Shown here piece after piece: positions 1 to 64,000 of a stretch of 64,000 nucleotides of DNA (the first letter of the stretch is position 1; the number at the start of each line of letters is the position of its first letter). The translations under genes and the position numbers were made by a program. The DNA is from Frigidibacter mobilis (lineage in GTDB: Bacteria; Pseudomonadota; Alphaproteobacteria; Rhodobacterales; Rhodobacteraceae), in assembly GCF_001620265.1 (NCBI RefSeq), contig NZ_CP012661.1, forward strand, positions 2,976,001 through 3,040,000, in the 5' to 3' direction. The notes under the pieces were generated by a model. It did not search any database, was not told the DNA's origin, and worked only from the letters and a program-made list of their open reading frames with translations.

Positions 1-1
1 C

Positions 2-1042
2 CGGCACGGCCATGTCGCGGTCGGAATGCGGCTGTGGAAGCGCGGCCCCCTGCAGAAGGTGTTCGGGCGCGAGGCGCGGCTGGTCTTCGAGAATGATCCG
101 GCCCGCGCCGCCGCCAGGGCCCGGAAGACAGGCCGCGGGGTGCTGGTCTGGGCGGGCAAGGAGACACCGGCATTGGCAGAGGCGACGACCGGGCTGCGCC
201 TCGCCCGGGTCGAGGATGGATTCCTGCGCTCGCGCGGGCTTGGCGCCGAACTGGTGCCGCCGCTGTCACTGGTGACCGATCCGCTGGGGATCTATTACGC
301 CCCCGGCCGCGAGAGCCTGCTGGAACGGCTGATCGCCGCGCCGCCGCCCCCCGGCGGGCTGCGCCGGGCAGAGGATCTGGTGGCCGAGCTGATCCGTGCC
401 GGGGTGACGAAGTACAACCTTGGCGGCGCGCTGCCCGACCTGCCGGCGGGACACCGCGTTCTGGTGCCGGGACAGGTGGAGGATGACGCCTCGATCCGGC
501 TGGGGGCTGGTGCGGTGCGGCGCAACATTGACCTTTTGCAACTTGTGCGGGCCAGAAACCCGGGTGCCGTGGTCATTTTCAAGCCACATCCCGATGTCGA
601 GGCCGGCCTGCGCCCCGGTGCAGTGTCCGAGGCCGACCTGCAGCGCCTGGCCGACGTCGTGGTCCGCCGCAGCGATCCGGCGGCGCTGCTGGCAGAGGTC
701 AATGAGGTCTGGACCATGACCTCGCTGCTGGGGTTCGAGGCGCTGCTGCGCGGGCTGCCCGTCACCTGCCTCGGCGCGCCCTTCTATGCGGGATGGGGGC
801 TGACCACCGACCTTGGCCCGGTTCCGGCGCGCAGGCAGGCGCGGGTGCCGCTGCTGCAGCTCGCCCATGCCGCGCTGATCGCCTATCCGCGCTATACCGA
901 TCCGCTGACCGGCCTGCCCTGTCCGCCCGAAGTGGTGGCCGAGCGGCTGGCAAGCGGCACCGTCCCGCATCCCGGCGCCGCGAACCGGGCGCTGGCGAAG
1001 CTGCAGGGACTCCTCGCCTCGCAATCGAGGCTCTGGCGTTAG
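2..1042 (+). CDS. Capsule polysaccharide glycosyltransferase, KpsC-like, C-terminal part (cut by window edge)
   Basis: The reading frame is open to the left edge, so the start lies outside the window; an internal ATG at 26 is only the first in-frame one. The protein resembles the capsule synthesis family (KpsC/KpsS, LipA/LipB type), whose members add Kdo residues to the lipid anchor of capsular polysaccharide at the cytoplasmic face. Supporting motifs are the early WKRGPLQKVFG block, a central VLVPGQVEDDASI segment, FKPHPDV, the MTSLLGFEALLRGLPV helix and the late GAPFYAGWGLT block. KpsC carries two such domains; this stretch would be the second. The stop codon overlaps the stop of the convergent ribD by 4 bp. 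The family is fairly sure; donor and acceptor are inferred. Confidence 0.75.
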   Translation, partial: RHGHVAVGMRLWKRGPLQKVFGREARLVFENDPARAAARARKTGRGVLVWAGKETPALAEATTGLRLARVEDGFLRSRGLGAELVPPLSLVTDPLGIYYAPGRESLLERLIAAPPPPGGLRRAEDLVAELIRAGVTKYNLGGALPDLPAGHRVLVPGQVEDDASIRLGAGAVRRNIDLLQLVRARNPGAVVIFKPHPDVEAGLRPGAVSEADLQRLADVVVRRSDPAALLAEVNEVWTMTSLLGFEALLRGLPVTCLGAPFYAGWGLTTDLGPVPARRQARVPLLQLAHAALIAYPRYTDPLTGLPCPPEVVAERLASGTVPHPGAANRALAKLQGLLASQSRLWR

Positions 1043-2133
1043 GCCCGCCGCCAGCGGTGCAGCACATCGCCGCCGACCGCCCGTGTTTCCACCAGCGTGA
1101 ACCGCGGCGCGTCGACCAACGCACCCTCCGGCAGCGGGCCCAGCGACGGCCGCCCCCCAGCCCCAAGCGCCAGTCCGGCGGTGAAGCCGATCACCTCATC
1201 CACCAGAGCCGCCGCCAGAAGCGAAGCGGCAAGCTGGCCACCGCCCTCGCAGAACACCCGCGTCAAGCCCGCCTGCCCCAGCGCCAGCAGCATCGCCGCC
1301 GGATCAAGGCCCCGCCCGCCTTGCGCCACCGGCAGCAGCTGCGCCCCCGCCGCCTGCCACGCCGCCCGCGCTGCCGGGGGGGCGCCCTCGCCATGCAGCA
1401 GCCAGACCGGCCCCTCCGGCACCGAGGCCGCCAGCCGCCCCAAGGGCAGGTCCAGCCCCGCCGAAGCCACGATCCGCACCGGCTGGCGCAGCGCGCCCAT
1501 GCCCCGCACCGTCAGCAGCGGATCATCGGCGCGCAGGGTGCCACCGCCGACCAGCACCGCATCGTGCCGCGCCCGCATCGCATGGACCAGATGCCGCGCC
1601 TCGGGGCCGGTGATCCAGCGGCTTTCGCCCGAGGCGGTGGCGATACGGCCGTCAAAGCTGGTCGCCAGCTTCAGCGTGACCATCGGCCGCCCGTGCCGGA
1701 TCCGGGACAGGAACCCGGCCTGCATCGCCTCGGCCTCGGCTGCCAGCACGCCCGTCGTCACCTCGATCCCGGCTGCGCGCAGCCGGTCATGGCCGCGGCC
1801 CGAAACCCGCGGGTCGGGATCCTCCAGTGCCGTCACCACCCGCGCCACGCCCGCCGCCACCAGCGCATCGGCGCAGGGCGGGGTCTTGCCGTGATGCGAA
1901 CAGGGCTCGAGGCTGACATAGACGGTGGCGCCCCGCGCCCCCGCGCCGGCCTGCGCCAGCGCCACGGGTTCGGCATGGGGCCGCCCGCCGGCCTGCGTCC
2001 AGCCGCGGCCCAAGATGCGGGCGCCTTGCACGATCACGCAGCCAACCGCCGGGTTCGGCCAGACCCGCCCCAGCCCCCGCGCGCCAAGCGCGATGGCCAG
2101 CGCCATGAAGCGGCGGTCGGTTTCGGCTGTCAC
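1039..2133 (-). CDS. ribD: Bifunctional riboflavin biosynthesis deaminase/reductase RibD
   Basis: 364 aa, the normal length for RibD, which deaminates the pyrimidine product of GTP cyclohydrolase II and then reduces its ribosyl chain in riboflavin synthesis (cytosol). The N-terminal cytidine-deaminase-like domain shows HAE (H53, E55) and the zinc cysteines in [13 protein letters not shown] (C78, C87). The C-terminal reductase domain begins near residue 150 ([17 protein letters not shown]) and has the late [12 protein letters not shown] segment. Its ATG overlaps the nrdR stop by 4 bp (ATGA), so the two are very likely co-translated in the order nrdR-ribD, a common arrangement. Confidence 0.95.
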
Positions 2134-2597
2134 TCTTCCGCGGCGCCAGAGGGGCGCAGTTCGGACACGAACTTGTCGAAATCGTCCGCGGCCTGGAAGT
2201 TCTTGTAAACGCTGGCAAAGCGCACATAGGCGACGGTGTCGATCCGCGCCAGCGTCTCCATCACGATCTCGCCGATGGCCTTGGAGGGGATGTCGGTCTC
2301 GCCCAGGCTCTCCAGCCGCCGCACGATGCCGGAAATCATCTGGTCGATCCGCTCGGGGTCGATCGGGCGCTTCTGCATGGCGATGCGGATCGAGCGTTCC
2401 AGCTTGGTGCGGTCGAACTCCTCGCGCTTGCCGCTGGTCTTGATGACCACCAGGTCGCGCAGCTGCACCCGTTCATAGGTGGTGAAGCGCCCGCCACAGG
2501 CCGGGCAGAACCGCCGCCGCCGGATGGCGACATGGTCCTCGGCCGGGCGGCTGTCCTTCACCTGGGTATCGACATTGCCGCAAAACGGGCAGCGCAT
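2130..2597 (-). CDS. nrdR: Transcriptional repressor NrdR
   Basis: 155 aa. NrdR represses ribonucleotide reductase genes in response to ATP/dATP. The N-terminal zinc ribbon is complete (C3, C6, C31, C34: MRCPFCG and FCPACGG), followed by the basic RRRRF stretch and an ATP-cone domain from about residue 49. The frame is open further upstream to 2684, but the start at 2597 is chosen because all NrdR proteins begin MRCPFC and a good ribosome site (GAGGGAGGG) lies 6-8 nt upstream. It is first in an operon with ribD. No NrdR box was recognised in this window. Confidence 0.95.
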
Positions 2598-2614
2598 GGC
2601 ATCCCTCCCTCGTC

Positions 2615-2639
2615 GTGCTGACGATATTATTTCCAGCAC
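2615..2639. promoter_or_regulatory. Inverted repeat upstream of nrdR
   Basis: GTGCTG (2615-2620) and CAGCAC (2634-2639) form a 6-bp dyad around an AT-rich 13-nt spacer, just upstream of the nrdR ribosome site. The AT-rich core stands out in GC-rich surroundings, so it could be a promoter/operator. This is position-based inference only. Confidence 0.3.
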
Positions 2640-2717
2640 TATAGGGGGCACGCGATTCGTTGGGTAGAGGGTTTCGGTGGCCACAAGATGCAGGGGGCGG
2701 GGTGTGGCCGCGAAGAC

Positions 2718-2978
2718 TCAAGCGCCGTAGTGGTAGCGGCATTGCAGGATTTCGAGCGTCCCGGCCGTGGCGCGATAGACGAGGCGGTGCTCGCGGTCGA
2801 TCCGGCGCGACCAGAAACCCGCCAGATCGCCCTTCAGCGGTTCGGGCTTGCCGGTGCCTTCGAACGGGTGGCGCAGGCATTCCTTTATCAGCGCGTTGAT
2901 CTTGCGGAGCGTCGCCTTGTCGGTGGCCTGCCAGTAGAGGTAATCGTCCCAGGCTTTGTCCCAGAAGGTCAGGGTCAT
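2718..2978 (-). CDS. yoeB: YoeB-family mRNA interferase toxin
   Basis: 86 aa, clearly YoeB: near-match segments WDDYLYWQ, PFEGTGKPEPLKG, GFWSRRI and EHRLVY. The catalytic set of the E. coli enzyme is conserved at the same numbers (E46, R65, H83). YoeB cleaves mRNA at the ribosomal A site when freed from its antitoxin. The ATG overlaps the stop of the antitoxin gene by 4 bp, so the pair is translationally coupled. It looks intact and active. Confidence 0.95.
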   Translation of the reverse strand: MTLTFWDKAWDDYLYWQATDKATLRKINALIKECLRHPFEGTGKPEPLKGDLAGFWSRRIDREHRLVYRATAGTLEILQCRYHYGA

Positions 2979-3229
2979 TCGCCGATCAGGTCACGCGGGC
3001 GCCCCTCGCCCCGGTTCAGGGCCGCCACCCCGTCGCGCAAGCGCCGGGCGTTTTCCGGGCTGGTCAGGAGATAGGCCGTCTCATCCATGCTCGCCCAGTC
3101 CTCGAGGCTGACCATAACGACAGGCTTGCCGGTGGCGCGGGTCACGATGACCGGCTCATGGTCGTCGTTCACGCGGTCCATGACGGTGGACAGGGTCTGG
3201 CGGAGTTCGGTGGAGGAGAGGGTTTTCAT
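2975..3229 (-). CDS. yefM: YefM/Phd-family antitoxin
   Basis: 84 aa from the start at 3229 (MKTLSSTELRQTL); E. coli YefM is of nearly the same size. The N-terminal part is the Phd/YefM DNA-binding dimer fold (ELRQTLSTVMDRV, VIVTRATGKPVVMVSLEDW) and the C-terminal tail neutralises YoeB. The frame continues upstream to 3265, but starting there would put the operator palindrome at 3240-3255 inside the gene. The start at 3229 (or ATG at 3235) is therefore preferred. It precedes the toxin, as is usual, and should autorepress the operon. Confidence 0.92.
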   Translation of the reverse strand: MKTLSSTELRQTLSTVMDRVNDDHEPVIVTRATGKPVVMVSLEDWASMDETAYLLTSPENARRLRDGVAALNRGEGRPRDLIGE

Positions 3230-3239
3230 AGGCATCAAT

Positions 3240-3255
3240 GTACGCGGTTGCGTAC
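3240..3255. promoter_or_regulatory. Putative YefM operator palindrome
   Basis: GTACGC-GGTT-GCGTAC is a perfect 6-bp inverted repeat beginning 5 bp upstream of the ATG at 3235 and 11 bp upstream of the preferred start at 3229. The E. coli yefM-yoeB operator is built from palindromes with a TGTACA core; both arms here contain GTAC. This supports autoregulation and helps fix the antitoxin start. Confidence 0.6.
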
Positions 3256-3275
3256 CTTGAGTCAAGGGAGCGTGC

Positions 3276-3661
3276 CTACTCCAGGTTCAACGACCGAACC
3301 GACCGCCAGTCGAACGACCTGACCCGGTCCTGTTCAGCCGGGATATCAGCCTTGGTCAACCCGGTCGCGGCATAGAAGCCGTCCGAGAAAGACCCTTCCG
3401 ACGGCATGGGCTGGTTCCTGTCCAGACTGTCCTTCGACACCACCATGACGGAAACATTCGGCAGATCGTGCTCGGCGCAAAGTGTAGCGGCCAGGTTCAG
3501 ATAGCTGCTGAGGCCCTGGCCGTTCACTTTCGACATTCCGAGGCGCTTGGCCAGTTCAGAATATGTGAGCGCTCCCTCTCCGGCCAACATGGCGCGGGCG
3601 ACGACCTTGATCGTCTCAAATGCCCGCTGCCTGGTGAGGGGGGAGACGTTGCGCGCTTCAC

Positions 3662-3665
<4 letters not shown>
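3276..3665 (-). CDS. Hypothetical protein coupled to rpoD
   Basis: 129 aa, not recognised with confidence. Its ATG (3665) overlaps the rpoD stop codon as ATGA, implying translational coupling to the sigma factor gene. The same frame continues upstream through rpoD, but that part is only an rpoD shadow. The N-terminal half contains a segment ([20 protein letters not shown]) that could form a winged-helix or an alkyltransferase-like DNA-binding fold; the tail ends [10 protein letters not shown]. No catalytic motif is evident. The next gene downstream is the separate yefM-yoeB operon. Confidence 0.6.
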
Positions 3666-5647
<1,982 letters not shown>

Positions 5648-5797
5648 GGGGGCTCCTCATAGGCGTCGGCGCGGGGCATCGTCACGGCGGACATCAGCAA
5701 AACTGGCGATTCGGGGCGCGGTCCACGAATCATGTCCGACTCTCTTAGCGAATCGAGAGGGCGAGTCACAGGGGCAGTCACATCTGCGGCGAGGCGG

Positions 5798-7764
5798 TCA
5801 GTTGCGGTTCTTTCGCCAGATCTCCTTGTCGATCAGGCTTTGCAGATGTGCTGACAGCGCCGCCCGGTCCTCGCCCATGTCCTTCGCGTCATCGAGGTTC
5901 GATCTCTCGGCACGGTGGCGGGCGCTGGCCGCCTGGCTCAGCCGCCAGGTCACGCCCTCATCGGCCAGCCCGGCCAGATCCTCCATCGCATCCTCGATCT
6001 CGGCCCGCGCACCGCGCCTTGCTTCCAGTTTCGCCAGTTCCTCGGCCAGGCACATCAGCGCAAGGTCCGGGTCGTCTGCATTGCGAACGGGCGGGGCGAT
6101 GGAGACATGGGGCAGCGCCAGCAGCTTTTCAAGCACATCGCCCGCTTCTGTCGCAAGTCGTTCACGGAACTCCGGCCCCGGTTCATGGCCCAGGCGCAGC
6201 AGGGTCAGGCGCAGCGCATCATGGCCCTCGCCGGTGAATTGCACGGTCTCCAGCTGGCTCTCGAACCGCGAGATGCAGGCCGGATGGGTGGCGCAGATCG
6301 CCAGGATCATCGCCTCGCGCAGCAGATCCTCGGGGTCGGAGGGGCCGGCAGAGGCCAGCACCGTCGCCCGCGTCACCGAATAGGCGCCCACCTCGAAGGG
6401 CACGAACTTGCCGCCGAAGCGCGCTTGCCCGCCTGCCCCGGGGCGCGCGCCCTTCCAGGCCTTCGGCGGACGCTGCCAGCCGGTGCCGAACAGGTCGCGC
6501 TGCAGGCGTTTCAGCTCCTGCTCATAATGCGAGCGGATCGAGCCATCGCGGATCTTGTGCGTCACCTCGTTGAAGGTCTTCTCCAGCGCCGCGCGCCGCT
6601 CGGGCTGTCGAAGTTGCGCCCTTCGGTCTCGCGCTGCCACAAGAGGTCCACCATCGGGCGGGCGCCCTCCAGCAGCTTCTGCATCGCGCCGGCGCCCTGG
6701 GCGCGGATCAGGTCGTCCGGGTCCTGCCCCTCGGGCAGGATCACGAAGCGCAGCCCCTGCCCCGCCTCCAGCAGCGGCAACGCCAGGTCGATCAGCCGCT
6801 GCGCCGCGCGGAGGCCGGCCGCGTCGCCGTCCAGCGCCACCACCGGTTCGGGCGAGATCCGCCACAGCATCTGCAGCTGCGTTTCGGTGATCGCGGTGCC
6901 AAGGGGGGCCACCGCGCCGCCGAACCCGGCCTCGGCCAGCGCGATCACGTCCATATAGCCCTCGGCCACCACCAGCGGCGCGCCCTTGGCCACCGCCTCG
7001 CGCGCCGGGCCGAGGTTGTAGAGGTTGCGGCCCTTGTCGAACAGTTCCGTCTCGGGCCCGTTGAGGTACTTGGCCCGCGCGTTCGGGTCCATCGCCCGCC
7101 CGCCAAGGCTGATCGCCCGGCCCCGCGCATCGCGGATGGGAAAGATGATGCGGCCGCGGAAGCGGTCATAGGGCGCGCCGCCGTCGTCGGGCCGGGCGCA
7201 AAGCCCGGCATCGACCAGCAGGTCCGCGGCGATGCCCTTGCCCGTCAGCGCCTGGAACAGGCCCTGACGCGTATCGGGGGCGAAACCGATCCCGAACCGC
7301 TCCTGCCCGGCCTCGGACAGCTTGCGCCGCGCCAGATAGTCGCGTGCCGCCGCCGCAGCCCCGGTGCGCAGTTGCAGCCGGTACCACTTCACCGCCTCGT
7401 CCATCACCCCGGCCAGCTGGGTCCGGCGGTCGGCGCGCTGCGCGGCCTGCGGGTCGCGGGCCGGCATGGTCATCCCCGCTTCGCGCGCCAGCGCCTCCAC
7501 CGCCTCCATGAAGCCCATGTTCTCGGTCTCGCGCAGGAAGCTCAGCGCGTCGCCCTTCGCATGGCAACCGAAGCAATAGTAATAGCCCTTGCGGTCATCG
7601 ACATGGAAGCTGGCCGACTTTTCCTGATGGAACGGGCATGGCGCCCACCAGTCGCCCTTGGCCTGGTTGGACTTGCGATTGTCCCAGACAACCTTGCGGC
7701 CGACGACGCGGGACAGCGTCGTACGGGTGCGCAGCTCATCAAGGAAACCCGGGGGAAGACTCAT
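5798..7764 (-). CDS. dnaG: DNA primase DnaG, interrupted by a -1 frameshift near 6600
   Basis: Primase makes RNA primers at the replication fork and is essential. The N-terminal part has the CHC2 zinc motif (C43, H46, C64, C67) and the TOPRIM centre (E268 in VVAEGYMDV; D312 and D314 in ALDGDAAG). After codon ~388 the frame changes: reading 7764-6600 gives ...RNFDSPS, while the correct continuation PERRAALEKTFNEVTHKIR lies in the next frame down to 5798. Adding one G (CCCGAG to CCCGGAG on the coding strand) restores a 655-aa protein of normal length with the C-terminal helicase-interacting domain. An essential gene should not be broken, so a sequence error is the simplest reading. Confidence 0.93.
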
Positions 7765-7812
7765 GCCTTCCTATATCGGGCCGGTACGGGCGCGAGTCCA
7801 GACGGGTGACGG

Positions 7813-8352
7813 TCAGCCCCGCGCCGCGACCCCCTGCATCGCCACCGCCAGCTCATGCACCGCCGTGCCCGCCATCGAGCGGAACACCCAGATTTCAAAG
7901 GCTTCCGCCCCCGTGCGGTGCAGGATCGCCGGCATATGCCCCAGCGGCGCGCGTGCCACATGACCGGGCGCGAACACCGCCGCCCGCAGGTCCAGCGGGC
8001 AGAGCCGCGCCAGCACGGCCGATGCCTGCGCCCCTTCCAGCCGCAGCACCGCCCAGCCATCGGACTGGTCGGTCAGCGCCGCCAGATCCTCCAGCCCCTG
8101 CGGCACCAGGCCGGTGACGAAGGCCACGCCGCGCCCGGCCCAGAGGCACCGGCCTGCCGGCGCCACCACCGCGCGGCCCACCTCGGGCCAGCCAAGCCCG
8201 CCCGCCGCCAGCGCCCGCGCCACTGCCGCCTGCCGGCCCTTGAACGGCGCGACAGAGGTGACGGGGCCGGGCTGCGCCTCGGCCAGTTGCGCACCGGCGG
8301 TGATGACCGGCAGCAGATCCTCGCAAGGGGATTTGTCGATGAGGCTAGCCAC
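7813..8352 (-). CDS. soxG: Sarcosine oxidase gamma subunit
   Basis: 179 aa from a GTG start at 8352 that overlaps the soxA stop by 8 bp and has GGAGG 8 nt upstream. SoxG is the small structural subunit of heterotetrameric sarcosine oxidase, related in fold to the T-protein family. Sequence is diverse in this family; recognisable parts are SLIDKSPCEDLLPVI, the PLDLRAAVFAPGHVARAPLGH segment and FEIWVFRSMAGTAVHEL. An ATG-started frame extends upstream to 8529, but that part is a shadow of soxA. It is last in the operon soxB-soxD-soxA-soxG. Confidence 0.9.
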   Translation of the reverse strand: MASLIDKSPCEDLLPVITAGAQLAEAQPGPVTSVAPFKGRQAAVARALAAGGLGWPEVGRAVVAPAGRCLWAGRGVAFVTGLVPQGLEDLAALTDQSDGWAVLRLEGAQASAVLARLCPLDLRAAVFAPGHVARAPLGHMPAILHRTGAEAFEIWVFRSMAGTAVHELAVAMQGVAARG

Positions 8353-11290
8353 GTGCGCGCCCTCCTTCGGGATCAAGGAACACCGGATGCGACACCTCGC
8401 ACAGCAGATCGACATCGCGCAGGTGGTCGACCAGGCGCACCATCTCGCCCGTCCGCGCCCGGCCATCCTGCAGGAAGCCAAGCCCCAGCGCGCCCTTGAG
8501 CACCGGCGACCAGCAGGCCGAGGTGACATAGCCCTGATCGTTCGCGGGCGTCAGCTCTGCTCCCGGCGGGAACAGATGCGCGCCCGCCGTCAGCATCCGC
8601 CCCGGATCGACCGGGCGCAGGCCCACCAGCTGCTCGCGCGCGGGGCCCATCAGGCCGGGGCGCAGGGCGGCGCCGCGGCCGATGAAATCCTTCTTTGTGC
8701 TGAGCATCCCCTGCAGGCCCACGTCGAAGGCGGTGATGCGGCCGTGGATCTCGGCATGGGTCAGGAACCCCTTCTCGATCCGCAGCACATTCAGCGCCTC
8801 CATGCCATAGGCGCCCCCGCCCATCGCCTCGGCCCGCGCCACCAGATCACGCCAGAGCGCATCGCCATACCGCGCCGGCACCGCGATCTCATAGGCATGC
8901 TCGCCCGAAAAGCTGATGCGGAACAGGCGGCCCGCCACGCCATGCACCGTGACAGGCCCGCAGCCCATGAACGGGAAGCTGGTATCCTCCAGCGGCGAGG
9001 CCAGGATCCCGTCCAGCAGCCGCCGCGACAGCGGCCCCGCCACCGCGAACTGCGCCCAGCTTTCGGTGACCGACAGCAGCCGCACGTCCCAGTCGCCGCC
9101 GAATGCCTGCGCCACGAATTCCATGTGCCGCATCACCAGCCCGGCGGCGGCGGTGGTGGTCGTCACCACGAAATGCTGCGGTGCCAGCCGCGCGCAGGTG
9201 CCATCGTCCAGCACCATCCCGTCCTCGCGCAGCATCAAACCATAGCGGGCGCGGCCCACCGGCAGCGTGGACATGGTATTGGTATAGACGAAATCCAGAA
9301 ACCGAGCCGCATCAGCCCCTTGCACGTCGATCTTGCCAAGGGTGGACACGTCGCAGACGCCCACCTTGCCGCGCACCGCCAGCACCTCGCGGTCACAAGA
9401 CTCGCGCCAGTCCGCCTCGCCGGGGCGGGGGAAGTAGCTGGGCCGATACCACAGCCCTGCCTCGATCATCGGCGCGGCGCGGTCGCGGCAGGCCTTGTCG
9501 GATGTGGTCAGGCGCTGCGGAGCGAAGCCCGCTGCCCGCCCTCCCGCGCCCATCGCGGCGATCGACACCGGGGCATAGGGCGGCCGGAAGGTGGTGGTGC
9601 CGGTGCCCGGAATGCTGCGCCCCGTCGCATCGGCCAGCACAGCAAGCGCGGCCACGCTGGAGGTCTTGCCCTGATCCGGCGCCATGCCTTGCGTGGTGTA
9701 GCGCTTCATGTGCTCGACGCTGGCAAAGCCCTCCTTGGCCGCCAGCCGGACGTCCTTGCTGGTCACGTCATTGGCCAGGTCAAGCCAGGCCCGGCCACTC
9801 TCGCCCGGCACCTCCCAATAGGGGCGCAGGGTGTAGCCGCCATCCTCGGCCACCGGCAGCGGCAGATCGGCGGGGGTCAGGCCGAGCGCCTCGGCAGCCT
9901 CCCGCGCCACAGCCAGCCCGCCGGCCAAAGCCGCCGCAGTCGAGAACTCCCCCGCCGCGGCCCCGCAGGCCACCATCCCCGGCACCGATCCGGGCTTGCC
10001 CGGGACCGGCGGCACGAAGGCGGCGATATCCTCGCGCCAGGTCGGCCGCCCGCCCATGTGGCAGGTCAGGTGCAGCGCCGGGTTCCAGCCGCCCGAGACG
10101 GCAAGGCAATCTGCCGCAATCCGCTCCGGCCCGGTATCGGTCTGCACCGTGATCTCGCGCAGGCCGCGGCGGCCCCTCGTGGCGATCACCCGCGCCCCGG
10201 CCAGCACCGGGAACTCGCCCGCCACCCGCAGGCCCGGGCGCACGTCGATCAGCGCCGCAACCTCCACCCCCGCCGCGACCAGATCGCGCGCGGTCTGGTG
10301 GGCATTGTCATTGTTGCCGAACACCGCGACCCGCCGTCCCGGCGCCACGCCCCAGCGGTTGAGGTAGGCGCGCACCGCCCCCGCCGCCATGATCCCGGGC
10401 CGGTCATTGGCCGGGAAGGCAATCCCGCGTTCCAGCGCCCCGGTGGCCAGGATCGACCGCCGCGCCACGATCCGCCAGAAGCATTCCCTCGGCAGCGCCT
10501 CGGGCCGCTGCGCCAGATGCAGTCCCACCCGCTCCAGCGCGCCAAAGGTGCCGCCATCATAGGCGCCGGTCACGGTGGTGCGCGGCATCAACCGTACCTT
10601 CAGCGAGGCGAGTTCCGCCAGCACCTCCGCCACCCAGACCGGGCCGGGCTTGCCATCCACCTCTTGCATTTCCGCCAGCAGCCGCCCGCCCATCCGCGCA
10701 TCCTCATCGGCGAGGATCACATCGGCCCCGGCCCGCGCCGCCGCCAGCGCCGCCATCAGGCCCGCGGGCCCCGCGCCGATCACCAGCACATCGCAAAACG
10801 CAAAGGCCTTTTCGGAATGCGCCGTGTCGCTTTCCCCCGACAGCGCCCCCAGCCCCGCGGCCCGGCGGATCGCGGGTTCATAGACCCGCTCCCAGAACGC
10901 CCGCGGCCACATGAAGGTCTTGTAGTAGAAGCCGGCGCCCAGGAACGGCGCGAACAGGTCATTTACCGCCAGCAGGTCGAAACTCAGGCTCGGCCAGCGG
11001 TTCTGGCTGCGCGCCTCCAGCCCGGCGAACAGTTCCTGCACCGTCGCCCGCGTGTTGGGGGTGCTGTCCGCACCCTGCCCCACCGTCACCAGCGCATTCG
11101 GCTCTTCACTGCCCGCCGACCAGAGCCCGCGCGGGCGGTGATACTTGAAGCTGCGCCCGACCATCCGCACGCCCGAGGCCAGCAGCGCCGAGGCCAGGGT
11201 ATCGCCCTCGAACCCCACGAACTCGCGCCCGTCAAAGCGGAACCCCAGCGGGGCAGAGCGGTCGATCAGCCCCTTGCCCTCGATCCTCAT
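8345..11290 (-). CDS. soxA: Sarcosine oxidase alpha subunit
   Basis: 981 aa, the normal size. The complex oxidatively demethylates sarcosine to glycine, making 5,10-methylene-THF and H2O2. N-terminal part (about 1-100): the ferredoxin-like domain with SFKYHRPRGLWSAGSEEPNA. Residues ~165-420: dinucleotide-binding domain with VLVIGAGPAGLMAALAAARAG and a second binding segment near GRRVAVFGNNDNAHQTARDL. Residues ~590-980: GcvT-like folate-binding domain (GVCDVSTLGKIDVQGADA, AYGMEALNVLRIEKG). The ATG overlaps the soxD stop by 4 bp. All parts appear intact. Confidence 0.97.
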   Translation of the reverse strand: MRIEGKGLIDRSAPLGFRFDGREFVGFEGDTLASALLASGVRMVGRSFKYHRPRGLWSAGSEEPNALVTVGQGADSTPNTRATVQELFAGLEARSQNRWPSLSFDLLAVNDLFAPFLGAGFYYKTFMWPRAFWERVYEPAIRRAAGLGALSGESDTAHSEKAFAFCDVLVIGAGPAGLMAALAAARAGADVILADEDARMGGRLLAEMQEVDGKPGPVWVAEVLAELASLKVRLMPRTTVTGAYDGGTFGALERVGLHLAQRPEALPRECFWRIVARRSILATGALERGIAFPANDRPGIMAAGAVRAYLNRWGVAPGRRVAVFGNNDNAHQTARDLVAAGVEVAALIDVRPGLRVAGEFPVLAGARVIATRGRRGLREITVQTDTGPERIAADCLAVSGGWNPALHLTCHMGGRPTWREDIAAFVPPVPGKPGSVPGMVACGAAAGEFSTAAALAGGLAVAREAAEALGLTPADLPLPVAEDGGYTLRPYWEVPGESGRAWLDLANDVTSKDVRLAAKEGFASVEHMKRYTTQGMAPDQGKTSSVAALAVLADATGRSIPGTGTTTFRPPYAPVSIAAMGAGGRAAGFAPQRLTTSDKACRDRAAPMIEAGLWYRPSYFPRPGEADWRESCDREVLAVRGKVGVCDVSTLGKIDVQGADAARFLDFVYTNTMSTLPVGRARYGLMLREDGMVLDDGTCARLAPQHFVVTTTTAAAGLVMRHMEFVAQAFGGDWDVRLLSVTESWAQFAVAGPLSRRLLDGILASPLEDTSFPFMGCGPVTVHGVAGRLFRISFSGEHAYEIAVPARYGDALWRDLVARAEAMGGGAYGMEALNVLRIEKGFLTHAEIHGRITAFDVGLQGMLSTKKDFIGRGAALRPGLMGPAREQLVGLRPVDPGRMLTAGAHLFPPGAELTPANDQGYVTSACWSPVLKGALGLGFLQDGRARTGEMVRLVDHLRDVDLLCEVSHPVFLDPEGGRARG

Positions 11291-11565
11291 GCCGTGCCCC
11301 CTTCAGCCTGCGCGTCCGTCACCAGCCGCACCGACAGCACCTCATGGCTGATCGTGTCGCGGTTCACCACCAGCCAGGCGGCGCAGCCCATCTCATGATA
11401 CCACAGGTCGCGCGTCGCCCCGGCGGGGTTGTCGCGCAGGTGCAGGTAGGCGTCCCAGGCTTCGGCCGGGGCGTCCATCCCGGGCCGGGCGAGGTAGTCG
11501 GCGGCACCGTAATAGGTGAATTCCCGCCGGTCGCGGTCGCCGCAGAGGGGGCAGGTGATGCGCAT
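11287..11565 (-). CDS. soxD: Sarcosine oxidase delta subunit
   Basis: 92 aa, typical SoxD. It is the small zinc-binding subunit; candidate ligands are C5 and C8 (MRITCPLCGDR), H57 and C61 (WYHEMGCAAW). The family-specific EFTYYGAADYLARP segment is present. It sits between soxB (12 bp upstream) and soxA (4-bp overlap), the standard order. Confidence 0.95.
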   Translation of the reverse strand: MRITCPLCGDRDRREFTYYGAADYLARPGMDAPAEAWDAYLHLRDNPAGATRDLWYHEMGCAAWLVVNRDTISHEVLSVRLVTDAQAEGGTA

Positions 11566-11577
11566 GTGTCTCGTCCC

Positions 11578-12828
11578 TCAATGCAGGTTGTGCTGGCTGC
11601 CGGTGCCTTCTTCGTCCAGCAGGTGGCCGGTGGCGAAACGGTCGAGCCGGAAGCGACGCGCCACCTCATGCGGGTGGTCGGTCGCCATCAGATGCGCCAT
11701 GCACCAGCCCGAGGCCGGCACAGCCTTGAACCCGCCATAGTTCCAGCCGCAGTCGATATAGAGGCCGTCGATGGGCGTGCGGTCGATGATCGGGCTGCCG
11801 TCGGGCGACATGTCCATGATCCCGCCCCAGCTGCGCAGAACCTTCGCCCGGCCGATCATCGGCATCAGCGTCATTCCCGCCTCCATCACATGCTCGACCA
11901 TCGGCAGGTTGCCCCGCGCGGCATAGCTTGCGTAGAAATCGAGATCGCCGCCGAACACGAGGCCCCCCTTGTCGGACTGGCTGATGTAGAAATGCCCCAT
12001 GCCGAAGCTGATGACATGGTCGATGACCGGCTTCAGCCCCTCGGTCACGAAGGCCTGCAGGATATGGCTCTCAATCGGCAGCCGCAGCCCGGCCATCGCC
12101 GCCACCTGGCTTGAGCGCCCGGCAACGACGATCCCGACCTTCCTGGCCCGGATCGCCCCGCGGGTGGTCTGCACGCCGGTCACGCGGCCGGCGGAAATGT
12201 CGATCCCCGTCACCTCGCAGTTCTGGATCAGGTCCACCCCGCGCTGGTCTGCCCCCCGCGCATAGCCCCAGGCCACGGCATCATGCCGCGCGGTGCCGCC
12301 GCGCCGGTGCAGAAGGCCGCCATAGACCGGGAAGCGGGTGTTGTCGAAATCGAGATAGGGCAGCAGCGCCCGCACCCCGTCTCGGTCCAGCAGTTCCGCA
12401 TCATCCCCCTGGGTAATCATCGCATTGCCCCGCCGGACAAAGGCGTCGCGCTGCCCGTCGGAGTGGAACAGGTTGATGAGCCCGCGCTGGCTGTGCATCA
12501 CGTTGTAGTTCAGTTCTGCCTCCAGCCCCTCCCACAGTTTCAGCGAGTGGCTGTAGAACTCCTGGTTTCCGGGCAGGAAGTAGTTGGCGCGCACGATGGT
12601 GGTGTTGCGCCCGACATTGCCGCCACCCAGATAGCCCTTCTCCAGCACCGCGATATTCTGGATGCCGTGGTTCCTGGCCAGGTAATAGGCCGTGGAAAGA
12701 CCATGCCCGCCGCCGCCGATGATGACCATGTCATATTCGGGCTTCGGATCGGGCTCGCGCCAGACCGGCTTCCAGCCGCGGTTGCCCCGCAGCCCCTCGG
12801 CAATCACCCTCAGCCCGGAATAGCGCAT
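11578..12828 (-). CDS. soxB: Sarcosine oxidase beta subunit
   Basis: 416 aa. SoxB carries the flavins and oxidises sarcosine. It begins MRYSGLRVIAEGL, as in related Rhodobacteraceae proteins, and the FAD-binding segment YDMVIIGGGGHGLSTAYYLA lies at residues 32-51. Further DAO-family motifs are LEKGYLGGGNVGRNTTIVRA and, near the C-terminus, DCGWNYGGFKAVPASGW. An in-frame ATG at 12840 would add four residues. The open frame continues far upstream, but only as an antisense shadow of metG. It is the first gene of the soxBDAG operon, and the promoter should lie in 12829-13100. Confidence 0.96.
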   Translation of the reverse strand: MRYSGLRVIAEGLRGNRGWKPVWREPDPKPEYDMVIIGGGGHGLSTAYYLARNHGIQNIAVLEKGYLGGGNVGRNTTIVRANYFLPGNQEFYSHSLKLWEGLEAELNYNVMHSQRGLINLFHSDGQRDAFVRRGNAMITQGDDAELLDRDGVRALLPYLDFDNTRFPVYGGLLHRRGGTARHDAVAWGYARGADQRGVDLIQNCEVTGIDISAGRVTGVQTTRGAIRARKVGIVVAGRSSQVAAMAGLRLPIESHILQAFVTEGLKPVIDHVISFGMGHFYISQSDKGGLVFGGDLDFYASYAARGNLPMVEHVMEAGMTLMPMIGRAKVLRSWGGIMDMSPDGSPIIDRTPIDGLYIDCGWNYGGFKAVPASGWCMAHLMATDHPHEVARRFRLDRFATGHLLDEEGTGSQHNLH

Positions 12829-13233
12829 GTCTGCCCCCATTGCTCTGGCACCCAGTGAACCCGGTTGCGGCAGAGTTATCAACGGGGCACCGAAAATTCC
12901 CCGTCCGACGGCGACACCCGCATGTCGCAATGCAGCCTCGGCGCAAGACTGTCGTGGCTCAATGCCCTCCCTTTGCCCGGAATCAAGGCGCCTTGGCGCC
13001 GCCGGGCAGCGCCCGTCCGCCCCCTCGGGCGGGCGCTCCTCACCCTCACCGCCTAGAACCACGGGGGAGTGTGCCGCACCATAAAGTGCCCAGAACCGCC
13101 GTTGCTCGCCCACCCGGCGGCCGGGCGCTGCCCTCTGACGGTGCCACCAAAGCCCGTTGCCCCCCGCAACCCTCTGGCCCTTCCTGCACAAGGGCTGTAA
13201 ATCGCGCTGCGACACCAAAGGATAGGCGCGGCA
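12829..13233. other. Intergenic region between divergent soxB and metG
   Basis: About 400 bp without a credible gene. It must hold the two divergent promoters. The only clear structure is the hairpin at 13008-13037. No riboswitch or T-box was recognised. Confidence 0.6.
13008..13037. repeat. GC-rich hairpin upstream of metG
   Basis: AGCGCCCGTCCG (13008-13019) pairs with CGGGCGGGCGCT (13026-13037), a 12-bp stem with one wobble and a 6-nt loop. No T-run follows on either strand, so it is not a classic terminator. It could act as a leader structure or a general intergenic palindrome. Confidence 0.4.
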
Positions 13234-14952
13234 ATGGCACGGATTCTGATTACCTCGGCACTGCCCTACATCAACGGCATCAAGCATCTGGGCAACCTCG
13301 TCGGCAGCCAGTTGCCCGCCGACCTCTATGCCCGCTACATGCGGGGCCGCGGCCATGAGGTGATGTTCATCTGCGCGACCGATGAGCACGGCACCCCGGC
13401 AGAGCTTGCCGCCGCCAAGACCGGCGAGGCGGTGGATGCCTATTGCGCCCGGATGCATGAGGTACAGGCCGATCTGGCGCGCGGGTTCCGGCTGTCCTTC
13501 GACCATTACGGCCGCTCCTCCAGCGCCCGCAACCGCGCGCTGACCCAGCATTTCGCCGGCAAGCTGGCCGAGAACGGCTTCATCGAGGAGCATTCGGAAA
13601 AGCAGGTCTATTCCATCGCCGATGGCCGCTTCCTGCCCGACCGCTATATCGAGGGCACCTGCCCGAACTGCGGCTATGAGCGGGCGCGCGGCGACCAGTG
13701 CGAGAACTGCACCAAGCAGCTGGACCCGACCGACCTCATCAACCCGCGCTCGGCCATTTCCGGCTCCACCGATCTCGAGGTGCGCGAGACCAAGCATCTC
13801 TATCTGCGCCAGTCGCTGCTTAAGGATGAGATCGACACCTGGATCGACGGGCAATCGGATTGGCCGATCCTGACCACTTCGATCGCCAAGAAGTGGCTGC
13901 ATGACGGCGACGGGCTGCAGGACCGCGGCATCACCCGCGACCTGCATTGGGGCGTGCCGGTGAAGAAGGGCGACGCGGAATGGCCGGGGATGGAGGGCAA
14001 GGTCTTCTATGTCTGGTTCGATGCCCCCATCGAATATATCGGCGCCACCGCCGAATGGGCCGATGCGACCGGAAAGTCGGACAAGGACTGGGAACGCTGG
14101 TGGCGCTCCGACAAGGGCGCCGAGGATGTTCGCTATGTGCAATTCATGGGCAAGGACAACGTGCCCTTCCACACCCTCAGCTTCCCCGCCACGATCATGG
14201 GGTCGCGCGAGCCGTGGAAGCTGGTCGATTACATCAAGTCGTTCAACTACCTGAACTATGATGGCGGCCAGTTCTCGACCAGCCAGGGCCGCGGCGTGTT
14301 CATGGATCAGGCGCTGTCGATCCTGCCGCCCGATTACTGGCGCTGGTGGCTGCTGAGCCATGCCCCCGAAAGCAGCGACAGCGAGTTCACCTGGGAGAAT
14401 TTCCAGGCCTCGGTGAACAAGGATCTGGCCGACGTTCTGGGCAATTTCGTCAGCCGCATCACCAAGTTCTGCCGGTCCAAATACGGCGAGGTGGTGCCCG
14501 AGGGCGGCGAGACGGGCGAGCGGGCCGCGGCGCTGGTCGTCGAACTGGAAACCCGGGTGCGCGCCTATGAAACGCATATGGAGGCGATGGAGGTGCGCAA
14601 GGCCGCGGCCGAGCTGCGTGCGATCTGGGCCGCGGGCAACGAATACCTGCAATCGGCCGCGCCCTGGACCGTGGTCAAGACAGAGCCGGAGCGGGCGGCA
14701 GCGATGGTGCGGCTGTCGCTGAACCTCGTGCGGCTTTACGCGGTGCTGTCCGAGCCCTTCATCCCCGACGCCGCCGCGATGATGCTGGAAGCTATGGGCA
14801 CCGCCGACCGCAGTTGGCCGGGCGATGTGGCCGCGGCACTGGAAACCCTGCCCGCTGGCCACGCCTTCACCACGCCGGACAACCTGTTCCGCAAGATCAC
14901 GGATGAAGAGCGCGAGGACTGGGAAAAGCGCTTCTCGGGCATCCGCAGCTAA
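13234..14952 (+). CDS. metG: Methionyl-tRNA synthetase
   Basis: 572 aa, class I synthetase that charges tRNA-Met. The HIGH-type signature is [11 protein letters not shown] (residues 11-21). A zinc knuckle with two Cys pairs ([17 protein letters not shown]) sits near residues 144-160, and the KMSKS-type signature is FSTSQGRG (about 347-354). The anticodon-binding helical domain follows ([19 protein letters not shown]). The C-terminal tRNA-binding extension found in some MetRS is absent, as in many alphaproteobacteria. Confidence 0.96.
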
Positions 14953-14968
14953 CGACCGGCCCGGCGGC

Positions 14969-15667
14969 CTATGCCGCCGGCGCCAGAACGTGCAGCGTGA
15001 CGGCAGCGTAGAACACCATGCTCGCCACCAGCACGAAGCCGTGCCAGATCGTGTTGTGGAACGGCAGGCGGTCGTACAGGAAGAACCCGACCCCGGCGGT
15101 GTAGATCAGCCCGCCGATCACGATCAACATCAGCACCGGCGCAGACACGGTGGCAAACACGCCCCAGCCCGCGACGACCCCGACCCAGCCCATGCCCAAG
15201 TAGAGCGACAGCGCCAGCCAGCGGAACCGCTCGGGCGAGACCATCTTCAGCCCGGTCCCTGCCGCGGCCGCGCCCCATAGCCCGGCCAGCAGATAGCCCT
15301 GCCCGCCCGCCAGCAGCGTGAACGGCGTATAGGTGCCGGCAATCTTCAGGTAGATGGCCGCATGGTCCAGCCGGCGCAGCACCAGCGTCCAGCTGCCTTG
15401 CGGCACCATGTGGTAGAGCGCCGAGCACAGGATCATCGCAATCAGCGTCGCGCCATAGATCGAGGTGGCGACAACCGCCGTGGCATCGCCGCGCAGCACC
15501 ACCGTCAGCGTCACCAGCACAGGCACCGCCAGCATTGCTGCCGTCAGGCCCGAGACATGCATCACCGCATCGCTCAACCGTTCGGCGCGGCTGTAGCCAT
15601 CGCGCACGAACCGTGCGCGGCGGGGGTGTTCGGCGGGCGGGCTGCCCGGAGAGGAGTCTGGGGTCAT
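14969..15667 (-). CDS. Hemolysin III/TrhA family membrane protein
   Basis: 232 aa with about seven hydrophobic segments. Motifs of the PAQR/hemolysin III family are all present: SALYHMVP, the LDHAAIYLKIAGTYTP loop and FHNTIWHGFVL, which supply the Ser/Asp/His residues expected to bind a metal in the inner membrane. Members affect membrane fluidity or lipid homeostasis; hydrolase activity is suspected but not shown here. It is convergent with metG, with a 16-bp gap. Confidence 0.88.
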   Translation of the reverse strand: MTPDSSPGSPPAEHPRRARFVRDGYSRAERLSDAVMHVSGLTAAMLAVPVLVTLTVVLRGDATAVVATSIYGATLIAMILCSALYHMVPQGSWTLVLRRLDHAAIYLKIAGTYTPFTLLAGGQGYLLAGLWGAAAAGTGLKMVSPERFRWLALSLYLGMGWVGVVAGWGVFATVSAPVLMLIVIGGLIYTAGVGFFLYDRLPFHNTIWHGFVLVASMVFYAAVTLHVLAPAA

Positions 15668-15729
15668 GGCCTATCCTAGCGCAGATCGACGGGCACAGAT
15701 ATGGGCCAACCCTCAAACAAGCGTGAAAG

Positions 15730-16374
15730 TCAGCCGCCGAAGACCGCGCCCAACCCCTGCCCGGCGCGCACCGCCAGCAGCGCCAGGACCGCGAAATACC
15801 CGATGGTCAACCCGATGAAGCCATAGCCGGCCAGCACCATCACCCCGTCCCGCTGCATCATCCCCATTGCCAGCAGCAGCACCGCGATCGCCGGCAGCGT
15901 GTTGGAAAACGGCACCAGCCCCAGCGGCGCCATCAGCAGGATTCCCGCCAGCATCAGCATCAGCCCGTTGAAGCGCGACACCATGCCGGCCCGCGTCAAC
16001 CCGGTCAGCCGCGGCCGCACGAAGCGTTCGACCTTGCCCACCAGATCCAGCCCGCGCCCCAGGGCTGCGCGCAGCTTGTCCGACGGCATTTCCCGGTCCA
16101 GCACCCGCCGCGGCAGCCAGGGCAGCCGGTTCAGCGTGATCGCCAGCGCCGCCAGCACGATGGCGGCCCCGAACACGGTGCTGACACCCGGGATCGACAC
16201 CGGCAGCAGGAACGGCAGCGACGCGATGCCGCACAGCAGCAGCAGACCCTGCTCGCCAATCGCCTCGATCAGCCGGCGCAGGGTGATGGTCTCACCACCG
16301 ATGCCCTCGATGGTCGCGCGCAGCGAGGCGCTGAACGAGGTGGTGGTGTCGTGAAACTGTTCCTGGCTGCTCAT
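15730..16374 (-). CDS. ExoD-family exopolysaccharide synthesis membrane protein
   Basis: 214 aa from the ATG at 16374 (MSSQEQFHDTTTSF); upstream in-frame codons to 16494 look non-coding. The ExoD family (named from Sinorhizobium exopolysaccharide mutants) is recognisable by ITLRRLIEAIGEQGLLLLCGI, LPFLLPVSIPGVST and the C-terminal hydrophobic helices. Several transmembrane segments are evident. The biochemical role of the family is unknown. It stands alone between a terminator and hemolysin III. Confidence 0.85.
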   Translation of the reverse strand: MSSQEQFHDTTTSFSASLRATIEGIGGETITLRRLIEAIGEQGLLLLCGIASLPFLLPVSIPGVSTVFGAAIVLAALAITLNRLPWLPRRVLDREMPSDKLRAALGRGLDLVGKVERFVRPRLTGLTRAGMVSRFNGLMLMLAGILLMAPLGLVPFSNTLPAIAVLLLAMGMMQRDGVMVLAGYGFIGLTIGYFAVLALLAVRAGQGLGAVFGG

Positions 16375-16497
16375 GGTCCCGCCTGTCCTGATTGGGCGGC
16401 GCGTCAAAGCCGCAGTCGGTGCATAGTGCCATGCTGCGCTGCCGCATGGCAACCTCGCATCGCCCGCGCCGGCGCGCTGTCGCCTGCCGGACATGCA

Positions 16498-16525
16498 AAC
16501 GGGGAGGGCCTGCGCCCTCCCCGTT
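16498..16525 (-). terminator. Rho-independent terminator after the cold-shock gene
   Basis: AACGGGGAGGGC (16498-16509) and GCCCTCCCCGTT (16514-16525) form a perfect 12-bp stem with a 4-nt loop. On the minus strand the stem ends GTTTGC, a short T tail. It lies 50 bp past the cold-shock stop codon and separates it from the exoD-like gene. Confidence 0.75.
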
Positions 16526-16576
16526 CAGATCTGCAAGCATCGCGGGCCAAAGCCCAGCCGCTGCCCGCTCTGGCGA

Positions 16577-16783
16577 TCAGGCCAGCGCGAGGTTGGTTGC
16601 GGATTCGCGGCCGTCACGGCCGGTTTCGATGTCGAAGGTCACTTTCTGACCGTCATTCAGCTGACGGATGCCCGCACGCTCGACCGCCGAGATATGGACG
16701 AAAATGTCCTTTTTCCCGCCGTCCGGGGCGATGAAGCCGAAGCCCTTGGTGGTGTTGAACCATTTCACGCTGCCGGTGGCCAT
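16577..16783 (-). CDS. Cold-shock protein (CspA family)
   Basis: 68 aa single cold-shock domain that binds single-stranded RNA/DNA. RNP1 (KGFGFIAPD) and RNP2 (DIFVHIS) are intact, and the start [10 protein letters not shown] is canonical. A strong ribosome site (AAGGAGA) precedes the ATG. The long upstream stretch (16784-17032) can hold the promoter and a structured 5' leader, as is usual in this family, but no specific cold-box motif was confirmed. It is monocistronic, ending in the hairpin at 16498-16525. Confidence 0.95.
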
Positions 16784-17032
16784 CGTGATGTCTCCTTCAC
16801 ATATGCCGCCCGCACCATTGCGACGGCCCGGCTCTGTCAGTTCAAAATCGATAGGACTGCAGCCGATGAAGCGAGACAGGGATCGATAGAGATAACGTAA
16901 GCCGCCTCAATATGGTCCCGAACCGGCCCAAAAGCAACTGATTTCAGAACCACCGGCACAGCCCCGCCCAGCCGCTGCGGCCAGTCTGGCCTCGGCTTTC
17001 GGGGCGGAATCGCGCCCCCGGCTCAAGACGAG

Positions 17033-17079
17033 TGGTGCCCGCGGCCGGACTCGAACCGGCAAGGCCAGAGCCGAGGGAT
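17033..17079 (-). pseudogene. tRNA-Leu(UAA) 3' remnant
   Basis: Contains (minus strand) the variable-arm piece, the T stem and loop (GCCGG-TTCGAGT-CCGGC), the 3' acceptor strand CGCGGGC, discriminator A and an encoded CCA. The acceptor strand pairs exactly with the 5' fragment at 19187-19227 and not with the intact tRNA at 19013-19097. It is therefore the displaced end of the native gene. Confidence 0.88.
17062..17079. repeat. Putative attL repeat
   Basis: AGGCCAGAG-CCGA-GGGAT on the plus strand, inside the tRNA-Leu variable arm and the 3' side of the anticodon stem. It matches the right-hand copy at 19174-19190 except for the 3-4 nt centre. Confidence 0.65.
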
Positions 17080-17085
17080 CCTCTC

Positions 17086-17982
17086 CTAATAGGTCAGAAG
17101 CAGCCTGTCGCGGACTTCCTCAGCCTCACATGTCTGCCCACCCATCTGAAACCGCTTGAGCATGGACCGGCCCACGTTGACCATAAGCTCCCGCTCGAAC
17201 AGGCCTTCCGGCAAGTCAATGTCACAGTAGTGGTTGCCGCTCTTTTTGGTCCCGTCGATGCTGAGCACCACATAGACGCCCCGGCGCTTGCAGTCTTCAA
17301 TTGCTTCCATCAACTTCGCCAGGCTGAAACTCTGAGCCCCGTAAAGGATCGCCTGCGAGTGCGAATAGGGTGGGTCGCAGTATACCAGATCGCCAGGCTT
17401 GGCGCGCGCCATCGCCTCGGTGTAGTCGAGCAGGTGGAACTTCGAGCCCTTGAGCCTGTGCTGCCAAGTATCAACTCGCTTCGAAAAGGCGTCAGGGCTG
17501 ATGGGTTGGTGCGCCCCGATAGGTGTGGACATATACCCGTCATTCTTCCGGAACCGAACCACGCCCCCAAAGCATGACCGGGTAAGGAACAGGAAGTCTG
17601 CGCCATTGGGGTTGGCGTTGTAGGACGCCTTGATTTTCTCGTATTGTTCTACCCGGTCGCCTGCCTTATAGGTTTCCCACCTGGTGGCATACCAGCGCTT
17701 CAACTCATCTGGGCGTTCGGCAAGGGCCGCCCAGATTTCAATTAGCGGGGCAAAGACATCTGAGCCATACCCCTCGCTTGGCGCTAGAGTTGCCATTACA
17801 CCACCAGCCCCGAGGAATGGCTCGTAATAGGCGCCGAATTGTGCGGGGAAGTGGCCAATAATTTCGTGGGCGTATTTCTGTTTATTTCCAATCCATTTCA
17901 AAAGCTGCGTTTTGAATGGTGCGGGCGAGCGCATCTTCACCGGTTCCGCGCGGTCTAGTCCCGCAAAAAGGGCATACTGCAT
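17086..17982 (-). CDS. D12-class DNA adenine-N6 methyltransferase
   Basis: 298 aa, the usual length for a Dam/DpnII-type (alpha-class) N6-adenine methyltransferase using SAM. Motifs in order: KWIGNKQKYA (~29-38), the SAM-binding YYEPFLGAGGVM (~52-63), a target recognition region including CFGGVVRFRKNDGYMSTPIG, and the catalytic CDPPYSHSQ near residue 200. The start at 17982 has GAGAGGGAC just upstream. It is divergent from the endonuclease-like gene with 145 bp between the starts, and its stop lies 7 bp from the tRNA remnant. Recognition sequence is unknown; GATC and CATG are known for this class. It would protect host DNA from the partner nuclease. Confidence 0.93.
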   Translation of the reverse strand: MQYALFAGLDRAEPVKMRSPAPFKTQLLKWIGNKQKYAHEIIGHFPAQFGAYYEPFLGAGGVMATLAPSEGYGSDVFAPLIEIWAALAERPDELKRWYATRWETYKAGDRVEQYEKIKASYNANPNGADFLFLTRSCFGGVVRFRKNDGYMSTPIGAHQPISPDAFSKRVDTWQHRLKGSKFHLLDYTEAMARAKPGDLVYCDPPYSHSQAILYGAQSFSLAKLMEAIEDCKRRGVYVVLSIDGTKKSGNHYCDIDLPEGLFERELMVNVGRSMLKRFQMGGQTCEAEEVRDRLLLTY

Positions 17983-18027
17983 CTAGTCCCTCTCTTGCCC
18001 TTCGCCTCAACACCTGCGATCTTGCTT

Positions 18028-18040
18028 CAGTGTGGCACTG
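18028..18040. promoter_or_regulatory. Inverted repeat between the divergent methyltransferase and endonuclease genes
   Basis: CAGTG-TGG-CACTG, a perfect 5-bp dyad roughly midway in the 145-bp control region. Divergent restriction-modification genes often use a shared operator to delay nuclease expression; no separate controller gene is present. Functional role is inferred. Confidence 0.35.
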
Positions 18041-18127
18041 GCTCCAAGCACTTTTTGTAGGCGGAGAATTGCGTCGTTTTCACGTCCCACTATCCTGTTC
18101 AGTTACCGCGAGCGAGGACCAAAAGCA

Positions 18128-19006
18128 ATGCAGCCAGAGAAGCGTTTCCTAGCGCAACCGAAATCCTTCTGGGCTTGCGTCCGGACTATCAGCCAAAAGG
18201 TTGGCTATACCCAACGCGGCACGCGTCAGATCAAGGTGCCCACCCTCAACGACATGGTTGCAGCGTTCCGGGACCTGGGCCTGAACGTCCATGGCCTGCG
18301 CCACAAGGACGACACCCCGACCGACCTGGCGGTCAAGCTGACTGACTACTTCAAGTATCGCGCCAAGGTGTTGAACGAGCACGTTGAGCCCAGGCTGATG
18401 GACGCCGCACGGGCGAAGCACGAGTTTGACCGCCTGCGCGCCGAACTCAAGCCCAAGCGGGCGTTTGCGATGAACAAGCAGAAGGGCGAGAAGAAGTCAG
18501 AAGCCTACCTGACGTCCATCGTGAACATGCTGATTGAGGCCCACTCGGAGGGGTTGCCCTGTGACTACGACCCACGGGAACTGACGACCATCACCCATGA
18601 CGGGATGCCTGTCAGGACCCTGGCCAGGCGCGTAGACGGGGCTTTCCCAAGTGCCGTGAACCCGGTGGCCGTGTGGGAAATCAAGGAATACTACTACACC
18701 ACCACCTTTGGCAGCCGTGTGGCAGACGGGGTGTATGAAAGCCTCCTGGACGGGATGGAACTGGAAGAACTGCGCGAGCATGAGGCCATCGACGTGCGCC
18801 ACTACCTAATGGTGGACGCCCACTATACTTGGTGGGACCGTGGGCGGTCCTACCTCTGCCGCATGGTTGACATGCTGCACATGGGCTATGTGGACGAGGT
18901 TCTGTTCGGATACGAGGTCATTGAGGAAATGCCCCGTATTGTCAAAGAGATGGTGGAACTGACTAGGGCTCTGAATGCTCATGGAGGTGAGCTTCCCACA
19001 GATTGA
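18128..19006 (+). CDS. Candidate type II restriction endonuclease (PD-(D/E)XK-like)
   Basis: 292 aa from the ATG at 18128; an in-frame GTG at 18032 would add 32 residues that look non-coding. I do not recognise a named family. A nuclease reading rests on D170 followed by W-E184-I-K186 in the segment FPSAVNPVAVWEIKEYYYTT, which fits the D...(D/E)XK pattern, and on its divergent pairing with a methyltransferase in a two-gene island. The N-terminal ~60 residues (KSFWACVRTISQKVGYTQRG) may be a DNA-binding domain. Codon use is less GC-rich than the flanking host genes. The stop is 6 bp from the 3' end of the intact tRNA-Leu on the other strand. Confidence 0.7.
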   Translation: MQPEKRFLAQPKSFWACVRTISQKVGYTQRGTRQIKVPTLNDMVAAFRDLGLNVHGLRHKDDTPTDLAVKLTDYFKYRAKVLNEHVEPRLMDAARAKHEFDRLRAELKPKRAFAMNKQKGEKKSEAYLTSIVNMLIEAHSEGLPCDYDPRELTTITHDGMPVRTLARRVDGAFPSAVNPVAVWEIKEYYYTTTFGSRVADGVYESLLDGMELEELREHEAIDVRHYLMVDAHYTWWDRGRSYLCRMVDMLHMGYVDEVLFGYEVIEEMPRIVKEMVELTRALNAHGGELPTD

Positions 19007-19012
19007 GTTGCT

Positions 19013-19097
19013 TGGTGCGGGCGGCGGGAGTCGAACCCGCACGAGCTTGGCTCTAGCGATTTTAAGTCGCTTGTGTCTACCGTTCCACCACGCCCGC
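19013..19097 (-). tRNA. tRNA-Leu (anticodon UAA), intact, island-borne
   Basis: 85 nt including an encoded CCA. Acceptor GCGGGCG/CGCCCGC, anticodon stem AGCGA-CTTAAAA-TCGCT with anticodon TAA, a long variable arm and a regular T arm (GCGGG-TTCGACT-CCCGC). It differs in most stems from the native split gene, so it is not a duplicate made by insertion. It lies 90 nt downstream of the native tRNA 5' half in the same orientation. Confidence 0.95.
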
Positions 19098-19173
19098 AAA
19101 GACGTGCATTGGGTCTAATTCAGGCCCAAAGTTCTTCGTATCGCCTTAAGGCCATGAAAACAATGTGTTCCTC

Positions 19174-19190
19174 AGGCCAGAGTGCGGGAT
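19174..19190. repeat. Putative attR repeat
   Basis: AGGCCAGAG-TGC-GGGAT, the partner of the repeat at 17062-17079. It abuts the tRNA 5' half; beyond it, towards the island, similarity to the tRNA T arm stops at once, so the gene is not restored. Confidence 0.65.
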
Positions 19191-19227
19191 TTTAAGTCCC
19201 CTGTGTCTACCATTTCACCACGCGGGC
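19187..19227 (-). pseudogene. tRNA-Leu(UAA) 5' remnant
   Basis: Minus strand, starting GCCCGCGTGGTG, with D arm and the complete anticodon loop CTTAAAA, ending in the anticodon stem TCCC. It lacks the T arm and 3' acceptor, which lie at 17033-17079. The native tRNA promoter should be upstream (19228-19312). Confidence 0.88.
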
Positions 19228-19312
19228 CGCCAAGGTCGGCGCAGCCGCCGACACTGGCCCGGACCATAACCGGCGCCTGGAGCGAAGGAAAGCCGGGCGG
19301 CGCCTTGCAGCC

Positions 19313-19780
19313 TTACCCGAGACCCACCTCTTTCACCGTCTCCATCGCCACATAGGTGGAGGTGGAGGCGACATGCGGCAGGGTAGAGATCCGCTCCGCC
19401 ATCACCCGCCGATAGTCGGAAATATCCCCGGTGCGCACCTTCAGCAGGTAATCGAAGCCGCCCGCGATCATGTGGCATTCCTCGATTTCCGGCACCCCCC
19501 GCACCGCCCGGTTGAAGCCCTGCAAGGCCGCCTCGCGGGTGTCGGACAGCCGCACCTCGACAAAGGCGACATGGGCAAGGCCCATGCGGATCGGATTCAG
19601 CAGCGCCCGGTAGCCCGCGATATAGCCCGCCTGCTCCAGCCGTTTCACCCGCGCCTGCACGGGGGATTTGGTCAGCCCCACGCGCCGCGCCAGCTCGGCA
19701 TGGGCGATGCGCCCGTCGGCCGCCAGTTCCCGCAGAATCGCGGTGTCGAAACGATCGAGTGCGGGAAGGTCATTAGCCAT
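19313..19780 (-). CDS. putR: Lrp/AsnC-family regulator, PutR-like
   Basis: 155 aa from ATG 19780 (MANDLPALDRFDTAIL). The N-terminal winged HTH includes RIAHAELARRVGLTKSPVQARVKRLE and the C-terminal half is an Lrp effector-binding domain (GFDYLLKVRTGDISDYRRVM). It is divergent from putA with 130 bp between starts, as PutR is in Rhodobacter and Agrobacterium, where it activates proline degradation in response to proline. The regulated region holds two copies of an AGGCG-N3-CGCCT palindrome. The open frame upstream of 19780 is an antisense shadow of putA. Confidence 0.9.
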   Translation of the reverse strand: MANDLPALDRFDTAILRELAADGRIAHAELARRVGLTKSPVQARVKRLEQAGYIAGYRALLNPIRMGLAHVAFVEVRLSDTREAALQGFNRAVRGVPEIEECHMIAGGFDYLLKVRTGDISDYRRVMAERISTLPHVASTSTYVAMETVKEVGLG

Positions 19781-19798
19781 GTCAAACCCTCGAAAATC

Positions 19799-19841
19799 AG
19801 GCGATCCGCCTGCAACATGATATTGAACAGGCGAAGCGCCT
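19799..19841. promoter_or_regulatory. Paired palindromes between putR and putA, probable PutR operators
   Basis: AGGCG-ATC-CGCCT at 19799-19811 and AGGCG-AAG-CGCCT at 19829-19841. Both arms are identical in the two copies; only the 3-nt centre differs. Their starts are 30 bp apart, close to three helical turns, which suits an Lrp-type octamer. Both lie between the divergent start codons. Confidence 0.7.
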
Positions 19842-19910
19842 TCGGATTTGCCGATAGAATACCGGGATTGCAAGCCCCCAATCCTCTCTCCTTTCCACAG
19901 GACCGCTCCC

Positions 19911-22900
19911 ATGCAGGACATCTGGCACCGCCTTGACACCGGCACCCTCGCGCCCGAAGGGCCGCTGCTGGCGGGGCTGATTGCCAGCGCCGGGCTGGAC
20001 GCTGCCACCCGCGCCCGCATCGCCGCCCGCGGCGCCGATCTGGTCCGCGCGATCCGGGCCGACGCAAGGCCGGGACTGATGGAGGTGTTCCTGGCCGAAT
20101 ATGGCCTCTCGACCGATGAGGGCATCGCCCTGATGTGCCTGGCCGAAGCACTGCTGCGGGTGCCCGATGCCGGCACGATGGACGCGCTGATCGAGGACAA
20201 GATCGCCCCCTCGGACTGGTCGCGGCATCTGGGCGGCTCTGCCTCCACCCTCGTCAACGCCTCGACCTGGGCACTGATGCTGACCGGCAAGGTTCTGGAT
20301 GACCGAGAACCCGGCGTCGCCGGCCACCTGCGCGCCGCGATCCGCCGTGTGGGTGAGCCGGTGATCCGCGCCGCCGTCGCCCGCGCGATGAAGGAGATGG
20401 GCCGCCAGTTCGTGCTGGGGGAAAGCATCCGCGCCGCCATGACCCGCGCCGAAAAGCTGGAGGCGCAGGGCTACACCTACAGTTATGACATGCTGGGCGA
20501 GGCGGCCAGAACCGCCGAGGATGCCGCGCGCTATGCCAAAAGCTATGCCGCCGCCATCGCCGCCATCGCGGGCGCCTGCACCACGGGTGACGTGCGCAGC
20601 AATCCCGGCATCTCGGTCAAGCTCTCGGCCCTGCATCCCCGCTACGAGGTGGCGCAGGAGGCCCGGGTGATGGCCGAACTGGTGCCCGTGGTGCAGGCAC
20701 TGGCCCGCGACGCCGCCCGCGCCGGCATGGGCTTCAACATCGACGCCGAAGAGGCAGACCGCCTGACCCTGTCGCTGAAGGTGATCGAGGCGGTGCTGGC
20801 CGATCCCGAGCTTGCCGGCTGGGACGGGTTCGGCGTGGTGGTGCAGGCCTATGGTCGCCGCGCCGGGGCCACGCTCGACTGGCTGCACGCGCTGGCGGTG
20901 AAACTTGGCCGCCGCATCATGGTGCGCCTGGTCAAGGGTGCCTACTGGGACGCCGAGGTGAAGCGCGCACAGGTTCTGGGCCTGACCGATTTCCCGGTCT
21001 TCACCCGCAAATCCGCAACCGATGTCAGCTATATCGCCAATGCCGCCAAGCTGCTGGCGATGACCGACCGGATCTATCCGCAATTCGCCACCCACAACGC
21101 CCATACCGTCGCCGCGATCCTCGAGATGGCCACCGATCCCGCCGCCTATGAATTCCAGCGCCTGCATGGCATGGGCGAGCGTCTGCATGACATCGTCCAC
21201 CGGGCCGAGGGCACCCGCTGCCGGATCTATGCCCCCGTCGGCGCCCACCGCGACCTTCTGGCCTATCTGGTGCGGCGGCTGCTGGAAAACGGCGCCAACT
21301 CCTCCTTCGTGCACCAGATCGTCGATGCCGCCGTGCCGCCCGAAACCGTCGCCGCCTGCCCCTTCGCGGCCACCGAGGCGCTGCTGCCGGATGCCGCCAA
21401 TCCCGCCATCCGCCCCGGCCCCGCGCTCTTCGCGCCAGAGCGCCCCAACAGCCGCGGCTTCGACCTGACCGACGCCGCCACCCTCGCCGCCATCGAGGCC
21501 GCCCGCGCCCCGTTCTTCACCGACACGCCCACCGCTGCCCCGCTGATCGCCGCCCCCCTCGCCGCCGCCGATCCGCAGCCGCTGCACAGCCCCGCCACCG
21601 GCGCGCTCATCGGCCATGTCGCCCCTGCCACGCCTGCCGATACCGATGCCGCCCTCGCCGCCGCCACCCCCTGGGACGCCCCCGCCGCCACCCGCGCCGA
21701 GATCCTGATGCGCGCCGCGGGCCTCTACGAGGACCACTTCGGCGAGATCTTCGCCCTGCTCGCCCGCGAGGCCGGCAAGACCCTGCCCGACGCCGTCGCC
21801 GAACTGCGCGAGGCGGTGGACTTCCTGCGCTACTACGCGGCCCAGGGCGCCACCCTCACCGCCCCGGCCCGCGGCACCGTCACCTGCATCAGCCCCTGGA
21901 ACTTCCCGCTCGCCATCTTCACCGGCCAGATCGCCGCCGCCCTCGCCGCCGGCAATGCCGTGCTGGCAAAACCGGCCGAGCAGACGCCGCTGATCGCCCA
22001 CCTTGCCACGCGCCTCCTGCACCGCGCCGGCGTGCCACCCACCGCCCTGCAACTGCTGCCCGGCGCGGGCCGCGTCATCGGCGCCGCCCTCACCGCCGAC
22101 CCACGCATAAACGGCACCGTCTTCACCGGCTCCACCGCCACCGCCCGCGCCATCCGCTCTGCGATGGCCTCCGCCACCGCCCCCGGCACGCCGCTGATCG
22201 CCGAAACCGGCGGGCTCAACGCCATGATCGTCGATTCCACCGCCCTGCCCGAACAGGCGGTGCGCGACATCATCGCCTCGGCCTTCCAGTCGGCGGGCCA
22301 GCGCTGCTCGGCCCTGCGCTGCCTCTATGTGCAGGAGGATATCGCCGCCCCCCTCCTCCACATGCTCTCGGGCGCGATGGATGAGCTGGTTCTCGGCGAC
22401 CCGCTGAACCTCGCCACCGATATCGGCCCGGTGATCGACGCGGTCGCGCTCGCCAGGATCCGCGCCCATGTCGCCCGCGCCCGCAGCGAAGGCCGCCTCG
22501 TCAAGGAACTCGCCGCCCCCGCCTCCGGCACCTTCGCCGCCCCCGCGATCCTGCGCATCTCCGGCATCGCCGACCTGGCCGAAGAGATCTTCGGCCCCGT
22601 CCTCCACGTCGCCACTTTCCGCGCCGGCGACCTGCCATCGGTCGTCGCCGCCATCAACGCCAGCGGCTACGGCCTCACCTTCGGCATCCACAGCCGCATC
22701 GACGGGCGCGTGCAGGAGGTGACGGCGGCGCTGCGGGTCGGCAACCTCTATGTCAACCGCAACCAGATCGGCGCCGTGGTCGGCAGCCAGCCCTTTGGCG
22801 GCGAGGGGCTGTCGGGCACCGGGCCCAAGGCCGGCGGGCCGGACTACCTGCCCCGCCTCACCGCCGCGCCGCGGATTGAAGTGACTGCCCGGCCCGCCGC

Positions 22901-23351
22901 CCCCGAGGACGAACCCGCCCTGCAGGTCCGCCTGACCGCCGCCGCCCCGGGGCCCGCCCCGGCCCACGCGCAGACCCTCCCCGGCCCCACCGGCGAATCG
23001 AACCGCCTCTCGCTCCACCCCCGCGCCCCGCTGCTCTGCGCCGGCCCGGGGCCAGAGGCCGCGAGCGCCCAAGCCGCCGCCATCCGCGCCCTCGGCGGCA
23101 CGGCGGTCGAGGCCCCCGGCGCCCTCCCCCCCGGCGCCCTGACCCGCCTGCAAGGCTTCTCCGCCGTAATCTTCTGGGGCCCGGAGCCCGAGGCCCGCGC
23201 CTTCGCCCAGTCCCTCGCCACCCGCCCCGGCCCGATCCTGCCGCTGATTACCAGCGCCCCCGACCGCGCCCATGCGCTGCTGGAGCGGCACCTCTGCGTG
23301 GACACGACGGCCTCGGGGGGGAATGCGGAGCTGCTGGTGGCGGCGGGGTGA
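19911..23351 (+). CDS. putA: Bifunctional proline dehydrogenase / glutamate-semialdehyde dehydrogenase PutA
   Basis: 1146 aa from ATG 19911; upstream in-frame codons from 19848 look like leader. PutA oxidises proline to P5C with FAD and then to glutamate with NAD. It lacks the N-terminal ribbon-helix-helix repressor domain of enteric PutA, so regulation falls to PutR. The PRODH barrel spans roughly 150-470 (IDAEEADRLTLSLKVIEAV, RLVKGAYWDAEVKRAQ, RIYAPVGAHRDLLAYLVRRL). The aldehyde dehydrogenase spans about 550-1000, with SPWNFPLAIFTGQIAAALA, E765 (AETGGLN) and the catalytic C799 (SAGQRCSALRC). A low-complexity Ala/Pro-rich tail of about 150 residues with a degenerate ALDH-like fold completes it. 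Confidence 0.96.
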   Translation: MQDIWHRLDTGTLAPEGPLLAGLIASAGLDAATRARIAARGADLVRAIRADARPGLMEVFLAEYGLSTDEGIALMCLAEALLRVPDAGTMDALIEDKIAPSDWSRHLGGSASTLVNASTWALMLTGKVLDDREPGVAGHLRAAIRRVGEPVIRAAVARAMKEMGRQFVLGESIRAAMTRAEKLEAQGYTYSYDMLGEAARTAEDAARYAKSYAAAIAAIAGACTTGDVRSNPGISVKLSALHPRYEVAQEARVMAELVPVVQALARDAARAGMGFNIDAEEADRLTLSLKVIEAVLADPELAGWDGFGVVVQAYGRRAGATLDWLHALAVKLGRRIMVRLVKGAYWDAEVKRAQVLGLTDFPVFTRKSATDVSYIANAAKLLAMTDRIYPQFATHNAHTVAAILEMATDPAAYEFQRLHGMGERLHDIVHRAEGTRCRIYAPVGAHRDLLAYLVRRLLENGANSSFVHQIVDAAVPPETVAACPFAATEALLPDAANPAIRPGPALFAPERPNSRGFDLTDAATLAAIEAARAPFFTDTPTAAPLIAAPLAAADPQPLHSPATGALIGHVAPATPADTDAALAAATPWDAPAATRAEILMRAAGLYEDHFGEIFALLAREAGKTLPDAVAELREAVDFLRYYAAQGATLTAPARGTVTCISPWNFPLAIFTGQIAAALAAGNAVLAKPAEQTPLIAHLATRLLHRAGVPPTALQLLPGAGRVIGAALTADPRINGTVFTGSTATARAIRSAMASATAPGTPLIAETGGLNAMIVDSTALPEQAVRDIIASAFQSAGQRCSALRCLYVQEDIAAPLLHMLSGAMDELVLGDPLNLATDIGPVIDAVALARIRAHVARARSEGRLVKELAAPASGTFAAPAILRISGIADLAEEIFGPVLHVATFRAGDLPSVVAAINASGYGLTFGIHSRIDGRVQEVTAALRVGNLYVNRNQIGAVVGSQPFGGEGLSGTGPKAGGPDYLPRLTAAPRIEVTARPAAPEDEPALQVRLTAAAPGPAPAHAQTLPGPTGESNRLSLHPRAPLLCAGPGPEAASAQAAAIRALGGTAVEAPGALPPGALTRLQGFSAVIFWGPEPEARAFAQSLATRPGPILPLITSAPDRAHALLERHLCVDTTASGGNAELLVAAG

Positions 23352-23446
23352 GGGGGGGGGGAGCGCGGCTGCGTCAACGAATCACTGGCCGGCCGTTCAC
23401 GTTTCCGTTATCGCCGCTTTAGTACGAATCTCTGGGGGGACGGAAA

Positions 23447-23965
23447 TTGCTTATACTGCGCGGTAGTTTAATGGTGGTTGCTCTGGCGCTTGTCGCAGCT
23501 TGTGAACCCACGACGCAGCAACTGGTGAAACAGGGCAAGCCGATCGAGCTTATCCACCCTGCAAAGCCTGGCGTGACTGCTGGTCGTATGCAGAGCGATT
23601 TCACTGATTGCAAGATTGAGGCGGCACAGCGCGTTCCCCAGCAGATGATGATTGGCACGACTCCTACCTATACGACGCCGGTTCAGACCCAATGCGTGAA
23701 CTACGGGTATTCGGTGAGTTGCCAAACGACTGGTGGCCAGACTTATGGCGGCAACACCTATAGCTACGACGCAAATGCGCGCCTGCGCATTACGGCGGAG
23801 GCGCAGTGTCTGTTCCGCAACGGTTACCGCTTCACAACAGTGCCCAAATGCCCGGCAGATGCCAGCACAAGACCGATCCGCGAGCAACTGTACGCGCTGT
23901 CCGCGAACACGTGCTACGTAGCCGACGTAGAGGGCAATTACTCCCTTACAGAGTCTGTACGCTAA
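23447..23965 (+). CDS. Putative lipoprotein of unknown function
   Basis: 172 aa from a TTG at 23447 with GGGGGGA about 7 nt upstream; an ATG at 23471 is possible but has a poor ribosome site. The N-terminus is a short lipoprotein signal with lipobox LVAAC, so the mature protein should be anchored through Cys19. Six further Cys follow, some likely paired (DFTDCKIEA, TQCVNYGYSVSCQTT, EAQCLF, VPKCPAD, NTCYVADVE). Base composition is clearly less GC-rich than putA, suggesting transfer. Similar small Cys-rich lipoproteins occur in prophages, but the family is not recognised. Confidence 0.7.
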   Translation: MLILRGSLMVVALALVAACEPTTQQLVKQGKPIELIHPAKPGVTAGRMQSDFTDCKIEAAQRVPQQMMIGTTPTYTTPVQTQCVNYGYSVSCQTTGGQTYGGNTYSYDANARLRITAEAQCLFRNGYRFTTVPKCPADASTRPIREQLYALSANTCYVADVEGNYSLTESVR

Positions 23966-24005
23966 CCTCAGAAACGCTGCTCAACCCTGACCGCCGAACC
24001 GCCTT

Positions 24006-24047
24006 CTATCCAAGCCGCGCAGTTTATCCCTGCTGCGGTTTGGATAG
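24006..24047. repeat. Long hairpin downstream of the lipoprotein gene
   Basis: CTATCCAAGCCGC-GCAG and CTGC-T-GCGGTTTGGATAG pair into a stem of about 17 bp with one wobble and one bulge around TTTATCC. No strong T-run follows. It may serve as a terminator for the lipoprotein gene or mark the end of a transferred segment. Confidence 0.5.
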
Positions 24048-24149
24048 ACACATGCCCCCCACCCATACGCCTCCCATATCCTTTCCATACGCTTTCCAGC
24101 CCCCCTCCCCGACCTTGACGCGGCCCTCCGGAGCAGCCACCCTCCCCCC

Positions 24150-24890
24150 ATGTTCCCGATCCGAGACCACAACCCGTCCCGCAATCCGGCCTTCGTCACC
24201 TGGGCGCTGATCGCGGCGAATGTGGCGGTGTTTCTCTATTCCTGGCCGCTGTTTTCCGACGAGCGGGCGCTGATGGCCTTCTGGGCGAACTGGGCGATGA
24301 TCCCCGGATTCGTGACCGAGGGGCACGGCTGGGCCGGGGTCGTGACCTCGATGTTCCTGCATGGCGGGCTGATGCATCTGGCCGGTAACATGCTGTTTTT
24401 ATGGATATTCGGCGACAATCTGGAAGACGAGATGGGCCATGCCCGCTTCCTCGGCTTCTACCTCGCCTGTGGCATCGCGGCGGCACTGGCGCATCTGCTG
24501 GCCGATCCCGGCAGCCTCATCCCCACCGTCGGCGCGTCCGGCGCCATCGCGGGGGTGATGGGCGGCTACCTGCTGATGTTCCCCCGCGCCCGCATCGACG
24601 TGCTGGTGATCTTCATCATCTTCTTCAGGGTCTTCGCCGTCCCCGCCTGGATGATGCTCGGCCTGTGGTTCGTCCTGCAGCTCTTCAACGGCACCGCCAC
24701 CGACCCCGCCACCGGCGGCGTCGCCTACTGGGCCCATGCGGGCGGATTCGTCGCCGGCCTCGCCCTCACCCTGCCGCTCTGGCTCGCCCGCGGCGGCCCC
24801 CGCTTCTGGTCGCGCACCCGCGGCCTGCCGCCGCATCCCGGAACCCTCTACGCCCCCACCCGCATCCCAACCGTCAGGCGCCGCAGATGA
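24150..24890 (+). CDS. Rhomboid-family intramembrane serine protease
   Basis: 246 aa with about six transmembrane helices. The catalytic serine is in TVGASGAIAG (S130), the histidine is H196 in AYWAHAGGFVAG, and the HGGLMHLAGN segment (71-80) supplies the oxyanion His/Asn. Rhomboids cleave membrane-spanning substrates; targets are unknown here. The stop overlaps the next gene as ATGA. Confidence 0.93.
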   Translation: MFPIRDHNPSRNPAFVTWALIAANVAVFLYSWPLFSDERALMAFWANWAMIPGFVTEGHGWAGVVTSMFLHGGLMHLAGNMLFLWIFGDNLEDEMGHARFLGFYLACGIAAALAHLLADPGSLIPTVGASGAIAGVMGGYLLMFPRARIDVLVIFIIFFRVFAVPAWMMLGLWFVLQLFNGTATDPATGGVAYWAHAGGFVAGLALTLPLWLARGGPRFWSRTRGLPPHPGTLYAPTRIPTVRRRR

Positions 24891-25273
24891 CCCTTCCGCA
24901 GATCCACCCCGACCACCCCGCCAGCTGCCATTGCGGCGCCGTGCAGTTCACCGTGACGCTGGCACCCGAGGGGCTTGCCACCGCCCGCCGCTGCGACTGC
25001 TCCTTCTGCCGCCGCCGCGGCGCCATCGCCGTGACCGCGCCGCTGGACGGGGTGAAGATATTGACAGGGCTGGACAAACTGACGCTCTACCAGTTCGGCA
25101 CCAACACCGCGCAACACCATTTCTGCGCAGTCTGCGGCATCTACATCTACCACCGCCGCCGGTCGAACCCCAATGAGCTGGGGGTGAACGTGGCCTGCCT
25201 CGAGGGGCTGAACCCGCGCGATCTGGGCGATGTGGAATGGAACGACGGGGTCAACCACCCGTCGGATGCATAA
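24887..25273 (+). CDS. GFA (CENP-V-like) domain zinc protein
   Basis: 128 aa. The GFA/CENP-V fold binds zinc through clustered cysteines, seen here as SCHCGAVQFTV (C14, C16), CDCSFCRRRG and FCAVCGIYIYH. Family members include glutathione-dependent formaldehyde-activating enzyme, but many have no known role, so only the fold is assigned. It starts within the rhomboid stop codon, so the two are co-translated. It is convergent with suhB, 3 bp apart. Confidence 0.88.
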   Translation: MTLPQIHPDHPASCHCGAVQFTVTLAPEGLATARRCDCSFCRRRGAIAVTAPLDGVKILTGLDKLTLYQFGTNTAQHHFCAVCGIYIYHRRRSNPNELGVNVACLEGLNPRDLGDVEWNDGVNHPSDA

Positions 25274-25276
25274 GGC

Positions 25277-26068
25277 TCAGGCAGGCTCGCGCAGGATCTT
25301 GCACAGCGGGTCGTAAAGCTCGCCATTGCCGGCGATGATCGAACCGGATTCGAGGATATCGCGCCCCTCGCGCACCGGGCCGACGAAACCGCCGGCTTCC
25401 TTGACCAGCAGCAGCCCCGCCGCAATGTCCCAGGAATTCAGCCCGCGCTCCCAATAGCCGTCATAGCGGCCCGCCGCCACATAGGCGAGGTCAAGCGCCG
25501 CCGCGCCCCAGCGGCGCACCCCGGCACAGACCGGCATCAGCCGCGCCAGATCCTGCAGCGTGGCCGGCAGGGTAGACCGGCCGCCAAAGGGCACGCCGGT
25601 GGCAAAGATCGCCTCGATCATGTGCCGGCGGCCGGACACCCGGATCCGGCTTTCGTTCATCCAGGCCCCCTGGCCCTTTTCGGCGCGGTACATCTCGTCC
25701 TTGGCCGGATCGAAGACCACGGCCGACACGATCTCGCCCTTGTGCTCCAGCGCGATGGACACGCACCAATGCGGCAGCCCGTGCAGGAAGTTGGTGGTGC
25801 CGTCCAGCGGGTCGACCAGCCAGCGCCGGGTCGGATCCTCGCCCGCCTCTTCACCGGTCTCCTCGCCGACCCAGCCATAGGAGGGGCGCGCGCCGCGCAG
25901 CTCTTCCTTGATGATGCGCTCGGCCTCGCGGTCGGCCTTGGTGACGAAGTCACCGGGCCCCTTGGCCGAGACCTGCAGGTTCTCGACTTCGCGGAAGTCC
26001 TTCACCAGGCTGCGGCCTGCCTTGCGGGCGGCCTTTATCATCAGGTTGAGATTTGCGCTGCCCTGCAT
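25277..26068 (-). CDS. suhB: Inositol-1-monophosphatase family protein SuhB
   Basis: 263 aa. The Mg-dependent phosphatase motifs are complete: GEETGEE (Glu ligand), WLVDPLDGTTNFLHG (metal-binding Asp cluster near residues 84-98) and NSWDIAAGLLLVKEAGG. SuhB dephosphorylates inositol phosphates and in bacteria also acts in rRNA antitermination. The start MQGSANLNLMIKAARKAGR is typical. Confidence 0.94.
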   Translation of the reverse strand: MQGSANLNLMIKAARKAGRSLVKDFREVENLQVSAKGPGDFVTKADREAERIIKEELRGARPSYGWVGEETGEEAGEDPTRRWLVDPLDGTTNFLHGLPHWCVSIALEHKGEIVSAVVFDPAKDEMYRAEKGQGAWMNESRIRVSGRRHMIEAIFATGVPFGGRSTLPATLQDLARLMPVCAGVRRWGAAALDLAYVAAGRYDGYWERGLNSWDIAAGLLLVKEAGGFVGPVREGRDILESGSIIAGNGELYDPLCKILREPA

Positions 26069-26140
26069 GCCGGAAGGCTCCTTTGTTCAAGCGCGGTCCT
26101 ATACAAGCCGCCGGGGCGAAAGGAAAGGGGGTCGCATCCG

Positions 26141-27361
26141 CTAACCGGCCCGCACGAAGGCGCTGCGCCGTGGCAGAAGGATGGTCAGCACCCCCAGCGC
26201 CGGCAGGCCCGAGCAGATCAGATAGACGAACCGGATGCCGTGGCTGTCGGCCAGCACTCCCAGCACCGCGGCGGCAATCCCGCCCATGCCGAAGGCGAAA
26301 CCGAAGAAGATCCCCGCCACCATCCCCACCCGGCCCGGCACCAGCTCCTGCGCGAACACCACGATGGCGGAAAAGGCCGAGGCCAGGATCAGACCGATCA
26401 GCACCGACAGCACGCCGCTGCCCACCAGCCCGACATGCGGCAGCGCCAGCGTGAAGGGCAGCACCCCCAGGATCGACACCCAGATCACCGGCATTGGCCC
26501 GAAACGGTCCGCCGCGGGTCCGCCCAGGACCGTTCCCGCGGCGACCGCGCCCAGAAACAGGAACAGCATCAGCTGCGAGGCCTGGGTGCCAAGACCGAAG
26601 GTCTCGATCAGGTAGAAGGTATAATAGCTCGATATGCTGGCCATGTAGATGTTCTTGGTGAAGGTCAGGAAGGCAAGCACCACCAGTGCCAGGATCACGG
26701 TATTGCGCGGCAGCGGCAGCGTGCGGTCCGCGGCGCGCCGGCTTGCCGCCGCCAGCGTGCGCCCGTACCAGCGCCCCACCCGCGCCAGGATGAACATCCC
26801 CGCCATCGCCAGCAGGCAGAACAGCGCCACACTCGGCCGCCCCAGCGGCACCACGATGAAAGCCGCCAGCAGCGGCCCCAGCGACGAGCCGAAATTGCCG
26901 CCCACCTGAAACACCGATTGCGCCAGCCCGAAGCGCCCGCCCGAGGCCATCCGTGCCACCCGCGAGGATTCGGGGTGGAAAATCGCCGACCCGATCCCGA
27001 TCATCGCCGCCCCGCAGATCAGCAGCGGATAGCTGGGCGCAAAGGCCAGCAGCAGCAGCCCGCAGAAGGTCGACCCCATTGCCACCGGCAAGGACCAGGG
27101 CTGCGGATGCTTGTCGGTATAGATGCCGATGGCCGGCTGCAGCAGCGAGGCGGTGACCTGAAACGCCATCGTCAGCAGCCCGATCTGCCAGTAATCCAGC
27201 GAAAAATCGGCCTTCAGCATCGGATAGAGCGCCGCCAGCAGCGACTGCATCACATCGTTGAGCATGTGGCACAGGCTGACCGCCAGCAGGATCGGGACCA
27301 CGGTGGCTCCCGCCGCGCCGGGTTTCGGCAAGGGGGGAACGGACGGGGAAGCAACAGTCAT
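26141..27361 (-). CDS. MFS transporter, fosmidomycin-resistance (Fsr) type
   Basis: 406 aa from ATG 27361 (GAGAGAT upstream); extra in-frame codons to 27526 run through the palindromic repeats and are not coding. About twelve transmembrane helices. The early LCHMLNDVMQSLLAALYPMLK block and FHPESSRVARMASGGRFG are diagnostic of the Fsr subgroup of drug exporters. Substrate is not predictable. It lies downstream of the metR-like gene on the same strand, separated by 228 bp rich in palindromes. Confidence 0.88.
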   Translation of the reverse strand: MTVASPSVPPLPKPGAAGATVVPILLAVSLCHMLNDVMQSLLAALYPMLKADFSLDYWQIGLLTMAFQVTASLLQPAIGIYTDKHPQPWSLPVAMGSTFCGLLLLAFAPSYPLLICGAAMIGIGSAIFHPESSRVARMASGGRFGLAQSVFQVGGNFGSSLGPLLAAFIVVPLGRPSVALFCLLAMAGMFILARVGRWYGRTLAAASRRAADRTLPLPRNTVILALVVLAFLTFTKNIYMASISSYYTFYLIETFGLGTQASQLMLFLFLGAVAAGTVLGGPAADRFGPMPVIWVSILGVLPFTLALPHVGLVGSGVLSVLIGLILASAFSAIVVFAQELVPGRVGMVAGIFFGFAFGMGGIAAAVLGVLADSHGIRFVYLICSGLPALGVLTILLPRRSAFVRAG

Positions 27362-27476
27362 CGGATCTCTCACGGGTTCGCGGCGCCCGCAACGCTTAGA
27401 CCTCCGCGCCGCCGCCGTCACCCGCACAATTGTACCCCTCACAGCCGGCGGCACGTCACCGCCCCTTCTTGCTGGC

Positions 27477-27517
27477 AAAATATCCTCGGGGGGCGCGGGG
27501 GGCAGAAGGCCCCCGCC
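27477..27517 (+). repeat. Dispersed intergenic palindrome, copy 1
   Basis: AAAATATCCT followed by a G-rich spacer and a stem GCGGGGG/CCCCCGC (27495-27501 and 27510-27516) with an AGAA-type loop. The same motif-plus-hairpin layout recurs at 38821-38863 and, inverted, at 40624-40663. Confidence 0.75.
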
Positions 27518-27598
27518 TTTCACCAACGGGACGGGGCAGACGCCCCCCGCCTTTCCTCACTGGGGCGGAGCAGACGCCCCCAGCTTCCCTCAACTCCG
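27500..27598. repeat. Three tandem 34-bp palindromic repeats
   Basis: Units begin GGGCAGA at 27500 and 27534 and GAGCAGA at 27568, an exact 34-bp period. Each contains CAGA followed by a C-run and (in the first two) GCCTTTC. The third unit runs into the last codons of the metR-like gene. The array follows directly on dispersed palindrome copy 1. Confidence 0.7.
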
Positions 27599-28495
27599 CT
27601 GCAGCTTCACCGGCTCCGTCCGTGCCAGCCGCAGCACATGCGCCATGAACGGAAGCGAAGCGTCCACCAGCCGCGTCGCCGCATAGAGCCGCTTGGTCAG
27701 CCCCGCCTCCGTCACCTTCCGCGTCACATAGTCGGGCTGATACTTCGCCTCGCGCAGCACCCAGTCGGGCAGCACCGCCACCCCGCGGTTCGAGGCGACC
27801 AGCATCAGGATCACCGCCGTCAGTTCCACCTGCCGCACCGCGCGCGGCTCCACCTTCGCAGGGGTCAGCAGCTGCGCGAAGACATCCAGCCGGCCGCGGT
27901 CCACCGGGTAGGTGATGAGGGTCTGGTCGCGGAAATCCTCGGCGACCACGAAATCCTTCCTGGCCAGGGGGTTCTGGGCCGAAGCTATGAAAGTGGGTGA
28001 ATAGTCGAACAAGGGGTGGAACACCGCCCCCGGCAGATCCTCGGGGTCCGACGAGATCACTAGATCCACCTCTTCGCGCATCAGGGCCGGCAGTGCGCCA
28101 AAGGCGAGGCCGGGGCGGATATCCACATCCACCTCGGGCCAGGCGCGGCGGAACTGCTCCAGTACCGGGAACAGCCAGTCGAAACAGGCATGGCATTCGA
28201 TGGCGATATGCAGCCGCCCGGCCCGGCCCGAGCGCAGGCCGCGGAACTCCTCCTCCAGCGCCTCGATCTCGGGCAGGATGCGTTCGGCGGCGCGCAGCAT
28301 CCGCAGCCCCGCCGCCGACAGCTTCAGCGGCTTGGACCGGCGCACGAACAGCTCCACCCCCGCCTGCTCCTCGATGCCCTTCACCTGATGGCTGAGCGCG
28401 GATTGGGTGATGTTCAGCGTGTCGGCAGCCCGGGCCAGCCCGCCAGTGTCATGGATCGCCTTCAGCGAGCGGAGGTGGCGAAGTTCAAGGTGCAT
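27590..28495 (-). CDS. metR: LysR-family regulator, MetR-like
   Basis: 301 aa from ATG 28495 (MHLELRHLRSLKAIHDTGGL). The N-terminal HTH reads LARAADTLNITQSALSHQVK; the rest is a LysR effector domain. MetR activates methionine genes with homocysteine as co-inducer. The assignment rests on similarity (HLELRHLRSL opening, IECHACFDWLFPVLEQFR) and on the divergent metF. A 20-bp dyad lies between them. The start at 28555 is less likely because it would run across that dyad. Confidence 0.85.
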   Translation of the reverse strand: MHLELRHLRSLKAIHDTGGLARAADTLNITQSALSHQVKGIEEQAGVELFVRRSKPLKLSAAGLRMLRAAERILPEIEALEEEFRGLRSGRAGRLHIAIECHACFDWLFPVLEQFRRAWPEVDVDIRPGLAFGALPALMREEVDLVISSDPEDLPGAVFHPLFDYSPTFIASAQNPLARKDFVVAEDFRDQTLITYPVDRGRLDVFAQLLTPAKVEPRAVRQVELTAVILMLVASNRGVAVLPDWVLREAKYQPDYVTRKVTEAGLTKRLYAATRLVDASLPFMAHVLRLARTEPVKLQRS

Positions 28496-28513
28496 ATTGC
28501 AAACAAACTCATG

Positions 28514-28533
28514 TTCATCATTAGGATTATGAA
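28514..28533. promoter_or_regulatory. Dyad in the metR-metF intergenic region
   Basis: TTCATCAT-TAGG-ATTATGAA, a near-perfect 8-bp inverted repeat with one mismatch per arm. MetR sites contain TGAA/TTCA half-sites; this one has TTCA...TGAA arms in the reversed order but is AT-rich, central and unique in the gap, so it is the best operator candidate. Confidence 0.5.
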
Positions 28534-28587
28534 TTTGTCTCACTTTCAAGATCATGGCACAAGGGGCCTAACAAAAGGATTCTCCCC

Positions 28588-29454
28588 ATGACCTTGCCGC
28601 GCATCTCGTTCGAATTCTTCCCGCCGCAAACGCTCGACGCCTCGTTCCGGCTGTGGGAGACGGTGCAAGTGCTGGCGCCGCTGAAGCCATCCTTCGTGTC
28701 GGTGACCTATGGCGCCGGCGGCACCACCCGCAAGCTGACGCATGAGGCGGTGACGACAATCGGGAGGAACTACGGCCTGAACGTCGCCGCTCACCTGACC
28801 TGCGTCGATGCCACCCGCGCCGAGACGCTGGAGATCGCGCAATCCTATGCCGATGCCGGCGTGACCGAAATCGTCGCCCTGCGCGGCGACGCGCCCAAGG
28901 GTCAGGCCCGCTTCACCCCGCATCCCGACGGCTTTGCCGATTCGGTGGAACTGATCGCGGCGCTGGCCGACACGGGGCGCTTCACCCTGCGCGTCGGCGC
29001 CTATCCCGAACCGCATCCCGAGGCCGCGAACACCGCCGCAGATGTTGCCTGGCTCAAGCGCAAGATCGACGCCGGCGCCAGCAGCGCCATCACCCAGTTC
29101 TTCTTCGAGGCCGAGACCTTCCTGCGCTTCCGCGACGCCTGCGCCGCCGCCGGCATCACTGCCCCGATCATCCCCGGCATCCTGCCGATCGAGAACTGGG
29201 ACGGCACCAAGCGCTTTGCGGCCCGCTGCGGCACCGCGGTTCCGCAATGGCTTGACGAGGCTTTCATCACCGCCCGGCGCGACGGGCGCGAGGCGCTGCT
29301 GTCGACCGCGATCTGCACAGAGCTCTGCGACACGCTGCTGCGCGAGGGCGTGGAGGACCTGCATTTCTACACGCTGAACCGCCCGCAGCTGACCCGCGAC
29401 GTGTGCCACGCGCTTGGCGTGGCGCCCGAGGTGAGCCTGGAAAAGGTGGCCTGA
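28588..29454 (+). CDS. metF: 5,10-methylenetetrahydrofolate reductase
   Basis: 288 aa, standard bacterial MetF length. The flavin-dependent TIM barrel reduces methylene-THF to methyl-THF for methionine synthesis. Signature segments are ISFEFFPPQT (catalytic Glu), VTYGAGGTTR, LTCVDATRAE, VALRGDAPKG, ITQFFFEAETFLRF and the C-terminal HFYTLNRP. It has an AAGGA ribosome site and a terminator 15 bp past the stop. Divergent from the metR-like gene. Confidence 0.96.
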   Translation: MTLPRISFEFFPPQTLDASFRLWETVQVLAPLKPSFVSVTYGAGGTTRKLTHEAVTTIGRNYGLNVAAHLTCVDATRAETLEIAQSYADAGVTEIVALRGDAPKGQARFTPHPDGFADSVELIAALADTGRFTLRVGAYPEPHPEAANTAADVAWLKRKIDAGASSAITQFFFEAETFLRFRDACAAAGITAPIIPGILPIENWDGTKRFAARCGTAVPQWLDEAFITARRDGREALLSTAICTELCDTLLREGVEDLHFYTLNRPQLTRDVCHALGVAPEVSLEKVA

Positions 29455-29468
29455 GAAAATAGGCGCAC

Positions 29469-29494
29469 GGGGGCGCTCCGCTGCCCCCCCTTTT
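29469..29494 (+). terminator. Rho-independent terminator after metF
   Basis: GGGGGC (29469-29474) pairs with GCCCCC (29483-29488), and the run ends in CCTTTT. It begins 15 bp downstream of the metF stop. Confidence 0.65.
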
Positions 29495-29526
29495 CGGCTT
29501 TGATCCGATGTGATCGGGCGGAAGAA

Positions 29527-29692
29527 GGCGAGGCACTGCCTCGCCCCGCCCGCTGCGGGACGCATCACCCGGAGCAATCGGCAACATCAGACCGGGGGAG
29601 GCCAGCGCCCGTGGCGGGCGCTGGCCGGGCCTTTGAGGCCCGTCCGGTGCAAGTGCATACGTCGCGGCGTGGCGAAGGCGATGGCCTTCGCC
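29527..29692. repeat. Cluster of perfect hairpins between metF and the thioesterase gene
   Basis: Part of a 321-bp gene-free stretch. Stems: GGCGAGGC/GCCTCGCC at 29527-29545; a 12-bp stem at 29600-29626 with a 3-nt loop; GGGCCT/AGGCCC just after it; and GGCGAAGGC/GCCTTCGCC at 29671-29692. None has a T-run. The density suggests a structured RNA or degenerate palindromic repeats; no known RNA family was recognised. Confidence 0.5.
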
Positions 29693-29775
29693 AAGGACAT
29701 CGAAGCGACTGAGTTGGACAGGGCTGGACCCTGCCCCCGCACCGCGGCATCCTGCCCTCCGCAGCAGGAGCCCCC

Positions 29776-30249
29776 ATGTCCGACCAGCCCGATACCCCCG
29801 CAACAGCCCGCCCCCTTCTCGCCGACATGCCCGGCATCGAGCTTCTGCATGCGATGGCGCGGGGCGAGGTTGCCCCCGCCCCGATGGCCACCACCACCAA
29901 TATCAGGCTCGACACCATCGAGCCTGGCCGCGTCAGCTTTCGCGGGCGGGCCGAACCGCAGCACTGCAACCCCTTCGGCGCGGTGCATGGCGGCTGGTTC
30001 GGGGTGCTGCTCGACAGTGCACTTGGCTGCGCTGTGCTCAGCGTGGTGCCGCAGGGGCGCTGGTACACGACGCTGGATTATGGCGTGAACCTCACCCGCG
30101 CGCTGCCCCCCGGCACCGAGGTGATCTGCACTGCAGAGGTCATGCATTCGGGGCGAACCACCGCCGTTGCCCGCGGCGAGATCCGCGGCGCCGCAGATGG
30201 CCGACTCTACGCCACCGGCCAGACCACCTGCCTCATCATGGCGCTCTAG
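29776..30249 (+). CDS. PaaI-type hotdog thioesterase
   Basis: 157 aa single hotdog domain. The motif NPFGAVHGGWFGVLLDSALG (about 65-85) carries the HGG turn and the active-site Asp typical of PaaI/4HBT-2 acyl-CoA thioesterases. Substrate is unknown. The start MSDQPDTPATARPL is preceded by GCAGGAG. It is convergent with the DUF2235 gene, 3 bp apart. Confidence 0.87.
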   Translation: MSDQPDTPATARPLLADMPGIELLHAMARGEVAPAPMATTTNIRLDTIEPGRVSFRGRAEPQHCNPFGAVHGGWFGVLLDSALGCAVLSVVPQGRWYTTLDYGVNLTRALPPGTEVICTAEVMHSGRTTAVARGEIRGAADGRLYATGQTTCLIMAL

Positions 30250-30252
30250 CCG

Positions 30253-31344
30253 CTACGGCAGGGCGCGGGACGCCCCGCCCGGCAACCGCAACCGGCGGGC
30301 GCGCGGCGAGAGCTGCGCCGTCGGGTGCAGCCGCTCGGACGGATCGGCCCCCACCTTGCGCGGGCCGCGCAGGATGAACAGCTTGCCCATTCCGCGCCAG
30401 CAACCGACGCTGGGCGCCTCGGGGTCCATCGGGAACCGGGCGCGCCAGCCATCGGGCAGCGCCAGCCCGCAGCGTTCTGCCTCGGACAGCATCCAGACCA
30501 GCGGGATGTTCGACAACCCCCGCGCCTTGTGAAAGCCGCCCAGCTGGCCGCCGATATCGCCATGCGCGCCGCGGAACCACACCTGCTCCACCCGGCCCGT
30601 CCAGCCCTCGGGACAGTCCCACATCACCGGCTCGAACACCCTGCGGGTCTCGTCCAGCGCCAGCGCCTGAAAGCCGTGGCGGATCGCCGGGCCAAGGCGG
30701 TGGTTGTGAAAGTCGTGCTTCGGCTCGGTCAGCATCCACAACAGCGGCAGCCGCAGCCCCAGCGCCTTGACGGTGTCGAAGACGCCGACCATCTCGATCT
30801 CGGCCGCGGCATGGCAATGCAGCTCGGCAAAGCAGCGCGAGGCCGGGCTGCCGCCGGTCTGCTCATAGTGGCGGAAGGCCTGGCGGATGTTGCGCTCTGT
30901 CGCCGCATCATGGCGCAGTAGGCCGACGCGGTCGATGACCCCGGCCAGCGAGCGCACCGCATAGGCGCCGCGCGAGTAGCCGATCAGGAAGATGCGGTCG
31001 CCCGGCCGATAGCGCGTCGCCAGCCAGCCATAGGCCCGGCGGATCTGCCGGTTGATGCCGCGCCCCAGCGCCACGTCACCGAAATGGCGCCAGCTGCGCC
31101 ATTGTACGCCCGCCTCGTAATACACCATCTGCCGGGCCGGATCGCGCGGCATGTCGCGCAGCAGCTTCCAGATCAGCCCGACATTGGTTTCATCCCCTGC
31201 CTCCAGCGAGGACATGGTACCGTCAAGCAGGATCACATGGTCATAACGCGGGCGAACCGGCCCCGTGGCGACCGCAGGGCCGGTGCTCTCGACACGCGGC
31301 CCGAGGCCGAAGAGAGTCAGGATCCCGTCACGAAGCCATTTCAT
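30253..31344 (-). CDS. DUF2235 alpha/beta-hydrolase-like protein
   Basis: 363 aa from ATG 31344 (MKWLRDGILTLFGLG). The DUF2235 fold is shown by LLDGTMSSLEAG, the nucleophile elbow FLIGYSRGAYAVRSLAG, VGVFDTVKALG and WFRGAHGDIGGQL. Related domains occur in type VI secretion phospholipase effectors, but there are no secretion genes nearby, so a housekeeping hydrolase is as likely. It has no obvious signal peptide. Confidence 0.85.
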   Translation of the reverse strand: MKWLRDGILTLFGLGPRVESTGPAVATGPVRPRYDHVILLDGTMSSLEAGDETNVGLIWKLLRDMPRDPARQMVYYEAGVQWRSWRHFGDVALGRGINRQIRRAYGWLATRYRPGDRIFLIGYSRGAYAVRSLAGVIDRVGLLRHDAATERNIRQAFRHYEQTGGSPASRCFAELHCHAAAEIEMVGVFDTVKALGLRLPLLWMLTEPKHDFHNHRLGPAIRHGFQALALDETRRVFEPVMWDCPEGWTGRVEQVWFRGAHGDIGGQLGGFHKARGLSNIPLVWMLSEAERCGLALPDGWRARFPMDPEAPSVGCWRGMGKLFILRGPRKVGADPSERLHPTAQLSPRARRLRLPGGASRALP

Positions 31345-31540
31345 CTTGACCCTTCGCCCCCTGTCCAAGGCCGCCCCCACCCCGGCACGGCCGGCGCATC
31401 TGGTCACGGGGGGGTTGCATCAGCGTGCCGGCCCGGCCGCAGCCTTTCAAGACCATAGTCGCGGAAGATGGTGTAGGTTCCGTGCCTGCCCGCACAGAGG
31501 CGGTGCACAGGCGGCCAGAGCCGCGGGCCGCCAAAATGGC

Positions 31541-31569
31541 AGCGGCGGGCGAAAGGCTCGCCCGCCGCT
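31541..31569 (-). terminator. Terminator hairpin downstream of the ornithine decarboxylase gene
   Basis: AGCGGCGGGCGA (31541-31552) and TCGCCCGCCGCT (31558-31569) form a perfect 12-bp stem with a 5-nt loop, 22 bp past the decarboxylase stop. On the minus strand it is followed by GCCATTTTGG, a weak T-run. Confidence 0.65.
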
Positions 31570-31591
31570 CAGGCAGCTTGTCAGGCCGGGC

Positions 31592-32734
31592 TCAGCGCAG
31601 CGACAGCGTCGTCGCCAGCAGCACGTCCCCGAACCCGTTGAAGCGGGTGTTGGTGGCGGTGGAATAGGCGCCCATGCCGTGGAACACCAGGTAATCGCCT
31701 TCCTGCAGGTCGCCCGGCAGCGCCAGCTCGCCCGGCAGCCGGTCCACCGAATCGCAGGTGGGGCCGAAGACGATGCGCTCGCGCCGCGGCGCGTCGCGCT
31801 TGACGCCCTCGGTCGAGATCACCTCGGTGCGGTCGATCACGCCGATCATCGGCAGCTCGGTCAGCGCGCCATAGACACCGTCGTTGATGAACACATGCGC
31901 GTCATCGCGCAGGGCCTTGACCTTGGTCGCCAGCGTGAAGGAATCCGCGACCAGCCCGCGCCCCGGCTCGCAGATCAGCGCCGGACGGTCGGCGCCGAAC
32001 GCCTCGGTCGCCACGCGGTCGATCAGCGCGAAGGTGGCTTCCAGCTGCGGCACCACCTCGTTCAGCCGGTGCGACGGGAAGCCGCCGCCGACATTCAGCC
32101 GCGCCGCCTTGACGCCCGCCTGCGCGCAGATCTCGGCGCCCGCGCGGATATAGGCGTCCCAGGCCATCGGGTCGGTGCATTGCGTGCCCGGGTGGAAAGT
32201 CAGCGACGGCACGAAGCCCGCCTCGGCGACCTTCGCCAGCAGCTCTGCCGCAACCTCGACCGTGGCGCCGAACTTGGCCCCGAAGTTATAGGCCGCGCCC
32301 GCCACCGGCAGCTTGTAGCGTACCGAAATCTCGCAGCCCGCCGCCGGCACCATCTCGATCAGCTTCGTCAGCTCGGAATGGCTGTCCACCGACCACGACT
32401 TGACGTTGGCGGCAACCGCATGGGCGATCTCGGCCCGCGCGCGCACCGGGTTATTGTAGTGCAGTGCTGCCGTCGGCGCGAGCCGGCGGATCATGTCGAT
32501 CTCCCACGGCGAGGCAACGTCAAAGCCGCGGATCCCGGCAGCAACCAGATTCTGCACCACCATCTCGTCGGGATTGGACTTGACCGCATAGGTCACCAGC
32601 CCGGGAAAGCCCGCAATGAAGCGCCGCGCGGTCGCCTGCAGGACCGTCGGGGCGAAGAACATGACCGGATTTTCCGGTTTTTGCGCGCGCAGCAGTTCGG
32701 ACGGATTCGCCCAGATCGTTTTCGAGAGCCCCAT
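31592..32734 (-). CDS. Ornithine/lysine decarboxylase, PLP fold type III
   Basis: 380 aa. Eukaryote-like (alanine-racemase fold) decarboxylase found in alphaproteobacteria, making putrescine and possibly cadaverine. PLP-binding K52 is in TYAVKSNP; the glycine-rich loop is NVGGGFPS (214-221); EPGRG lies at 256-260; and the active-site C327 is in GPTCDSVD. That combination favours ornithine decarboxylase over diaminopimelate decarboxylase. It is divergent from an Lrp-type regulator. Confidence 0.92.
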   Translation of the reverse strand: MGLSKTIWANPSELLRAQKPENPVMFFAPTVLQATARRFIAGFPGLVTYAVKSNPDEMVVQNLVAAGIRGFDVASPWEIDMIRRLAPTAALHYNNPVRARAEIAHAVAANVKSWSVDSHSELTKLIEMVPAAGCEISVRYKLPVAGAAYNFGAKFGATVEVAAELLAKVAEAGFVPSLTFHPGTQCTDPMAWDAYIRAGAEICAQAGVKAARLNVGGGFPSHRLNEVVPQLEATFALIDRVATEAFGADRPALICEPGRGLVADSFTLATKVKALRDDAHVFINDGVYGALTELPMIGVIDRTEVISTEGVKRDAPRRERIVFGPTCDSVDRLPGELALPGDLQEGDYLVFHGMGAYSTATNTRFNGFGDVLLATTLSLR

Positions 32735-32947
32735 CAGCGTGTCCCTTTCTGTGCCAACAGAGCGCAGCCTTCCCCTGCCCTGGAATACCAGTTCGGGACG
32801 CTTACGCGTTCAACCAAACCAGGCCAGGTGCGTATGAGCCGCCCTTTTCCTGAAAACGAAGTCTGCGCGATATGGGGCACAGTTTCACCGATCAAAAGAG
32901 TAGATTTGCGGTGCATCGTCGTTACAATGCTACATCGTTCGGTCAAT

Positions 32948-33394
32948 ATGAAGGATAGACCCGTGGATGACCTCGATCGCAGCATTCTGGGGCTGCTCAG
33001 CGCCGACGCGCGGATTTCGGTGGCGACTCTGGCGCGGCGACTGAAGGTCGCACGCTCGACCATCCAGGCCCGGCTGGAGCGGCTGGAGACTTCTGGCATC
33101 ATCGCCGGATACACCGTCAAGCTGGGCGAGGCCGCACGGCAGGGCCGGATTCGCGCCACAGTGCTGCTGACGATAGAACCGCGCGCGCAGCCCGCAATCC
33201 TGACCAGGCTGAAGGCGATCCCCGAGATCGAACGGATCCATACCACCTCAGGCCGAGTTGATCTGCTGCTGCAGATCGCGGCACCCTCGACCGCGGTTCT
33301 GGATGCGGTTCTTGACCAAATTGGCGAGATGAGCGGAGTGAAATCCTCGGAAAGCCTGATCCATCTTTCAACAAAAATGGATAGAGCCGTCTGA
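32948..33394 (+). CDS. Lrp/AsnC-family regulator
   Basis: 148 aa from ATG 32948 (MKDRPVDDLDRSILGLL). HTH: RISVATLARRLKVARSTIQARLERLE; C-terminal effector-binding domain: TTSGRVDLLLQIAAPSTAVLDAVLDQIG. An in-frame ATG at 32927 would add seven residues. Divergence from the decarboxylase suggests it controls polyamine synthesis. A small TTTTC-CT-GAAAA dyad lies between them (32845-32856). Confidence 0.85.
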   Translation: MKDRPVDDLDRSILGLLSADARISVATLARRLKVARSTIQARLERLETSGIIAGYTVKLGEAARQGRIRATVLLTIEPRAQPAILTRLKAIPEIERIHTTSGRVDLLLQIAAPSTAVLDAVLDQIGEMSGVKSSESLIHLSTKMDRAV

Positions 33395-33505
33395 TTGCTT
33401 CCAATATGGCGCCATTTGCGTCGCAATTTCGTCGTTCTGCACAACAAGACGCGAGACTTTGCAAAGCTAATCAGCCAGTCTGATCTCGGGGTGGGAGGAA
33501 TCATC

Positions 33506-33784
33506 ATGAAGGCATTAGAGGTGGAACCGTCTTCTGCGGCTGGTCGTGCCGCAACCCTGTCGGGGCCAGCGATCTGGTCGCAGACCGGACAGGGCGGATA
33601 CGGCCGGGCAGAGCATTGGCGGCCAGGGCAGCGGCAGCCGACGACAGGGCGCACCGGGGTGGAACCGCCGCACAGCACGGGCCGCGACGCACCATTGGGC
33701 TGGTGGCTATTGCATGGGGCGCTCGGCGGAGTGCTGGCCTGGGTGTGGATCATCCGGCTTCTCGGCGGGCTGATCGCAGGCTGA
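33506..33784 (+). CDS. Small single-pass membrane protein of unknown function
   Basis: 92 aa from ATG 33506 with GGGAGGAA 6 nt upstream. The N-terminal two-thirds are hydrophilic and rich in Gly/Arg/Gln; the last 27 residues form one hydrophobic segment with four Trp (APLGWWLLHGALGG, LAWVWIIRLLGGL), so it is probably tail-anchored. No family recognised. Confidence 0.6.
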   Translation: MKALEVEPSSAAGRAATLSGPAIWSQTGQGGYGRAEHWRPGQRQPTTGRTGVEPPHSTGRDAPLGWWLLHGALGGVLAWVWIIRLLGGLIAG

Positions 33785-33912
33785 ACCTGATCGCGGGCCC
33801 GTCCTGACCTCAGGCGCCCTGTCCCGCTGCGACGACGCCCCCCGCCGCTCTGGTCTTTCCCTTGCGGCGCCGGACGGCTAAACACCACGGCAAGCAAGAC
33901 GGGGTGCAGCCA

Positions 33913-36900
33913 ATGCCGATGGAAAAGACGTTCAACGCCGCCGAGGCCGAGCCGCGGCTTTATGCCGAGTGGGAGCGCGCGGGCGCCTTCCGCGCCGGCG
34001 CCAATGCCAGGCCGGGCGCAGACCCGTTCTGCATCATGATCCCGCCGCCGAACGTGACCGGCAGCCTGCACATGGGCCATGCCTTCAACAACACCCTGCA
34101 GGACATCCTTGTCCGCTGGCACAGGATGCGCGGCTTCGACACGCTCTGGCAGCCCGGACAGGACCATGCCGGCATCGCCACGCAGATGGTGGTCGAGCGC
34201 GAACTGGCCAAATCCCAGCAGCCCGGCCGCCGCGAGATGGGCCGCGAGGCCTTCCTGGACAAGGTCTGGGAGTGGAAGGAGCAGTCCGGCGGCACCATCA
34301 TCAACCAGCTCAAGCGCCTCGGCGCCTCGTGCGACTGGGACCGCAATGCCTTCACGATGGACACGCATTTCCAGCAGGCGGTGCTGAAGGTGTTCGTCGA
34401 CCTCTACCACAAGGGCCTGATCTATCGCGGCAAGCGGCTGGTGAATTGGGATCCCCATTTCGAAACCGCCATCTCGGACCTCGAGGTCGAGAACACCGAG
34501 GTCGCGGGCCATATGTGGCACTTCAAGTATCCGCTCGCGGGCGGCGAGACCTATGAATACATCGAACGTGACGCCGATGGCGAAGTGACCCTGCGCGAGA
34601 TCCGCGACTACATCTCCATCGCCACCACCCGCCCCGAAACCATGCTGGGCGACGGCGCCGTCGCGGTGCATCCGTCCGATGCCCGCTATGCGCCCATCGT
34701 CGGCAAGTTGTGCGAGATCCCGGTCGGGCCGAAAGAGCATCGCCGCCTGATCCCGATCATCACCGACGACTATCCCGACCCCACCTTCGGCTCGGGGGCG
34801 GTCAAGATCACCGGCGCGCATGATTTCAACGACTATGGCGTCGCCAAGCGCAATGGCATCCCCTGCTACCGGCTGCTCGACACCCGCGCCACCCTGCGCG
34901 CCGACGGCGCTCCCTATGCCGAAGAGGCGGCAAAGGCGCAGGCCATCGTCGAGGGCAAATCCTTCACCGAGGCCGAGATCGACGCGATCAACCTCGTCCC
35001 CGATGCCTATCGCGGGCTGGACCGGTTCGAGGCGCGCAAGGCCGTCGTCGCCGACATCACCGCCGAGGGCCTTGCGGTCATGGTGCCCGTCACCAGCCCC
35101 GATCCCGAAACCGGCGAGCCTGTCACTACCCTCGTGCCCTATGTCGAAAGCAAGCCGATCATGCAGCCCTTCGGCGACCGCTCGAAGGTGGTCATCGAAC
35201 CGATGCTGACCGACCAGTGGTTCGTCGATACCGCCAAGATCGTGCAGCCGGCCATCGACGCGGTGCGCAACGGCGACACCGTGATCCTGCCCGAACAGCA
35301 TGAGAAGGTGTATTTCCACTGGCTGGAAAACATCGAGCCCTGGTGCATCAGCCGCCAGCTCTGGTGGGGCCACCAGATCCCGGTCTGGTACGGGCTCGAC
35401 ATCTTCCAGACCGGCTTCACCGATGACGAGGGCGACAACGCGCTGGACGAGGTGGAGATCTTCCGCCTGCTGAACGAGGGCGCCTTCAACCACGGCGAGC
35501 CGCACCACCATTGCGCGGCAGATCTGGCCGCCGTGTCGGATGCCTTCCGCGCCGATCTGGCCACCCTGCCCGCCCCGCTGCACGCCGCCCGCGTCATCGA
35601 GGTGGCAGACCAGCACGCCGCAACCCTGGCTCTGGCCAGCAGCCTTGCCGAGTACAACCTCAGCCAGGATCCGACGCATCTGGTCTACCCGGTCTGGCGC
35701 GATCCCGACGTGCTCGACACCTGGTTCTCCTCCGGCCTCTGGCCCATCGGTACCCTCGGCTGGCCCGACCAGACGCCCGAGCTTGCGCGCTACTTCCCCA
35801 CCTCGACCCTCATCACCGGCTTCGACATCATCTTCTTCTGGGTCGCCCGGATGATGATGATGGAGCTTGCGGTGGTCGGCCAGGTGCCGTTCCGCACCGT
35901 CTATGTCCATGCTCTCGTCCGCGACGAGAAGGGCAAGAAGATGTCCAAATCGCTCGGCAACGTGCTGGACCCGCTGGAGCTGATCGACGAATACGGCGCC
36001 GATGCCGTGCGCTTCACCGTCACCGCGATGGCGGCGATGGGGCGCGACCTGAAGCTGTCGACCGCGCGCATCGCCGGCTACCGGAACTTCACCACCAAGA
36101 TCTGGAACGCCACCCGCTTTGCCGAGATGAACGGCGTCTTCACCGGCCCGCGCGGCACCGGCATCCCGGCCCCCACGCACACCGTGAACCGCTGGATCAT
36201 CGGCGAAACCGCCCGCGTGCGCGAGGCCGTCGATGAAGCGCTGGCGAACTACCGCTTCAACGATGCGGCGGGCGCGCTTTATGCCTTTGTCTGGGGCAAG
36301 GTCTGCGACTGGTATGTGGAATTTGCCAAACCGCTCTTCGATGGCGACCTGGCCGAGGAAACCCGCGACACGATGGCCTGGGTGCTGGACCAGTGCTACA
36401 CCCTCTGCCACCCGATCATGCCCTTCCTGACCGAAGAGCTCTGGGCGCTGACCGCCCCGCCCGCCGGCCGCGCCAAGCCGCTGGTCCATGCCGACTGGCC
36501 CACCTACACCGCCGCCGACCTGCTGGACCCGGCCGCCGACCGCGAGATGACCTGGGTGATCGCGCTGATCGAGGAAATCCGCTCGGCCCGCAGCCAGATG
36601 CATGTGCCGGTGGGCCTCAAGCTGCCGATGGTGCTGGTGGAGGCCGACGCCGCCGCCCGCACCGCCTGGGCGCGGAACGAGGCGTTGATCCAGCGCCTCG
36701 CCCGCATCGACAACCTGACCGAGGCGCCGGCGCCGAAAGGCGCGATCACCATCGCCGCCGAGGGCGCGACCTTCGCCCTGCCGCTCGACGGGGTGATCGA
36801 CGTGGCCGAGGAACAGGCCCGCCTGACCAAGGCGCTGGACAAGCTCGAGAAAGACCTGAACGGTCTGCGCGGCCGCCTGAACAATCCCAAATTCGTGGCC

Positions 36901-37008
36901 AGCGCGCCCGAAGAGATTGTCGAGGAAAACCGCGAGAAGCTGGCGCTTGGCGATGAAGAGGCCGGCAAGATCCGCGCCGCCCTCGCCCGCCTCGCCGCGA
37001 TGGGCTGA
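33913..37008 (+). CDS. valS: Valyl-tRNA synthetase
   Basis: 1031 aa from ATG 33913 ([13 protein letters not shown]); the longer frame from 33862 adds non-conserved residues. Class I synthetase with HIGH signature [16 protein letters not shown] (about 40-55), the CP1 editing domain ([17 protein letters not shown]), KMSKS signature [11 protein letters not shown] and a C-terminal coiled-coil (residues ~960-1030) that grips tRNA-Val. About 100 residues separate GHQIPVWYG from [13 protein letters not shown], longer than in E. coli. That insert is probably a lineage feature. Confidence 0.96.
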
Positions 37009-37017
37009 CGCGCGCCC

Positions 37018-37042
37018 GACCCGGCATCAGCGATGCCGGGTC
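37018..37042. terminator. Terminator-like hairpin between valS and the convergent MFS gene
   Basis: GACCCGGCATC (37018-37028) and GATGCCGGGTC (37032-37042), a perfect 11-bp stem with an AGC loop, placed 10 bp after the valS stop and overlapping the last codon of the opposing gene. It probably serves both strands. Confidence 0.6.
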
Positions 37043-38669
37043 AATGGTGGATGTCGGGCGCCGGCTTCAACGCCATGTCGTCATAAAGCGGCACCGTCTG
37101 CCGCTCGATCATCCGGTGCACCCGCGGCCGCTCCGGCCCGCGGTGCAGCGCCAGCAAGGCCTCGTAGCTGTCGAGGTCGGCCTTGGTGCGCCGCTCGTTA
37201 TGGCGCAGGTAATCGACCCAAGTGGGGACGTGATAGGACTCGGTCCAGGTGTCGGGATCCTCCAGGTCGCGCAGCAGCGCCCATTGCCGCGCCCCGTCGC
37301 GGATGCGGATCCGCCGGCGGATCTGCATCAGCGCCAGGAAGGCCTCGGTATCCTCCTGCGCGATCCGGTATTCGACCATCACCATGATCGGCCCGCTGCG
37401 CCCGCGCAGGTCCAGCCGCAGCTCCGGCTCGCGGAACCGGCCCAGCGGGTCCAGGTCCAGCGTCCCGAACTCTGCCAGCGGCAGCCAGCGCCCCGCTGCC
37501 GCCCCCAGCAGCAACAGGCCCGAGGCGGCCAGCAGCGCCTGCTCCGGCCCCCGTGCATCGGCCAGAAGGCCCCAGCACCAGCTGCCCGCCGCCATGCCGC
37601 CGAACACCGAGGTCTGGTAGAAGGACAGCGCCCGCCCCACCACCCAGCGCGGGGTGGACAGCTGCACCGACACGTTGAACAAGGACAGCGCCAGCACCCA
37701 GCAGGCCCCCGCAACCATCAGCGCCGCGCCGCTGACTGCGATATGCGTGCCCAGCGCCAGCCCCGCCACCCCCAGCGCAAATCCGGCAAAGGCGCCGACC
37801 ACCACCTTCTCGTTGGCAAAGCGGGCGCGAACCCTGCTGTTCACCGCCACCCCGCCAATCGCACCCAGCCCGAAAAAGCCCAGCAGCATCCCGTAGGTCA
37901 GCGCCGTCCCGCCCAGCATGTCGCGCGCCACCGAGGGCAGCAGCGCCAGCACCGACGAGGCGGCAAAGCCGAACAGCGCCGCCCGCCCCATCACCCGCAT
38001 CAGGTTCGGCGACATCGACACATAGCGCAGCCCCGCCCCCAGCGCCTGCCCCAGCGGCTCGCGCGGCAGCCGCGCCGGCGCCGTCTCGGGCTGCCAGCGG
38101 ATCAGCGACCAGATCGTCGGCAGATAGCTCAGCGCATTCACCCCGAACGCCGCCGCCGCCCCCGCCAGCGCCACCAGCGCCCCGCCCAGCGCCGGCCCGA
38201 CGCTGCGCATCAGGTTGAAGCCCATGCTGTTCAGGCTCACCGCCGCCGACAGATCGCTCCGCGGCACGATATCGCCCATCGAGGCCTGCCAGGACGGGTT
38301 GTAGAGCGCGACCCCGCTGCCCAGCAGGAAGGTGAAGGCCAGCAGCCCCCAGGGCGACAGCACCCCGGCCCATGCCGTCAGCGCCAGCGCCGCCGACACC
38401 GCCAGCATGAACACCTGCGCCGCGATCAGGATGCGGCGGCGGTCGAAACTGTCGGCCAGCGCGCCCGCCACCAGCGAGAACACCATGATTGGCAGGGTGT
38501 TCGAGGCCTGCACCAGCGCCACCATCCCATGCGAGGAGGTCAGCGAGGTCATCAGCCAGCCGGCGCCGACCGCCTGGATCAACCCGCCCAGATTCGAGAC
38601 CTGCGAGCTGACCCAGAGCCGGCGGAAGGTCGGGATGCCCAGCGGGGCAAAGGTCGGATGGCGTGCGAT
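37041..38669 (-). CDS. MFS transporter with fused C-terminal soluble domain; possible ATC start
   Basis: EntS-type (MFS_3) exporter. From the first in-frame ATG (38582) it would lack part of helix 1, yet the upstream frame encodes the conserved FAPLGIPTFRRLWVSSQVSN, so translation must begin earlier. No ATG, GTG or TTG lies between the upstream stop and that block. An ATC at 38669 has AGGAG 7 nt before it, giving 542 aa. Residues ~1-400 hold the transmembrane core (ADSFDRRRILI after helix 2). The last ~130 residues form a soluble alpha/beta domain (MVMVEYRIAQEDTEAFLALM) like antibiotic-monooxygenase folds. Substrate unknown. Confidence 0.8.
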   Translation of the reverse strand: MARHPTFAPLGIPTFRRLWVSSQVSNLGGLIQAVGAGWLMTSLTSSHGMVALVQASNTLPIMVFSLVAGALADSFDRRRILIAAQVFMLAVSAALALTAWAGVLSPWGLLAFTFLLGSGVALYNPSWQASMGDIVPRSDLSAAVSLNSMGFNLMRSVGPALGGALVALAGAAAAFGVNALSYLPTIWSLIRWQPETAPARLPREPLGQALGAGLRYVSMSPNLMRVMGRAALFGFAASSVLALLPSVARDMLGGTALTYGMLLGFFGLGAIGGVAVNSRVRARFANEKVVVGAFAGFALGVAGLALGTHIAVSGAALMVAGACWVLALSLFNVSVQLSTPRWVVGRALSFYQTSVFGGMAAGSWCWGLLADARGPEQALLAASGLLLLGAAAGRWLPLAEFGTLDLDPLGRFREPELRLDLRGRSGPIMVMVEYRIAQEDTEAFLALMQIRRRIRIRDGARQWALLRDLEDPDTWTESYHVPTWVDYLRHNERRTKADLDSYEALLALHRGPERPRVHRMIERQTVPLYDDMALKPAPDIHH

Positions 38670-38820
38670 GGTCCTGCTCCTCGGGCGGCCGCGGCAAGCG
38701 GGGGCGGTGCGGCGGGCCAGGTCTCAATGCCCGGCGCCCCGGATCGTTCCCGCAGCCCGCCGTTTATCACGCCGAACCCCTCCCGGGTGCAACCCCCTCC
38801 CCCTTCACCTTTGCCTTGTC

Positions 38821-38863
38821 TCAAATATCCTGCAGGGGGTCCGGGGGACGCAAAGTCCCCCGG
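38821..38863 (+). repeat. Dispersed intergenic palindrome, copy 2
   Basis: TCAAATATCCTGC, G-run, then CCGGGGGAC (38841-38849) pairing perfectly with GTCCCCCGG (38855-38863) around GCAAA. Preceded by CCTTTGCCTTGT, as in copy 3. It lies in the gap upstream of both the MFS and the aminotransferase gene. Confidence 0.78.
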
Positions 38864-38960
38864 CGCCGGCCAGGGGCGCACCCCCCGCCATCCCGCCCGC
38901 CATCCCGCCCGCCGCGCCCCCCGCCATCCCCCTTGCCCGGCGCCGCGATTTCGGCTTCTG

Positions 38961-40089
38961 ATGCCGGCCATGACCGCATCCCGCCCCACCCCGCCCCGCC
39001 TCACCCCTCTCGTCGCGTCGCTTCCCGCCACCGTGCCCTTCGTCGGGCCCGAGACGCAGGAGCGGGCCCGCGCCCGCCGCTTCACCGCCCGGCTCGGCGC
39101 GAATGAAAGCGTGTTCGGCCCCTCGCCCCGCGCCATCGAGGCGATGGCCGCCGCCGCACGCGACGTGTGGATGTATGGCGACCCCGAGAACCACGACCTG
39201 CGCGCCGCGCTGGCCGCCCATCACGGCACCACGCCCGCGCATGTGGTGGTGGGCGAGGGCATCGACGGGCTGCTGGGCTACCTGGTGCGGATGCTGGTCG
39301 CGCCGGGCGATGCCGTCGTCACCTCGGACGGCGCCTATCCGACCTTCAACTTCCATGTCGCAGGCTATGGCGGCGTGCTCTACAAGGTGCGCTATCGCGG
39401 CCCCCATGAAGACCCCGAGGCACTGCTGGCCCGCGCCGCCGAAACCGGCGCCCGGCTGCTCTACATCGCCAACCCCGACAACCCGATGGGCTCGCACCAT
39501 CCCGCCGAAACGCTGGAGCGGATGGTGGAGCGGCTGCCTGATGGTGCTGGACGAGGCCTATGTGGACCTCGCCCCCGAAGGCACCGCGCCGATGATCGCG
39601 CCCGGGGATCCGCGGGTGATCCGCATGCGCACCTTCTCCAAGGGCTATGGCATGGCCGGCGCACGGGTCGGCTATGCGATCGGCCCCGCGCCGCTGATCG
39701 CCGCCTTCGACCGGGTGCGCAACCATTTCGGCATGGGCCGCATCGCGCAGGCCGGCGCCTTGGCGGCGCTGGCCGATCAGGACTGGCTGGCCGAGGTGCA
39801 GGCCCAGGTGGCCGCGGCGCGCGACGGGCTTGCCCGCATCGCTCGGGACAACGGGCTGGTGCCGCTGCCCTCGGCCACCAATTTCGTGACGATGGATTGC
39901 GGCGCGGACGGGGCCTTTGCCCGCGCGGTGCTGGCCGGGCTGATCGAGCAGGGCATTTTCGTGCGCATGCCCTTCGTCGCCCCGCATGACCGCTGCATCC
40001 GCGTCAGTTGCGGCACGCCTGCCGACCTAGCCGCCTTCGCCGCGGCACTGCCCGGCGCGTTGCAGCAGGCGCAGGCGGGTCTCCGCTGA
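38961..40089 (+). pseudogene. HisC-like PLP aminotransferase with a frameshift near 39540
   Basis: Class I/II aminotransferase related to histidinol-phosphate aminotransferase. The first part (from MPAMTASRPT, with ARLGANESVFGPSP, WMYGDPENHDLRAALA, VVGEGIDGLLGYLVRM, YIANPDNPMGSH) reads in one frame to about 39538. The rest (CLMVLDEAYVDLAPEG, MRTFSKGYGMAGARVGYAIG with the PLP lysine, and RVSCGTPADLAAF) reads in the next frame to 40089. The join CGGCTGCCTGATGG looks like a short deletion between GGCTGCC repeats. Either the gene is inactive or the sequence is wrong here. Repaired length would be about 380 aa. Confidence 0.8.
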
Positions 40090-40161
40090 CCCTCACCCAG
40101 AGGTGACTGGACGGTGACCCGCAGCTCGCGGCACTCTCGCGGCGGCAACAGTGAGGACGCC

Positions 40162-40590
40162 ATGACCCGCCCCGACCCCGCGAACCCCGCCCGCCCCCCG
40201 ATGCTGCGCGCCGCCCGGCTCAGCCCGCTGGCCTTTGCGCTGGCCTTCGGCGCCTATGCGCAGACGATGGACCACGCCAGCCACGGCGCCCCCGCCGCGA
40301 CACAGGCCGAGACGAGCCAGACCGCAGCGGGCACCCCGCCCTGGGATGCGGGCTATGCCGCGGCCAATACGAAGATGCATGAAGGGATGGCGGTCGCCCC
40401 CAGCGGCGATGCCGATGTGGACTTCATCCGCGGCATGATCCCCCACCATCAGGGCGCCATCGACATGGCCCGCGTGGTGCTGGAGCATGGCAGCGATCCC
40501 GAGGTGCGCCGGCTCGCCGAAGAGGTGATCGCGGCGCAGGAGGCCGAGATCGCCTGGATGACGGAATGGCTGGAAACGCACGGGCAATAA
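40162..40590 (+). CDS. DUF305 (CopM-like) exported protein
   Basis: 142 aa. An N-terminal hydrophobic segment ([18 protein letters not shown]) looks like a signal peptide, and HASHGA follows. The DUF305 core is clear: [20 protein letters not shown] near residues 90-110 and a second helical hairpin to the end. Related periplasmic proteins bind copper or silver through Met/His. Start chosen at 40162 with GTGAGGA upstream. Confidence 0.88.
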
Positions 40591-40623
40591 GCGCCGTGAC
40601 ATGGCGGGCGCCCGGGGCCGGCC

Positions 40624-40663
40624 GCGGGGGCTTTGCGCCCCCGCACCCCCGCAGGATATTTTC
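40624..40663 (-). repeat. Dispersed intergenic palindrome, copy 3 (inverted)
   Basis: Read on the minus strand: CCTTTGCCTTGTTGAAAATATCCTGC would begin upstream at about 40675, then a G-run and stem GCGGGGGC/GCCCCCGC (40637-40644 with 40624-40631) around GCAAA. It sits between the convergent DUF305 and aminotransferase genes and may act as a terminator. Confidence 0.78.
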
Positions 40664-40685
40664 AACAAGGCAAAGGCGCAGGCGG

Positions 40686-41885
40686 TCAGGCGCCCGCGAC
40701 CACTGCCGCGGCGGCCTCGAGCGCGCCAGGGCCATGCGGAATGCCCAGGGCGCGCATCCCCGCCTCCATCGTCGCCAGCACGCCAAGGGTCATGTGGGCG
40801 TTGACATGGCCCATATGCGCGACGCGCAGGAAGTCGTGATAGGCCGGATCCTCCGGCAGCGCCATGCCAAGGCCGATGCCCAGCGTGACCCCGGCCTCTG
40901 TCTCCAGCCATTTGCGCAGGCGCCCGGCCCCGCCGCCGCCGATCCGCGCCGCGGTGACGGAATGGCCGCGCCGGGCCGGGTCGGCGATGTTCAGCGCGAT
41001 GTCGCCGCCGCGGCCCCAGGCCTCGAACGCCGCCCAGACCGCGCGGGCGAGCGTGGCATGGCGGGCCCAGACATGGGGCAGGCCTTCTTCATCGAGGATC
41101 ATGGTCAGCGACTCGCGCAGCCCGAACAGGTGATGCGTCGGCGCGGTGCCGCAGAAATACTGGTAGTATTCGGCGCCCACCGCCCGCGGCTTCCAGTCCC
41201 AATAGGGGGTGGCAAGGTCGGACGACTGCGAGGCGGCCAGCGCCCTGTCCGAGAACCACACGAAGCCGAGGCCCGGCGGCACCATCAGCCCCTTCTGGCT
41301 GGCTGCGACCATCACGTCGACGCCCCAGTCATCCATGTAGAACGCGTCGCAGCCCAGCGAGGCGATGCAATCCACCGCCAGCAGCGCCGGGTGGCCAAGA
41401 TCGTCAAGCACGGCGCGGATCGCGGGGATGTCGTTGCGCACGCTGCTGGCGGTATCGACATGGGTGACCAGCACGGCGCGGATGCTGTGCCCGGTATCGG
41501 CCGCCAGGACCTCGGCGATGCGGGCCGGATCGGCGGGGGCGGAGCGGCCGAAGTCGATCACCTCGACCTCCACGCCCATCCTCCGCGCCGAGTCGGCCCA
41601 GCCGATGCCGAAGCGCCCGGTGGCGGCGACCAGCGCCCTGTCTCCGCGCGAGAACAGGTTGGCATTCGCCGCCTCCCAGGCGCCATGCCCGTTGGCGATG
41701 TAGATCGCCACATGCGCCGCGGTGCCCGCCACGCGGCGCAGGTCGGGATAGATCCCGCGGGTCATCTCGACCAGCGCGCCCTCGTAGATATTGGGCGCGG
41801 CGCGGTGCATGGCGTTCAGCACCCGGTCGGGCATCGTCGAGGGGCCGGGAATGGCGAGGTAGGGGCGACCCTGCGCGAGGCTCAT
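40686..41885 (-). CDS. Alanine/serine-glyoxylate aminotransferase family protein
   Basis: 399 aa class V aminotransferase. GPSTMPDRVLNAM and the glyoxylate-family segment NIYEGALVEMT open the protein; the PLP-binding lysine is K198 in ASQKGLMVPPG, and VDCIASLGC (~171-179) precedes it. Serine-glyoxylate aminotransferase of the serine cycle and photorespiratory-type enzymes share these features. No serine-cycle neighbours are present, so the amino donor is open. Confidence 0.87.
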   Translation of the reverse strand: MSLAQGRPYLAIPGPSTMPDRVLNAMHRAAPNIYEGALVEMTRGIYPDLRRVAGTAAHVAIYIANGHGAWEAANANLFSRGDRALVAATGRFGIGWADSARRMGVEVEVIDFGRSAPADPARIAEVLAADTGHSIRAVLVTHVDTASSVRNDIPAIRAVLDDLGHPALLAVDCIASLGCDAFYMDDWGVDVMVAASQKGLMVPPGLGFVWFSDRALAASQSSDLATPYWDWKPRAVGAEYYQYFCGTAPTHHLFGLRESLTMILDEEGLPHVWARHATLARAVWAAFEAWGRGGDIALNIADPARRGHSVTAARIGGGGAGRLRKWLETEAGVTLGIGLGMALPEDPAYHDFLRVAHMGHVNAHMTLGVLATMEAGMRALGIPHGPGALEAAAAVVAGA

Positions 41886-42072
41886 GAAAACAGGCTCCGG
41901 GATTGTGATGGCCTTGCGTAAGCCGGCGGCAGGGCGGCGTCAATCGCGCGCGGATATGCGGACGGCCCGGCTGCAAGGCACCCTTGCTTGCCTCGCACCG
42001 GCTTTCGGGATAGATCCCCGGGGGAACTGTGACGGAGCCGTTCCCTCCGACCCGTCCTGATGCGGAGACCAG

Positions 42073-42906
42073 ATGTTCACGCGGCTGAAAACCTTGCATG
42101 ACCGCCTTGAGGCGCAGCTGAGCGCGCCCTCGGGGCCGGGACTGGACACGCCTGCGGGGCGCCGGCGGCATATGCTGCATTTCCATCTGTTCGATCATGC
42201 CTTTCTGCGAATGCTCTGGACCAATTTCGACAAGGTCGGGGAGGGTGTCTATCGGTCCAACCAGCCCTCACCGGCGCGGATGAAACGTTTGAAGGCACGG
42301 GGCATCCGCACCGTGCTCAGCCTGCGCGGCGACAAGCCGATGAGCTTCAACCTGCTGGAGCGCGAGGCCGCCGACAAGCTGGGGATCACCCTTGTCAGCA
42401 TCCGCCTCTATGCCAAGCGCGTGCCAAGCGTCGAAACGCTGATCGCGCTGGAGGAGTTGTTCAACAGCCTGGAAAAGCCGCTGCTGATCCATTGCAAATC
42501 GGGCGCCGACCGCGCCGGCTTTGCCTCGGCACTGTATCTGCTCATGGTGGAGAAACGCACGGTTGCAGAAGCTGCCCGGCAGCTGCACTGGCGCTATCTG
42601 CACCGCAAGACCACCTGGACTGGCGTGCTGGACCATTTCCTCGAAGCCTATGACATTGCCTATCGCAAGAGCGGGATCAGCCTGATGGACTGGGTGCGCA
42701 CCGAATATGACCCCGATGCAGTGATGCGGTCGTTCCAGTGCTGGCTTGCGGTGCAGCAGGGCGAGCCGAAGCCCACCTTCCCGCCAAAGCGGCGCCCCGC
42801 ACCTGCGCTGCCACAGCCCTTGTCCGAGGCCGAGCCCGTTCCCTTCTTCCCCTGCCTTGCAGAGCCGGACGTGAAGATCGAGGCCAAGCCGGACCACCGC
42901 TCATGA
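42073..42906 (+). CDS. Dual-specificity/tyrosine phosphatase-like protein
   Basis: 277 aa. The Cys-based phosphatase loop HCKSGADRAG has C141 and R147; VYRSNQPSPARMKRLKARGI is the typical upstream segment of bacterial DSP-like phosphatases. The C-terminal ~60 residues are Pro-rich and probably disordered. Its stop overlaps the ABC exporter start (ATGA), suggesting a functional link, for example to lipid or envelope phosphates. Substrate unknown. Confidence 0.85.
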   Translation: MFTRLKTLHDRLEAQLSAPSGPGLDTPAGRRRHMLHFHLFDHAFLRMLWTNFDKVGEGVYRSNQPSPARMKRLKARGIRTVLSLRGDKPMSFNLLEREAADKLGITLVSIRLYAKRVPSVETLIALEELFNSLEKPLLIHCKSGADRAGFASALYLLMVEKRTVAEAARQLHWRYLHRKTTWTGVLDHFLEAYDIAYRKSGISLMDWVRTEYDPDAVMRSFQCWLAVQQGEPKPTFPPKRRPAPALPQPLSEAEPVPFFPCLAEPDVKIEAKPDHRS

Positions 42907-44639
42907 CCGGCCGGTCCCTGGTCCTGTGGCTGTGGCGCAGCTACCTGCATCCCTGGCGCTGGTGGTTCGGCACCGCGATGCTGCTGATGTCGATAGAAGG
43001 CAGCATGGTCGGCGCGCTGAGCTACCTTATCAAGCCGATGTTCGACAATGTGTTCGTCGGCGGCACTGCCTCCTCCGTGGTCTGGGTGGCGGCCGCGGTG
43101 TCGGGGGTGTTCCTTGTCCGAGCGCTTGCCAGCCTCGGGCACAAGCTGCTGATGGCACGCTTGGGCGAACGGGTGGTGGCCGCGCTGCAGGGCGACGTGC
43201 TGCGCCACCTGCTGACGCTGGACCAGGGGTTCTACAAGGTCAATCCGCCCGGCAGCCTGATCGAGCGGACCCGGGGCGATACCGGCGCTCTGCGCGGCCT
43301 GTGGACTCAGGTGATCGCAGCGCTTGGGCGTGATCTCGTCTCGCTGGTATCGCTGCTGGGTGTCGCGCTGTGGATGGACCCGGTCTGGACGGTGCTGGCG
43401 GTGGCCGGCGTGCCCTTGTTGCTGCTGCCGATCATGGCGCTGCAACGGCTGGTGCGCCGCACCAGCCTGGCCGCTCGCATCGCCGCAGCCGACAGTGCAA
43501 CCCGTCTGGACGAGATCTATCACGGCGTCGTCAGCGTGCAGTTGTCCGGCACCGAAGCGCGCGAGGCAGCGCGCTATCAAGCCTCACAAAATCGCTACAT
43601 CGCGGCGCAATTGCGCGCCGAGGCCGGGTCGGCGGGGATCCCGGCGCTGATCGACGTGGTGGCGGCCATCGGCTTTGGCGGTGTTCTGGCCTATGGCGGC
43701 TTCCAGATCATCGACGGCGAGAAGACCGTTGGCGAATTCATGTCGTTCTTCTTTGCGATGGCGCTGGTGTTCGACCCGCTACGCCGCCTGGGCGCGGTTT
43801 CTGGTGCCTGGCAGTCGACCCGGGCAAGCCTTGACCGGGTGGCGGCACTGCTGGCGATCCCGGCCAGCATCACCTCGCCCGCCGAACCGGCCCCTGCGCC
43901 GCGCGACCCTGCCACGCTGCGCATCGCCTTCGAGAGGGTCCATTTCGCCTACGAAGATGCCCCGGTGCTGGAGGATCTGAGCTTCACTGCAGAGCCGGGA
44001 CAGACCACTGCCATCGTCGGTCCCTCGGGTGCAGGGAAAAGCACGATCTTCGCCCTGCTGGCACGGATGGTGGACCCGGATTCGGGGCGCGTCACCCTGG
44101 CCGGAACCGATCTGCACCGGTTCAATCTGGAAGAGCTGCGTCGGCGCTATTCGATCGTGTCGCAGGAAACCGCGCTCTTCGACGAAACCCTGCGCGACAA
44201 CATCCTGATGGGCCGGACCGATGTCAGCCCCGCGCGACTGGACGAGGTGCTGGCAGCCGCACATCTGACCGATTTCGTGGCCGGGCTCCCGGCCGGGCTT
44301 GACACACCGGCCGGCCCGCGCGGCTCGGCGTTGTCGGGCGGCCAGCGCCAGCGCGTCGCCATTGCCCGGGCGCTGCTGCGCGACGCACCGATCCTGCTGC
44401 TGGACGAGGCGACGAGCGCGCTTGATGCCGCATCCGAACGGATGGTGCAGGACGCGCTGGACCGGCTGGCCAGCGGCCGCACCACGCTGGTGATTGCGCA
44501 CCGGCTGGCGACGGTGCGCAATGCCGACAAGATCGTCGTGCTGCAAGCCGGCCGCGTTGTCGAACAGGGCCGGCATGAGGAACTTGTGGCGTTGAACGGC
44601 GTTTATGCGCGCCTCAGCCGGCTGCAGTTCGGCGAATAG
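42903..44639 (+). CDS. ABC exporter, MsbA-like (membrane plus ATPase fusion)
   Basis: 578 aa from ATG 42903; upstream in-frame codons belong to the phosphatase overlap. Six-helix membrane domain (about 1-320; opens WRSYLHPWRWWFGTAMLL) followed by an ATPase with Walker A GPSGAGKST, signature LSGGQRQRVAIARALL and Walker B ILLLDEATSALD. The YLIKPMFDNVFV segment is typical of MsbA-type lipid exporters in alphaproteobacteria. It probably works as a homodimer moving lipid or hydrophobic substrate across the inner membrane. Confidence 0.9.
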   Translation: MTGRSLVLWLWRSYLHPWRWWFGTAMLLMSIEGSMVGALSYLIKPMFDNVFVGGTASSVVWVAAAVSGVFLVRALASLGHKLLMARLGERVVAALQGDVLRHLLTLDQGFYKVNPPGSLIERTRGDTGALRGLWTQVIAALGRDLVSLVSLLGVALWMDPVWTVLAVAGVPLLLLPIMALQRLVRRTSLAARIAAADSATRLDEIYHGVVSVQLSGTEAREAARYQASQNRYIAAQLRAEAGSAGIPALIDVVAAIGFGGVLAYGGFQIIDGEKTVGEFMSFFFAMALVFDPLRRLGAVSGAWQSTRASLDRVAALLAIPASITSPAEPAPAPRDPATLRIAFERVHFAYEDAPVLEDLSFTAEPGQTTAIVGPSGAGKSTIFALLARMVDPDSGRVTLAGTDLHRFNLEELRRRYSIVSQETALFDETLRDNILMGRTDVSPARLDEVLAAAHLTDFVAGLPAGLDTPAGPRGSALSGGQRQRVAIARALLRDAPILLLDEATSALDAASERMVQDALDRLASGRTTLVIAHRLATVRNADKIVVLQAGRVVEQGRHEELVALNGVYARLSRLQFGE

Positions 44640-44648
44640 GCGCGCGGC

Positions 44649-45140
44649 TCAGGGCGCCGCGCGCTTCATCCGCTGCATCAGCCCGTCCTTCAGCACGAAC
44701 TGATGATAGAGCGCGGCCAGCACATGCAGCAGCGTCAGCGCCAGCAGCAGCGTCTTCATCACCTCATGCGCCTCGCCCGCGGCGCGCAGGCCGCCGAACC
44801 AGGCTGCGGCGCCCGACAGCGGCAGCCCCAGCAGCAGCAGGTACAGCCCGCCATGCGTGAGCTTTGCCGCGAGTTTCAGCGCCGGGTGCTCGCCTTCGGG
44901 CAAAGACGGTGCCGCCCGGCGGGTGCGCAGCGCGATGCGCCACAGCACCAGCGCCGCGATCACGACACCCCCGACCACATGCAGCGGCACCAGCGGGTCA
45001 AAGGTAGGCTCCCGCCCCTGCGCCAGCGCGCGTACGGCGGCGGAAATCCCGTCATGAAGCACGAACTGCGGCACGATCAGCAAGGCGACGACCCAGTGCA
45101 ACCGTATCTGCGTTCTTGAATATCCTGTTGGCTCTGTCAT
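44649..45140 (-). CDS. Cytochrome b561-family membrane protein
   Basis: 163 aa from ATG 45140 with GGAGAG upstream; a second ATG at 45152 is less well placed. Four transmembrane helices with histidines suited to bind two b hemes (RLHWVVALLIV, LHVVGGVVIAALVLWR, KLTHGGLYLLLLGLPL, LLHVLAALYHQFVLKDG). Typically a superoxide:quinone oxidoreductase or an electron carrier. Convergent with the ABC exporter. Confidence 0.9.
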   Translation of the reverse strand: MTEPTGYSRTQIRLHWVVALLIVPQFVLHDGISAAVRALAQGREPTFDPLVPLHVVGGVVIAALVLWRIALRTRRAAPSLPEGEHPALKLAAKLTHGGLYLLLLGLPLSGAAAWFGGLRAAGEAHEVMKTLLLALTLLHVLAALYHQFVLKDGLMQRMKRAAP

Positions 45141-45355
45141 GGCTCTCTCCATCTGTGCTACCGGCCCGGTCCCGGATGGGGCCAGGTTCTGCGGGTTGCA
45201 GGCGTTGATCGGCCGTCACCGCCGTTTCCGTCTGGGGCTGAATGCCGCAGCACATTTGGACAGGCCCAGCCAAACAAGGCGGTGCCACGGGCCGCAAGCG
45301 CAGCCACGGCCAGCGCGCCCCTCCCGGGCGCGTTCCCGCGCGGTTCGGGCCTGCC

Positions 45356-45541
45356 TCAGGCGCCCTGCATCAGCCCCTTGGCGACGAACCAGGACACCGG
45401 CAGCGCAATGACGGCGCCGGCCACGGCTGCCACGATGATCGAGAGGGCATCAACGCGCCCCACGGTCAGCGCGGCGACAATTGCCGTTCCGGACAGTGTG
45501 GTCGCGGCCAGCGTGTAGATGATAAGAAAGAGGCGGATCAT
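45356..45541 (-). CDS. Small two-helix membrane protein
   Basis: 61 aa from ATG 45541, with AGGAG 7 nt upstream. Two hydrophobic segments (MIRLFLIIYTLAATTLSGT and IIVAAVAGAVIALPVSWFVA). The longer frame to 45727 is not coding. It follows the DUF2218 gene on the same strand and may share its transcript. No known family; association with iron uptake is by position only. Confidence 0.6.
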   Translation of the reverse strand: MIRLFLIIYTLAATTLSGTAIVAALTVGRVDALSIIVAAVAGAVIALPVSWFVAKGLMQGA

Positions 45542-45668
45542 GGATTGCTCCTGCAATGTCTCGCGTTTCCGTGAGAATTGGTAGGGAGCCGGCGCAGGTT
45601 TCGCCTTGATCTGGATCACGTCGCGGGGCGCAGCCATCCCCCCCGGCGGCTGACCGGAGCGAAGGTCG

Positions 45669-45977
45669 TCAGCTGCCGCCCTCCGCGCCCTCCTCCACCT
45701 GCCAGCCAAGCCCCAAGAACCCCTCACGATGCGCGAAGGTCACCAGATGGCTGTCGATCACGAAGCGCGACTGGATCAGGCTTTTGGCATCCTCGGCAGT
45801 GATGCGGACATGCAGCGCGTGCGGGTCGGCGATCAGTTCAGCCAGGCCGGACATCAGCGCGCAGCGGCCGGTGGTCTCGTTGAACTCCACCTCGATCTTG
45901 TGGGCGAAATGCTTGCACAGCTGCTGAAGATATCTGGAGGCGTGCTCGGTCGGATAACGTGCAGTTGTCACATACAT
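45669..45977 (-). CDS. DUF2218 domain protein
   Basis: 102 aa. DUF2218 proteins are small cytosolic proteins often encoded beside siderophore or heme uptake systems. Motifs: RYLQQLCKHFAHKIEV, GRCALMSG and SRFVIDSHLVTFAHREGF. It is divergent from the iron-siderophore binding protein gene with 124 bp between starts, consistent with shared iron control. Biochemical role unknown. Confidence 0.85.
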   Translation of the reverse strand: MYVTTARYPTEHASRYLQQLCKHFAHKIEVEFNETTGRCALMSGLAELIADPHALHVRITAEDAKSLIQSRFVIDSHLVTFAHREGFLGLGWQVEEGAEGGS

Positions 45978-46101
45978 CGGCTATTTCCTGAGTGTTTTAA
46001 ACGGAATAGTGGCTGGACCCATTTGCCGCAAGCGGATATTGCTGGGCACGCCGCATGAAGCCAGATCCAGCCACATGCACAAACCCTTGCAAAGGTGCGC
46101 C

Positions 46102-47007
46102 ATGAAAAGATTTTCCTGGGCCGGGCTTGTCGCTGCGGCCATCTTGTCCTGCTCGCCCGTTCTGGCGCAAACCGTTACCGTGGACAGCGCGCGCGGCGCT
46201 GTGGAGGTTGCCGTACGGCCCGAAACTGTGGCGGTGTTCGATATCGCCGCCCTCGACACGATCCATGCGCTTGGCATCACCCCCGCCGGTGTGCCGGACA
46301 AGCTCTATGTCCCCTATCTTGCGGATCTGGCAGGGGCCGCCAAGCCCGTGGGCACCCTGTTCGAACCGGATCTGGAGGCGCTGGCCGCGCTTGGCCCGGA
46401 CCTGATCGTTCTGGGCGGCCGGTCTTCCACCCGGTTCGATGCGGTCTCGGCCCTGGCCCCGACGCTCGACATGACGATCTGGGAGGATCTTGTGGCCGAG
46501 GCCCGGGCGCGGATCGGCGCCTATGGCGCGATCTTCGGGGTGGAGGACAAGGCGCGCGAGTTGCAGGCCGCGCTGGACGCCAGGCTGGCCGAAACCGCAC
46601 AGGCCGCAGCGGGCAAGGGCAGCGCCCTGATCGTGATGACGAACGGGCCCAAGGTGTCGGCCTATGGCAGGGGCTCGCGCTTTGGCTGGCTCCACACCGC
46701 GCTTGACCTGCCCGAGGCGCATCAGAACCTTGATCCCGAAACCCACGGCGACGCGATCTCGTTCGAGTTCATCGCCGAGGTGAACCCCGACTGGCTGATC
46801 GTGATCGACCGCGGCGCCGCCATCGGCGAGGCCGGGGGCGCCAGTGCAACACTGGACAATGCGCTGGTGCAGGGCACGACCGCGGCGCAGAAGCAGCAGA
46901 TCATCTATCTGTCGCCCGCGCCGATCTACATTGCGGGCGGCGGCTACAGTTCGATGATGCAGACACTGGAGGAACTCCTCGCCGCCTTCTCCGGCGCCGC
47001 AGGCTGA
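46102..47007 (+). CDS. Iron-siderophore ABC transporter substrate-binding protein
   Basis: 301 aa with a signal peptide (KRFSWAGLVAAAILS, cleavage after VLA). Class III periplasmic binding fold of the FatB/CeuA type: VAVFDIAALDTIHALGI, KPVGTLFEPDLEALAALGPDLIV, and C-terminal IYIAGGGYSSMMQTL. It delivers ferric siderophore to the permeases encoded next. First gene of the +strand operon; AAGG ribosome site. A broken CTATTTCC/GGAATAG dyad upstream (about 45979-46010) may be a regulator site. Confidence 0.9.
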   Translation: MKRFSWAGLVAAAILSCSPVLAQTVTVDSARGAVEVAVRPETVAVFDIAALDTIHALGITPAGVPDKLYVPYLADLAGAAKPVGTLFEPDLEALAALGPDLIVLGGRSSTRFDAVSALAPTLDMTIWEDLVAEARARIGAYGAIFGVEDKARELQAALDARLAETAQAAAGKGSALIVMTNGPKVSAYGRGSRFGWLHTALDLPEAHQNLDPETHGDAISFEFIAEVNPDWLIVIDRGAAIGEAGGASATLDNALVQGTTAAQKQQIIYLSPAPIYIAGGGYSSMMQTLEELLAAFSGAAG

Positions 47008-47016
47008 ACGGGCGCG

Positions 47017-47968
47017 ATGCGATTGGCCCTGATCCTTGGCGCGGCGCTACTGCCGCTGTCGCTGGCCAGCGTCATGATCGGCGCGGCCAGCCTGGATTGG
47101 GCGAATATCGCCAGCGATCCGCAGGCCTTCCTGATCCTGACCGTCTCGCGCGTGCCGCGGACGGTTGCGGTGATCCTGACCGGGGCTGCACTGGCGGTAG
47201 CCGGCGTGGTGATGCAGCAGATCGTGCGCAACCGCTTTGTGGAGCCGGGAACGGTCGGCACCGCCGAAGGCGCGGCGCTTGGGCTGCTGGCGGTGACGGT
47301 TCTGGCCCCTGCCGCGCCGATCTGGGCCAAGATGCTGGTGGCCAGCCTGGGCGCGCTGGCGGCGACAACGATCTTCCTGGCGCTGATCCGCCGCCTGCCC
47401 CGCGCGAGGTGCTGCTGGTGCCGCTGGTCGGGCTGGTGCTGGCGGGGGTGCTGCAGGCCGGCGTCACCTTCATCGGCTGGCAGACCGACCTTCTGCAATA
47501 TGTCGGCATCTGGCTGATGACGGGCGAGTTTTCGGGCGTGATCGCCGGGCGCTATGAACTGCTGTGGATCGCGGGCGCGGCGGCGGCGCTGGCCTGGTTC
47601 GCCGCCGACCAGTTCGCCATCCTTGGTCTGGGGCGCGAGGCCGCGACCGGGCTCGGGCTGAACCATGCCGCGGTGATGCGGCTTGGCCTGCTGGTCGTGT
47701 CGGTGGTCACGGCGATGGTGGTGGTGTCGGTCGGCATGGTGCCCTTCGTCGGACTGGTGGTGCCCAATATCGTGGCGCGCGTCATGGGTGACAACCTGCG
47801 CGCCTCGCTGCCCGTGGTCGCCACCGGGGCGCTGCGCTGGTGCTGGCCTGCGACCTGCTGGCGCGGCTGGTGCGCTATCCCTACGAGGTGCCGGTGGGCA
47901 CCGTCCTGGGCATCCTCGGGTCGGTCCTGTTCCTGTGGCTTCTGCACCGGGCGCCGTCGCGTGGATAG
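47017..47968 (+). CDS. Iron-siderophore ABC permease 1, with two apparent frameshifts
   Basis: FecCD-type permease (FatD-like) with about nine helices. Reading needs two shifts: near 47400 (CTGCCCCGCGCGAG, one C short, restoring RRLPPREVLLVPL) and near 47833 (ACCGGGGCGCTG, one G short, restoring ATGGAALVLACDLLARL). With both bases added the product is 317 aa and ends in PVGTVLGILGSVLFLWLL before the TAG at 47966, normal for this family. The next permease begins within its last codons, so the operon arrangement is intact. Confidence 0.85.
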
Positions 47969-48902
47969 GCGGATCGCTGCCATCGCGCTGGTGCTGCTGG
48001 CCGCCTCGGCGGCCTATCTGCTGTGGGGTATCGGCGGCAACTGGCGCTTCGTTCTGGGCCTCAGGGCGGGCAAGCTGGCGGGGATGCTGGTCGTCGGCGC
48101 CGCGATCGGCGTGGCGACGATCCTGTTCCAGACCGTCAGCCAGAACCGGATCCTGACCCCCGCGATCATGGGGTTCGACGCGCTTTATGTGCTGCTGCAG
48201 ACGGCGCTGGTCGCCGCCTTGGGCGTCACCGGCTTCGCCCTGCTGCCGACCGGTGCCAAGTTCGCGGCCGAGGTCACGCTGATGGCACTGGCGGCGATGG
48301 CGCTGTTCGGCCTGCTTCTGGGTCGCGGCGCGCAGGACATCGCGCGGATGATCCTGACCGGGGTGATCCTGGGAATCCTGTTCCGCTCGCTGGCAGGCTT
48401 CCTGGCGCGGGTGATGGACCCGAATGCCTTTGCGGTTGTGCAGGACCAGAGCTTCGCCAGCTTTTCCCGTGTCGATGGCGCGCTGCTGCCCTGGGCTTCG
48501 GGTGCGGCGGTGCTGGCGGTGATGGCGGCATTCCGGCTGTCCTCGCGCCTTGACGTGATGGCCCTGGGCCGCCCGGTCGCGGTGTCCTTGGGGCTGCGCT
48601 ATGAGGCGATGACCTTTGCCGCGCTGGCACTGGTGGCGGTGCTGGTGTCGGTCTCGACCGCGCTGGTCGGCCCGGTCACCTTCTTCGGGCTGATCGTCGC
48701 GGGCCTCGCGCATTCGCTCCTCTCCAGCGCCCGCCACGCGCTGCTGCTGCCTGCCGCGTCGCTGATCGGCGGGGCGATCCTCGTCATCGGCCAGCTGGTA
48801 TTCGAGCGCGCGCTCGGCCTGCAATCGGCGCTGAGCGTGGTGGTGGAATTCGTGGGCGGGCTGTTCTTCCTCTGGCTTTTGCTGAAAGGCCGCATCCGAT
48901 GA
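47961..48902 (+). CDS. Iron-siderophore ABC permease 2
   Basis: 313 aa from GTG 47961, overlapping the previous stop by 8 bp. FecCD-type membrane subunit (FatC-like): FVLGLRAGKLAGMLVVGAAI, TPAIMGFDALYVLLQT, VMALGRPVAVSLGLRYEAM and GPVTFFGLIVAGLAHSLL. It pairs with permease 1 to form the channel. Stop overlaps the ATPase start (ATGA). Confidence 0.9.
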   Translation: MDRRIAAIALVLLAASAAYLLWGIGGNWRFVLGLRAGKLAGMLVVGAAIGVATILFQTVSQNRILTPAIMGFDALYVLLQTALVAALGVTGFALLPTGAKFAAEVTLMALAAMALFGLLLGRGAQDIARMILTGVILGILFRSLAGFLARVMDPNAFAVVQDQSFASFSRVDGALLPWASGAAVLAVMAAFRLSSRLDVMALGRPVAVSLGLRYEAMTFAALALVAVLVSVSTALVGPVTFFGLIVAGLAHSLLSSARHALLLPAASLIGGAILVIGQLVFERALGLQSALSVVVEFVGGLFFLWLLLKGRIR

Positions 48903-49654
48903 TCCGTATCGACGCTGTCAGCCACCGCATCGGCACCGCGCCCATCCTGCACGGCATCGACCTGACCCTGCCGCCCGGCAGCGTGACGGCGCTGATCGGG
49001 CCCAATGGCGCGGGCAAATCGACGCTGCTGAACCTGATCGGCCGGCTGATCCCGCTGCAGGAGGGGCGCATCAGCGTCGATGGGCATGACGTCGCGGCCA
49101 CCCCGTCGCGGCAGCTGGCGAAGGTGATGGCGATCCTGGGGCAGACCAACCACGCCGGCAGCCGGCTGCGGGTGCGCGAGCTGGTTGCCTTCGGCCGCTG
49201 GCCGCACCACCTGGGCCGCCCGCGCCCCGAGGATCACGCGGCGGTCGAGGCGGCGCTGGCGCAGTTCGACCTTGCGGCGCTGGCGGATCGGTTCCTGGAC
49301 GAGATTTCCGGCGGCCAGCGCCAGCGCGCCTTCCTGGCCATGTGCATCGCGCAAGACACCGACTGGCTGCTGCTGGACGAGCCGCTGAACAACCTCGACA
49401 TGGCCCATGCCCGCGCGCTGATGGCGCGGCTGCACGGGCTGCGGACAGCTGGGCGCGGGATTGTCGTCGTGGTGCATGAGGTGAACTATGCCGCCGCCTG
49501 GGCGGACCATGTCGTCGCGCTGAAGGGCGGACGGGTGGTGGCAGAAGGCACGCCGCATCAGGTTCTGACACCCGAGTTGCTTGGCCAGCTTTATGACATG
49601 GAGATCCGGGTCACAGAGCTGGATGGCCGACCGCTGATCCTGCATCACGTCTGA
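48899..49654 (+). CDS. Iron-siderophore ABC ATPase
   Basis: 251 aa. Walker A GPNGAGKST (34-42), Q-loop ILGQTNH, signature ISGGQRQR (136-143), Walker B WLLLDEPLNNLD, H-loop VVHEVNYAA. FecE/FatE type. It powers the two permeases; starts within the permease 2 stop codon. Confidence 0.93.
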   Translation: MIRIDAVSHRIGTAPILHGIDLTLPPGSVTALIGPNGAGKSTLLNLIGRLIPLQEGRISVDGHDVAATPSRQLAKVMAILGQTNHAGSRLRVRELVAFGRWPHHLGRPRPEDHAAVEAALAQFDLAALADRFLDEISGGQRQRAFLAMCIAQDTDWLLLDEPLNNLDMAHARALMARLHGLRTAGRGIVVVVHEVNYAAAWADHVVALKGGRVVAEGTPHQVLTPELLGQLYDMEIRVTELDGRPLILHHV

Positions 49655-49717
49655 CGGGTTTTCTTCGGGGCCGGAAACTGGCAAGTCAGCAGCACTGCCA
49701 TCAAGGGACAAGCCAAC

Positions 49718-50194
49718 GTGCCAGCCGCCCCCCAGACACCAGAGCCGATCCGCTTCAGCGATGGCGATCCCAGCATCGCCTACAACCGGGTCTGGTTCAA
49801 TCTGCTGCGCATCCAGCGCAGCATGGCCCCGCGGATCAGCCGGGCGCTGAAGGGCGCGGGCATCGAGGACCCGATCTGGTACGAGATCCTGCTGGAGGTC
49901 GAGAAGGCCGGCGCCGGGGGCATCCGCATGGCCGAGCTGGAAAGCCGGCTGTTCGTTGCGCAATACGCCCTCTCGCGCCATGTCGCGCGGATCGAAGCGG
50001 CGGGCTTCGTGCGCCGCGACGGGCAAGAGGAAGGGCGACGCGGGCGCACGCTGTTCATCACCGACAAGGGCCTTGGCCTGCATGACAGCATCTGGCCGGC
50101 CTATGTCGAGGCGATCCAGTCCGAACTGCGGCATCGGCTGAGCACTGACGAGGCCTATGACCTCTGCCGGGTGCTGATCCGGCTCTATCCCTGA
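49718..50194 (+). CDS. MarR-family regulator
   Basis: 158 aa from GTG 49718 with AAGGGA upstream. Winged HTH: GGIRMAELESRLFVAQYALSRHVARIEAAGFVRRD, then a wing EEGRRGRTLFITDKG. It ends the iron operon and converges on the TonB-dependent receptor gene. It may respond to iron status or siderophore, by position only. Confidence 0.85.
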   Translation: MPAAPQTPEPIRFSDGDPSIAYNRVWFNLLRIQRSMAPRISRALKGAGIEDPIWYEILLEVEKAGAGGIRMAELESRLFVAQYALSRHVARIEAAGFVRRDGQEEGRRGRTLFITDKGLGLHDSIWPAYVEAIQSELRHRLSTDEAYDLCRVLIRLYP

Positions 50195-50205
50195 AACGGA
50201 AACGC

Positions 50206-50225
50206 CGCCGGGAAGATCCCCGGCG
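50206..50225 (-). terminator. Terminator after the TonB-dependent receptor gene
   Basis: CGCCGGG (50206-50212) and CCCGGCG (50219-50225); on the minus strand it is followed by GCGTTTCCGTTT. It lies 25 bp past the receptor stop and 12 bp past the convergent MarR stop, so it may serve both. Confidence 0.55.
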
Positions 50226-50249
50226 ACGTGCCTTGAACATGGGCGCCGA

Positions 50250-52208
50250 TCAGAACCGCGCGACGGCCGACAGCGTGATCGTGCGACCGGGTTCGCTGAA
50301 CGGAACCACGTCGTTGTAATCCGCGCCATAGGTCGCGCGGTCGGCATAGTCCCGGTCGAACAGGTTCGTGACCTCGGCCCGCAGCGTCAGCTTGTCCAGC
50401 TGCGGCGGGATGTATTCGACGAACAGGCTCACCACCTCATACCCGTCCAGCGGCTTGTCCGAGACCTTTTCGGTCTCGTCATAGTCCAGCGCCACATCGA
50501 GGCTGCCGCCGAAGGTCAGCTCCGTGCCGGCCAGCCGGTGCTGGACCTGCAACGCAAGTACCTGTCCAAGCGGCGCGCCGAAGTCGAGCGTCTCGTAGTT
50601 GCCCGCTGCCTCGCCGTTCACCGTCACTTCGCTGTTGGAATAGGTCAGCCGCGCAAAGCCGCCCGCCCAGCCATAACCGACGCCGAGGTTGAAGCCCTCG
50701 CTCTTGAAGTCGAAATTCTCGACGGCGCTTCCAACGACAGAGCGGGCATTGTCGATCTCGGTCACGAAGATCTCGCCGCCGATGGTCAGGTCGCCACGTT
50801 TCCAGTCCAGCCCCGCGGTGACGTTCTGGGCGCGCGCGGGCTGGAGGCTGTCGTAGTTCCATCTCGGCGAGAAGGTATAGTTGTCCTCAAGCCCGATTCC
50901 GCCGAACACGCTGGAATAGCCGGCGCGCACCATCAGTTCCTCCGTCAGGTCATAGGCCACCGACAGGTTGCCCGACAGTCCCGAAACCGAATCGTTGTAG
51001 CTGCCGATCCCGTCGAACTCCTGCCAGTCGGCACGGGCGCCGAAGGACAGCTTCCAGCGGTCGGTCGGCTCCAGCCGCGCCTGCGCAAAGACACCGATGT
51101 TGCGGGCGCCTTCCTCATAGCGCTCGCCCGGGCCTTCATAGCGGCCGATGCGGTCGTAGAAGTCGACCCCGGCCACGACGGTATCGACACTGGACAGGTG
51201 GAAGGTGTTCTGGATAGTGCCCGACCAGGCAGACGAGGTGCCTTCACTGCCATAGGGATACGGCACGTCAACCAGGCTTTCGGAATAGCCCAGCACGATC
51301 TTGGGATCCCAGACGCCATCCGCCAGGGTGTTCTCGTAACTGAAGGAATAGCTTGACCGCTGGGTATCATAGCGGCGCAGGAGCTGTCCGGGCCGCGGCG
51401 GATTGAGGCCGCCGAAATTGGCGCGCCAGGGGCGGATGGCATCGTCATCCAGCTGCTGGCCCGACAGCTCGAAGCGATGCCCTTCGGCCGTCTCATAGGC
51501 CAGCTTCAGCAGGTAGCTTTGCAGATCGGCGGCCGAGCCGGCGATCTCGTCGCCACTCCCGGTGGTGTAATCCTCGCCGGTCGCGGATTTGACATAGGCA
51601 AGCCACTCGAACCCGCTCTGGATGCCGGCTGCCGTCAGCGCGCGGGTAAAGGTCTCGCCATTGTCGGAATAGCCAAGCCGGACGTTGCCGCCGAAGCTGC
51701 GGCCGTCTTCGAGGATGTCGGCCGCATCGACGGTCTCCATCACCACCGCGCCGGCCAGCGCGTTCGGGCCGGTATCGGCGGCGGCCACGCCCGCGTCGGC
51801 GCGCACCGCCTTCAGCAGGCCGGGGTCGATGGCATTGGCACTGACATGGTGGAAGGCGCGGTTGTTCTGCAGCACGCCGTCGATGGTGACGGCAAGGTTC
51901 AGCATGTCAACGCCGTTGACGAAGATCTTCTGCGCAATCGGGATCCCGCCCCCGACCGAGACCGAGGCGATGCCTGCAAACAGGTCCTTCAGATCGCCGA
52001 TGCGGGCCCGCTCCAGCTCGGCATCGGACACATAGACCGCCGTTGCCCGGTCCGCGGCAAAGGCCTGTTCGTCGCGCTGCTCGACGATGATGGGGTCCAG
52101 CTGGTAGGCCGCACCCTCTTGCGCCTGGGCGCCGAGGGAGCCTGCGCCAGACAAGGCCACGCTGGACATCAGCAGGGGAAGAATTCTGTTTCGCTGTTTG
52201 GGGTGCAC
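50250..52208 (-). CDS. TonB-dependent outer-membrane receptor
   Basis: 652 aa from a GTG at 52208 with AGAGGA about 9 nt upstream; an ATG-type frame to 52289 is longer but lacks a ribosome site. Signal peptide (LPLLMSSVALSGAGSLGAQAQ), a TonB-box-like LDPIIVEQRDEQ, plug domain (about 45-170, IFVNGVDMLNLAVTIDGVLQ), then a 22-strand barrel ending in aromatic F (ITLSAVARF). Its place beside a siderophore ABC operon makes a ferric siderophore the likely cargo. Confidence 0.92.
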   Translation of the reverse strand: MHPKQRNRILPLLMSSVALSGAGSLGAQAQEGAAYQLDPIIVEQRDEQAFAADRATAVYVSDAELERARIGDLKDLFAGIASVSVGGGIPIAQKIFVNGVDMLNLAVTIDGVLQNNRAFHHVSANAIDPGLLKAVRADAGVAAADTGPNALAGAVVMETVDAADILEDGRSFGGNVRLGYSDNGETFTRALTAAGIQSGFEWLAYVKSATGEDYTTGSGDEIAGSAADLQSYLLKLAYETAEGHRFELSGQQLDDDAIRPWRANFGGLNPPRPGQLLRRYDTQRSSYSFSYENTLADGVWDPKIVLGYSESLVDVPYPYGSEGTSSAWSGTIQNTFHLSSVDTVVAGVDFYDRIGRYEGPGERYEEGARNIGVFAQARLEPTDRWKLSFGARADWQEFDGIGSYNDSVSGLSGNLSVAYDLTEELMVRAGYSSVFGGIGLEDNYTFSPRWNYDSLQPARAQNVTAGLDWKRGDLTIGGEIFVTEIDNARSVVGSAVENFDFKSEGFNLGVGYGWAGGFARLTYSNSEVTVNGEAAGNYETLDFGAPLGQVLALQVQHRLAGTELTFGGSLDVALDYDETEKVSDKPLDGYEVVSLFVEYIPPQLDKLTLRAEVTNLFDRDYADRATYGADYNDVVPFSEPGRTITLSAVARF

Positions 52209-52313
52209 CGGGTGTTTCCTCTGATCCGAATGAGAACCGACCGGCTTTGGAGCGCACCAATGGCTGCGAGTTCTGAGATATCTTTTCACCGACTACGCGG
52301 GGTCGCGCGTTAC

Positions 52314-52325
52314 ATGCAAGTGCAT
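52314..52325. promoter_or_regulatory. Short palindrome upstream of the receptor gene
   Basis: ATGCA-AG-TGCAT, a perfect dyad about 105 bp upstream of the receptor start and 62 bp downstream of the araC-type stop. Possible operator; no known consensus matched. Confidence 0.3.
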
Positions 52326-52386
52326 ATTTACAGGGGACTCTAATCTTGATCGAAATAGTCAGAACGGTGCAACAGATCGCCGGCGC

Positions 52387-53298
52387 TCAGGCCAGCGCAG
52401 CTGCGGCGCTGCGCATGAACCGACCTGGCGGCAGCCCGACATGGCGGCTGAACGCCGTGCTGAAGGTGCTGGCAGAGCCATAGCCGATCCGCCCCGCCAC
52501 CTCGTCCAGCGTCAGGCGGCCGCCGCGCAGCAGGTCTTTGGCAACGGCCATGCGCCAGGCCAGCAGATACTCCATCGGCCGCAGCCCCACGTTGCGGGTG
52601 AAACGCTCGAAGAAGGCCGAGCGTGACATGCCGGCCTTGCTTGCAAGCTCAACAACCGTCCAGGGTCTTTGCAGATCTCCGTGCAGCCCGCGCAGGGCAG
52701 CCGCAATCCGCGAATCGGCCAGGCCGCGCAGAAGGCCCGGCTGTGCCCCCGACGCCGGAGCAGCCCGCAACGCCTCGACCATCAGAATTTCCACAAGTCG
52801 CCCCAGGATCAGGTCGCGGCCGATCTCGTCCCGCGCCGCCTCCTCTCCCAGCAGCGCCACAAGTTGCGCAAGTCGCGGGGCTGCGCGGACATGGATCATG
52901 CGCGGCAACAGCGCGACCAGCAGCGCGGCGTCGGGCGAGCCGAAGGTGAACCAGCCGCCGATCTGGCGCAGGTCCGGCGGCCCGTCCTGCCGGCCATAGC
53001 GGATCTCCCGGTCGAGCGGCGCCATCTTCCCCGGGTCGATGCGCTGCGCCGCCGACGGGGCAAACCCCGACATGGTGAAGGCAGGGGTGGCGGGCAGCAG
53101 CACAAAGTCGCCTTGCTCCAGCACCACCGGCGTCTCGCCCTCGACGGCCAGCCGGCAGCTGCCCTCGGTTACGGCACAAAATCCCGGATGGCCAAACGCG
53201 CCGTAGCGCACGGCCCAGGCGCCCGCCCCGCTGATCCCTTTCGAGACCACGGCCCGGGGGCGCAAAAGCTGGATCATGTCAGACAGCGGATCGGTCAT
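52387..53298 (-). CDS. AraC-family regulator with cupin N-terminal domain
   Basis: 303 aa. N-terminal cupin domain (SKGISGAGAWAVRYG, GFCAVTEGSCRLAVEG, LEQGDFVLLPATPAF) and C-terminal double HTH (TVVELASKAGMSRSAFFERF; LDEVAGRIGYGSASTFSTAF). AraC proteins of this cupin type are commonly divergent from short-chain dehydrogenases, as here. A 9-bp inverted repeat spans the shared promoter. Control of the downstream receptor gene is possible but less likely. Confidence 0.9.
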   Translation of the reverse strand: MTDPLSDMIQLLRPRAVVSKGISGAGAWAVRYGAFGHPGFCAVTEGSCRLAVEGETPVVLEQGDFVLLPATPAFTMSGFAPSAAQRIDPGKMAPLDREIRYGRQDGPPDLRQIGGWFTFGSPDAALLVALLPRMIHVRAAPRLAQLVALLGEEAARDEIGRDLILGRLVEILMVEALRAAPASGAQPGLLRGLADSRIAAALRGLHGDLQRPWTVVELASKAGMSRSAFFERFTRNVGLRPMEYLLAWRMAVAKDLLRGGRLTLDEVAGRIGYGSASTFSTAFSRHVGLPPGRFMRSAAAALA

Positions 53299-53301
53299 TC
53301 A

Positions 53302-53345
53302 GGACTATCACAAATAATATACGGATCTTAAGCGGATGATAGTCC
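53302..53345. promoter_or_regulatory. Inverted repeat in the araC/SDR divergent promoter
   Basis: GGACTATCA (53302-53310) and TGATAGTCC (53337-53345), perfect 9-bp arms with a 26-nt AT-rich spacer. Starts 4 bp upstream of the AraC ATG. Good operator candidate. Confidence 0.55.
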
Positions 53346-53396
53346 GGATCATGCCGGTTACATCGGTCCGGTCAACAGCGAACACAGGAAACCGCC

Positions 53397-54140
53397 ATGA
53401 ATACCGTCCTCATCACCGGCTGCTCATCGGGCTACGGGCTGGAAACCGCCCGCCATTTTCACGCCCAAGGCTGGTCCGTCATCGCCACCATGCGCCGCCC
53501 GCGCGAAGGGGTGCTGCCGGTATCGGACCGGCTCCGCCTTTTGGCTCTGGACGTGACCTGCCCCGACAGCATCGCAGCGGCGCTCGAAGCGGCAGGGCCC
53601 GTCAATGTTCTGGTCAACAATGCCGGCATCGGCGTCGTCGGCGCATTCGAGGCAACGCCAATGGCCCATGTCCGCAAGGTGTTCGACACCAATACCTTCG
53701 GCACGATGGCCGTGGTGCAGGCGGTCATCCCGCAGATGCGAGCGCGCCGGTCGGGGGTGATCGTCAACGTGACCTCCAGCGTGACGCTGGCGCCGATGCC
53801 GCTGGCCGCCGCCTATACCGCCAGCAAGCAGGCCATCCAGGGCTTTACCGGATCGCTGGCGCATGAGCTTGCAGCCTTCGGGGTGCGCGTTCGGCTGGTG
53901 GAACCGGGCTATGCCCCGACCACGCGCTTTGCCGCGAATACCGACATTCCGGTGATGGACCTGATCCCCGAAGCCTATGCGGATTTTGCAGGACCCATCT
54001 TTGCGGGCTTCGCCAAGCCGGGGCTGACGACACGGGAAAGCGACGTGGCCGAGGCGGTCTGGCGCGCCGCGAATGACACGTCGGACCGGCTGCACTATCC
54101 CGCCGGTGCCGACGCTGTGGCGCTTGCGGGCCAGGCATGA
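53397..54140 (+). CDS. Short-chain dehydrogenase/reductase
   Basis: 247 aa classical SDR. Cofactor motif TGCSSGYG (8-15), NNAGIG, catalytic Ser in NVTSSVTLAP and YTASK. The arginine-rich ATMRRPRE after beta-2 suggests NADP(H). Substrate unknown; regulation probably by the divergent AraC protein. Confidence 0.9.
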   Translation: MNTVLITGCSSGYGLETARHFHAQGWSVIATMRRPREGVLPVSDRLRLLALDVTCPDSIAAALEAAGPVNVLVNNAGIGVVGAFEATPMAHVRKVFDTNTFGTMAVVQAVIPQMRARRSGVIVNVTSSVTLAPMPLAAAYTASKQAIQGFTGSLAHELAAFGVRVRLVEPGYAPTTRFAANTDIPVMDLIPEAYADFAGPIFAGFAKPGLTTRESDVAEAVWRAANDTSDRLHYPAGADAVALAGQA

Positions 54141-54162
54141 CGACAGGGGGCGCGGCAGCCGG

Positions 54163-55401
54163 TCAGGCCTTGCGGTCGCCGCGCCCGGCAAGAAGGCACA
54201 GGATTGCCAACAGTTGCACGGCGGCGGCGCAGGCAAAGAGCAGCCCCTCGCTGCCCGCGTCGCCCCGCAGCAGGCCAAAGGCCGCGGGCGCAAAGGCATA
54301 GCCAGCCTGCCCGATCGCCACGATCAGCGGCACCACCCGTGCGGCGTCGGTCGGCGTAAACTCCTGCTGCGCGATCAGCGGCGGCAGCGAGGTCGCATTG
54401 CCGATGCCAAGGCCGAACAGCGCAAGCCCGGTGAACAGCCAAAGGCCACCCTCCCCCGAAGCAGCAAGAAAGACCAGTGATCCAAGCACTTGCACGCCAT
54501 AGCTCATGCAAGCCACCAGCCGCCGGTCGGCCGAAACCGGCATCACCCAGCCCACCAGCGTGCGACCCAGGATCGCCGCCAGCGTGGCGCCGCCCATTGC
54601 CAGCCCGGCCGCGCCCTCTCCCAGCACCGGCACCAGCAGCGAGAAGAGATGCGCCAGCAGCCCGATCTGCGCAAAAAGGCCCAGCATCATCCCCGCGGCC
54701 AGCGTCAGGAACTTGCGGTCCCGCCAAAGACGCAGACGCGGCACGCCCGCCCCGGCGAGCCGCGCCGCCCTTGGAGCCGCGGCCCCGTCGGGGTGCTGCC
54801 CCATCGCTTCGGGAGTGCGCGAGAAGACCAGCACCGCCAGGAGCGCCACCGCCACCACCATCACCCCGCCCACGGCCAGCGCCGCCGCGGCAAAGCCGAT
54901 CCCGGCGATCAGCGTGATCCACAGCGGCGAGAAGATCACCCCGCCTAGGCTGGCGCCGTTATAGGCCATGCCAAGCGCCGCGGGGCGGCGCAGGCTGAAC
55001 CACGGCGCGATCAGCGCATTCACGGCCGCCGCGCCCATGCCGACCCAGCCCGCGCCACTGGCCAGCGCCGCACCGAAGAGCTGCCACGGCACGGCGGCAA
55101 GCGCCCACCCCGTCACCCCAAGCGCCAACAGCCCCGCCCCCAGCACCGTCACCTGCGGCACGCCGAGCCGGCGATAGAGCCGCGGCAGGTTGGCCACGAC
55201 CACCGCCCCCACCAGGAAATGCACCGTCACCGCCGCCGAGACCAGCGCCACCGGCCAGCCGGTGCGCTCGACCACGGCATAGAGGAAGACCGGCGGGCCG
55301 TAGAAGCCGACGCCCCAGCCGAAGCTGGCAAGCACGAAGGTGGCGGCGACGACATGCCAGCCAAAGAACGGGCGGGGGCTGGCGAAAGGCAGCGAAGACA
55401 T
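54163..55401 (-). CDS. MFS transporter
   Basis: 412 aa from ATG 55401, which has GGAGAG 7-8 nt upstream; an ATG at 55416 would add five residues. Twelve predicted helices; opens FFGWHVVAATFVLASFGWGVGFYGPP, typical of the MFS_1 group near oxalate/formate-type transporters. Convergent with the SDR gene, 22 bp apart. Substrate unknown. Confidence 0.85.
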   Translation of the reverse strand: MSSLPFASPRPFFGWHVVAATFVLASFGWGVGFYGPPVFLYAVVERTGWPVALVSAAVTVHFLVGAVVVANLPRLYRRLGVPQVTVLGAGLLALGVTGWALAAVPWQLFGAALASGAGWVGMGAAAVNALIAPWFSLRRPAALGMAYNGASLGGVIFSPLWITLIAGIGFAAAALAVGGVMVVAVALLAVLVFSRTPEAMGQHPDGAAAPRAARLAGAGVPRLRLWRDRKFLTLAAGMMLGLFAQIGLLAHLFSLLVPVLGEGAAGLAMGGATLAAILGRTLVGWVMPVSADRRLVACMSYGVQVLGSLVFLAASGEGGLWLFTGLALFGLGIGNATSLPPLIAQQEFTPTDAARVVPLIVAIGQAGYAFAPAAFGLLRGDAGSEGLLFACAAAVQLLAILCLLAGRGDRKA

Positions 55402-55542
55402 GCGGGAACTCTCCATGAGGGGCCCGCCCGGTATCGCCCCGATGCGCCGCGCGATGTTTCGGTGCCGGGCGAAGCGTCGTGACTTTTCGGGATGCCCCCG
55501 CCACGCCTTGCCCGCCACGAACTGTTCGCCTAATGTTCCACC

Positions 55543-56306
55543 ATGCCAACGGAGATGCGCCGGATGCAGCCAGCCAGACCGCGGCCCGATAACCTGCCCC
55601 TTGCCGTTGGCGTGATCCTTGTCACCGTGCTGGCGCTGTCACTGGGGGATGCCCTGATAAAGCTGACCAGCAGCAGTTTCGTGATCTGGCAGATCTTCGT
55701 GATCCGCTCCCTGATCGTCATTCCCTGCCTGCTCGCGGTGGCCGGGCGCGGTGCGCTGCGCCTGCCGCAGGCTGCGGGTTGGGTGGCGCTGCGAAGCGCG
55801 ATGCTGGTCGCCATGTGGGTCTGCTATTATCTGGCGCTGCCGCATCTGTCGCTGCCTGCCGCCGCAGCCGCCTATTACACGCTGCCGATCTTCATCACCC
55901 TGTTCTCGGCGCTGGTCATCGGAGAGAGGATCAGCCGGACGGGATGGATCGCCGTGGCCTTGGGCTTTGCGGGCGTGCTGCTGATCCTGCGGCCCGGGCC
56001 GGACGATTTCAACGGCTTCGCCCTGCTGCCGCTGATTGCCGCCATGCTTTACGCCGGGGCGATGATCCTGACGCGGACGCGCTGCCGCGAGGCAAGCCCG
56101 CTGATCCTGTCGCTGGCGCTGAACATCGGCTTTGTCGCAACCGGAAGCGTGGCCGCCGCCGGCATCGCGCTGCTGCCCGCCGAAGCGCGGCAGGGCTTCC
56201 TGCTGGCGCCCTGGGCCGGCATGGGCGCGCCGGAATGGCTGTCTATGGCCCTGCTGGCGGCAGCCCTGCTGATCGGCAGCATCGGCGCCGCCGTGGCCTA
56301 TCAGAA
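55543..56306 (+). pseudogene. EamA/DMT-family exporter, 5' part, disrupted by IS66 element
   Basis: Reads MPTEMRRMQPARPRPDNLPL... to ...AAVAYQ and is then cut by the insertion; the ORF closes on the element's first bases (TAA at 56308). About eight of the ten expected helices are present. Removing the element and one copy of the 8-bp duplication joins it in frame to 58848-59001, giving exactly 306 codons (305 aa), the normal size. An ATG at 55564 with GGAG upstream is an alternative start. Confidence 0.92.
56299..56306. repeat. Target-site duplication, left copy
   Basis: TATCAGAA, identical to 58840-58847. Eight bp is the usual duplication length of IS66-family elements. Confidence 0.92.
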
Positions 56307-56365
56307 GTAAGCGCCACGCCGACCACCTCCTGCCATTGCTGACCTGATCGGGCCATTCTGCGCAC

Positions 56366-56842
56366 ATGTGCGTGGCGGAGGGTTTGGATTTGGCAAGAGA
56401 CGGCAAAATGGGCGTCCATTTGGACGGCTCGACGGTTTTTGAGGTTTCCCGGCTGGACGTGATCGAGGGTCCGAGCGGGCGGCGTCGGCGCAACAAGGCG
56501 GAGCGGGCGCGGATCGCGGCGGAGAGCATGATGCCCGGGGTGACGGTCGCCGAGGTTGCGCGCCGGCACGGCACGACCCGCTGGCAGATCTACGATTGGC
56601 GCAAGCAGCTTCGCAAAGGCAATCTCGTGGTGCCCGGGAACGTGGCAGTCTTGCCGGTCTTCGCGGAATTGGTGGTCGATGACAATTCGGCCGAGGCACC
56701 GGCGGCTGTCACGGGGCCCGATCTCGAAACGGGGCCCGATCTCGAAATTGTCGTCGGTGATGTCGTGATCCGTGCTGGCGCTGGTGCCGATGAGGGCCAG
56801 TTGACGCGAGCGATCCGGGCGGCACGGGCTGCGGCATCGTGA
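56366..56842 (+). CDS. tnpA: IS66 accessory protein TnpA
   Basis: 158 aa. HTH-like segment (RRRRNKAERARIAAESMMPG, VTVAEVARRHGTTRWQIYDW) as in IS66 orf1 proteins. A duplicated GPDLETGPDLE segment lies near residue 118. Stop overlaps the tnpB start by 4 bp. Confidence 0.88.
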   Translation: MCVAEGLDLARDGKMGVHLDGSTVFEVSRLDVIEGPSGRRRRNKAERARIAAESMMPGVTVAEVARRHGTTRWQIYDWRKQLRKGNLVVPGNVAVLPVFAELVVDDNSAEAPAAVTGPDLETGPDLEIVVGDVVIRAGAGADEGQLTRAIRAARAAAS

Positions 56843-57194
56843 TGTTCAGCCACGGCGGGCCGGTGAAGGTCTATGTCGCGACACGGCCGGTGGATTTCCG
56901 CAAGGGGATCGATGGCCTGGCGCTGGCCGTTCAGGAGATGTTCGGCCTCGACCCGTTCTGCGGGGCTGTCTTCGTGTTCCGTTCGAAACGGGCAGACAGG
57001 ATCAAGCTTCTGGTCTGGGATCAGACCGGCATGGTGCTGGTTCACAAGCGATTGGAGGATGCCAGGTTCGTCTGGCCGCAGGTGCAGGGCGGGGTGATGC
57101 GGATGTCGTCGGCGCAACTGGCGGCCCTGTTCGAGGGCTGGACTGGCGGCTGGTCCGGTCGGAACGCGCGCGGCGTCCGCTGGTGGCTGGATGA
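56839..57194 (+). CDS. tnpB: IS66 protein TnpB, one apparent frameshift
   Basis: PF05717-type protein: VYVATRPVDFRKGIDGLALA, VFVFRSKRADRIKLLVWDQTG, RLEDARFVWP. As written the frame runs on to 57249 with an abnormal tail. Adding one G at 57135-57137 (GAGGGC to GAGGGGC) gives the usual ending LDWRLVRSERARRPLVAG and a stop at 57192, 118 aa. Confidence 0.85.
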
Positions 57195-57261
57195 CTGGCA
57201 AAATGCGCTGAAAAGCCTTTTTTTGCTGGCCTGCAAGGGAATCCCGTGATTCACTTCCCTC

Positions 57262-58819
57262 ATGGAAACCGCTGATCTTGCGCGTGAAAACGCTCTGCTG
57301 AAGGCCCGCCTCGCCGAGGTGGAGGCGACGCTGGCCGAGACGCAAGAGGCCAACCGGCGGCTGCAGGATATCCTGCACGCGGCGCAGCGCGAGAAGTTCG
57401 GCAAGCGTTCGGAGAAGCTGTCGCCGGACCAGTTCAACCTGCCGCTCGAGGATGCCGAACTGGCCCAGGGCGTGCTTGAGGCCGCACAGGAAAAGGCAGA
57501 GGCGGCACTGCAAAGGGCCCGGGGGAGACGCCCCGCAAGCCGGCACGCAACCGCGGGCATCTCCCCCGCATCTGCCCCGGGTCGAGCGGGTGATCGAGCC
57601 CGCCAGCACGCTCTGTCCCTGCGGCTGCGGCGAGATGGCAAGGATCGGCGAGGACGTTTCCGAGCGGCTGGACGTGATCCCGCGCAGTTCCGGGTGCTGG
57701 TCACGCGGCGGCCCAGATACGCCTGCCGCCGCTGCTCGCAAGCCGTGGCGCAGGCGCACGCCCCGAGCATGTCGTGCCCGGCGGGCTGCCCACGGAGCTG
57801 TTCATTGCTTGGATCATCGTCTCGAAGTTCGGGGACCACCTTCCGTTCTACCGCCAGGCGGAGATCTTCAAGCGGCAGGGATAGACCTCGATCGCGGCAC
57901 GCTCGGCAACTGGGTCGGGCGCGCCTGTTTCCACCTGATGCCGATCATCAATCACATGAAAGCCATCTGCGCGGAGCGGACCGCATCTTTGTCGATGAAA
58001 CCCGCGCGCCGGTGCTGGACCCAGGCCGCAAGGCCACCAAGAGCGGCTTCTTCTGGGCCGTCGTGTCCGACGATCGCGGCCATGGCGGTGCCGATCCGCC
58101 CATCGTGTTGTTCCACTACGCCCCGGCCGGGGCAAAGAACATCCGCTGAAGTTCCTCGTCGGATACCGCGGCCGGTTCCTGCAATGCGACGCCTACCAGT
58201 CCTACAACGCGCTGACGGAAATCGAGCGTGACGGTGGCCCATGGCGGCTGGTCTACTGCTGGACCCACGTCCGCCGCCGCTTCGTGAAACGCTTCGAGAG
58301 CGACCGCTCCCCATCGCCGAGGAGATGCTGCGCCAGATCGCGCTGCTCTATCAGATCGAGAAAACCGTGCGTGGCCAGGATGCAGCCGTCCGTCTGGCCG
58401 CCCGGCGCGAAAACGCAGCCCCGATCATCGCCGCGCTCAAGCCGTGGCTGGAAGCCCAGCTCTCGCGCATCCCGCAGAAATCCCAGCTGGCCGAGGACAT
58501 CCGCTACACCCTCGCGCACTGGCCCGGCCTGATCCGCTTCCTTGACGACGGCACCCTCGAGCTCGACACCAACCCCGTCGAAAATCAAATCAGACCGATT
58601 GCCCTGACGCGGAAAAACGCGCTCTTCGCAGGCAACGAGGTCGGAGCCGAGAACTGGGCCATGCTCGCCTCGCTGGTCGCCACCTGCAAGATGTCCGGCG
58701 TCAACCCGATCGACTATATCGCGGCCACCCTCCGCGCGATCCTCGACGGCCACCCGCAAAGCGGCATCGAAGACCTCATGCCATGGCGATACAAGCAACC
58801 GTCAAGCCTCGCCGCATAG
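57262..58819 (+). CDS. tnpC: IS66 transposase TnpC, eight apparent frameshifts
   Basis: DDE transposase. The coiled-coil N-terminus (ENALLKARLAEVEATLAETQ), zinc-binding LCPCGCGEM, catalytic segments FVDETRAPVLDPG and LQCDAYQSYNALTEI, and the late TNPVENQIRPIALTRKN (catalytic Glu) are all present but in changing frames. One base is missing at each of about 57521, 57563, 57679, 57761, 57878, 57963, 58121 and 58309, always in a C or G run. Adding eight bases yields 521 aa in one frame, a normal TnpC. The frame order (0,2,1,0,2,1,0,2,1) confirms eight identical -1 steps. Confidence 0.87.
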
Positions 58820-58839
58820 GGCAACGTCGTCGCGCTTAC

Positions 58840-58847
58840 TATCAGAA
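58840..58847. repeat. Target-site duplication, right copy
   Basis: TATCAGAA, direct repeat of 56299-56306, immediately after the terminal CGCTTAC of the element. Confidence 0.92.
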
Positions 58848-59001
58848 CGGCCCGCCGACGGTGATCGGCGCGTTCGACTTTGCCTATGTCGCCTTCGCGG
58901 TGCTGTGGGGGGTGGTGTTCTTTGCCGATGTGCCGGACCTGGCTTCGGCAGCCGGCATGGCGCTGATCGTCGGCGCCGGCATCCTGTCGCTGCGACAGTA
59001 A
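58848..59001 (+). pseudogene. EamA/DMT-family exporter, 3' part
   Basis: Encodes NGPPTVIGAFDFAYVAFAVL and the last helices of the exporter, ending LSLRQ. It has no start of its own; the open frame that appears to begin at 58783 uses IS66 sequence. Together with 55543-56306 it forms one 305-aa gene. Confidence 0.92.
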
Positions 59002-59027
59002 TCATGGCCGGGCGAACCCGGCCATGA
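59002..59027. terminator. Bidirectional terminator hairpin
   Basis: TCATGGCCGGG (59002-59012) and CCCGGCCATGA (59017-59027), a perfect 11-bp stem with CGAA loop, between the exporter remnant and the convergent sugar ABC operon. Confidence 0.7.
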
Positions 59028-59045
59028 CAGCGGCATTCGGCCCGA

Positions 59046-59987
59046 TCAGAACGGGCTGTCGGGGTAGTAGAACTCAGCCGCGTTTTCCGGGGTCACCAGA
59101 ACCGATCCGATGATGAACTGGCCCGAGACCGGCGCCTGCGAGACAAGGCCGACGGCCGTGATCTCGATGGCGGTGGCGATCATCGACGGCGGGTAGGTCA
59201 CGTCGGCCGGGATCATCGTGTCCCCGTCCATCACCCGCTTGATCATCTCCTTCATGCCGGCACCGCCAAGCACGAACTTGATATCATCGCGCCCCGCCGC
59301 CTCGATGGCCGCCAGAACGCCCACGGCCATGTCGTCATCCGAGGCCCAGACCGCGTCGATCTGCGGGTGCTTGGACAGGAAGTCCTGCATGACAGTGAAG
59401 CTGTCATCCCGGTTCCAGTTGCCGTGCTCCATGCCGATGATTTCGATGTTCTTGCCCTCGATGGCGGCCTGGAAGCCCTCCACACGCTCATTGTCGATGG
59501 TGGTCGGGATGCCGCGCAGCACCACGATCTTGCCGCCATCGGGCATCGCCGAGGCCACATATTCGCCCGAGACGCGGCCGAATCCGGGGTTGTCACCGGC
59601 GACATAGAGGTCTTCGATGCCCGGCACCGCGAGGCCGCGGTCCACGACGGTGATCCACGCGCCCGAGGCCTTGACGTTCTGCACCGGGCCGGTCAGCGGC
59701 TCGGATTCGAACGGCAGCACCACCAGCGCGTCGATGTTGCGGGTGGCGACCATATCCTCGATGTCGTTCACCTGCTTGCCCGGGTCCGAGGCCGTGGCCA
59801 GCACGAAGTCCAGTTCCGGGTAGGCCGCTTCCAGCCGGTCGATGGCGGTCCGGGCAAAGTAGTTCATGCCCCCGGCCCATCCATGCGTGGCGGCCGGGAT
59901 CGACACGCCGATCACCTTGGTCTCCTGCGCGGCGGCCGGCACCGCCAGTGCCATCGACAGCACCAGGCCCGATACGAGATGTTTCAT
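59046..59987 (-). CDS. Sugar-type ABC transporter substrate-binding protein
   Basis: 313 aa from ATG 59987 with GGAGGAGA upstream. Signal peptide KHLVSGLVLSMALAVPAAAQ. Type I periplasmic binding fold of the ribose/xylose group: KVIGVSIPAATHGWAGGMNY, DIEDMVATRNIDALVVLPFE, VDRGL, DAVWASDDDMAVGVLAAIE. Last gene of the operon; ligand unknown, probably a pentose, inositol or related polyol. Confidence 0.9.
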   Translation of the reverse strand: MKHLVSGLVLSMALAVPAAAQETKVIGVSIPAATHGWAGGMNYFARTAIDRLEAAYPELDFVLATASDPGKQVNDIEDMVATRNIDALVVLPFESEPLTGPVQNVKASGAWITVVDRGLAVPGIEDLYVAGDNPGFGRVSGEYVASAMPDGGKIVVLRGIPTTIDNERVEGFQAAIEGKNIEIIGMEHGNWNRDDSFTVMQDFLSKHPQIDAVWASDDDMAVGVLAAIEAAGRDDIKFVLGGAGMKEMIKRVMDGDTMIPADVTYPPSMIATAIEITAVGLVSQAPVSGQFIIGSVLVTPENAAEFYYPDSPF

Positions 59988-60013
59988 TTGATTCTCCTCC
60001 CTAGATGCCGGGG

Positions 60014-61000
60014 TCAGCCCCCGGGTTTGCTTTCGCGCTGCAAGACCACAGCGAGAACGATGATGAGCCCCTGGATTGCTCCGTTCAGGTAGGGCGATAC
60101 AAAGTCTGTGAGGTTCAGGATGTTGCCGATCAGGGTGAGGATCAGCACCCCGATCACCGTACCCCAGACCCGGCCGAAGCCGCCCTTGAGCAAGGTGCCC
60201 CCGATGATGACCGCGGCAATCGCCTCCAGTTCCCACAGCACGCCGGTGGAGGAGGAGGCAGAGCCAAGCCGCGGCACATACATGATGGTGGCGACCCCGA
60301 CGAGCAGGCCGAGAAGCACATAGGTCGCCATCCGCACCCGGCCCACCCGGACGCTGGAATACCTGGCGACCTGATCGTTGGAGCCGATGGCGGCGCAGTG
60401 GCGGCCGAACACGGATGAGCGCATGGCGATCTCTCCCAGGATCACCACGACCGCAAACACGATGATCGGCCAGCTGATGCCGAGGATGCCGCCATAGAAC
60501 ACCGGCTGGTAGAAGCTGCGCAGCCCGAAATCGAGGCTGAGCGTACCGCCATCGGCCAGCCATGTGACAAGGCTGCGATAGATGCCCATCGAGCCGAGCG
60601 TGACGATGAACGCCTCGATCCCCAGCACGGTGATGAGAAAGCCGTTCAGCCAGCCCGCGACCAGCCCCGCCACCAGTGCCGTCGCCATCCCCAGCAGGAT
60701 GATCGGAACGCCGATCCCCAGCGAGGGCAGCGCCGCGTTCATCACCAGGATCATCAGTCCGGCGACAAAGGCCGCCATCGAGCCCACCGACAGATCGAGC
60801 CCGCCGGCGGTAATCACGAAGGTCATGCCGACGGCGATGATGCCGATGAAGGCCGAGCGGGACAGCACGTTGCTGATATTGTCGGGGCTCAGGAAGTTGG
60901 GGTTCATCAGCGCGCCAAGCACGACCAGCACGCCAAGTGCCAGAACCGGGCCGATCACCGACATCGAAACCCGGAAGGGCGCCGCAGCCTTGACGGTCAT
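60014..61000 (-). CDS. Sugar-type ABC transporter permease
   Basis: 328 aa RbsC-like permease. GMTFVITAGGLDLSVGSMAA and WLNGFLITVLGIEAFIVTLG are the characteristic motifs; EAIAAVIIGGTLLKGGFGRV lies near the C-terminus. The ATG shares one base with the ATPase stop (TAATG), indicating coupling. Confidence 0.93.
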   Translation of the reverse strand: MTVKAAAPFRVSMSVIGPVLALGVLVVLGALMNPNFLSPDNISNVLSRSAFIGIIAVGMTFVITAGGLDLSVGSMAAFVAGLMILVMNAALPSLGIGVPIILLGMATALVAGLVAGWLNGFLITVLGIEAFIVTLGSMGIYRSLVTWLADGGTLSLDFGLRSFYQPVFYGGILGISWPIIVFAVVVILGEIAMRSSVFGRHCAAIGSNDQVARYSSVRVGRVRMATYVLLGLLVGVATIMYVPRLGSASSSTGVLWELEAIAAVIIGGTLLKGGFGRVWGTVIGVLILTLIGNILNLTDFVSPYLNGAIQGLIIVLAVVLQRESKPGG

Positions 61001-62517
61001 TATGCAGTCTCCATTGCCGGGGCCGTTTGCCCCACACCCATCGCCAGCCGGACGATGGCATCCTCTGTCAGGGATGCGCCCTGCACCTCGCCCGCGATGC
61101 GCCCCTGGCGCATCACCAGAACCCTGTCGGCAAGGCCGATCACCTCCTGCATCTCGGAGGAGATCACCACGATGGCCCGGCCCTGATCGGCCAGCCCGCG
61201 GATCAAGCCGTACATCTGCTGCTTGGTGCCGATGTCGATGCCACGCGTGGGTTCGTCGATGATGACGATGTCGGGGTCGGACAACATGGTCTTGGCAAAC
61301 AGCAGCTTCTGCTGGTTGCCCCCCGACAGGTTGCCGACACGCACGGCGCGGCTGCCGCGGATGTCGAACTCGGCAATGGCGCGGGTGAGCGCGGCCTCTT
61401 CCGCGCCGGTGTCGATCAGCCCGCGGGCAAAGCGGCGCAGCGCCTGCAGCGTCAGGTTCTCGCGCATGCCCTTTTGCAGCAGCAGCCCCCGGGTCTTGCG
61501 ATCCTCGGTCAGGTAGCACATGCCCTGCGCCAGCGCCTCCCACGGATGGCGGAGCGTCACCGGCTGACCCTTGATCCGCACCTCGCCGCTGGCAGGCCGC
61601 AGGCCGCAGAGCCCCTCGAAGGTTTCGGTACGGCCCGATCCGATCAGCCCGGCGATGCCCAGGATCTCGCCCCGCCGCAGAGTGAAGCTGATGTCTTCGG
61701 CAAAGCCCGGCACCGTCAGCCCCCGCACCTCCAGCGCCATGCGGCCAAAATTGCCGGTCTTGGGCGGGAACAGGTCCGACATCTCGCGCCCGACCATCGC
61801 GGTGGCCATCGCATGTTCGTCCATCCCCTCGGCGGGGCCGGAAAACACCACCGCCCCGTCGCGCATGATGGTCAGGTCATCGGCTATCTCGCGCACCTCG
61901 TCGAGCTTGTGCGAGGTGAACAGCACCGCCGTGCCCTTGCCCCGCAGCGCGCGCACCTGCCGCATCAGCACCGCGGTTTCCGCCTTGGTCAGCACGGCGG
62001 TGGGTTCGTCCATTATCAGCACGCGGGTGTCGCGCAGCAGCGCCTTGGCGATTTCCACCATCTGCTTGTCCGAGTTGGACATCTGCGACACCACGCGGTC
62101 CGCCGGCACGCGGCAGTCCAGCAGGTCCAGCAACTCGCGCGTCCTGGCCCGCATCGCGCGCTTATCCAGCAGCAGGCCACGCTTCAGCTCCTGCCCCAGG
62201 AAGATATTCTGCTCGGCGGTCAGCTGCTCGGCCAGGTTGAACTCCTGATGGATCAGCGAAATGCCAAGCGCCTCGGCCTCACCCAGCGAGGCGAAGGCAG
62301 TCTCGCGCCCCTCCAGCAGCACCGTACCGGAACTGGGGGGCTGATAGCCCGCCAGGATCTTCATGGTGGTGGACTTGCCCGCCCCGTTCTCGCCGATCAG
62401 CGCATGGACGCGGCCCGGGCGCAGCGCGATGCTGACACCGTGCAGCACCTCGATGGGCCCGAAGCTGCGGCTGACGTTGGAGAGGGCAAGCACGGGCTCC
62501 GTCACAGCGCCACCCAT
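61000..62517 (-). CDS. Sugar-type ABC transporter ATPase (duplicated ABC domains)
   Basis: 505 aa RbsA/XylG-like. First ATPase half has Walker A GENGAGKST, Walker B VLIMDEPTAVL; the second half has the usual degenerate Walker A (GLIGSGRTE), signature LSGGNQQKLLFAK and DIVIIDEPTRGID. An alternative GTG at 62505 would give a GTGA overlap with the dehydrogenase stop. Works with the permease and binding protein below it in the operon. Confidence 0.93.
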   Translation of the reverse strand: MGGAVTEPVLALSNVSRSFGPIEVLHGVSIALRPGRVHALIGENGAGKSTTMKILAGYQPPSSGTVLLEGRETAFASLGEAEALGISLIHQEFNLAEQLTAEQNIFLGQELKRGLLLDKRAMRARTRELLDLLDCRVPADRVVSQMSNSDKQMVEIAKALLRDTRVLIMDEPTAVLTKAETAVLMRQVRALRGKGTAVLFTSHKLDEVREIADDLTIMRDGAVVFSGPAEGMDEHAMATAMVGREMSDLFPPKTGNFGRMALEVRGLTVPGFAEDISFTLRRGEILGIAGLIGSGRTETFEGLCGLRPASGEVRIKGQPVTLRHPWEALAQGMCYLTEDRKTRGLLLQKGMRENLTLQALRRFARGLIDTGAEEAALTRAIAEFDIRGSRAVRVGNLSGGNQQKLLFAKTMLSDPDIVIIDEPTRGIDIGTKQQMYGLIRGLADQGRAIVVISSEMQEVIGLADRVLVMRQGRIAGEVQGASLTEDAIVRLAMGVGQTAPAMETA

Positions 62518-63644
62518 GCGGCATCGGCCTGCGACGAGGCGACCGCAGCCGCGATAAAGCGCATCCCGGCGAGGCCGGCGTCGAGGCCCGGCAGCACGTC
62601 CAGCACCGGCGCGCGTTCGCCCTTGGCCGCGGCGCGGATCGCCTCTGCGGCTCCGGCATAGATATTGGCGAAGCCCTCCAGATAGCCCTCGGGGTGGCCG
62701 CCCGGCGTGCGGCTGACCGCGCCCGCCGCCGCCGAGGCCCCTGCCCCGCCCCGCGTCAGCAGCCGCTTGGGCTGGCCGAAGGGCGTATGCCACAGGTAGT
62801 TCGGATCCTCCTGCGCCCAGTCGAGCCCGCCCTTTTCGCCATAGACGCGCAGGCGCAACGCATTCTCGTTGCCCGGCGCGACCTGGCTGCACCACAGGCT
62901 GCCCCGCGCCCCGCCTGCAAAGCGCAGCAGGATATGGGCATTGTCATCCACCCGCCGCCCCGGCACGAAGGAATGCAGATCGGCGGCCAGCTTTTCCACC
63001 TGCAGCCCGGTGACAAAGCAGGCAAGGTTGTGGGCATGGGTGCCGATATCGCCGATGGACCCGCCCGCGCCCGACCGCGCGGGATCGGTGCGCCATTCGG
63101 CCTGCTTGTTGCTGCCGGTGGCTTCCGATGCCTCGGTCAGCCAGTCCTGCGGGTATTCGACCTGCACCACGCGGATGCGGCCCAGATCGCCGGCCGCGAC
63201 CATCTCGCGCGCCTGCCGGATCATCGGGTAGCCGGTGTAGTTGTGCGTCAGCAGGAACAGCGCCTGTGAAGCGCGCGCCGCGACGGCCAGTTCGTCCGCC
63301 TGTTCCATCGTCGCGGTCAGCGGCTTGTCGCAGATCACGTGGATGCCGCGCTTCAGGAAAGCAATGGCGGGGGCGGCGTGCATGTGGTTGGGCGTCACGA
63401 TCGACACCGCCTGAATGCCGTCGGGCCGAGCCGCCTCGCGCTCTGCCATTTCCTCGAAGCTGCCATAGCAGCGATCCGGGGCAAGGCCGAGCGCCAGCCC
63501 GCTCTCGCGCGCTTTCTCGGGTGTGGAGGACAGCGCCCCCGCCACCAGATCATAATCGCCGTCGATCCGCGCCGCGATGCGGTGGACGGCGCCGATAAAG
63601 GCGTCCTTGCCGCCGCCCACCATGCCCAGCCTGATCTTCTCCAT
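62502..63644 (-). CDS. Gfo/Idh/MocA-family oxidoreductase
   Basis: 380 aa. N-terminal NAD-binding segment MEKIRLGMVGGGKDAFIGAV, then VTPNHMHAAPAIAFLKRGIH and catalytic lysine in CDKPLTATM; GSIGDIGTHAHNLACFVTG belongs to the substrate domain. It probably oxidises the imported sugar or polyol. 3 bp from the epimerase gene upstream. Confidence 0.92.
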   Translation of the reverse strand: MEKIRLGMVGGGKDAFIGAVHRIAARIDGDYDLVAGALSSTPEKARESGLALGLAPDRCYGSFEEMAEREAARPDGIQAVSIVTPNHMHAAPAIAFLKRGIHVICDKPLTATMEQADELAVAARASQALFLLTHNYTGYPMIRQAREMVAAGDLGRIRVVQVEYPQDWLTEASEATGSNKQAEWRTDPARSGAGGSIGDIGTHAHNLACFVTGLQVEKLAADLHSFVPGRRVDDNAHILLRFAGGARGSLWCSQVAPGNENALRLRVYGEKGGLDWAQEDPNYLWHTPFGQPKRLLTRGGAGASAAAGAVSRTPGGHPEGYLEGFANIYAGAAEAIRAAAKGERAPVLDVLPGLDAGLAGMRFIAAAVASSQADAAWVAL

Positions 63645-63647
63645 CGC

Positions 63648-64000
63648 TCAGATCCCCAGCATACGGCGGTTGGCGGCATCGTCGGCGGCGCCGCCCGCGA
63701 AATCGTCAAAGGCCTTTTCGGTGACACGGATGATGTGGGACTTCACGAACTCCGCCCCCTCGCGTGCGCCATCCTCGGGGTGCTTGAGGCAGCATTCCCA
63801 TTCGACCACGGCCCAACCTGCAAAGTCGTTCGCCGCCATCTTCGAGAAGACCGCCCCGAAATCGACCTGCCCGTCGCCAAGGCTGCGGAAGCGCCCGGCG
63901 CGGTTCGTCCAGCCCTGATAGCCGCCATAGACGCCCTTGCGCCCGGTCGGGTTGAATTCCGCATCCTTGACGTGGAACATGCGGATCCGGTCTTTGTAGA
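63648..64000 (-). CDS. Sugar phosphate isomerase/epimerase, C-terminal part (cut by window edge)
   Basis: The frame is open to the right edge, so the start lies beyond the window. Xylose-isomerase-like TIM barrel (AP endonuclease 2 superfamily): FHVKDAEFNPTG, GRFRSLGDGQVDFGAVFSKM and WAVVEWECCLKHPEDGAREG, which supply metal-binding His/Asp/Glu. First known gene of the sugar operon; IolE/IolI-like or ketose epimerase roles are possible. Confidence 0.85.
   Translation of the reverse strand, partial: YKDRIRMFHVKDAEFNPTGRKGVYGGYQGWTNRAGRFRSLGDGQVDFGAVFSKMAANDFAGWAVVEWECCLKHPEDGAREGAEFVKSHIIRVTEKAFDDFAGGAADDAANRRMLGI

Follow-up and report, generated by a model that had tools for sequence, protein, structure and literature searches.

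A split tRNA-Leu(UAA) gene in Frigidibacter mobilis probably holds the worn-down left end of a PICI-like element that brings its own tRNA gene

Introduction

The excerpted text of the Islander study (PMC4383910) describes genomic islands that restore their target tRNA gene from a fragment carried at attP, and counts 2083 of 3919 islands as anticodon-centred. Reconstitution of an intact tRNA gene after integration is likewise described in the excerpt of PMC8371274. Phage-inducible elements of the PICI type that damage the displaced tRNA fragment, with a proposed addiction effect, appear in the excerpt of PMC10111431. In Sinorhizobium, according to the corresponding parts of PMC11476347, phage-related sequences contain tRNA genes; tycheposons are mentioned in those of PMC10872708 and PMC10187409.

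Here we analyze a window of 64,000 nucleotides from Frigidibacter mobilis (G000:C1 2976001-3040000, in an assembly of four contigs), in which a native tRNA-Leu(UAA) gene is interrupted by a short insert that carries a restriction-modification pair and a complete tRNA-Leu(UAA) of its own. From its sequence, and with a probability of roughly 0.8, we read this insert as the eroded left end of a PICI-like integrative element that brings its own tRNA gene. Among the matches listed from an open-access library, the titles and abstract openings yielded no description of whole-tRNA replacement by integrated elements, nor of Rhodobacter or other Rhodobacteraceae satellites with this arrangement.

Results

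The split tRNA gene and its insert

ARAGORN, and Rfam at gathering scores, detected one complete tRNA in the window, a tRNA-Leu(UAA) (Rfam, 60.4 bits). It lies between two halves of another tRNA-Leu(UAA) gene (Table 1), the 5' half of which stops at 19186, just past the anticodon stem. When the two halves were joined by script, the product was called as tRNA-Leu(UAA), and both halves match a single gene, the intact tRNA-Leu(UAA) of the sister genome G297, which served as reference for each. The first-pass annotation, which had described one native tRNA gene cut into two parts that rejoin into a canonical tRNA, was thus correct, and its coordinates were right within 1-2 bases. In G297 and a second sister, G205, a single intact tRNA occupies the syntenic locus and represents the empty site: the gene order putA-lrp-tRNA-Leu-cspA-exoD-hlyIII-metG is that of the window minus the insert. 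A larger prophage surrounding the insert was considered and rejected, as the genes compared on its two sides, putA-lrp and cspA-exoD-hlyIII-metG, are host genes syntenic with the sisters.

Table 1. Features of the split tRNA gene and its insert (positions in the window)
Feature	Position	Strand	Basis
5' part of the native interrupted tRNA-Leu(UAA), anticodon loop included	19186..19227	-	41/42 identity to intact sister tRNA; pattern match
att core GACTTAAAATCC (anticodon loop and stem), left end	19187..19198	-	common to left ends of G266, G151, G488, G558 and G537
Conserved left-end spacer, 89 bp (matched part 19103-19170)	19098..19186	-	nhmmer E 5.5e-12; 11-sequence alignment, 10 genomes
Complete spare (replacement) tRNA-Leu(UAA) of the element	19013..19097	-	ARAGORN, Rfam
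Candidate Type II restriction endonuclease, DUF7690 + DUF7687, 292 aa	18128..19006	+	
D12/Dam-family N6-adenine DNA methyltransferase, 298 aa	17086..17982	-	Pfam, NCBIfam TIGR00571, PADLOC MTase_II aligned to profile end
Right junction, putative deletion end: ACTTAA half of core absent	17075..17085	-	comparison with G266 and G537 right ends
3' part of the native tRNA-Leu(UAA), to CCA	17033..17074 (17079 with ATCCC)	-	41/42 identity to sister tRNA

Pfam, PADLOC, ARAGORN and Rfam agree with the earlier description of the insert as holding a D12 methyltransferase, a divergent candidate endonuclease and a tRNA-Leu(UAA). The methyltransferase matches PF02086 (2.9e-26) and PADLOC MTase_II (3.7e-71), and the DUF7690+DUF7687 protein matches PADLOC REase_II (7.8e-62), and the methyltransferase and candidate endonuclease are linked as in a Type II pair. 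NCBIfam returned no match for the candidate endonuclease, and Pfam labels its domains as DUFs only. The G+C content of the two genes is 57-59%, as compared with 68% for the window. All other open reading frames (ORFs) of at least 40 aa between the tRNA halves overlap the two genes or tRNA sequences. Integrase, replication and packaging-related genes are absent from 17033-19227 according to the ORF list, Pfam and phmmer, and phmmer with the integrase of the relative G266 found no match among ORFs of at least 80 aa at window positions 10001-24000; the insert, as first described, has no integrase and does not rebuild the 3' end of its target.

Among the best 80 of 209 loci, the partner methyltransferase is present at 76, and at the remaining four the endonuclease lies at a contig end. 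The candidate endonuclease had no match in phage records and four distant ones in plasmid records. The same restriction pair adjoins a gpA-type terminase gene (Pfam) in Actibacterium (L019), Roseisalinus (L020) and a viral contig (L162), and therefore also travels without the tRNA-Leu element. By eye, similar ORFs were seen in L160 and L161.

A conserved spacer links the insert to a family of elements

Searching with a gapped pattern for a pair of tRNA-Leu anticodon arms separated by 98-128 bases gave matches in three of 394 genomes of the bacterial family: G000 (the window genome), G266 and G151. The spacer of the window aligned to that of G266 with a score of 36, while the maximum in 500 shuffles was 24. 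A spacer pattern built from these three genomes, with up to two mismatches allowed, matched 15 of 390 genomes of the order, and its reversed control matched one. Besides the window there were 14 pattern loci, of which seven are closely followed by a complete tRNA-Leu(UAA) and seven are not. The latter (L166, with a tRNA-Val, L167, L169, L170, L173, L179 and L180) were excluded as chance or decayed; L173 still matches the profile weakly (E 9.7e-6). A profile made with the window left out recovered its spacer at E 5.5e-12 from 1.44 Mb of DNA searched. A sequence-only model of 11 spacers from 10 genomes, the window spacer included, detected seven of the 394 genomes at a cut-off of E 0.001, and all seven carry a complete tRNA-Leu(UAA) directly downstream. 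Weak matches to the model came from G261 (4.5e-6) and G075 (8.4e-4, to part of the model only). In total, the spacer (weak in two) followed by a complete tRNA-Leu(UAA) is found in 13 genomes of nine genera.

Upstream of the spacer, a tRNA 5' half was recognized by eye in eight of the 13 genomes (G000, G151, G266, G346, G488, G558 and, in altered form, G537 and G075) but not in the other five (G348, G261, G570, G613 and G632). The distance from the core to the spare tRNA, measured at nine loci, is 95-99 bp at six of them and 109 bp in G488; G613 and G632 have no readable core. The spare tRNA of the window is identical at 84 of 85 positions to the spacer-linked tRNA of G348. The spacer may possibly serve as an attP arm, as a leader of the spare tRNA, or as both. 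In G558, two copies of the spacer follow one another, separated by a 5' half. A pattern search and short BLAST found no tRNA 3' half in the examined stretches of G570, G632, G613 and G151, and G151:C8:60458, considered as a right end for the element of G151, was rejected for the same lack of a 3' half. Neither the spacer as an exact pattern nor the G266 integrase was found in viral contigs.

Complete relatives carry an integrase and an intact right core

Two elements were read end to end, one of 14.8 kb in G266 and one of 15.6 kb in G537. The G266 element occupies the same putA-lrp...metG locus as the window insert, where it starts at the core within the 5' half and ends with GACTTAAAATCC and the 3' half. 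Both elements are closed by the ACTTAAAATC core and a tRNA 3' half, which a tyrosine integrase gene adjoins in each (PF00589, 2.2e-12 in G266 and 4.7e-13 in G537); the two integrases are 64% identical. Both also carry a primase-type gene (phrog_864, 3.8e-54 in G266; phrog_1156, 1.4e-39 in G537) and a terS-like gene (phrog_4044, 9.5e-10 and 1.4e-10, respectively), and G266 encodes an excisionase-like HTH protein (HTH_17, 9.7e-8; phrog_66, 5.1e-7). A small HTH-like ORF was noted in G537. Judged by gene content, the anatomy of the two elements appears PICI-like.

The window insert opens just as these elements do, with a 5' half, the spacer and a complete tRNA-Leu(UAA) in the same orientation. Its left-end core, as ACTTAAAATC, is present also at the right ends of G266 and G537. 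At the right junction of the window, by contrast, the methyltransferase stop codon is followed by a few bases and then by the ATCCC of the tRNA, and the ACTTAA half of the core, kept on both sides in G266 and G537, has been lost. Because the right junction lacks the left half of the core, the insert is best read as a deletion remnant and not as an intact cassette. Our first guess at the att core, ATCCC...CTCTGGCCT common to both junctions, was rejected: the left end of G488 has the same AAAATCCCGCACTCTGG and the core of the complete relatives lies in the anticodon loop, so we regard the CTCTGGCCT match as a coincidence.

Defence genes often lie beside the spare tRNA

The PADLOC scan covered nine genomes, with one to four proteins each from the stretch of about 5 kb that follows the spare tRNA. 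Clear defence matches were obtained for the methyltransferase and endonuclease of the window, for GmrSD-like, cytosine methyltransferase and SmaI-type endonuclease proteins in G537, for two TIR proteins in G151, and for a cytosine methyltransferase in G346. A weak HNH match was detected in G558 (E 6.1e-4). In G570, one protein had no match, and a LuxR-type regulator matches CARF models over its C-terminal part only. PADLOC matched none of the proteins scanned in G266 (two cargo proteins), G613 and G632. The region beside the spare tRNA thus holds defence genes often, but not always.

The element-borne tRNA may be the only tRNA-Leu(UAA)

We ran an anticodon-arm pattern, with one mismatch allowed, on five genomes of the genus. 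Exact matches numbered one per sister and two in G000, where they fall in the interrupted 5' half and in the complete tRNA. Apart from the tRNA of the insert, no complete tRNA-Leu(UAA) with this arm was thus found in the genome. Matches with one mismatch, in G000, G205 and G297, read as anticodon CAA. In the 12 of 13 member genomes searched (G075 being left aside), the 11-mer GACTTAAAATC was confined to the element, bar one coding-region match in G151; since the backwards control of GACTTAAAATC gave five matches in the same 12 genomes, the stray match is within chance. These results fit the view that member genomes have no tRNA-Leu(UAA) other than the element-borne one, given that a GACTTAAAATC search is blind to a tRNA with a different arm or in an assembly gap, and that G348 is 84% complete. 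No TTA (UUA) codon occurs in the six window genes counted, so the argument that the tRNA is essential draws on its conservation as a single copy.

Discussion

The complete relatives suggest how the insert could have arisen. A tyrosine integrase would act on a core of about 10-12 bp, ACTTAAAATC(C), and recombine it with the anticodon loop in the single tRNA-Leu(UAA) gene. Because the element core is followed by non-tRNA spacer and not by a tRNA 3' half, such insertion would destroy the target tRNA; the element would then supply a whole tRNA-Leu(UAA) in the same orientation some 95-109 bp after the core, which the native promoter could read. Next to this spare tRNA would lie a cargo region, often of defence genes and here of a putative Type II restriction-modification pair. 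The simplest account of the window is a single deletion, which probably began just past the stop codon of the methyltransferase gene, reached the anticodon loop and core of the right end, and would have taken the replication, terS and integrase genes together with half of attR. Restriction-modification systems are self-maintaining and resist loss. What the deletion kept, the sole tRNA-Leu(UAA) and a self-maintaining restriction pair, would be hard for the cell to lose.

The first-pass annotation had read the insert as a non-autonomous cassette moved in trans, that is, as a minimal unit of spare tRNA and restriction pair between att sites on which an integrase encoded elsewhere acts. The insert does lack an integrase, its two genes look complete, and the tRNA halves are otherwise undamaged. 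However, the ends share only ATCCC where G266 and G537 keep ACTTAA on both sides, and the same left end lies inside integrase-bearing elements of about 15 kb, one of them, in G266, at the same locus. With the right core damaged and such relatives in existence, we reject trans-mobilization as the leading reading and consider it quite improbable. The finding that the annotation had said would count against it, relatives with the arrangement inside a larger prophage, was nearly made with these elements of about 15 kb. A two-step origin, in which a family element decayed first and the restriction pair entered later by an unrelated recombination that made the right junction, would draw on the independent movement of the pair, which adjoins the terminase gene in L019, L020 and L162. 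On the other hand, G537, G151 and G346 also have defence genes close to the spare tRNA, which indicates that such cargo is common in the family, and we regard two separate steps as unlikely. That unrelated tRNA fragments were joined by an assembly artefact or resemble each other by chance is highly improbable: apart from the short size we found nothing in its favor, and against it stand the match of each half to one sister tRNA, the syntenic flanks and the spacer-tRNA structure in 13 genomes.

We found no sequenced intermediate that joins the restriction pair and the integrase at tRNA-Leu(UAA). Paracoccus sediminis L021 was tried as the missing intermediate and set aside, its spacer match being weak (E 0.54); with the profile that includes the window, it gave no spacer match. 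In L021 the restriction pair adjoins a 76-nt tRNA-like gene whose anticodon is UAA, and an ORF resembling an integrase N-terminus, with Pfam matches below the cut-off, lies next to a tRNA-Thr. Its sequence is only suggestive of membership in the same element family.

Returning to the deletion remnant, a wider proposal, for which we see even odds, is that a satellite-like family in Rhodobacteraceae-like bacteria kills the only tRNA-Leu(UAA) of its host upon insertion and substitutes its own, and that the window insert, G348, G261, G570, G613 and G632 represent stages of the resulting turnover. If so, loss of the element by deletion would be lethal, even a fully decayed element would leave its tRNA as the sole copy of the host, and defence cargo would ride beside an indispensable gene. 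The family would then illustrate the permanent replacement of a host tRNA gene, and it offers a testable case of a mobile element that holds an essential-looking gene with defence genes alongside. The window further suggests that deletion, and not only trans-mobilization, can give rise to a mini-island that seems to lack an integrase.

The locus resembles several described systems in part. The anticodon-centred class A islands in the Islander excerpt (PMC4383910) likewise have their crossover in the tRNA anticodon loop and a tyrosine integrase. The Islander signature, as set out there, consists of one tRNA gene rebuilt by an attP fragment and one displaced fragment, whereas the locus studied here has two displaced halves and, apart from them, a complete tRNA brought by the element. 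Elements that break their target and bring a whole replacement would therefore fall outside the signature used by the finder, as that text gives it (PMC4383910). The lack of a rebuilt 3' end, stressed in the first-pass annotation, holds; bringing a whole tRNA in place of a 3' half is not peculiar to this insert and recurs in the family. The tRNA-damaging PICIs in the excerpt of PMC10111431 also change a host tRNA gene and may tie the cell to the element; in those PICIs a deletion affects the attR fragment, whereas here the target is broken outright and an element-borne gene replaces it (PMC10111431). Tycheposons, compared here by description only from the excerpts of PMC10872708 and PMC10187409, are alike in being tRNA-bordered and in having a tyrosine recombinase and cargo. 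Type II systems with a D12/Dam-type methyltransferase resemble the insert, which combines such a methyltransferase with an adjacent, divergent candidate endonuclease whose fold may be restriction-endonuclease-like. In anatomy, the complete relatives resemble PICIs and small phage satellites, with which G266 and G537 share integrase, primase and terS-like genes, a length of about 15 kb and a tRNA target, G266 in addition an excisionase-like HTH protein and G537 defence cargo. These relatives differ in carrying a whole tRNA gene instead of a fragment that rebuilds the target, and the window insert, which has no mobility gene, is filed as a remnant of such an element and not as a member.

Comparison with related loci

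The distance from lrp to tRNA-Leu is 1.4-1.7 kb in the sister genomes but only about 85 bp in the window, so a segment was either gained in the sisters or lost in the window. Another stretch of the window resembles part of this segment in the sister G297 (69% identity). At this locus, the sisters G295 and G296 possess spare-type tRNA-Leu(UAA) genes that are identical to the window's spare tRNA at 77/85 and 83/85 positions, respectively. No recognisable spacer lies beside either gene, and the two genes are possibly older replacements.

Among members of the spacer family, G558 carries two left-end spacers in tandem, and the tRNA-Leu 5' half that separates them is interrupted. This arrangement looks like the result of one element inserting into another's spare tRNA. 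In G613, a distant relative of tyrosine integrases and a tRNA-Thr-like 3' half are located directly upstream of the spacer, which suggests that a second element adjoins it. Searches of Pfam (two proteins) and PADLOC (two proteins) left three of the cargo proteins in G266's complete element without any match.

The restriction-modification pair of the window insert is also found in Paracoccus sediminis. There, tRNA-Thr(CGU) and an ORF resembling an integrase N-terminus lie on one side of the pair, and a tRNA-like gene of 76 nt whose anticodon is UAA lies on the other. At three other loci (L019, L020, and L162), the same pair adjoins a gpA-type phage terminase gene, as it does, judged by eye, at L160 and L161.

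Coordinates of the features compared
Source	Position	Feature
Window	19228-19312	lrp to tRNA-Leu interval
Window	29505-29696	Stretch resembling G297 segment
G295	L101:7457-7541	Spare-type tRNA-Leu(UAA)
G296	L102:243-327	Spare-type tRNA-Leu(UAA)
G558	L188:4349-4630	Tandem spacers
G613	L184:3231-4700	Neighbour of spacer
G266	L145:7026-12622	Cargo
P. sediminis	L021:4200-7120	Restriction pair
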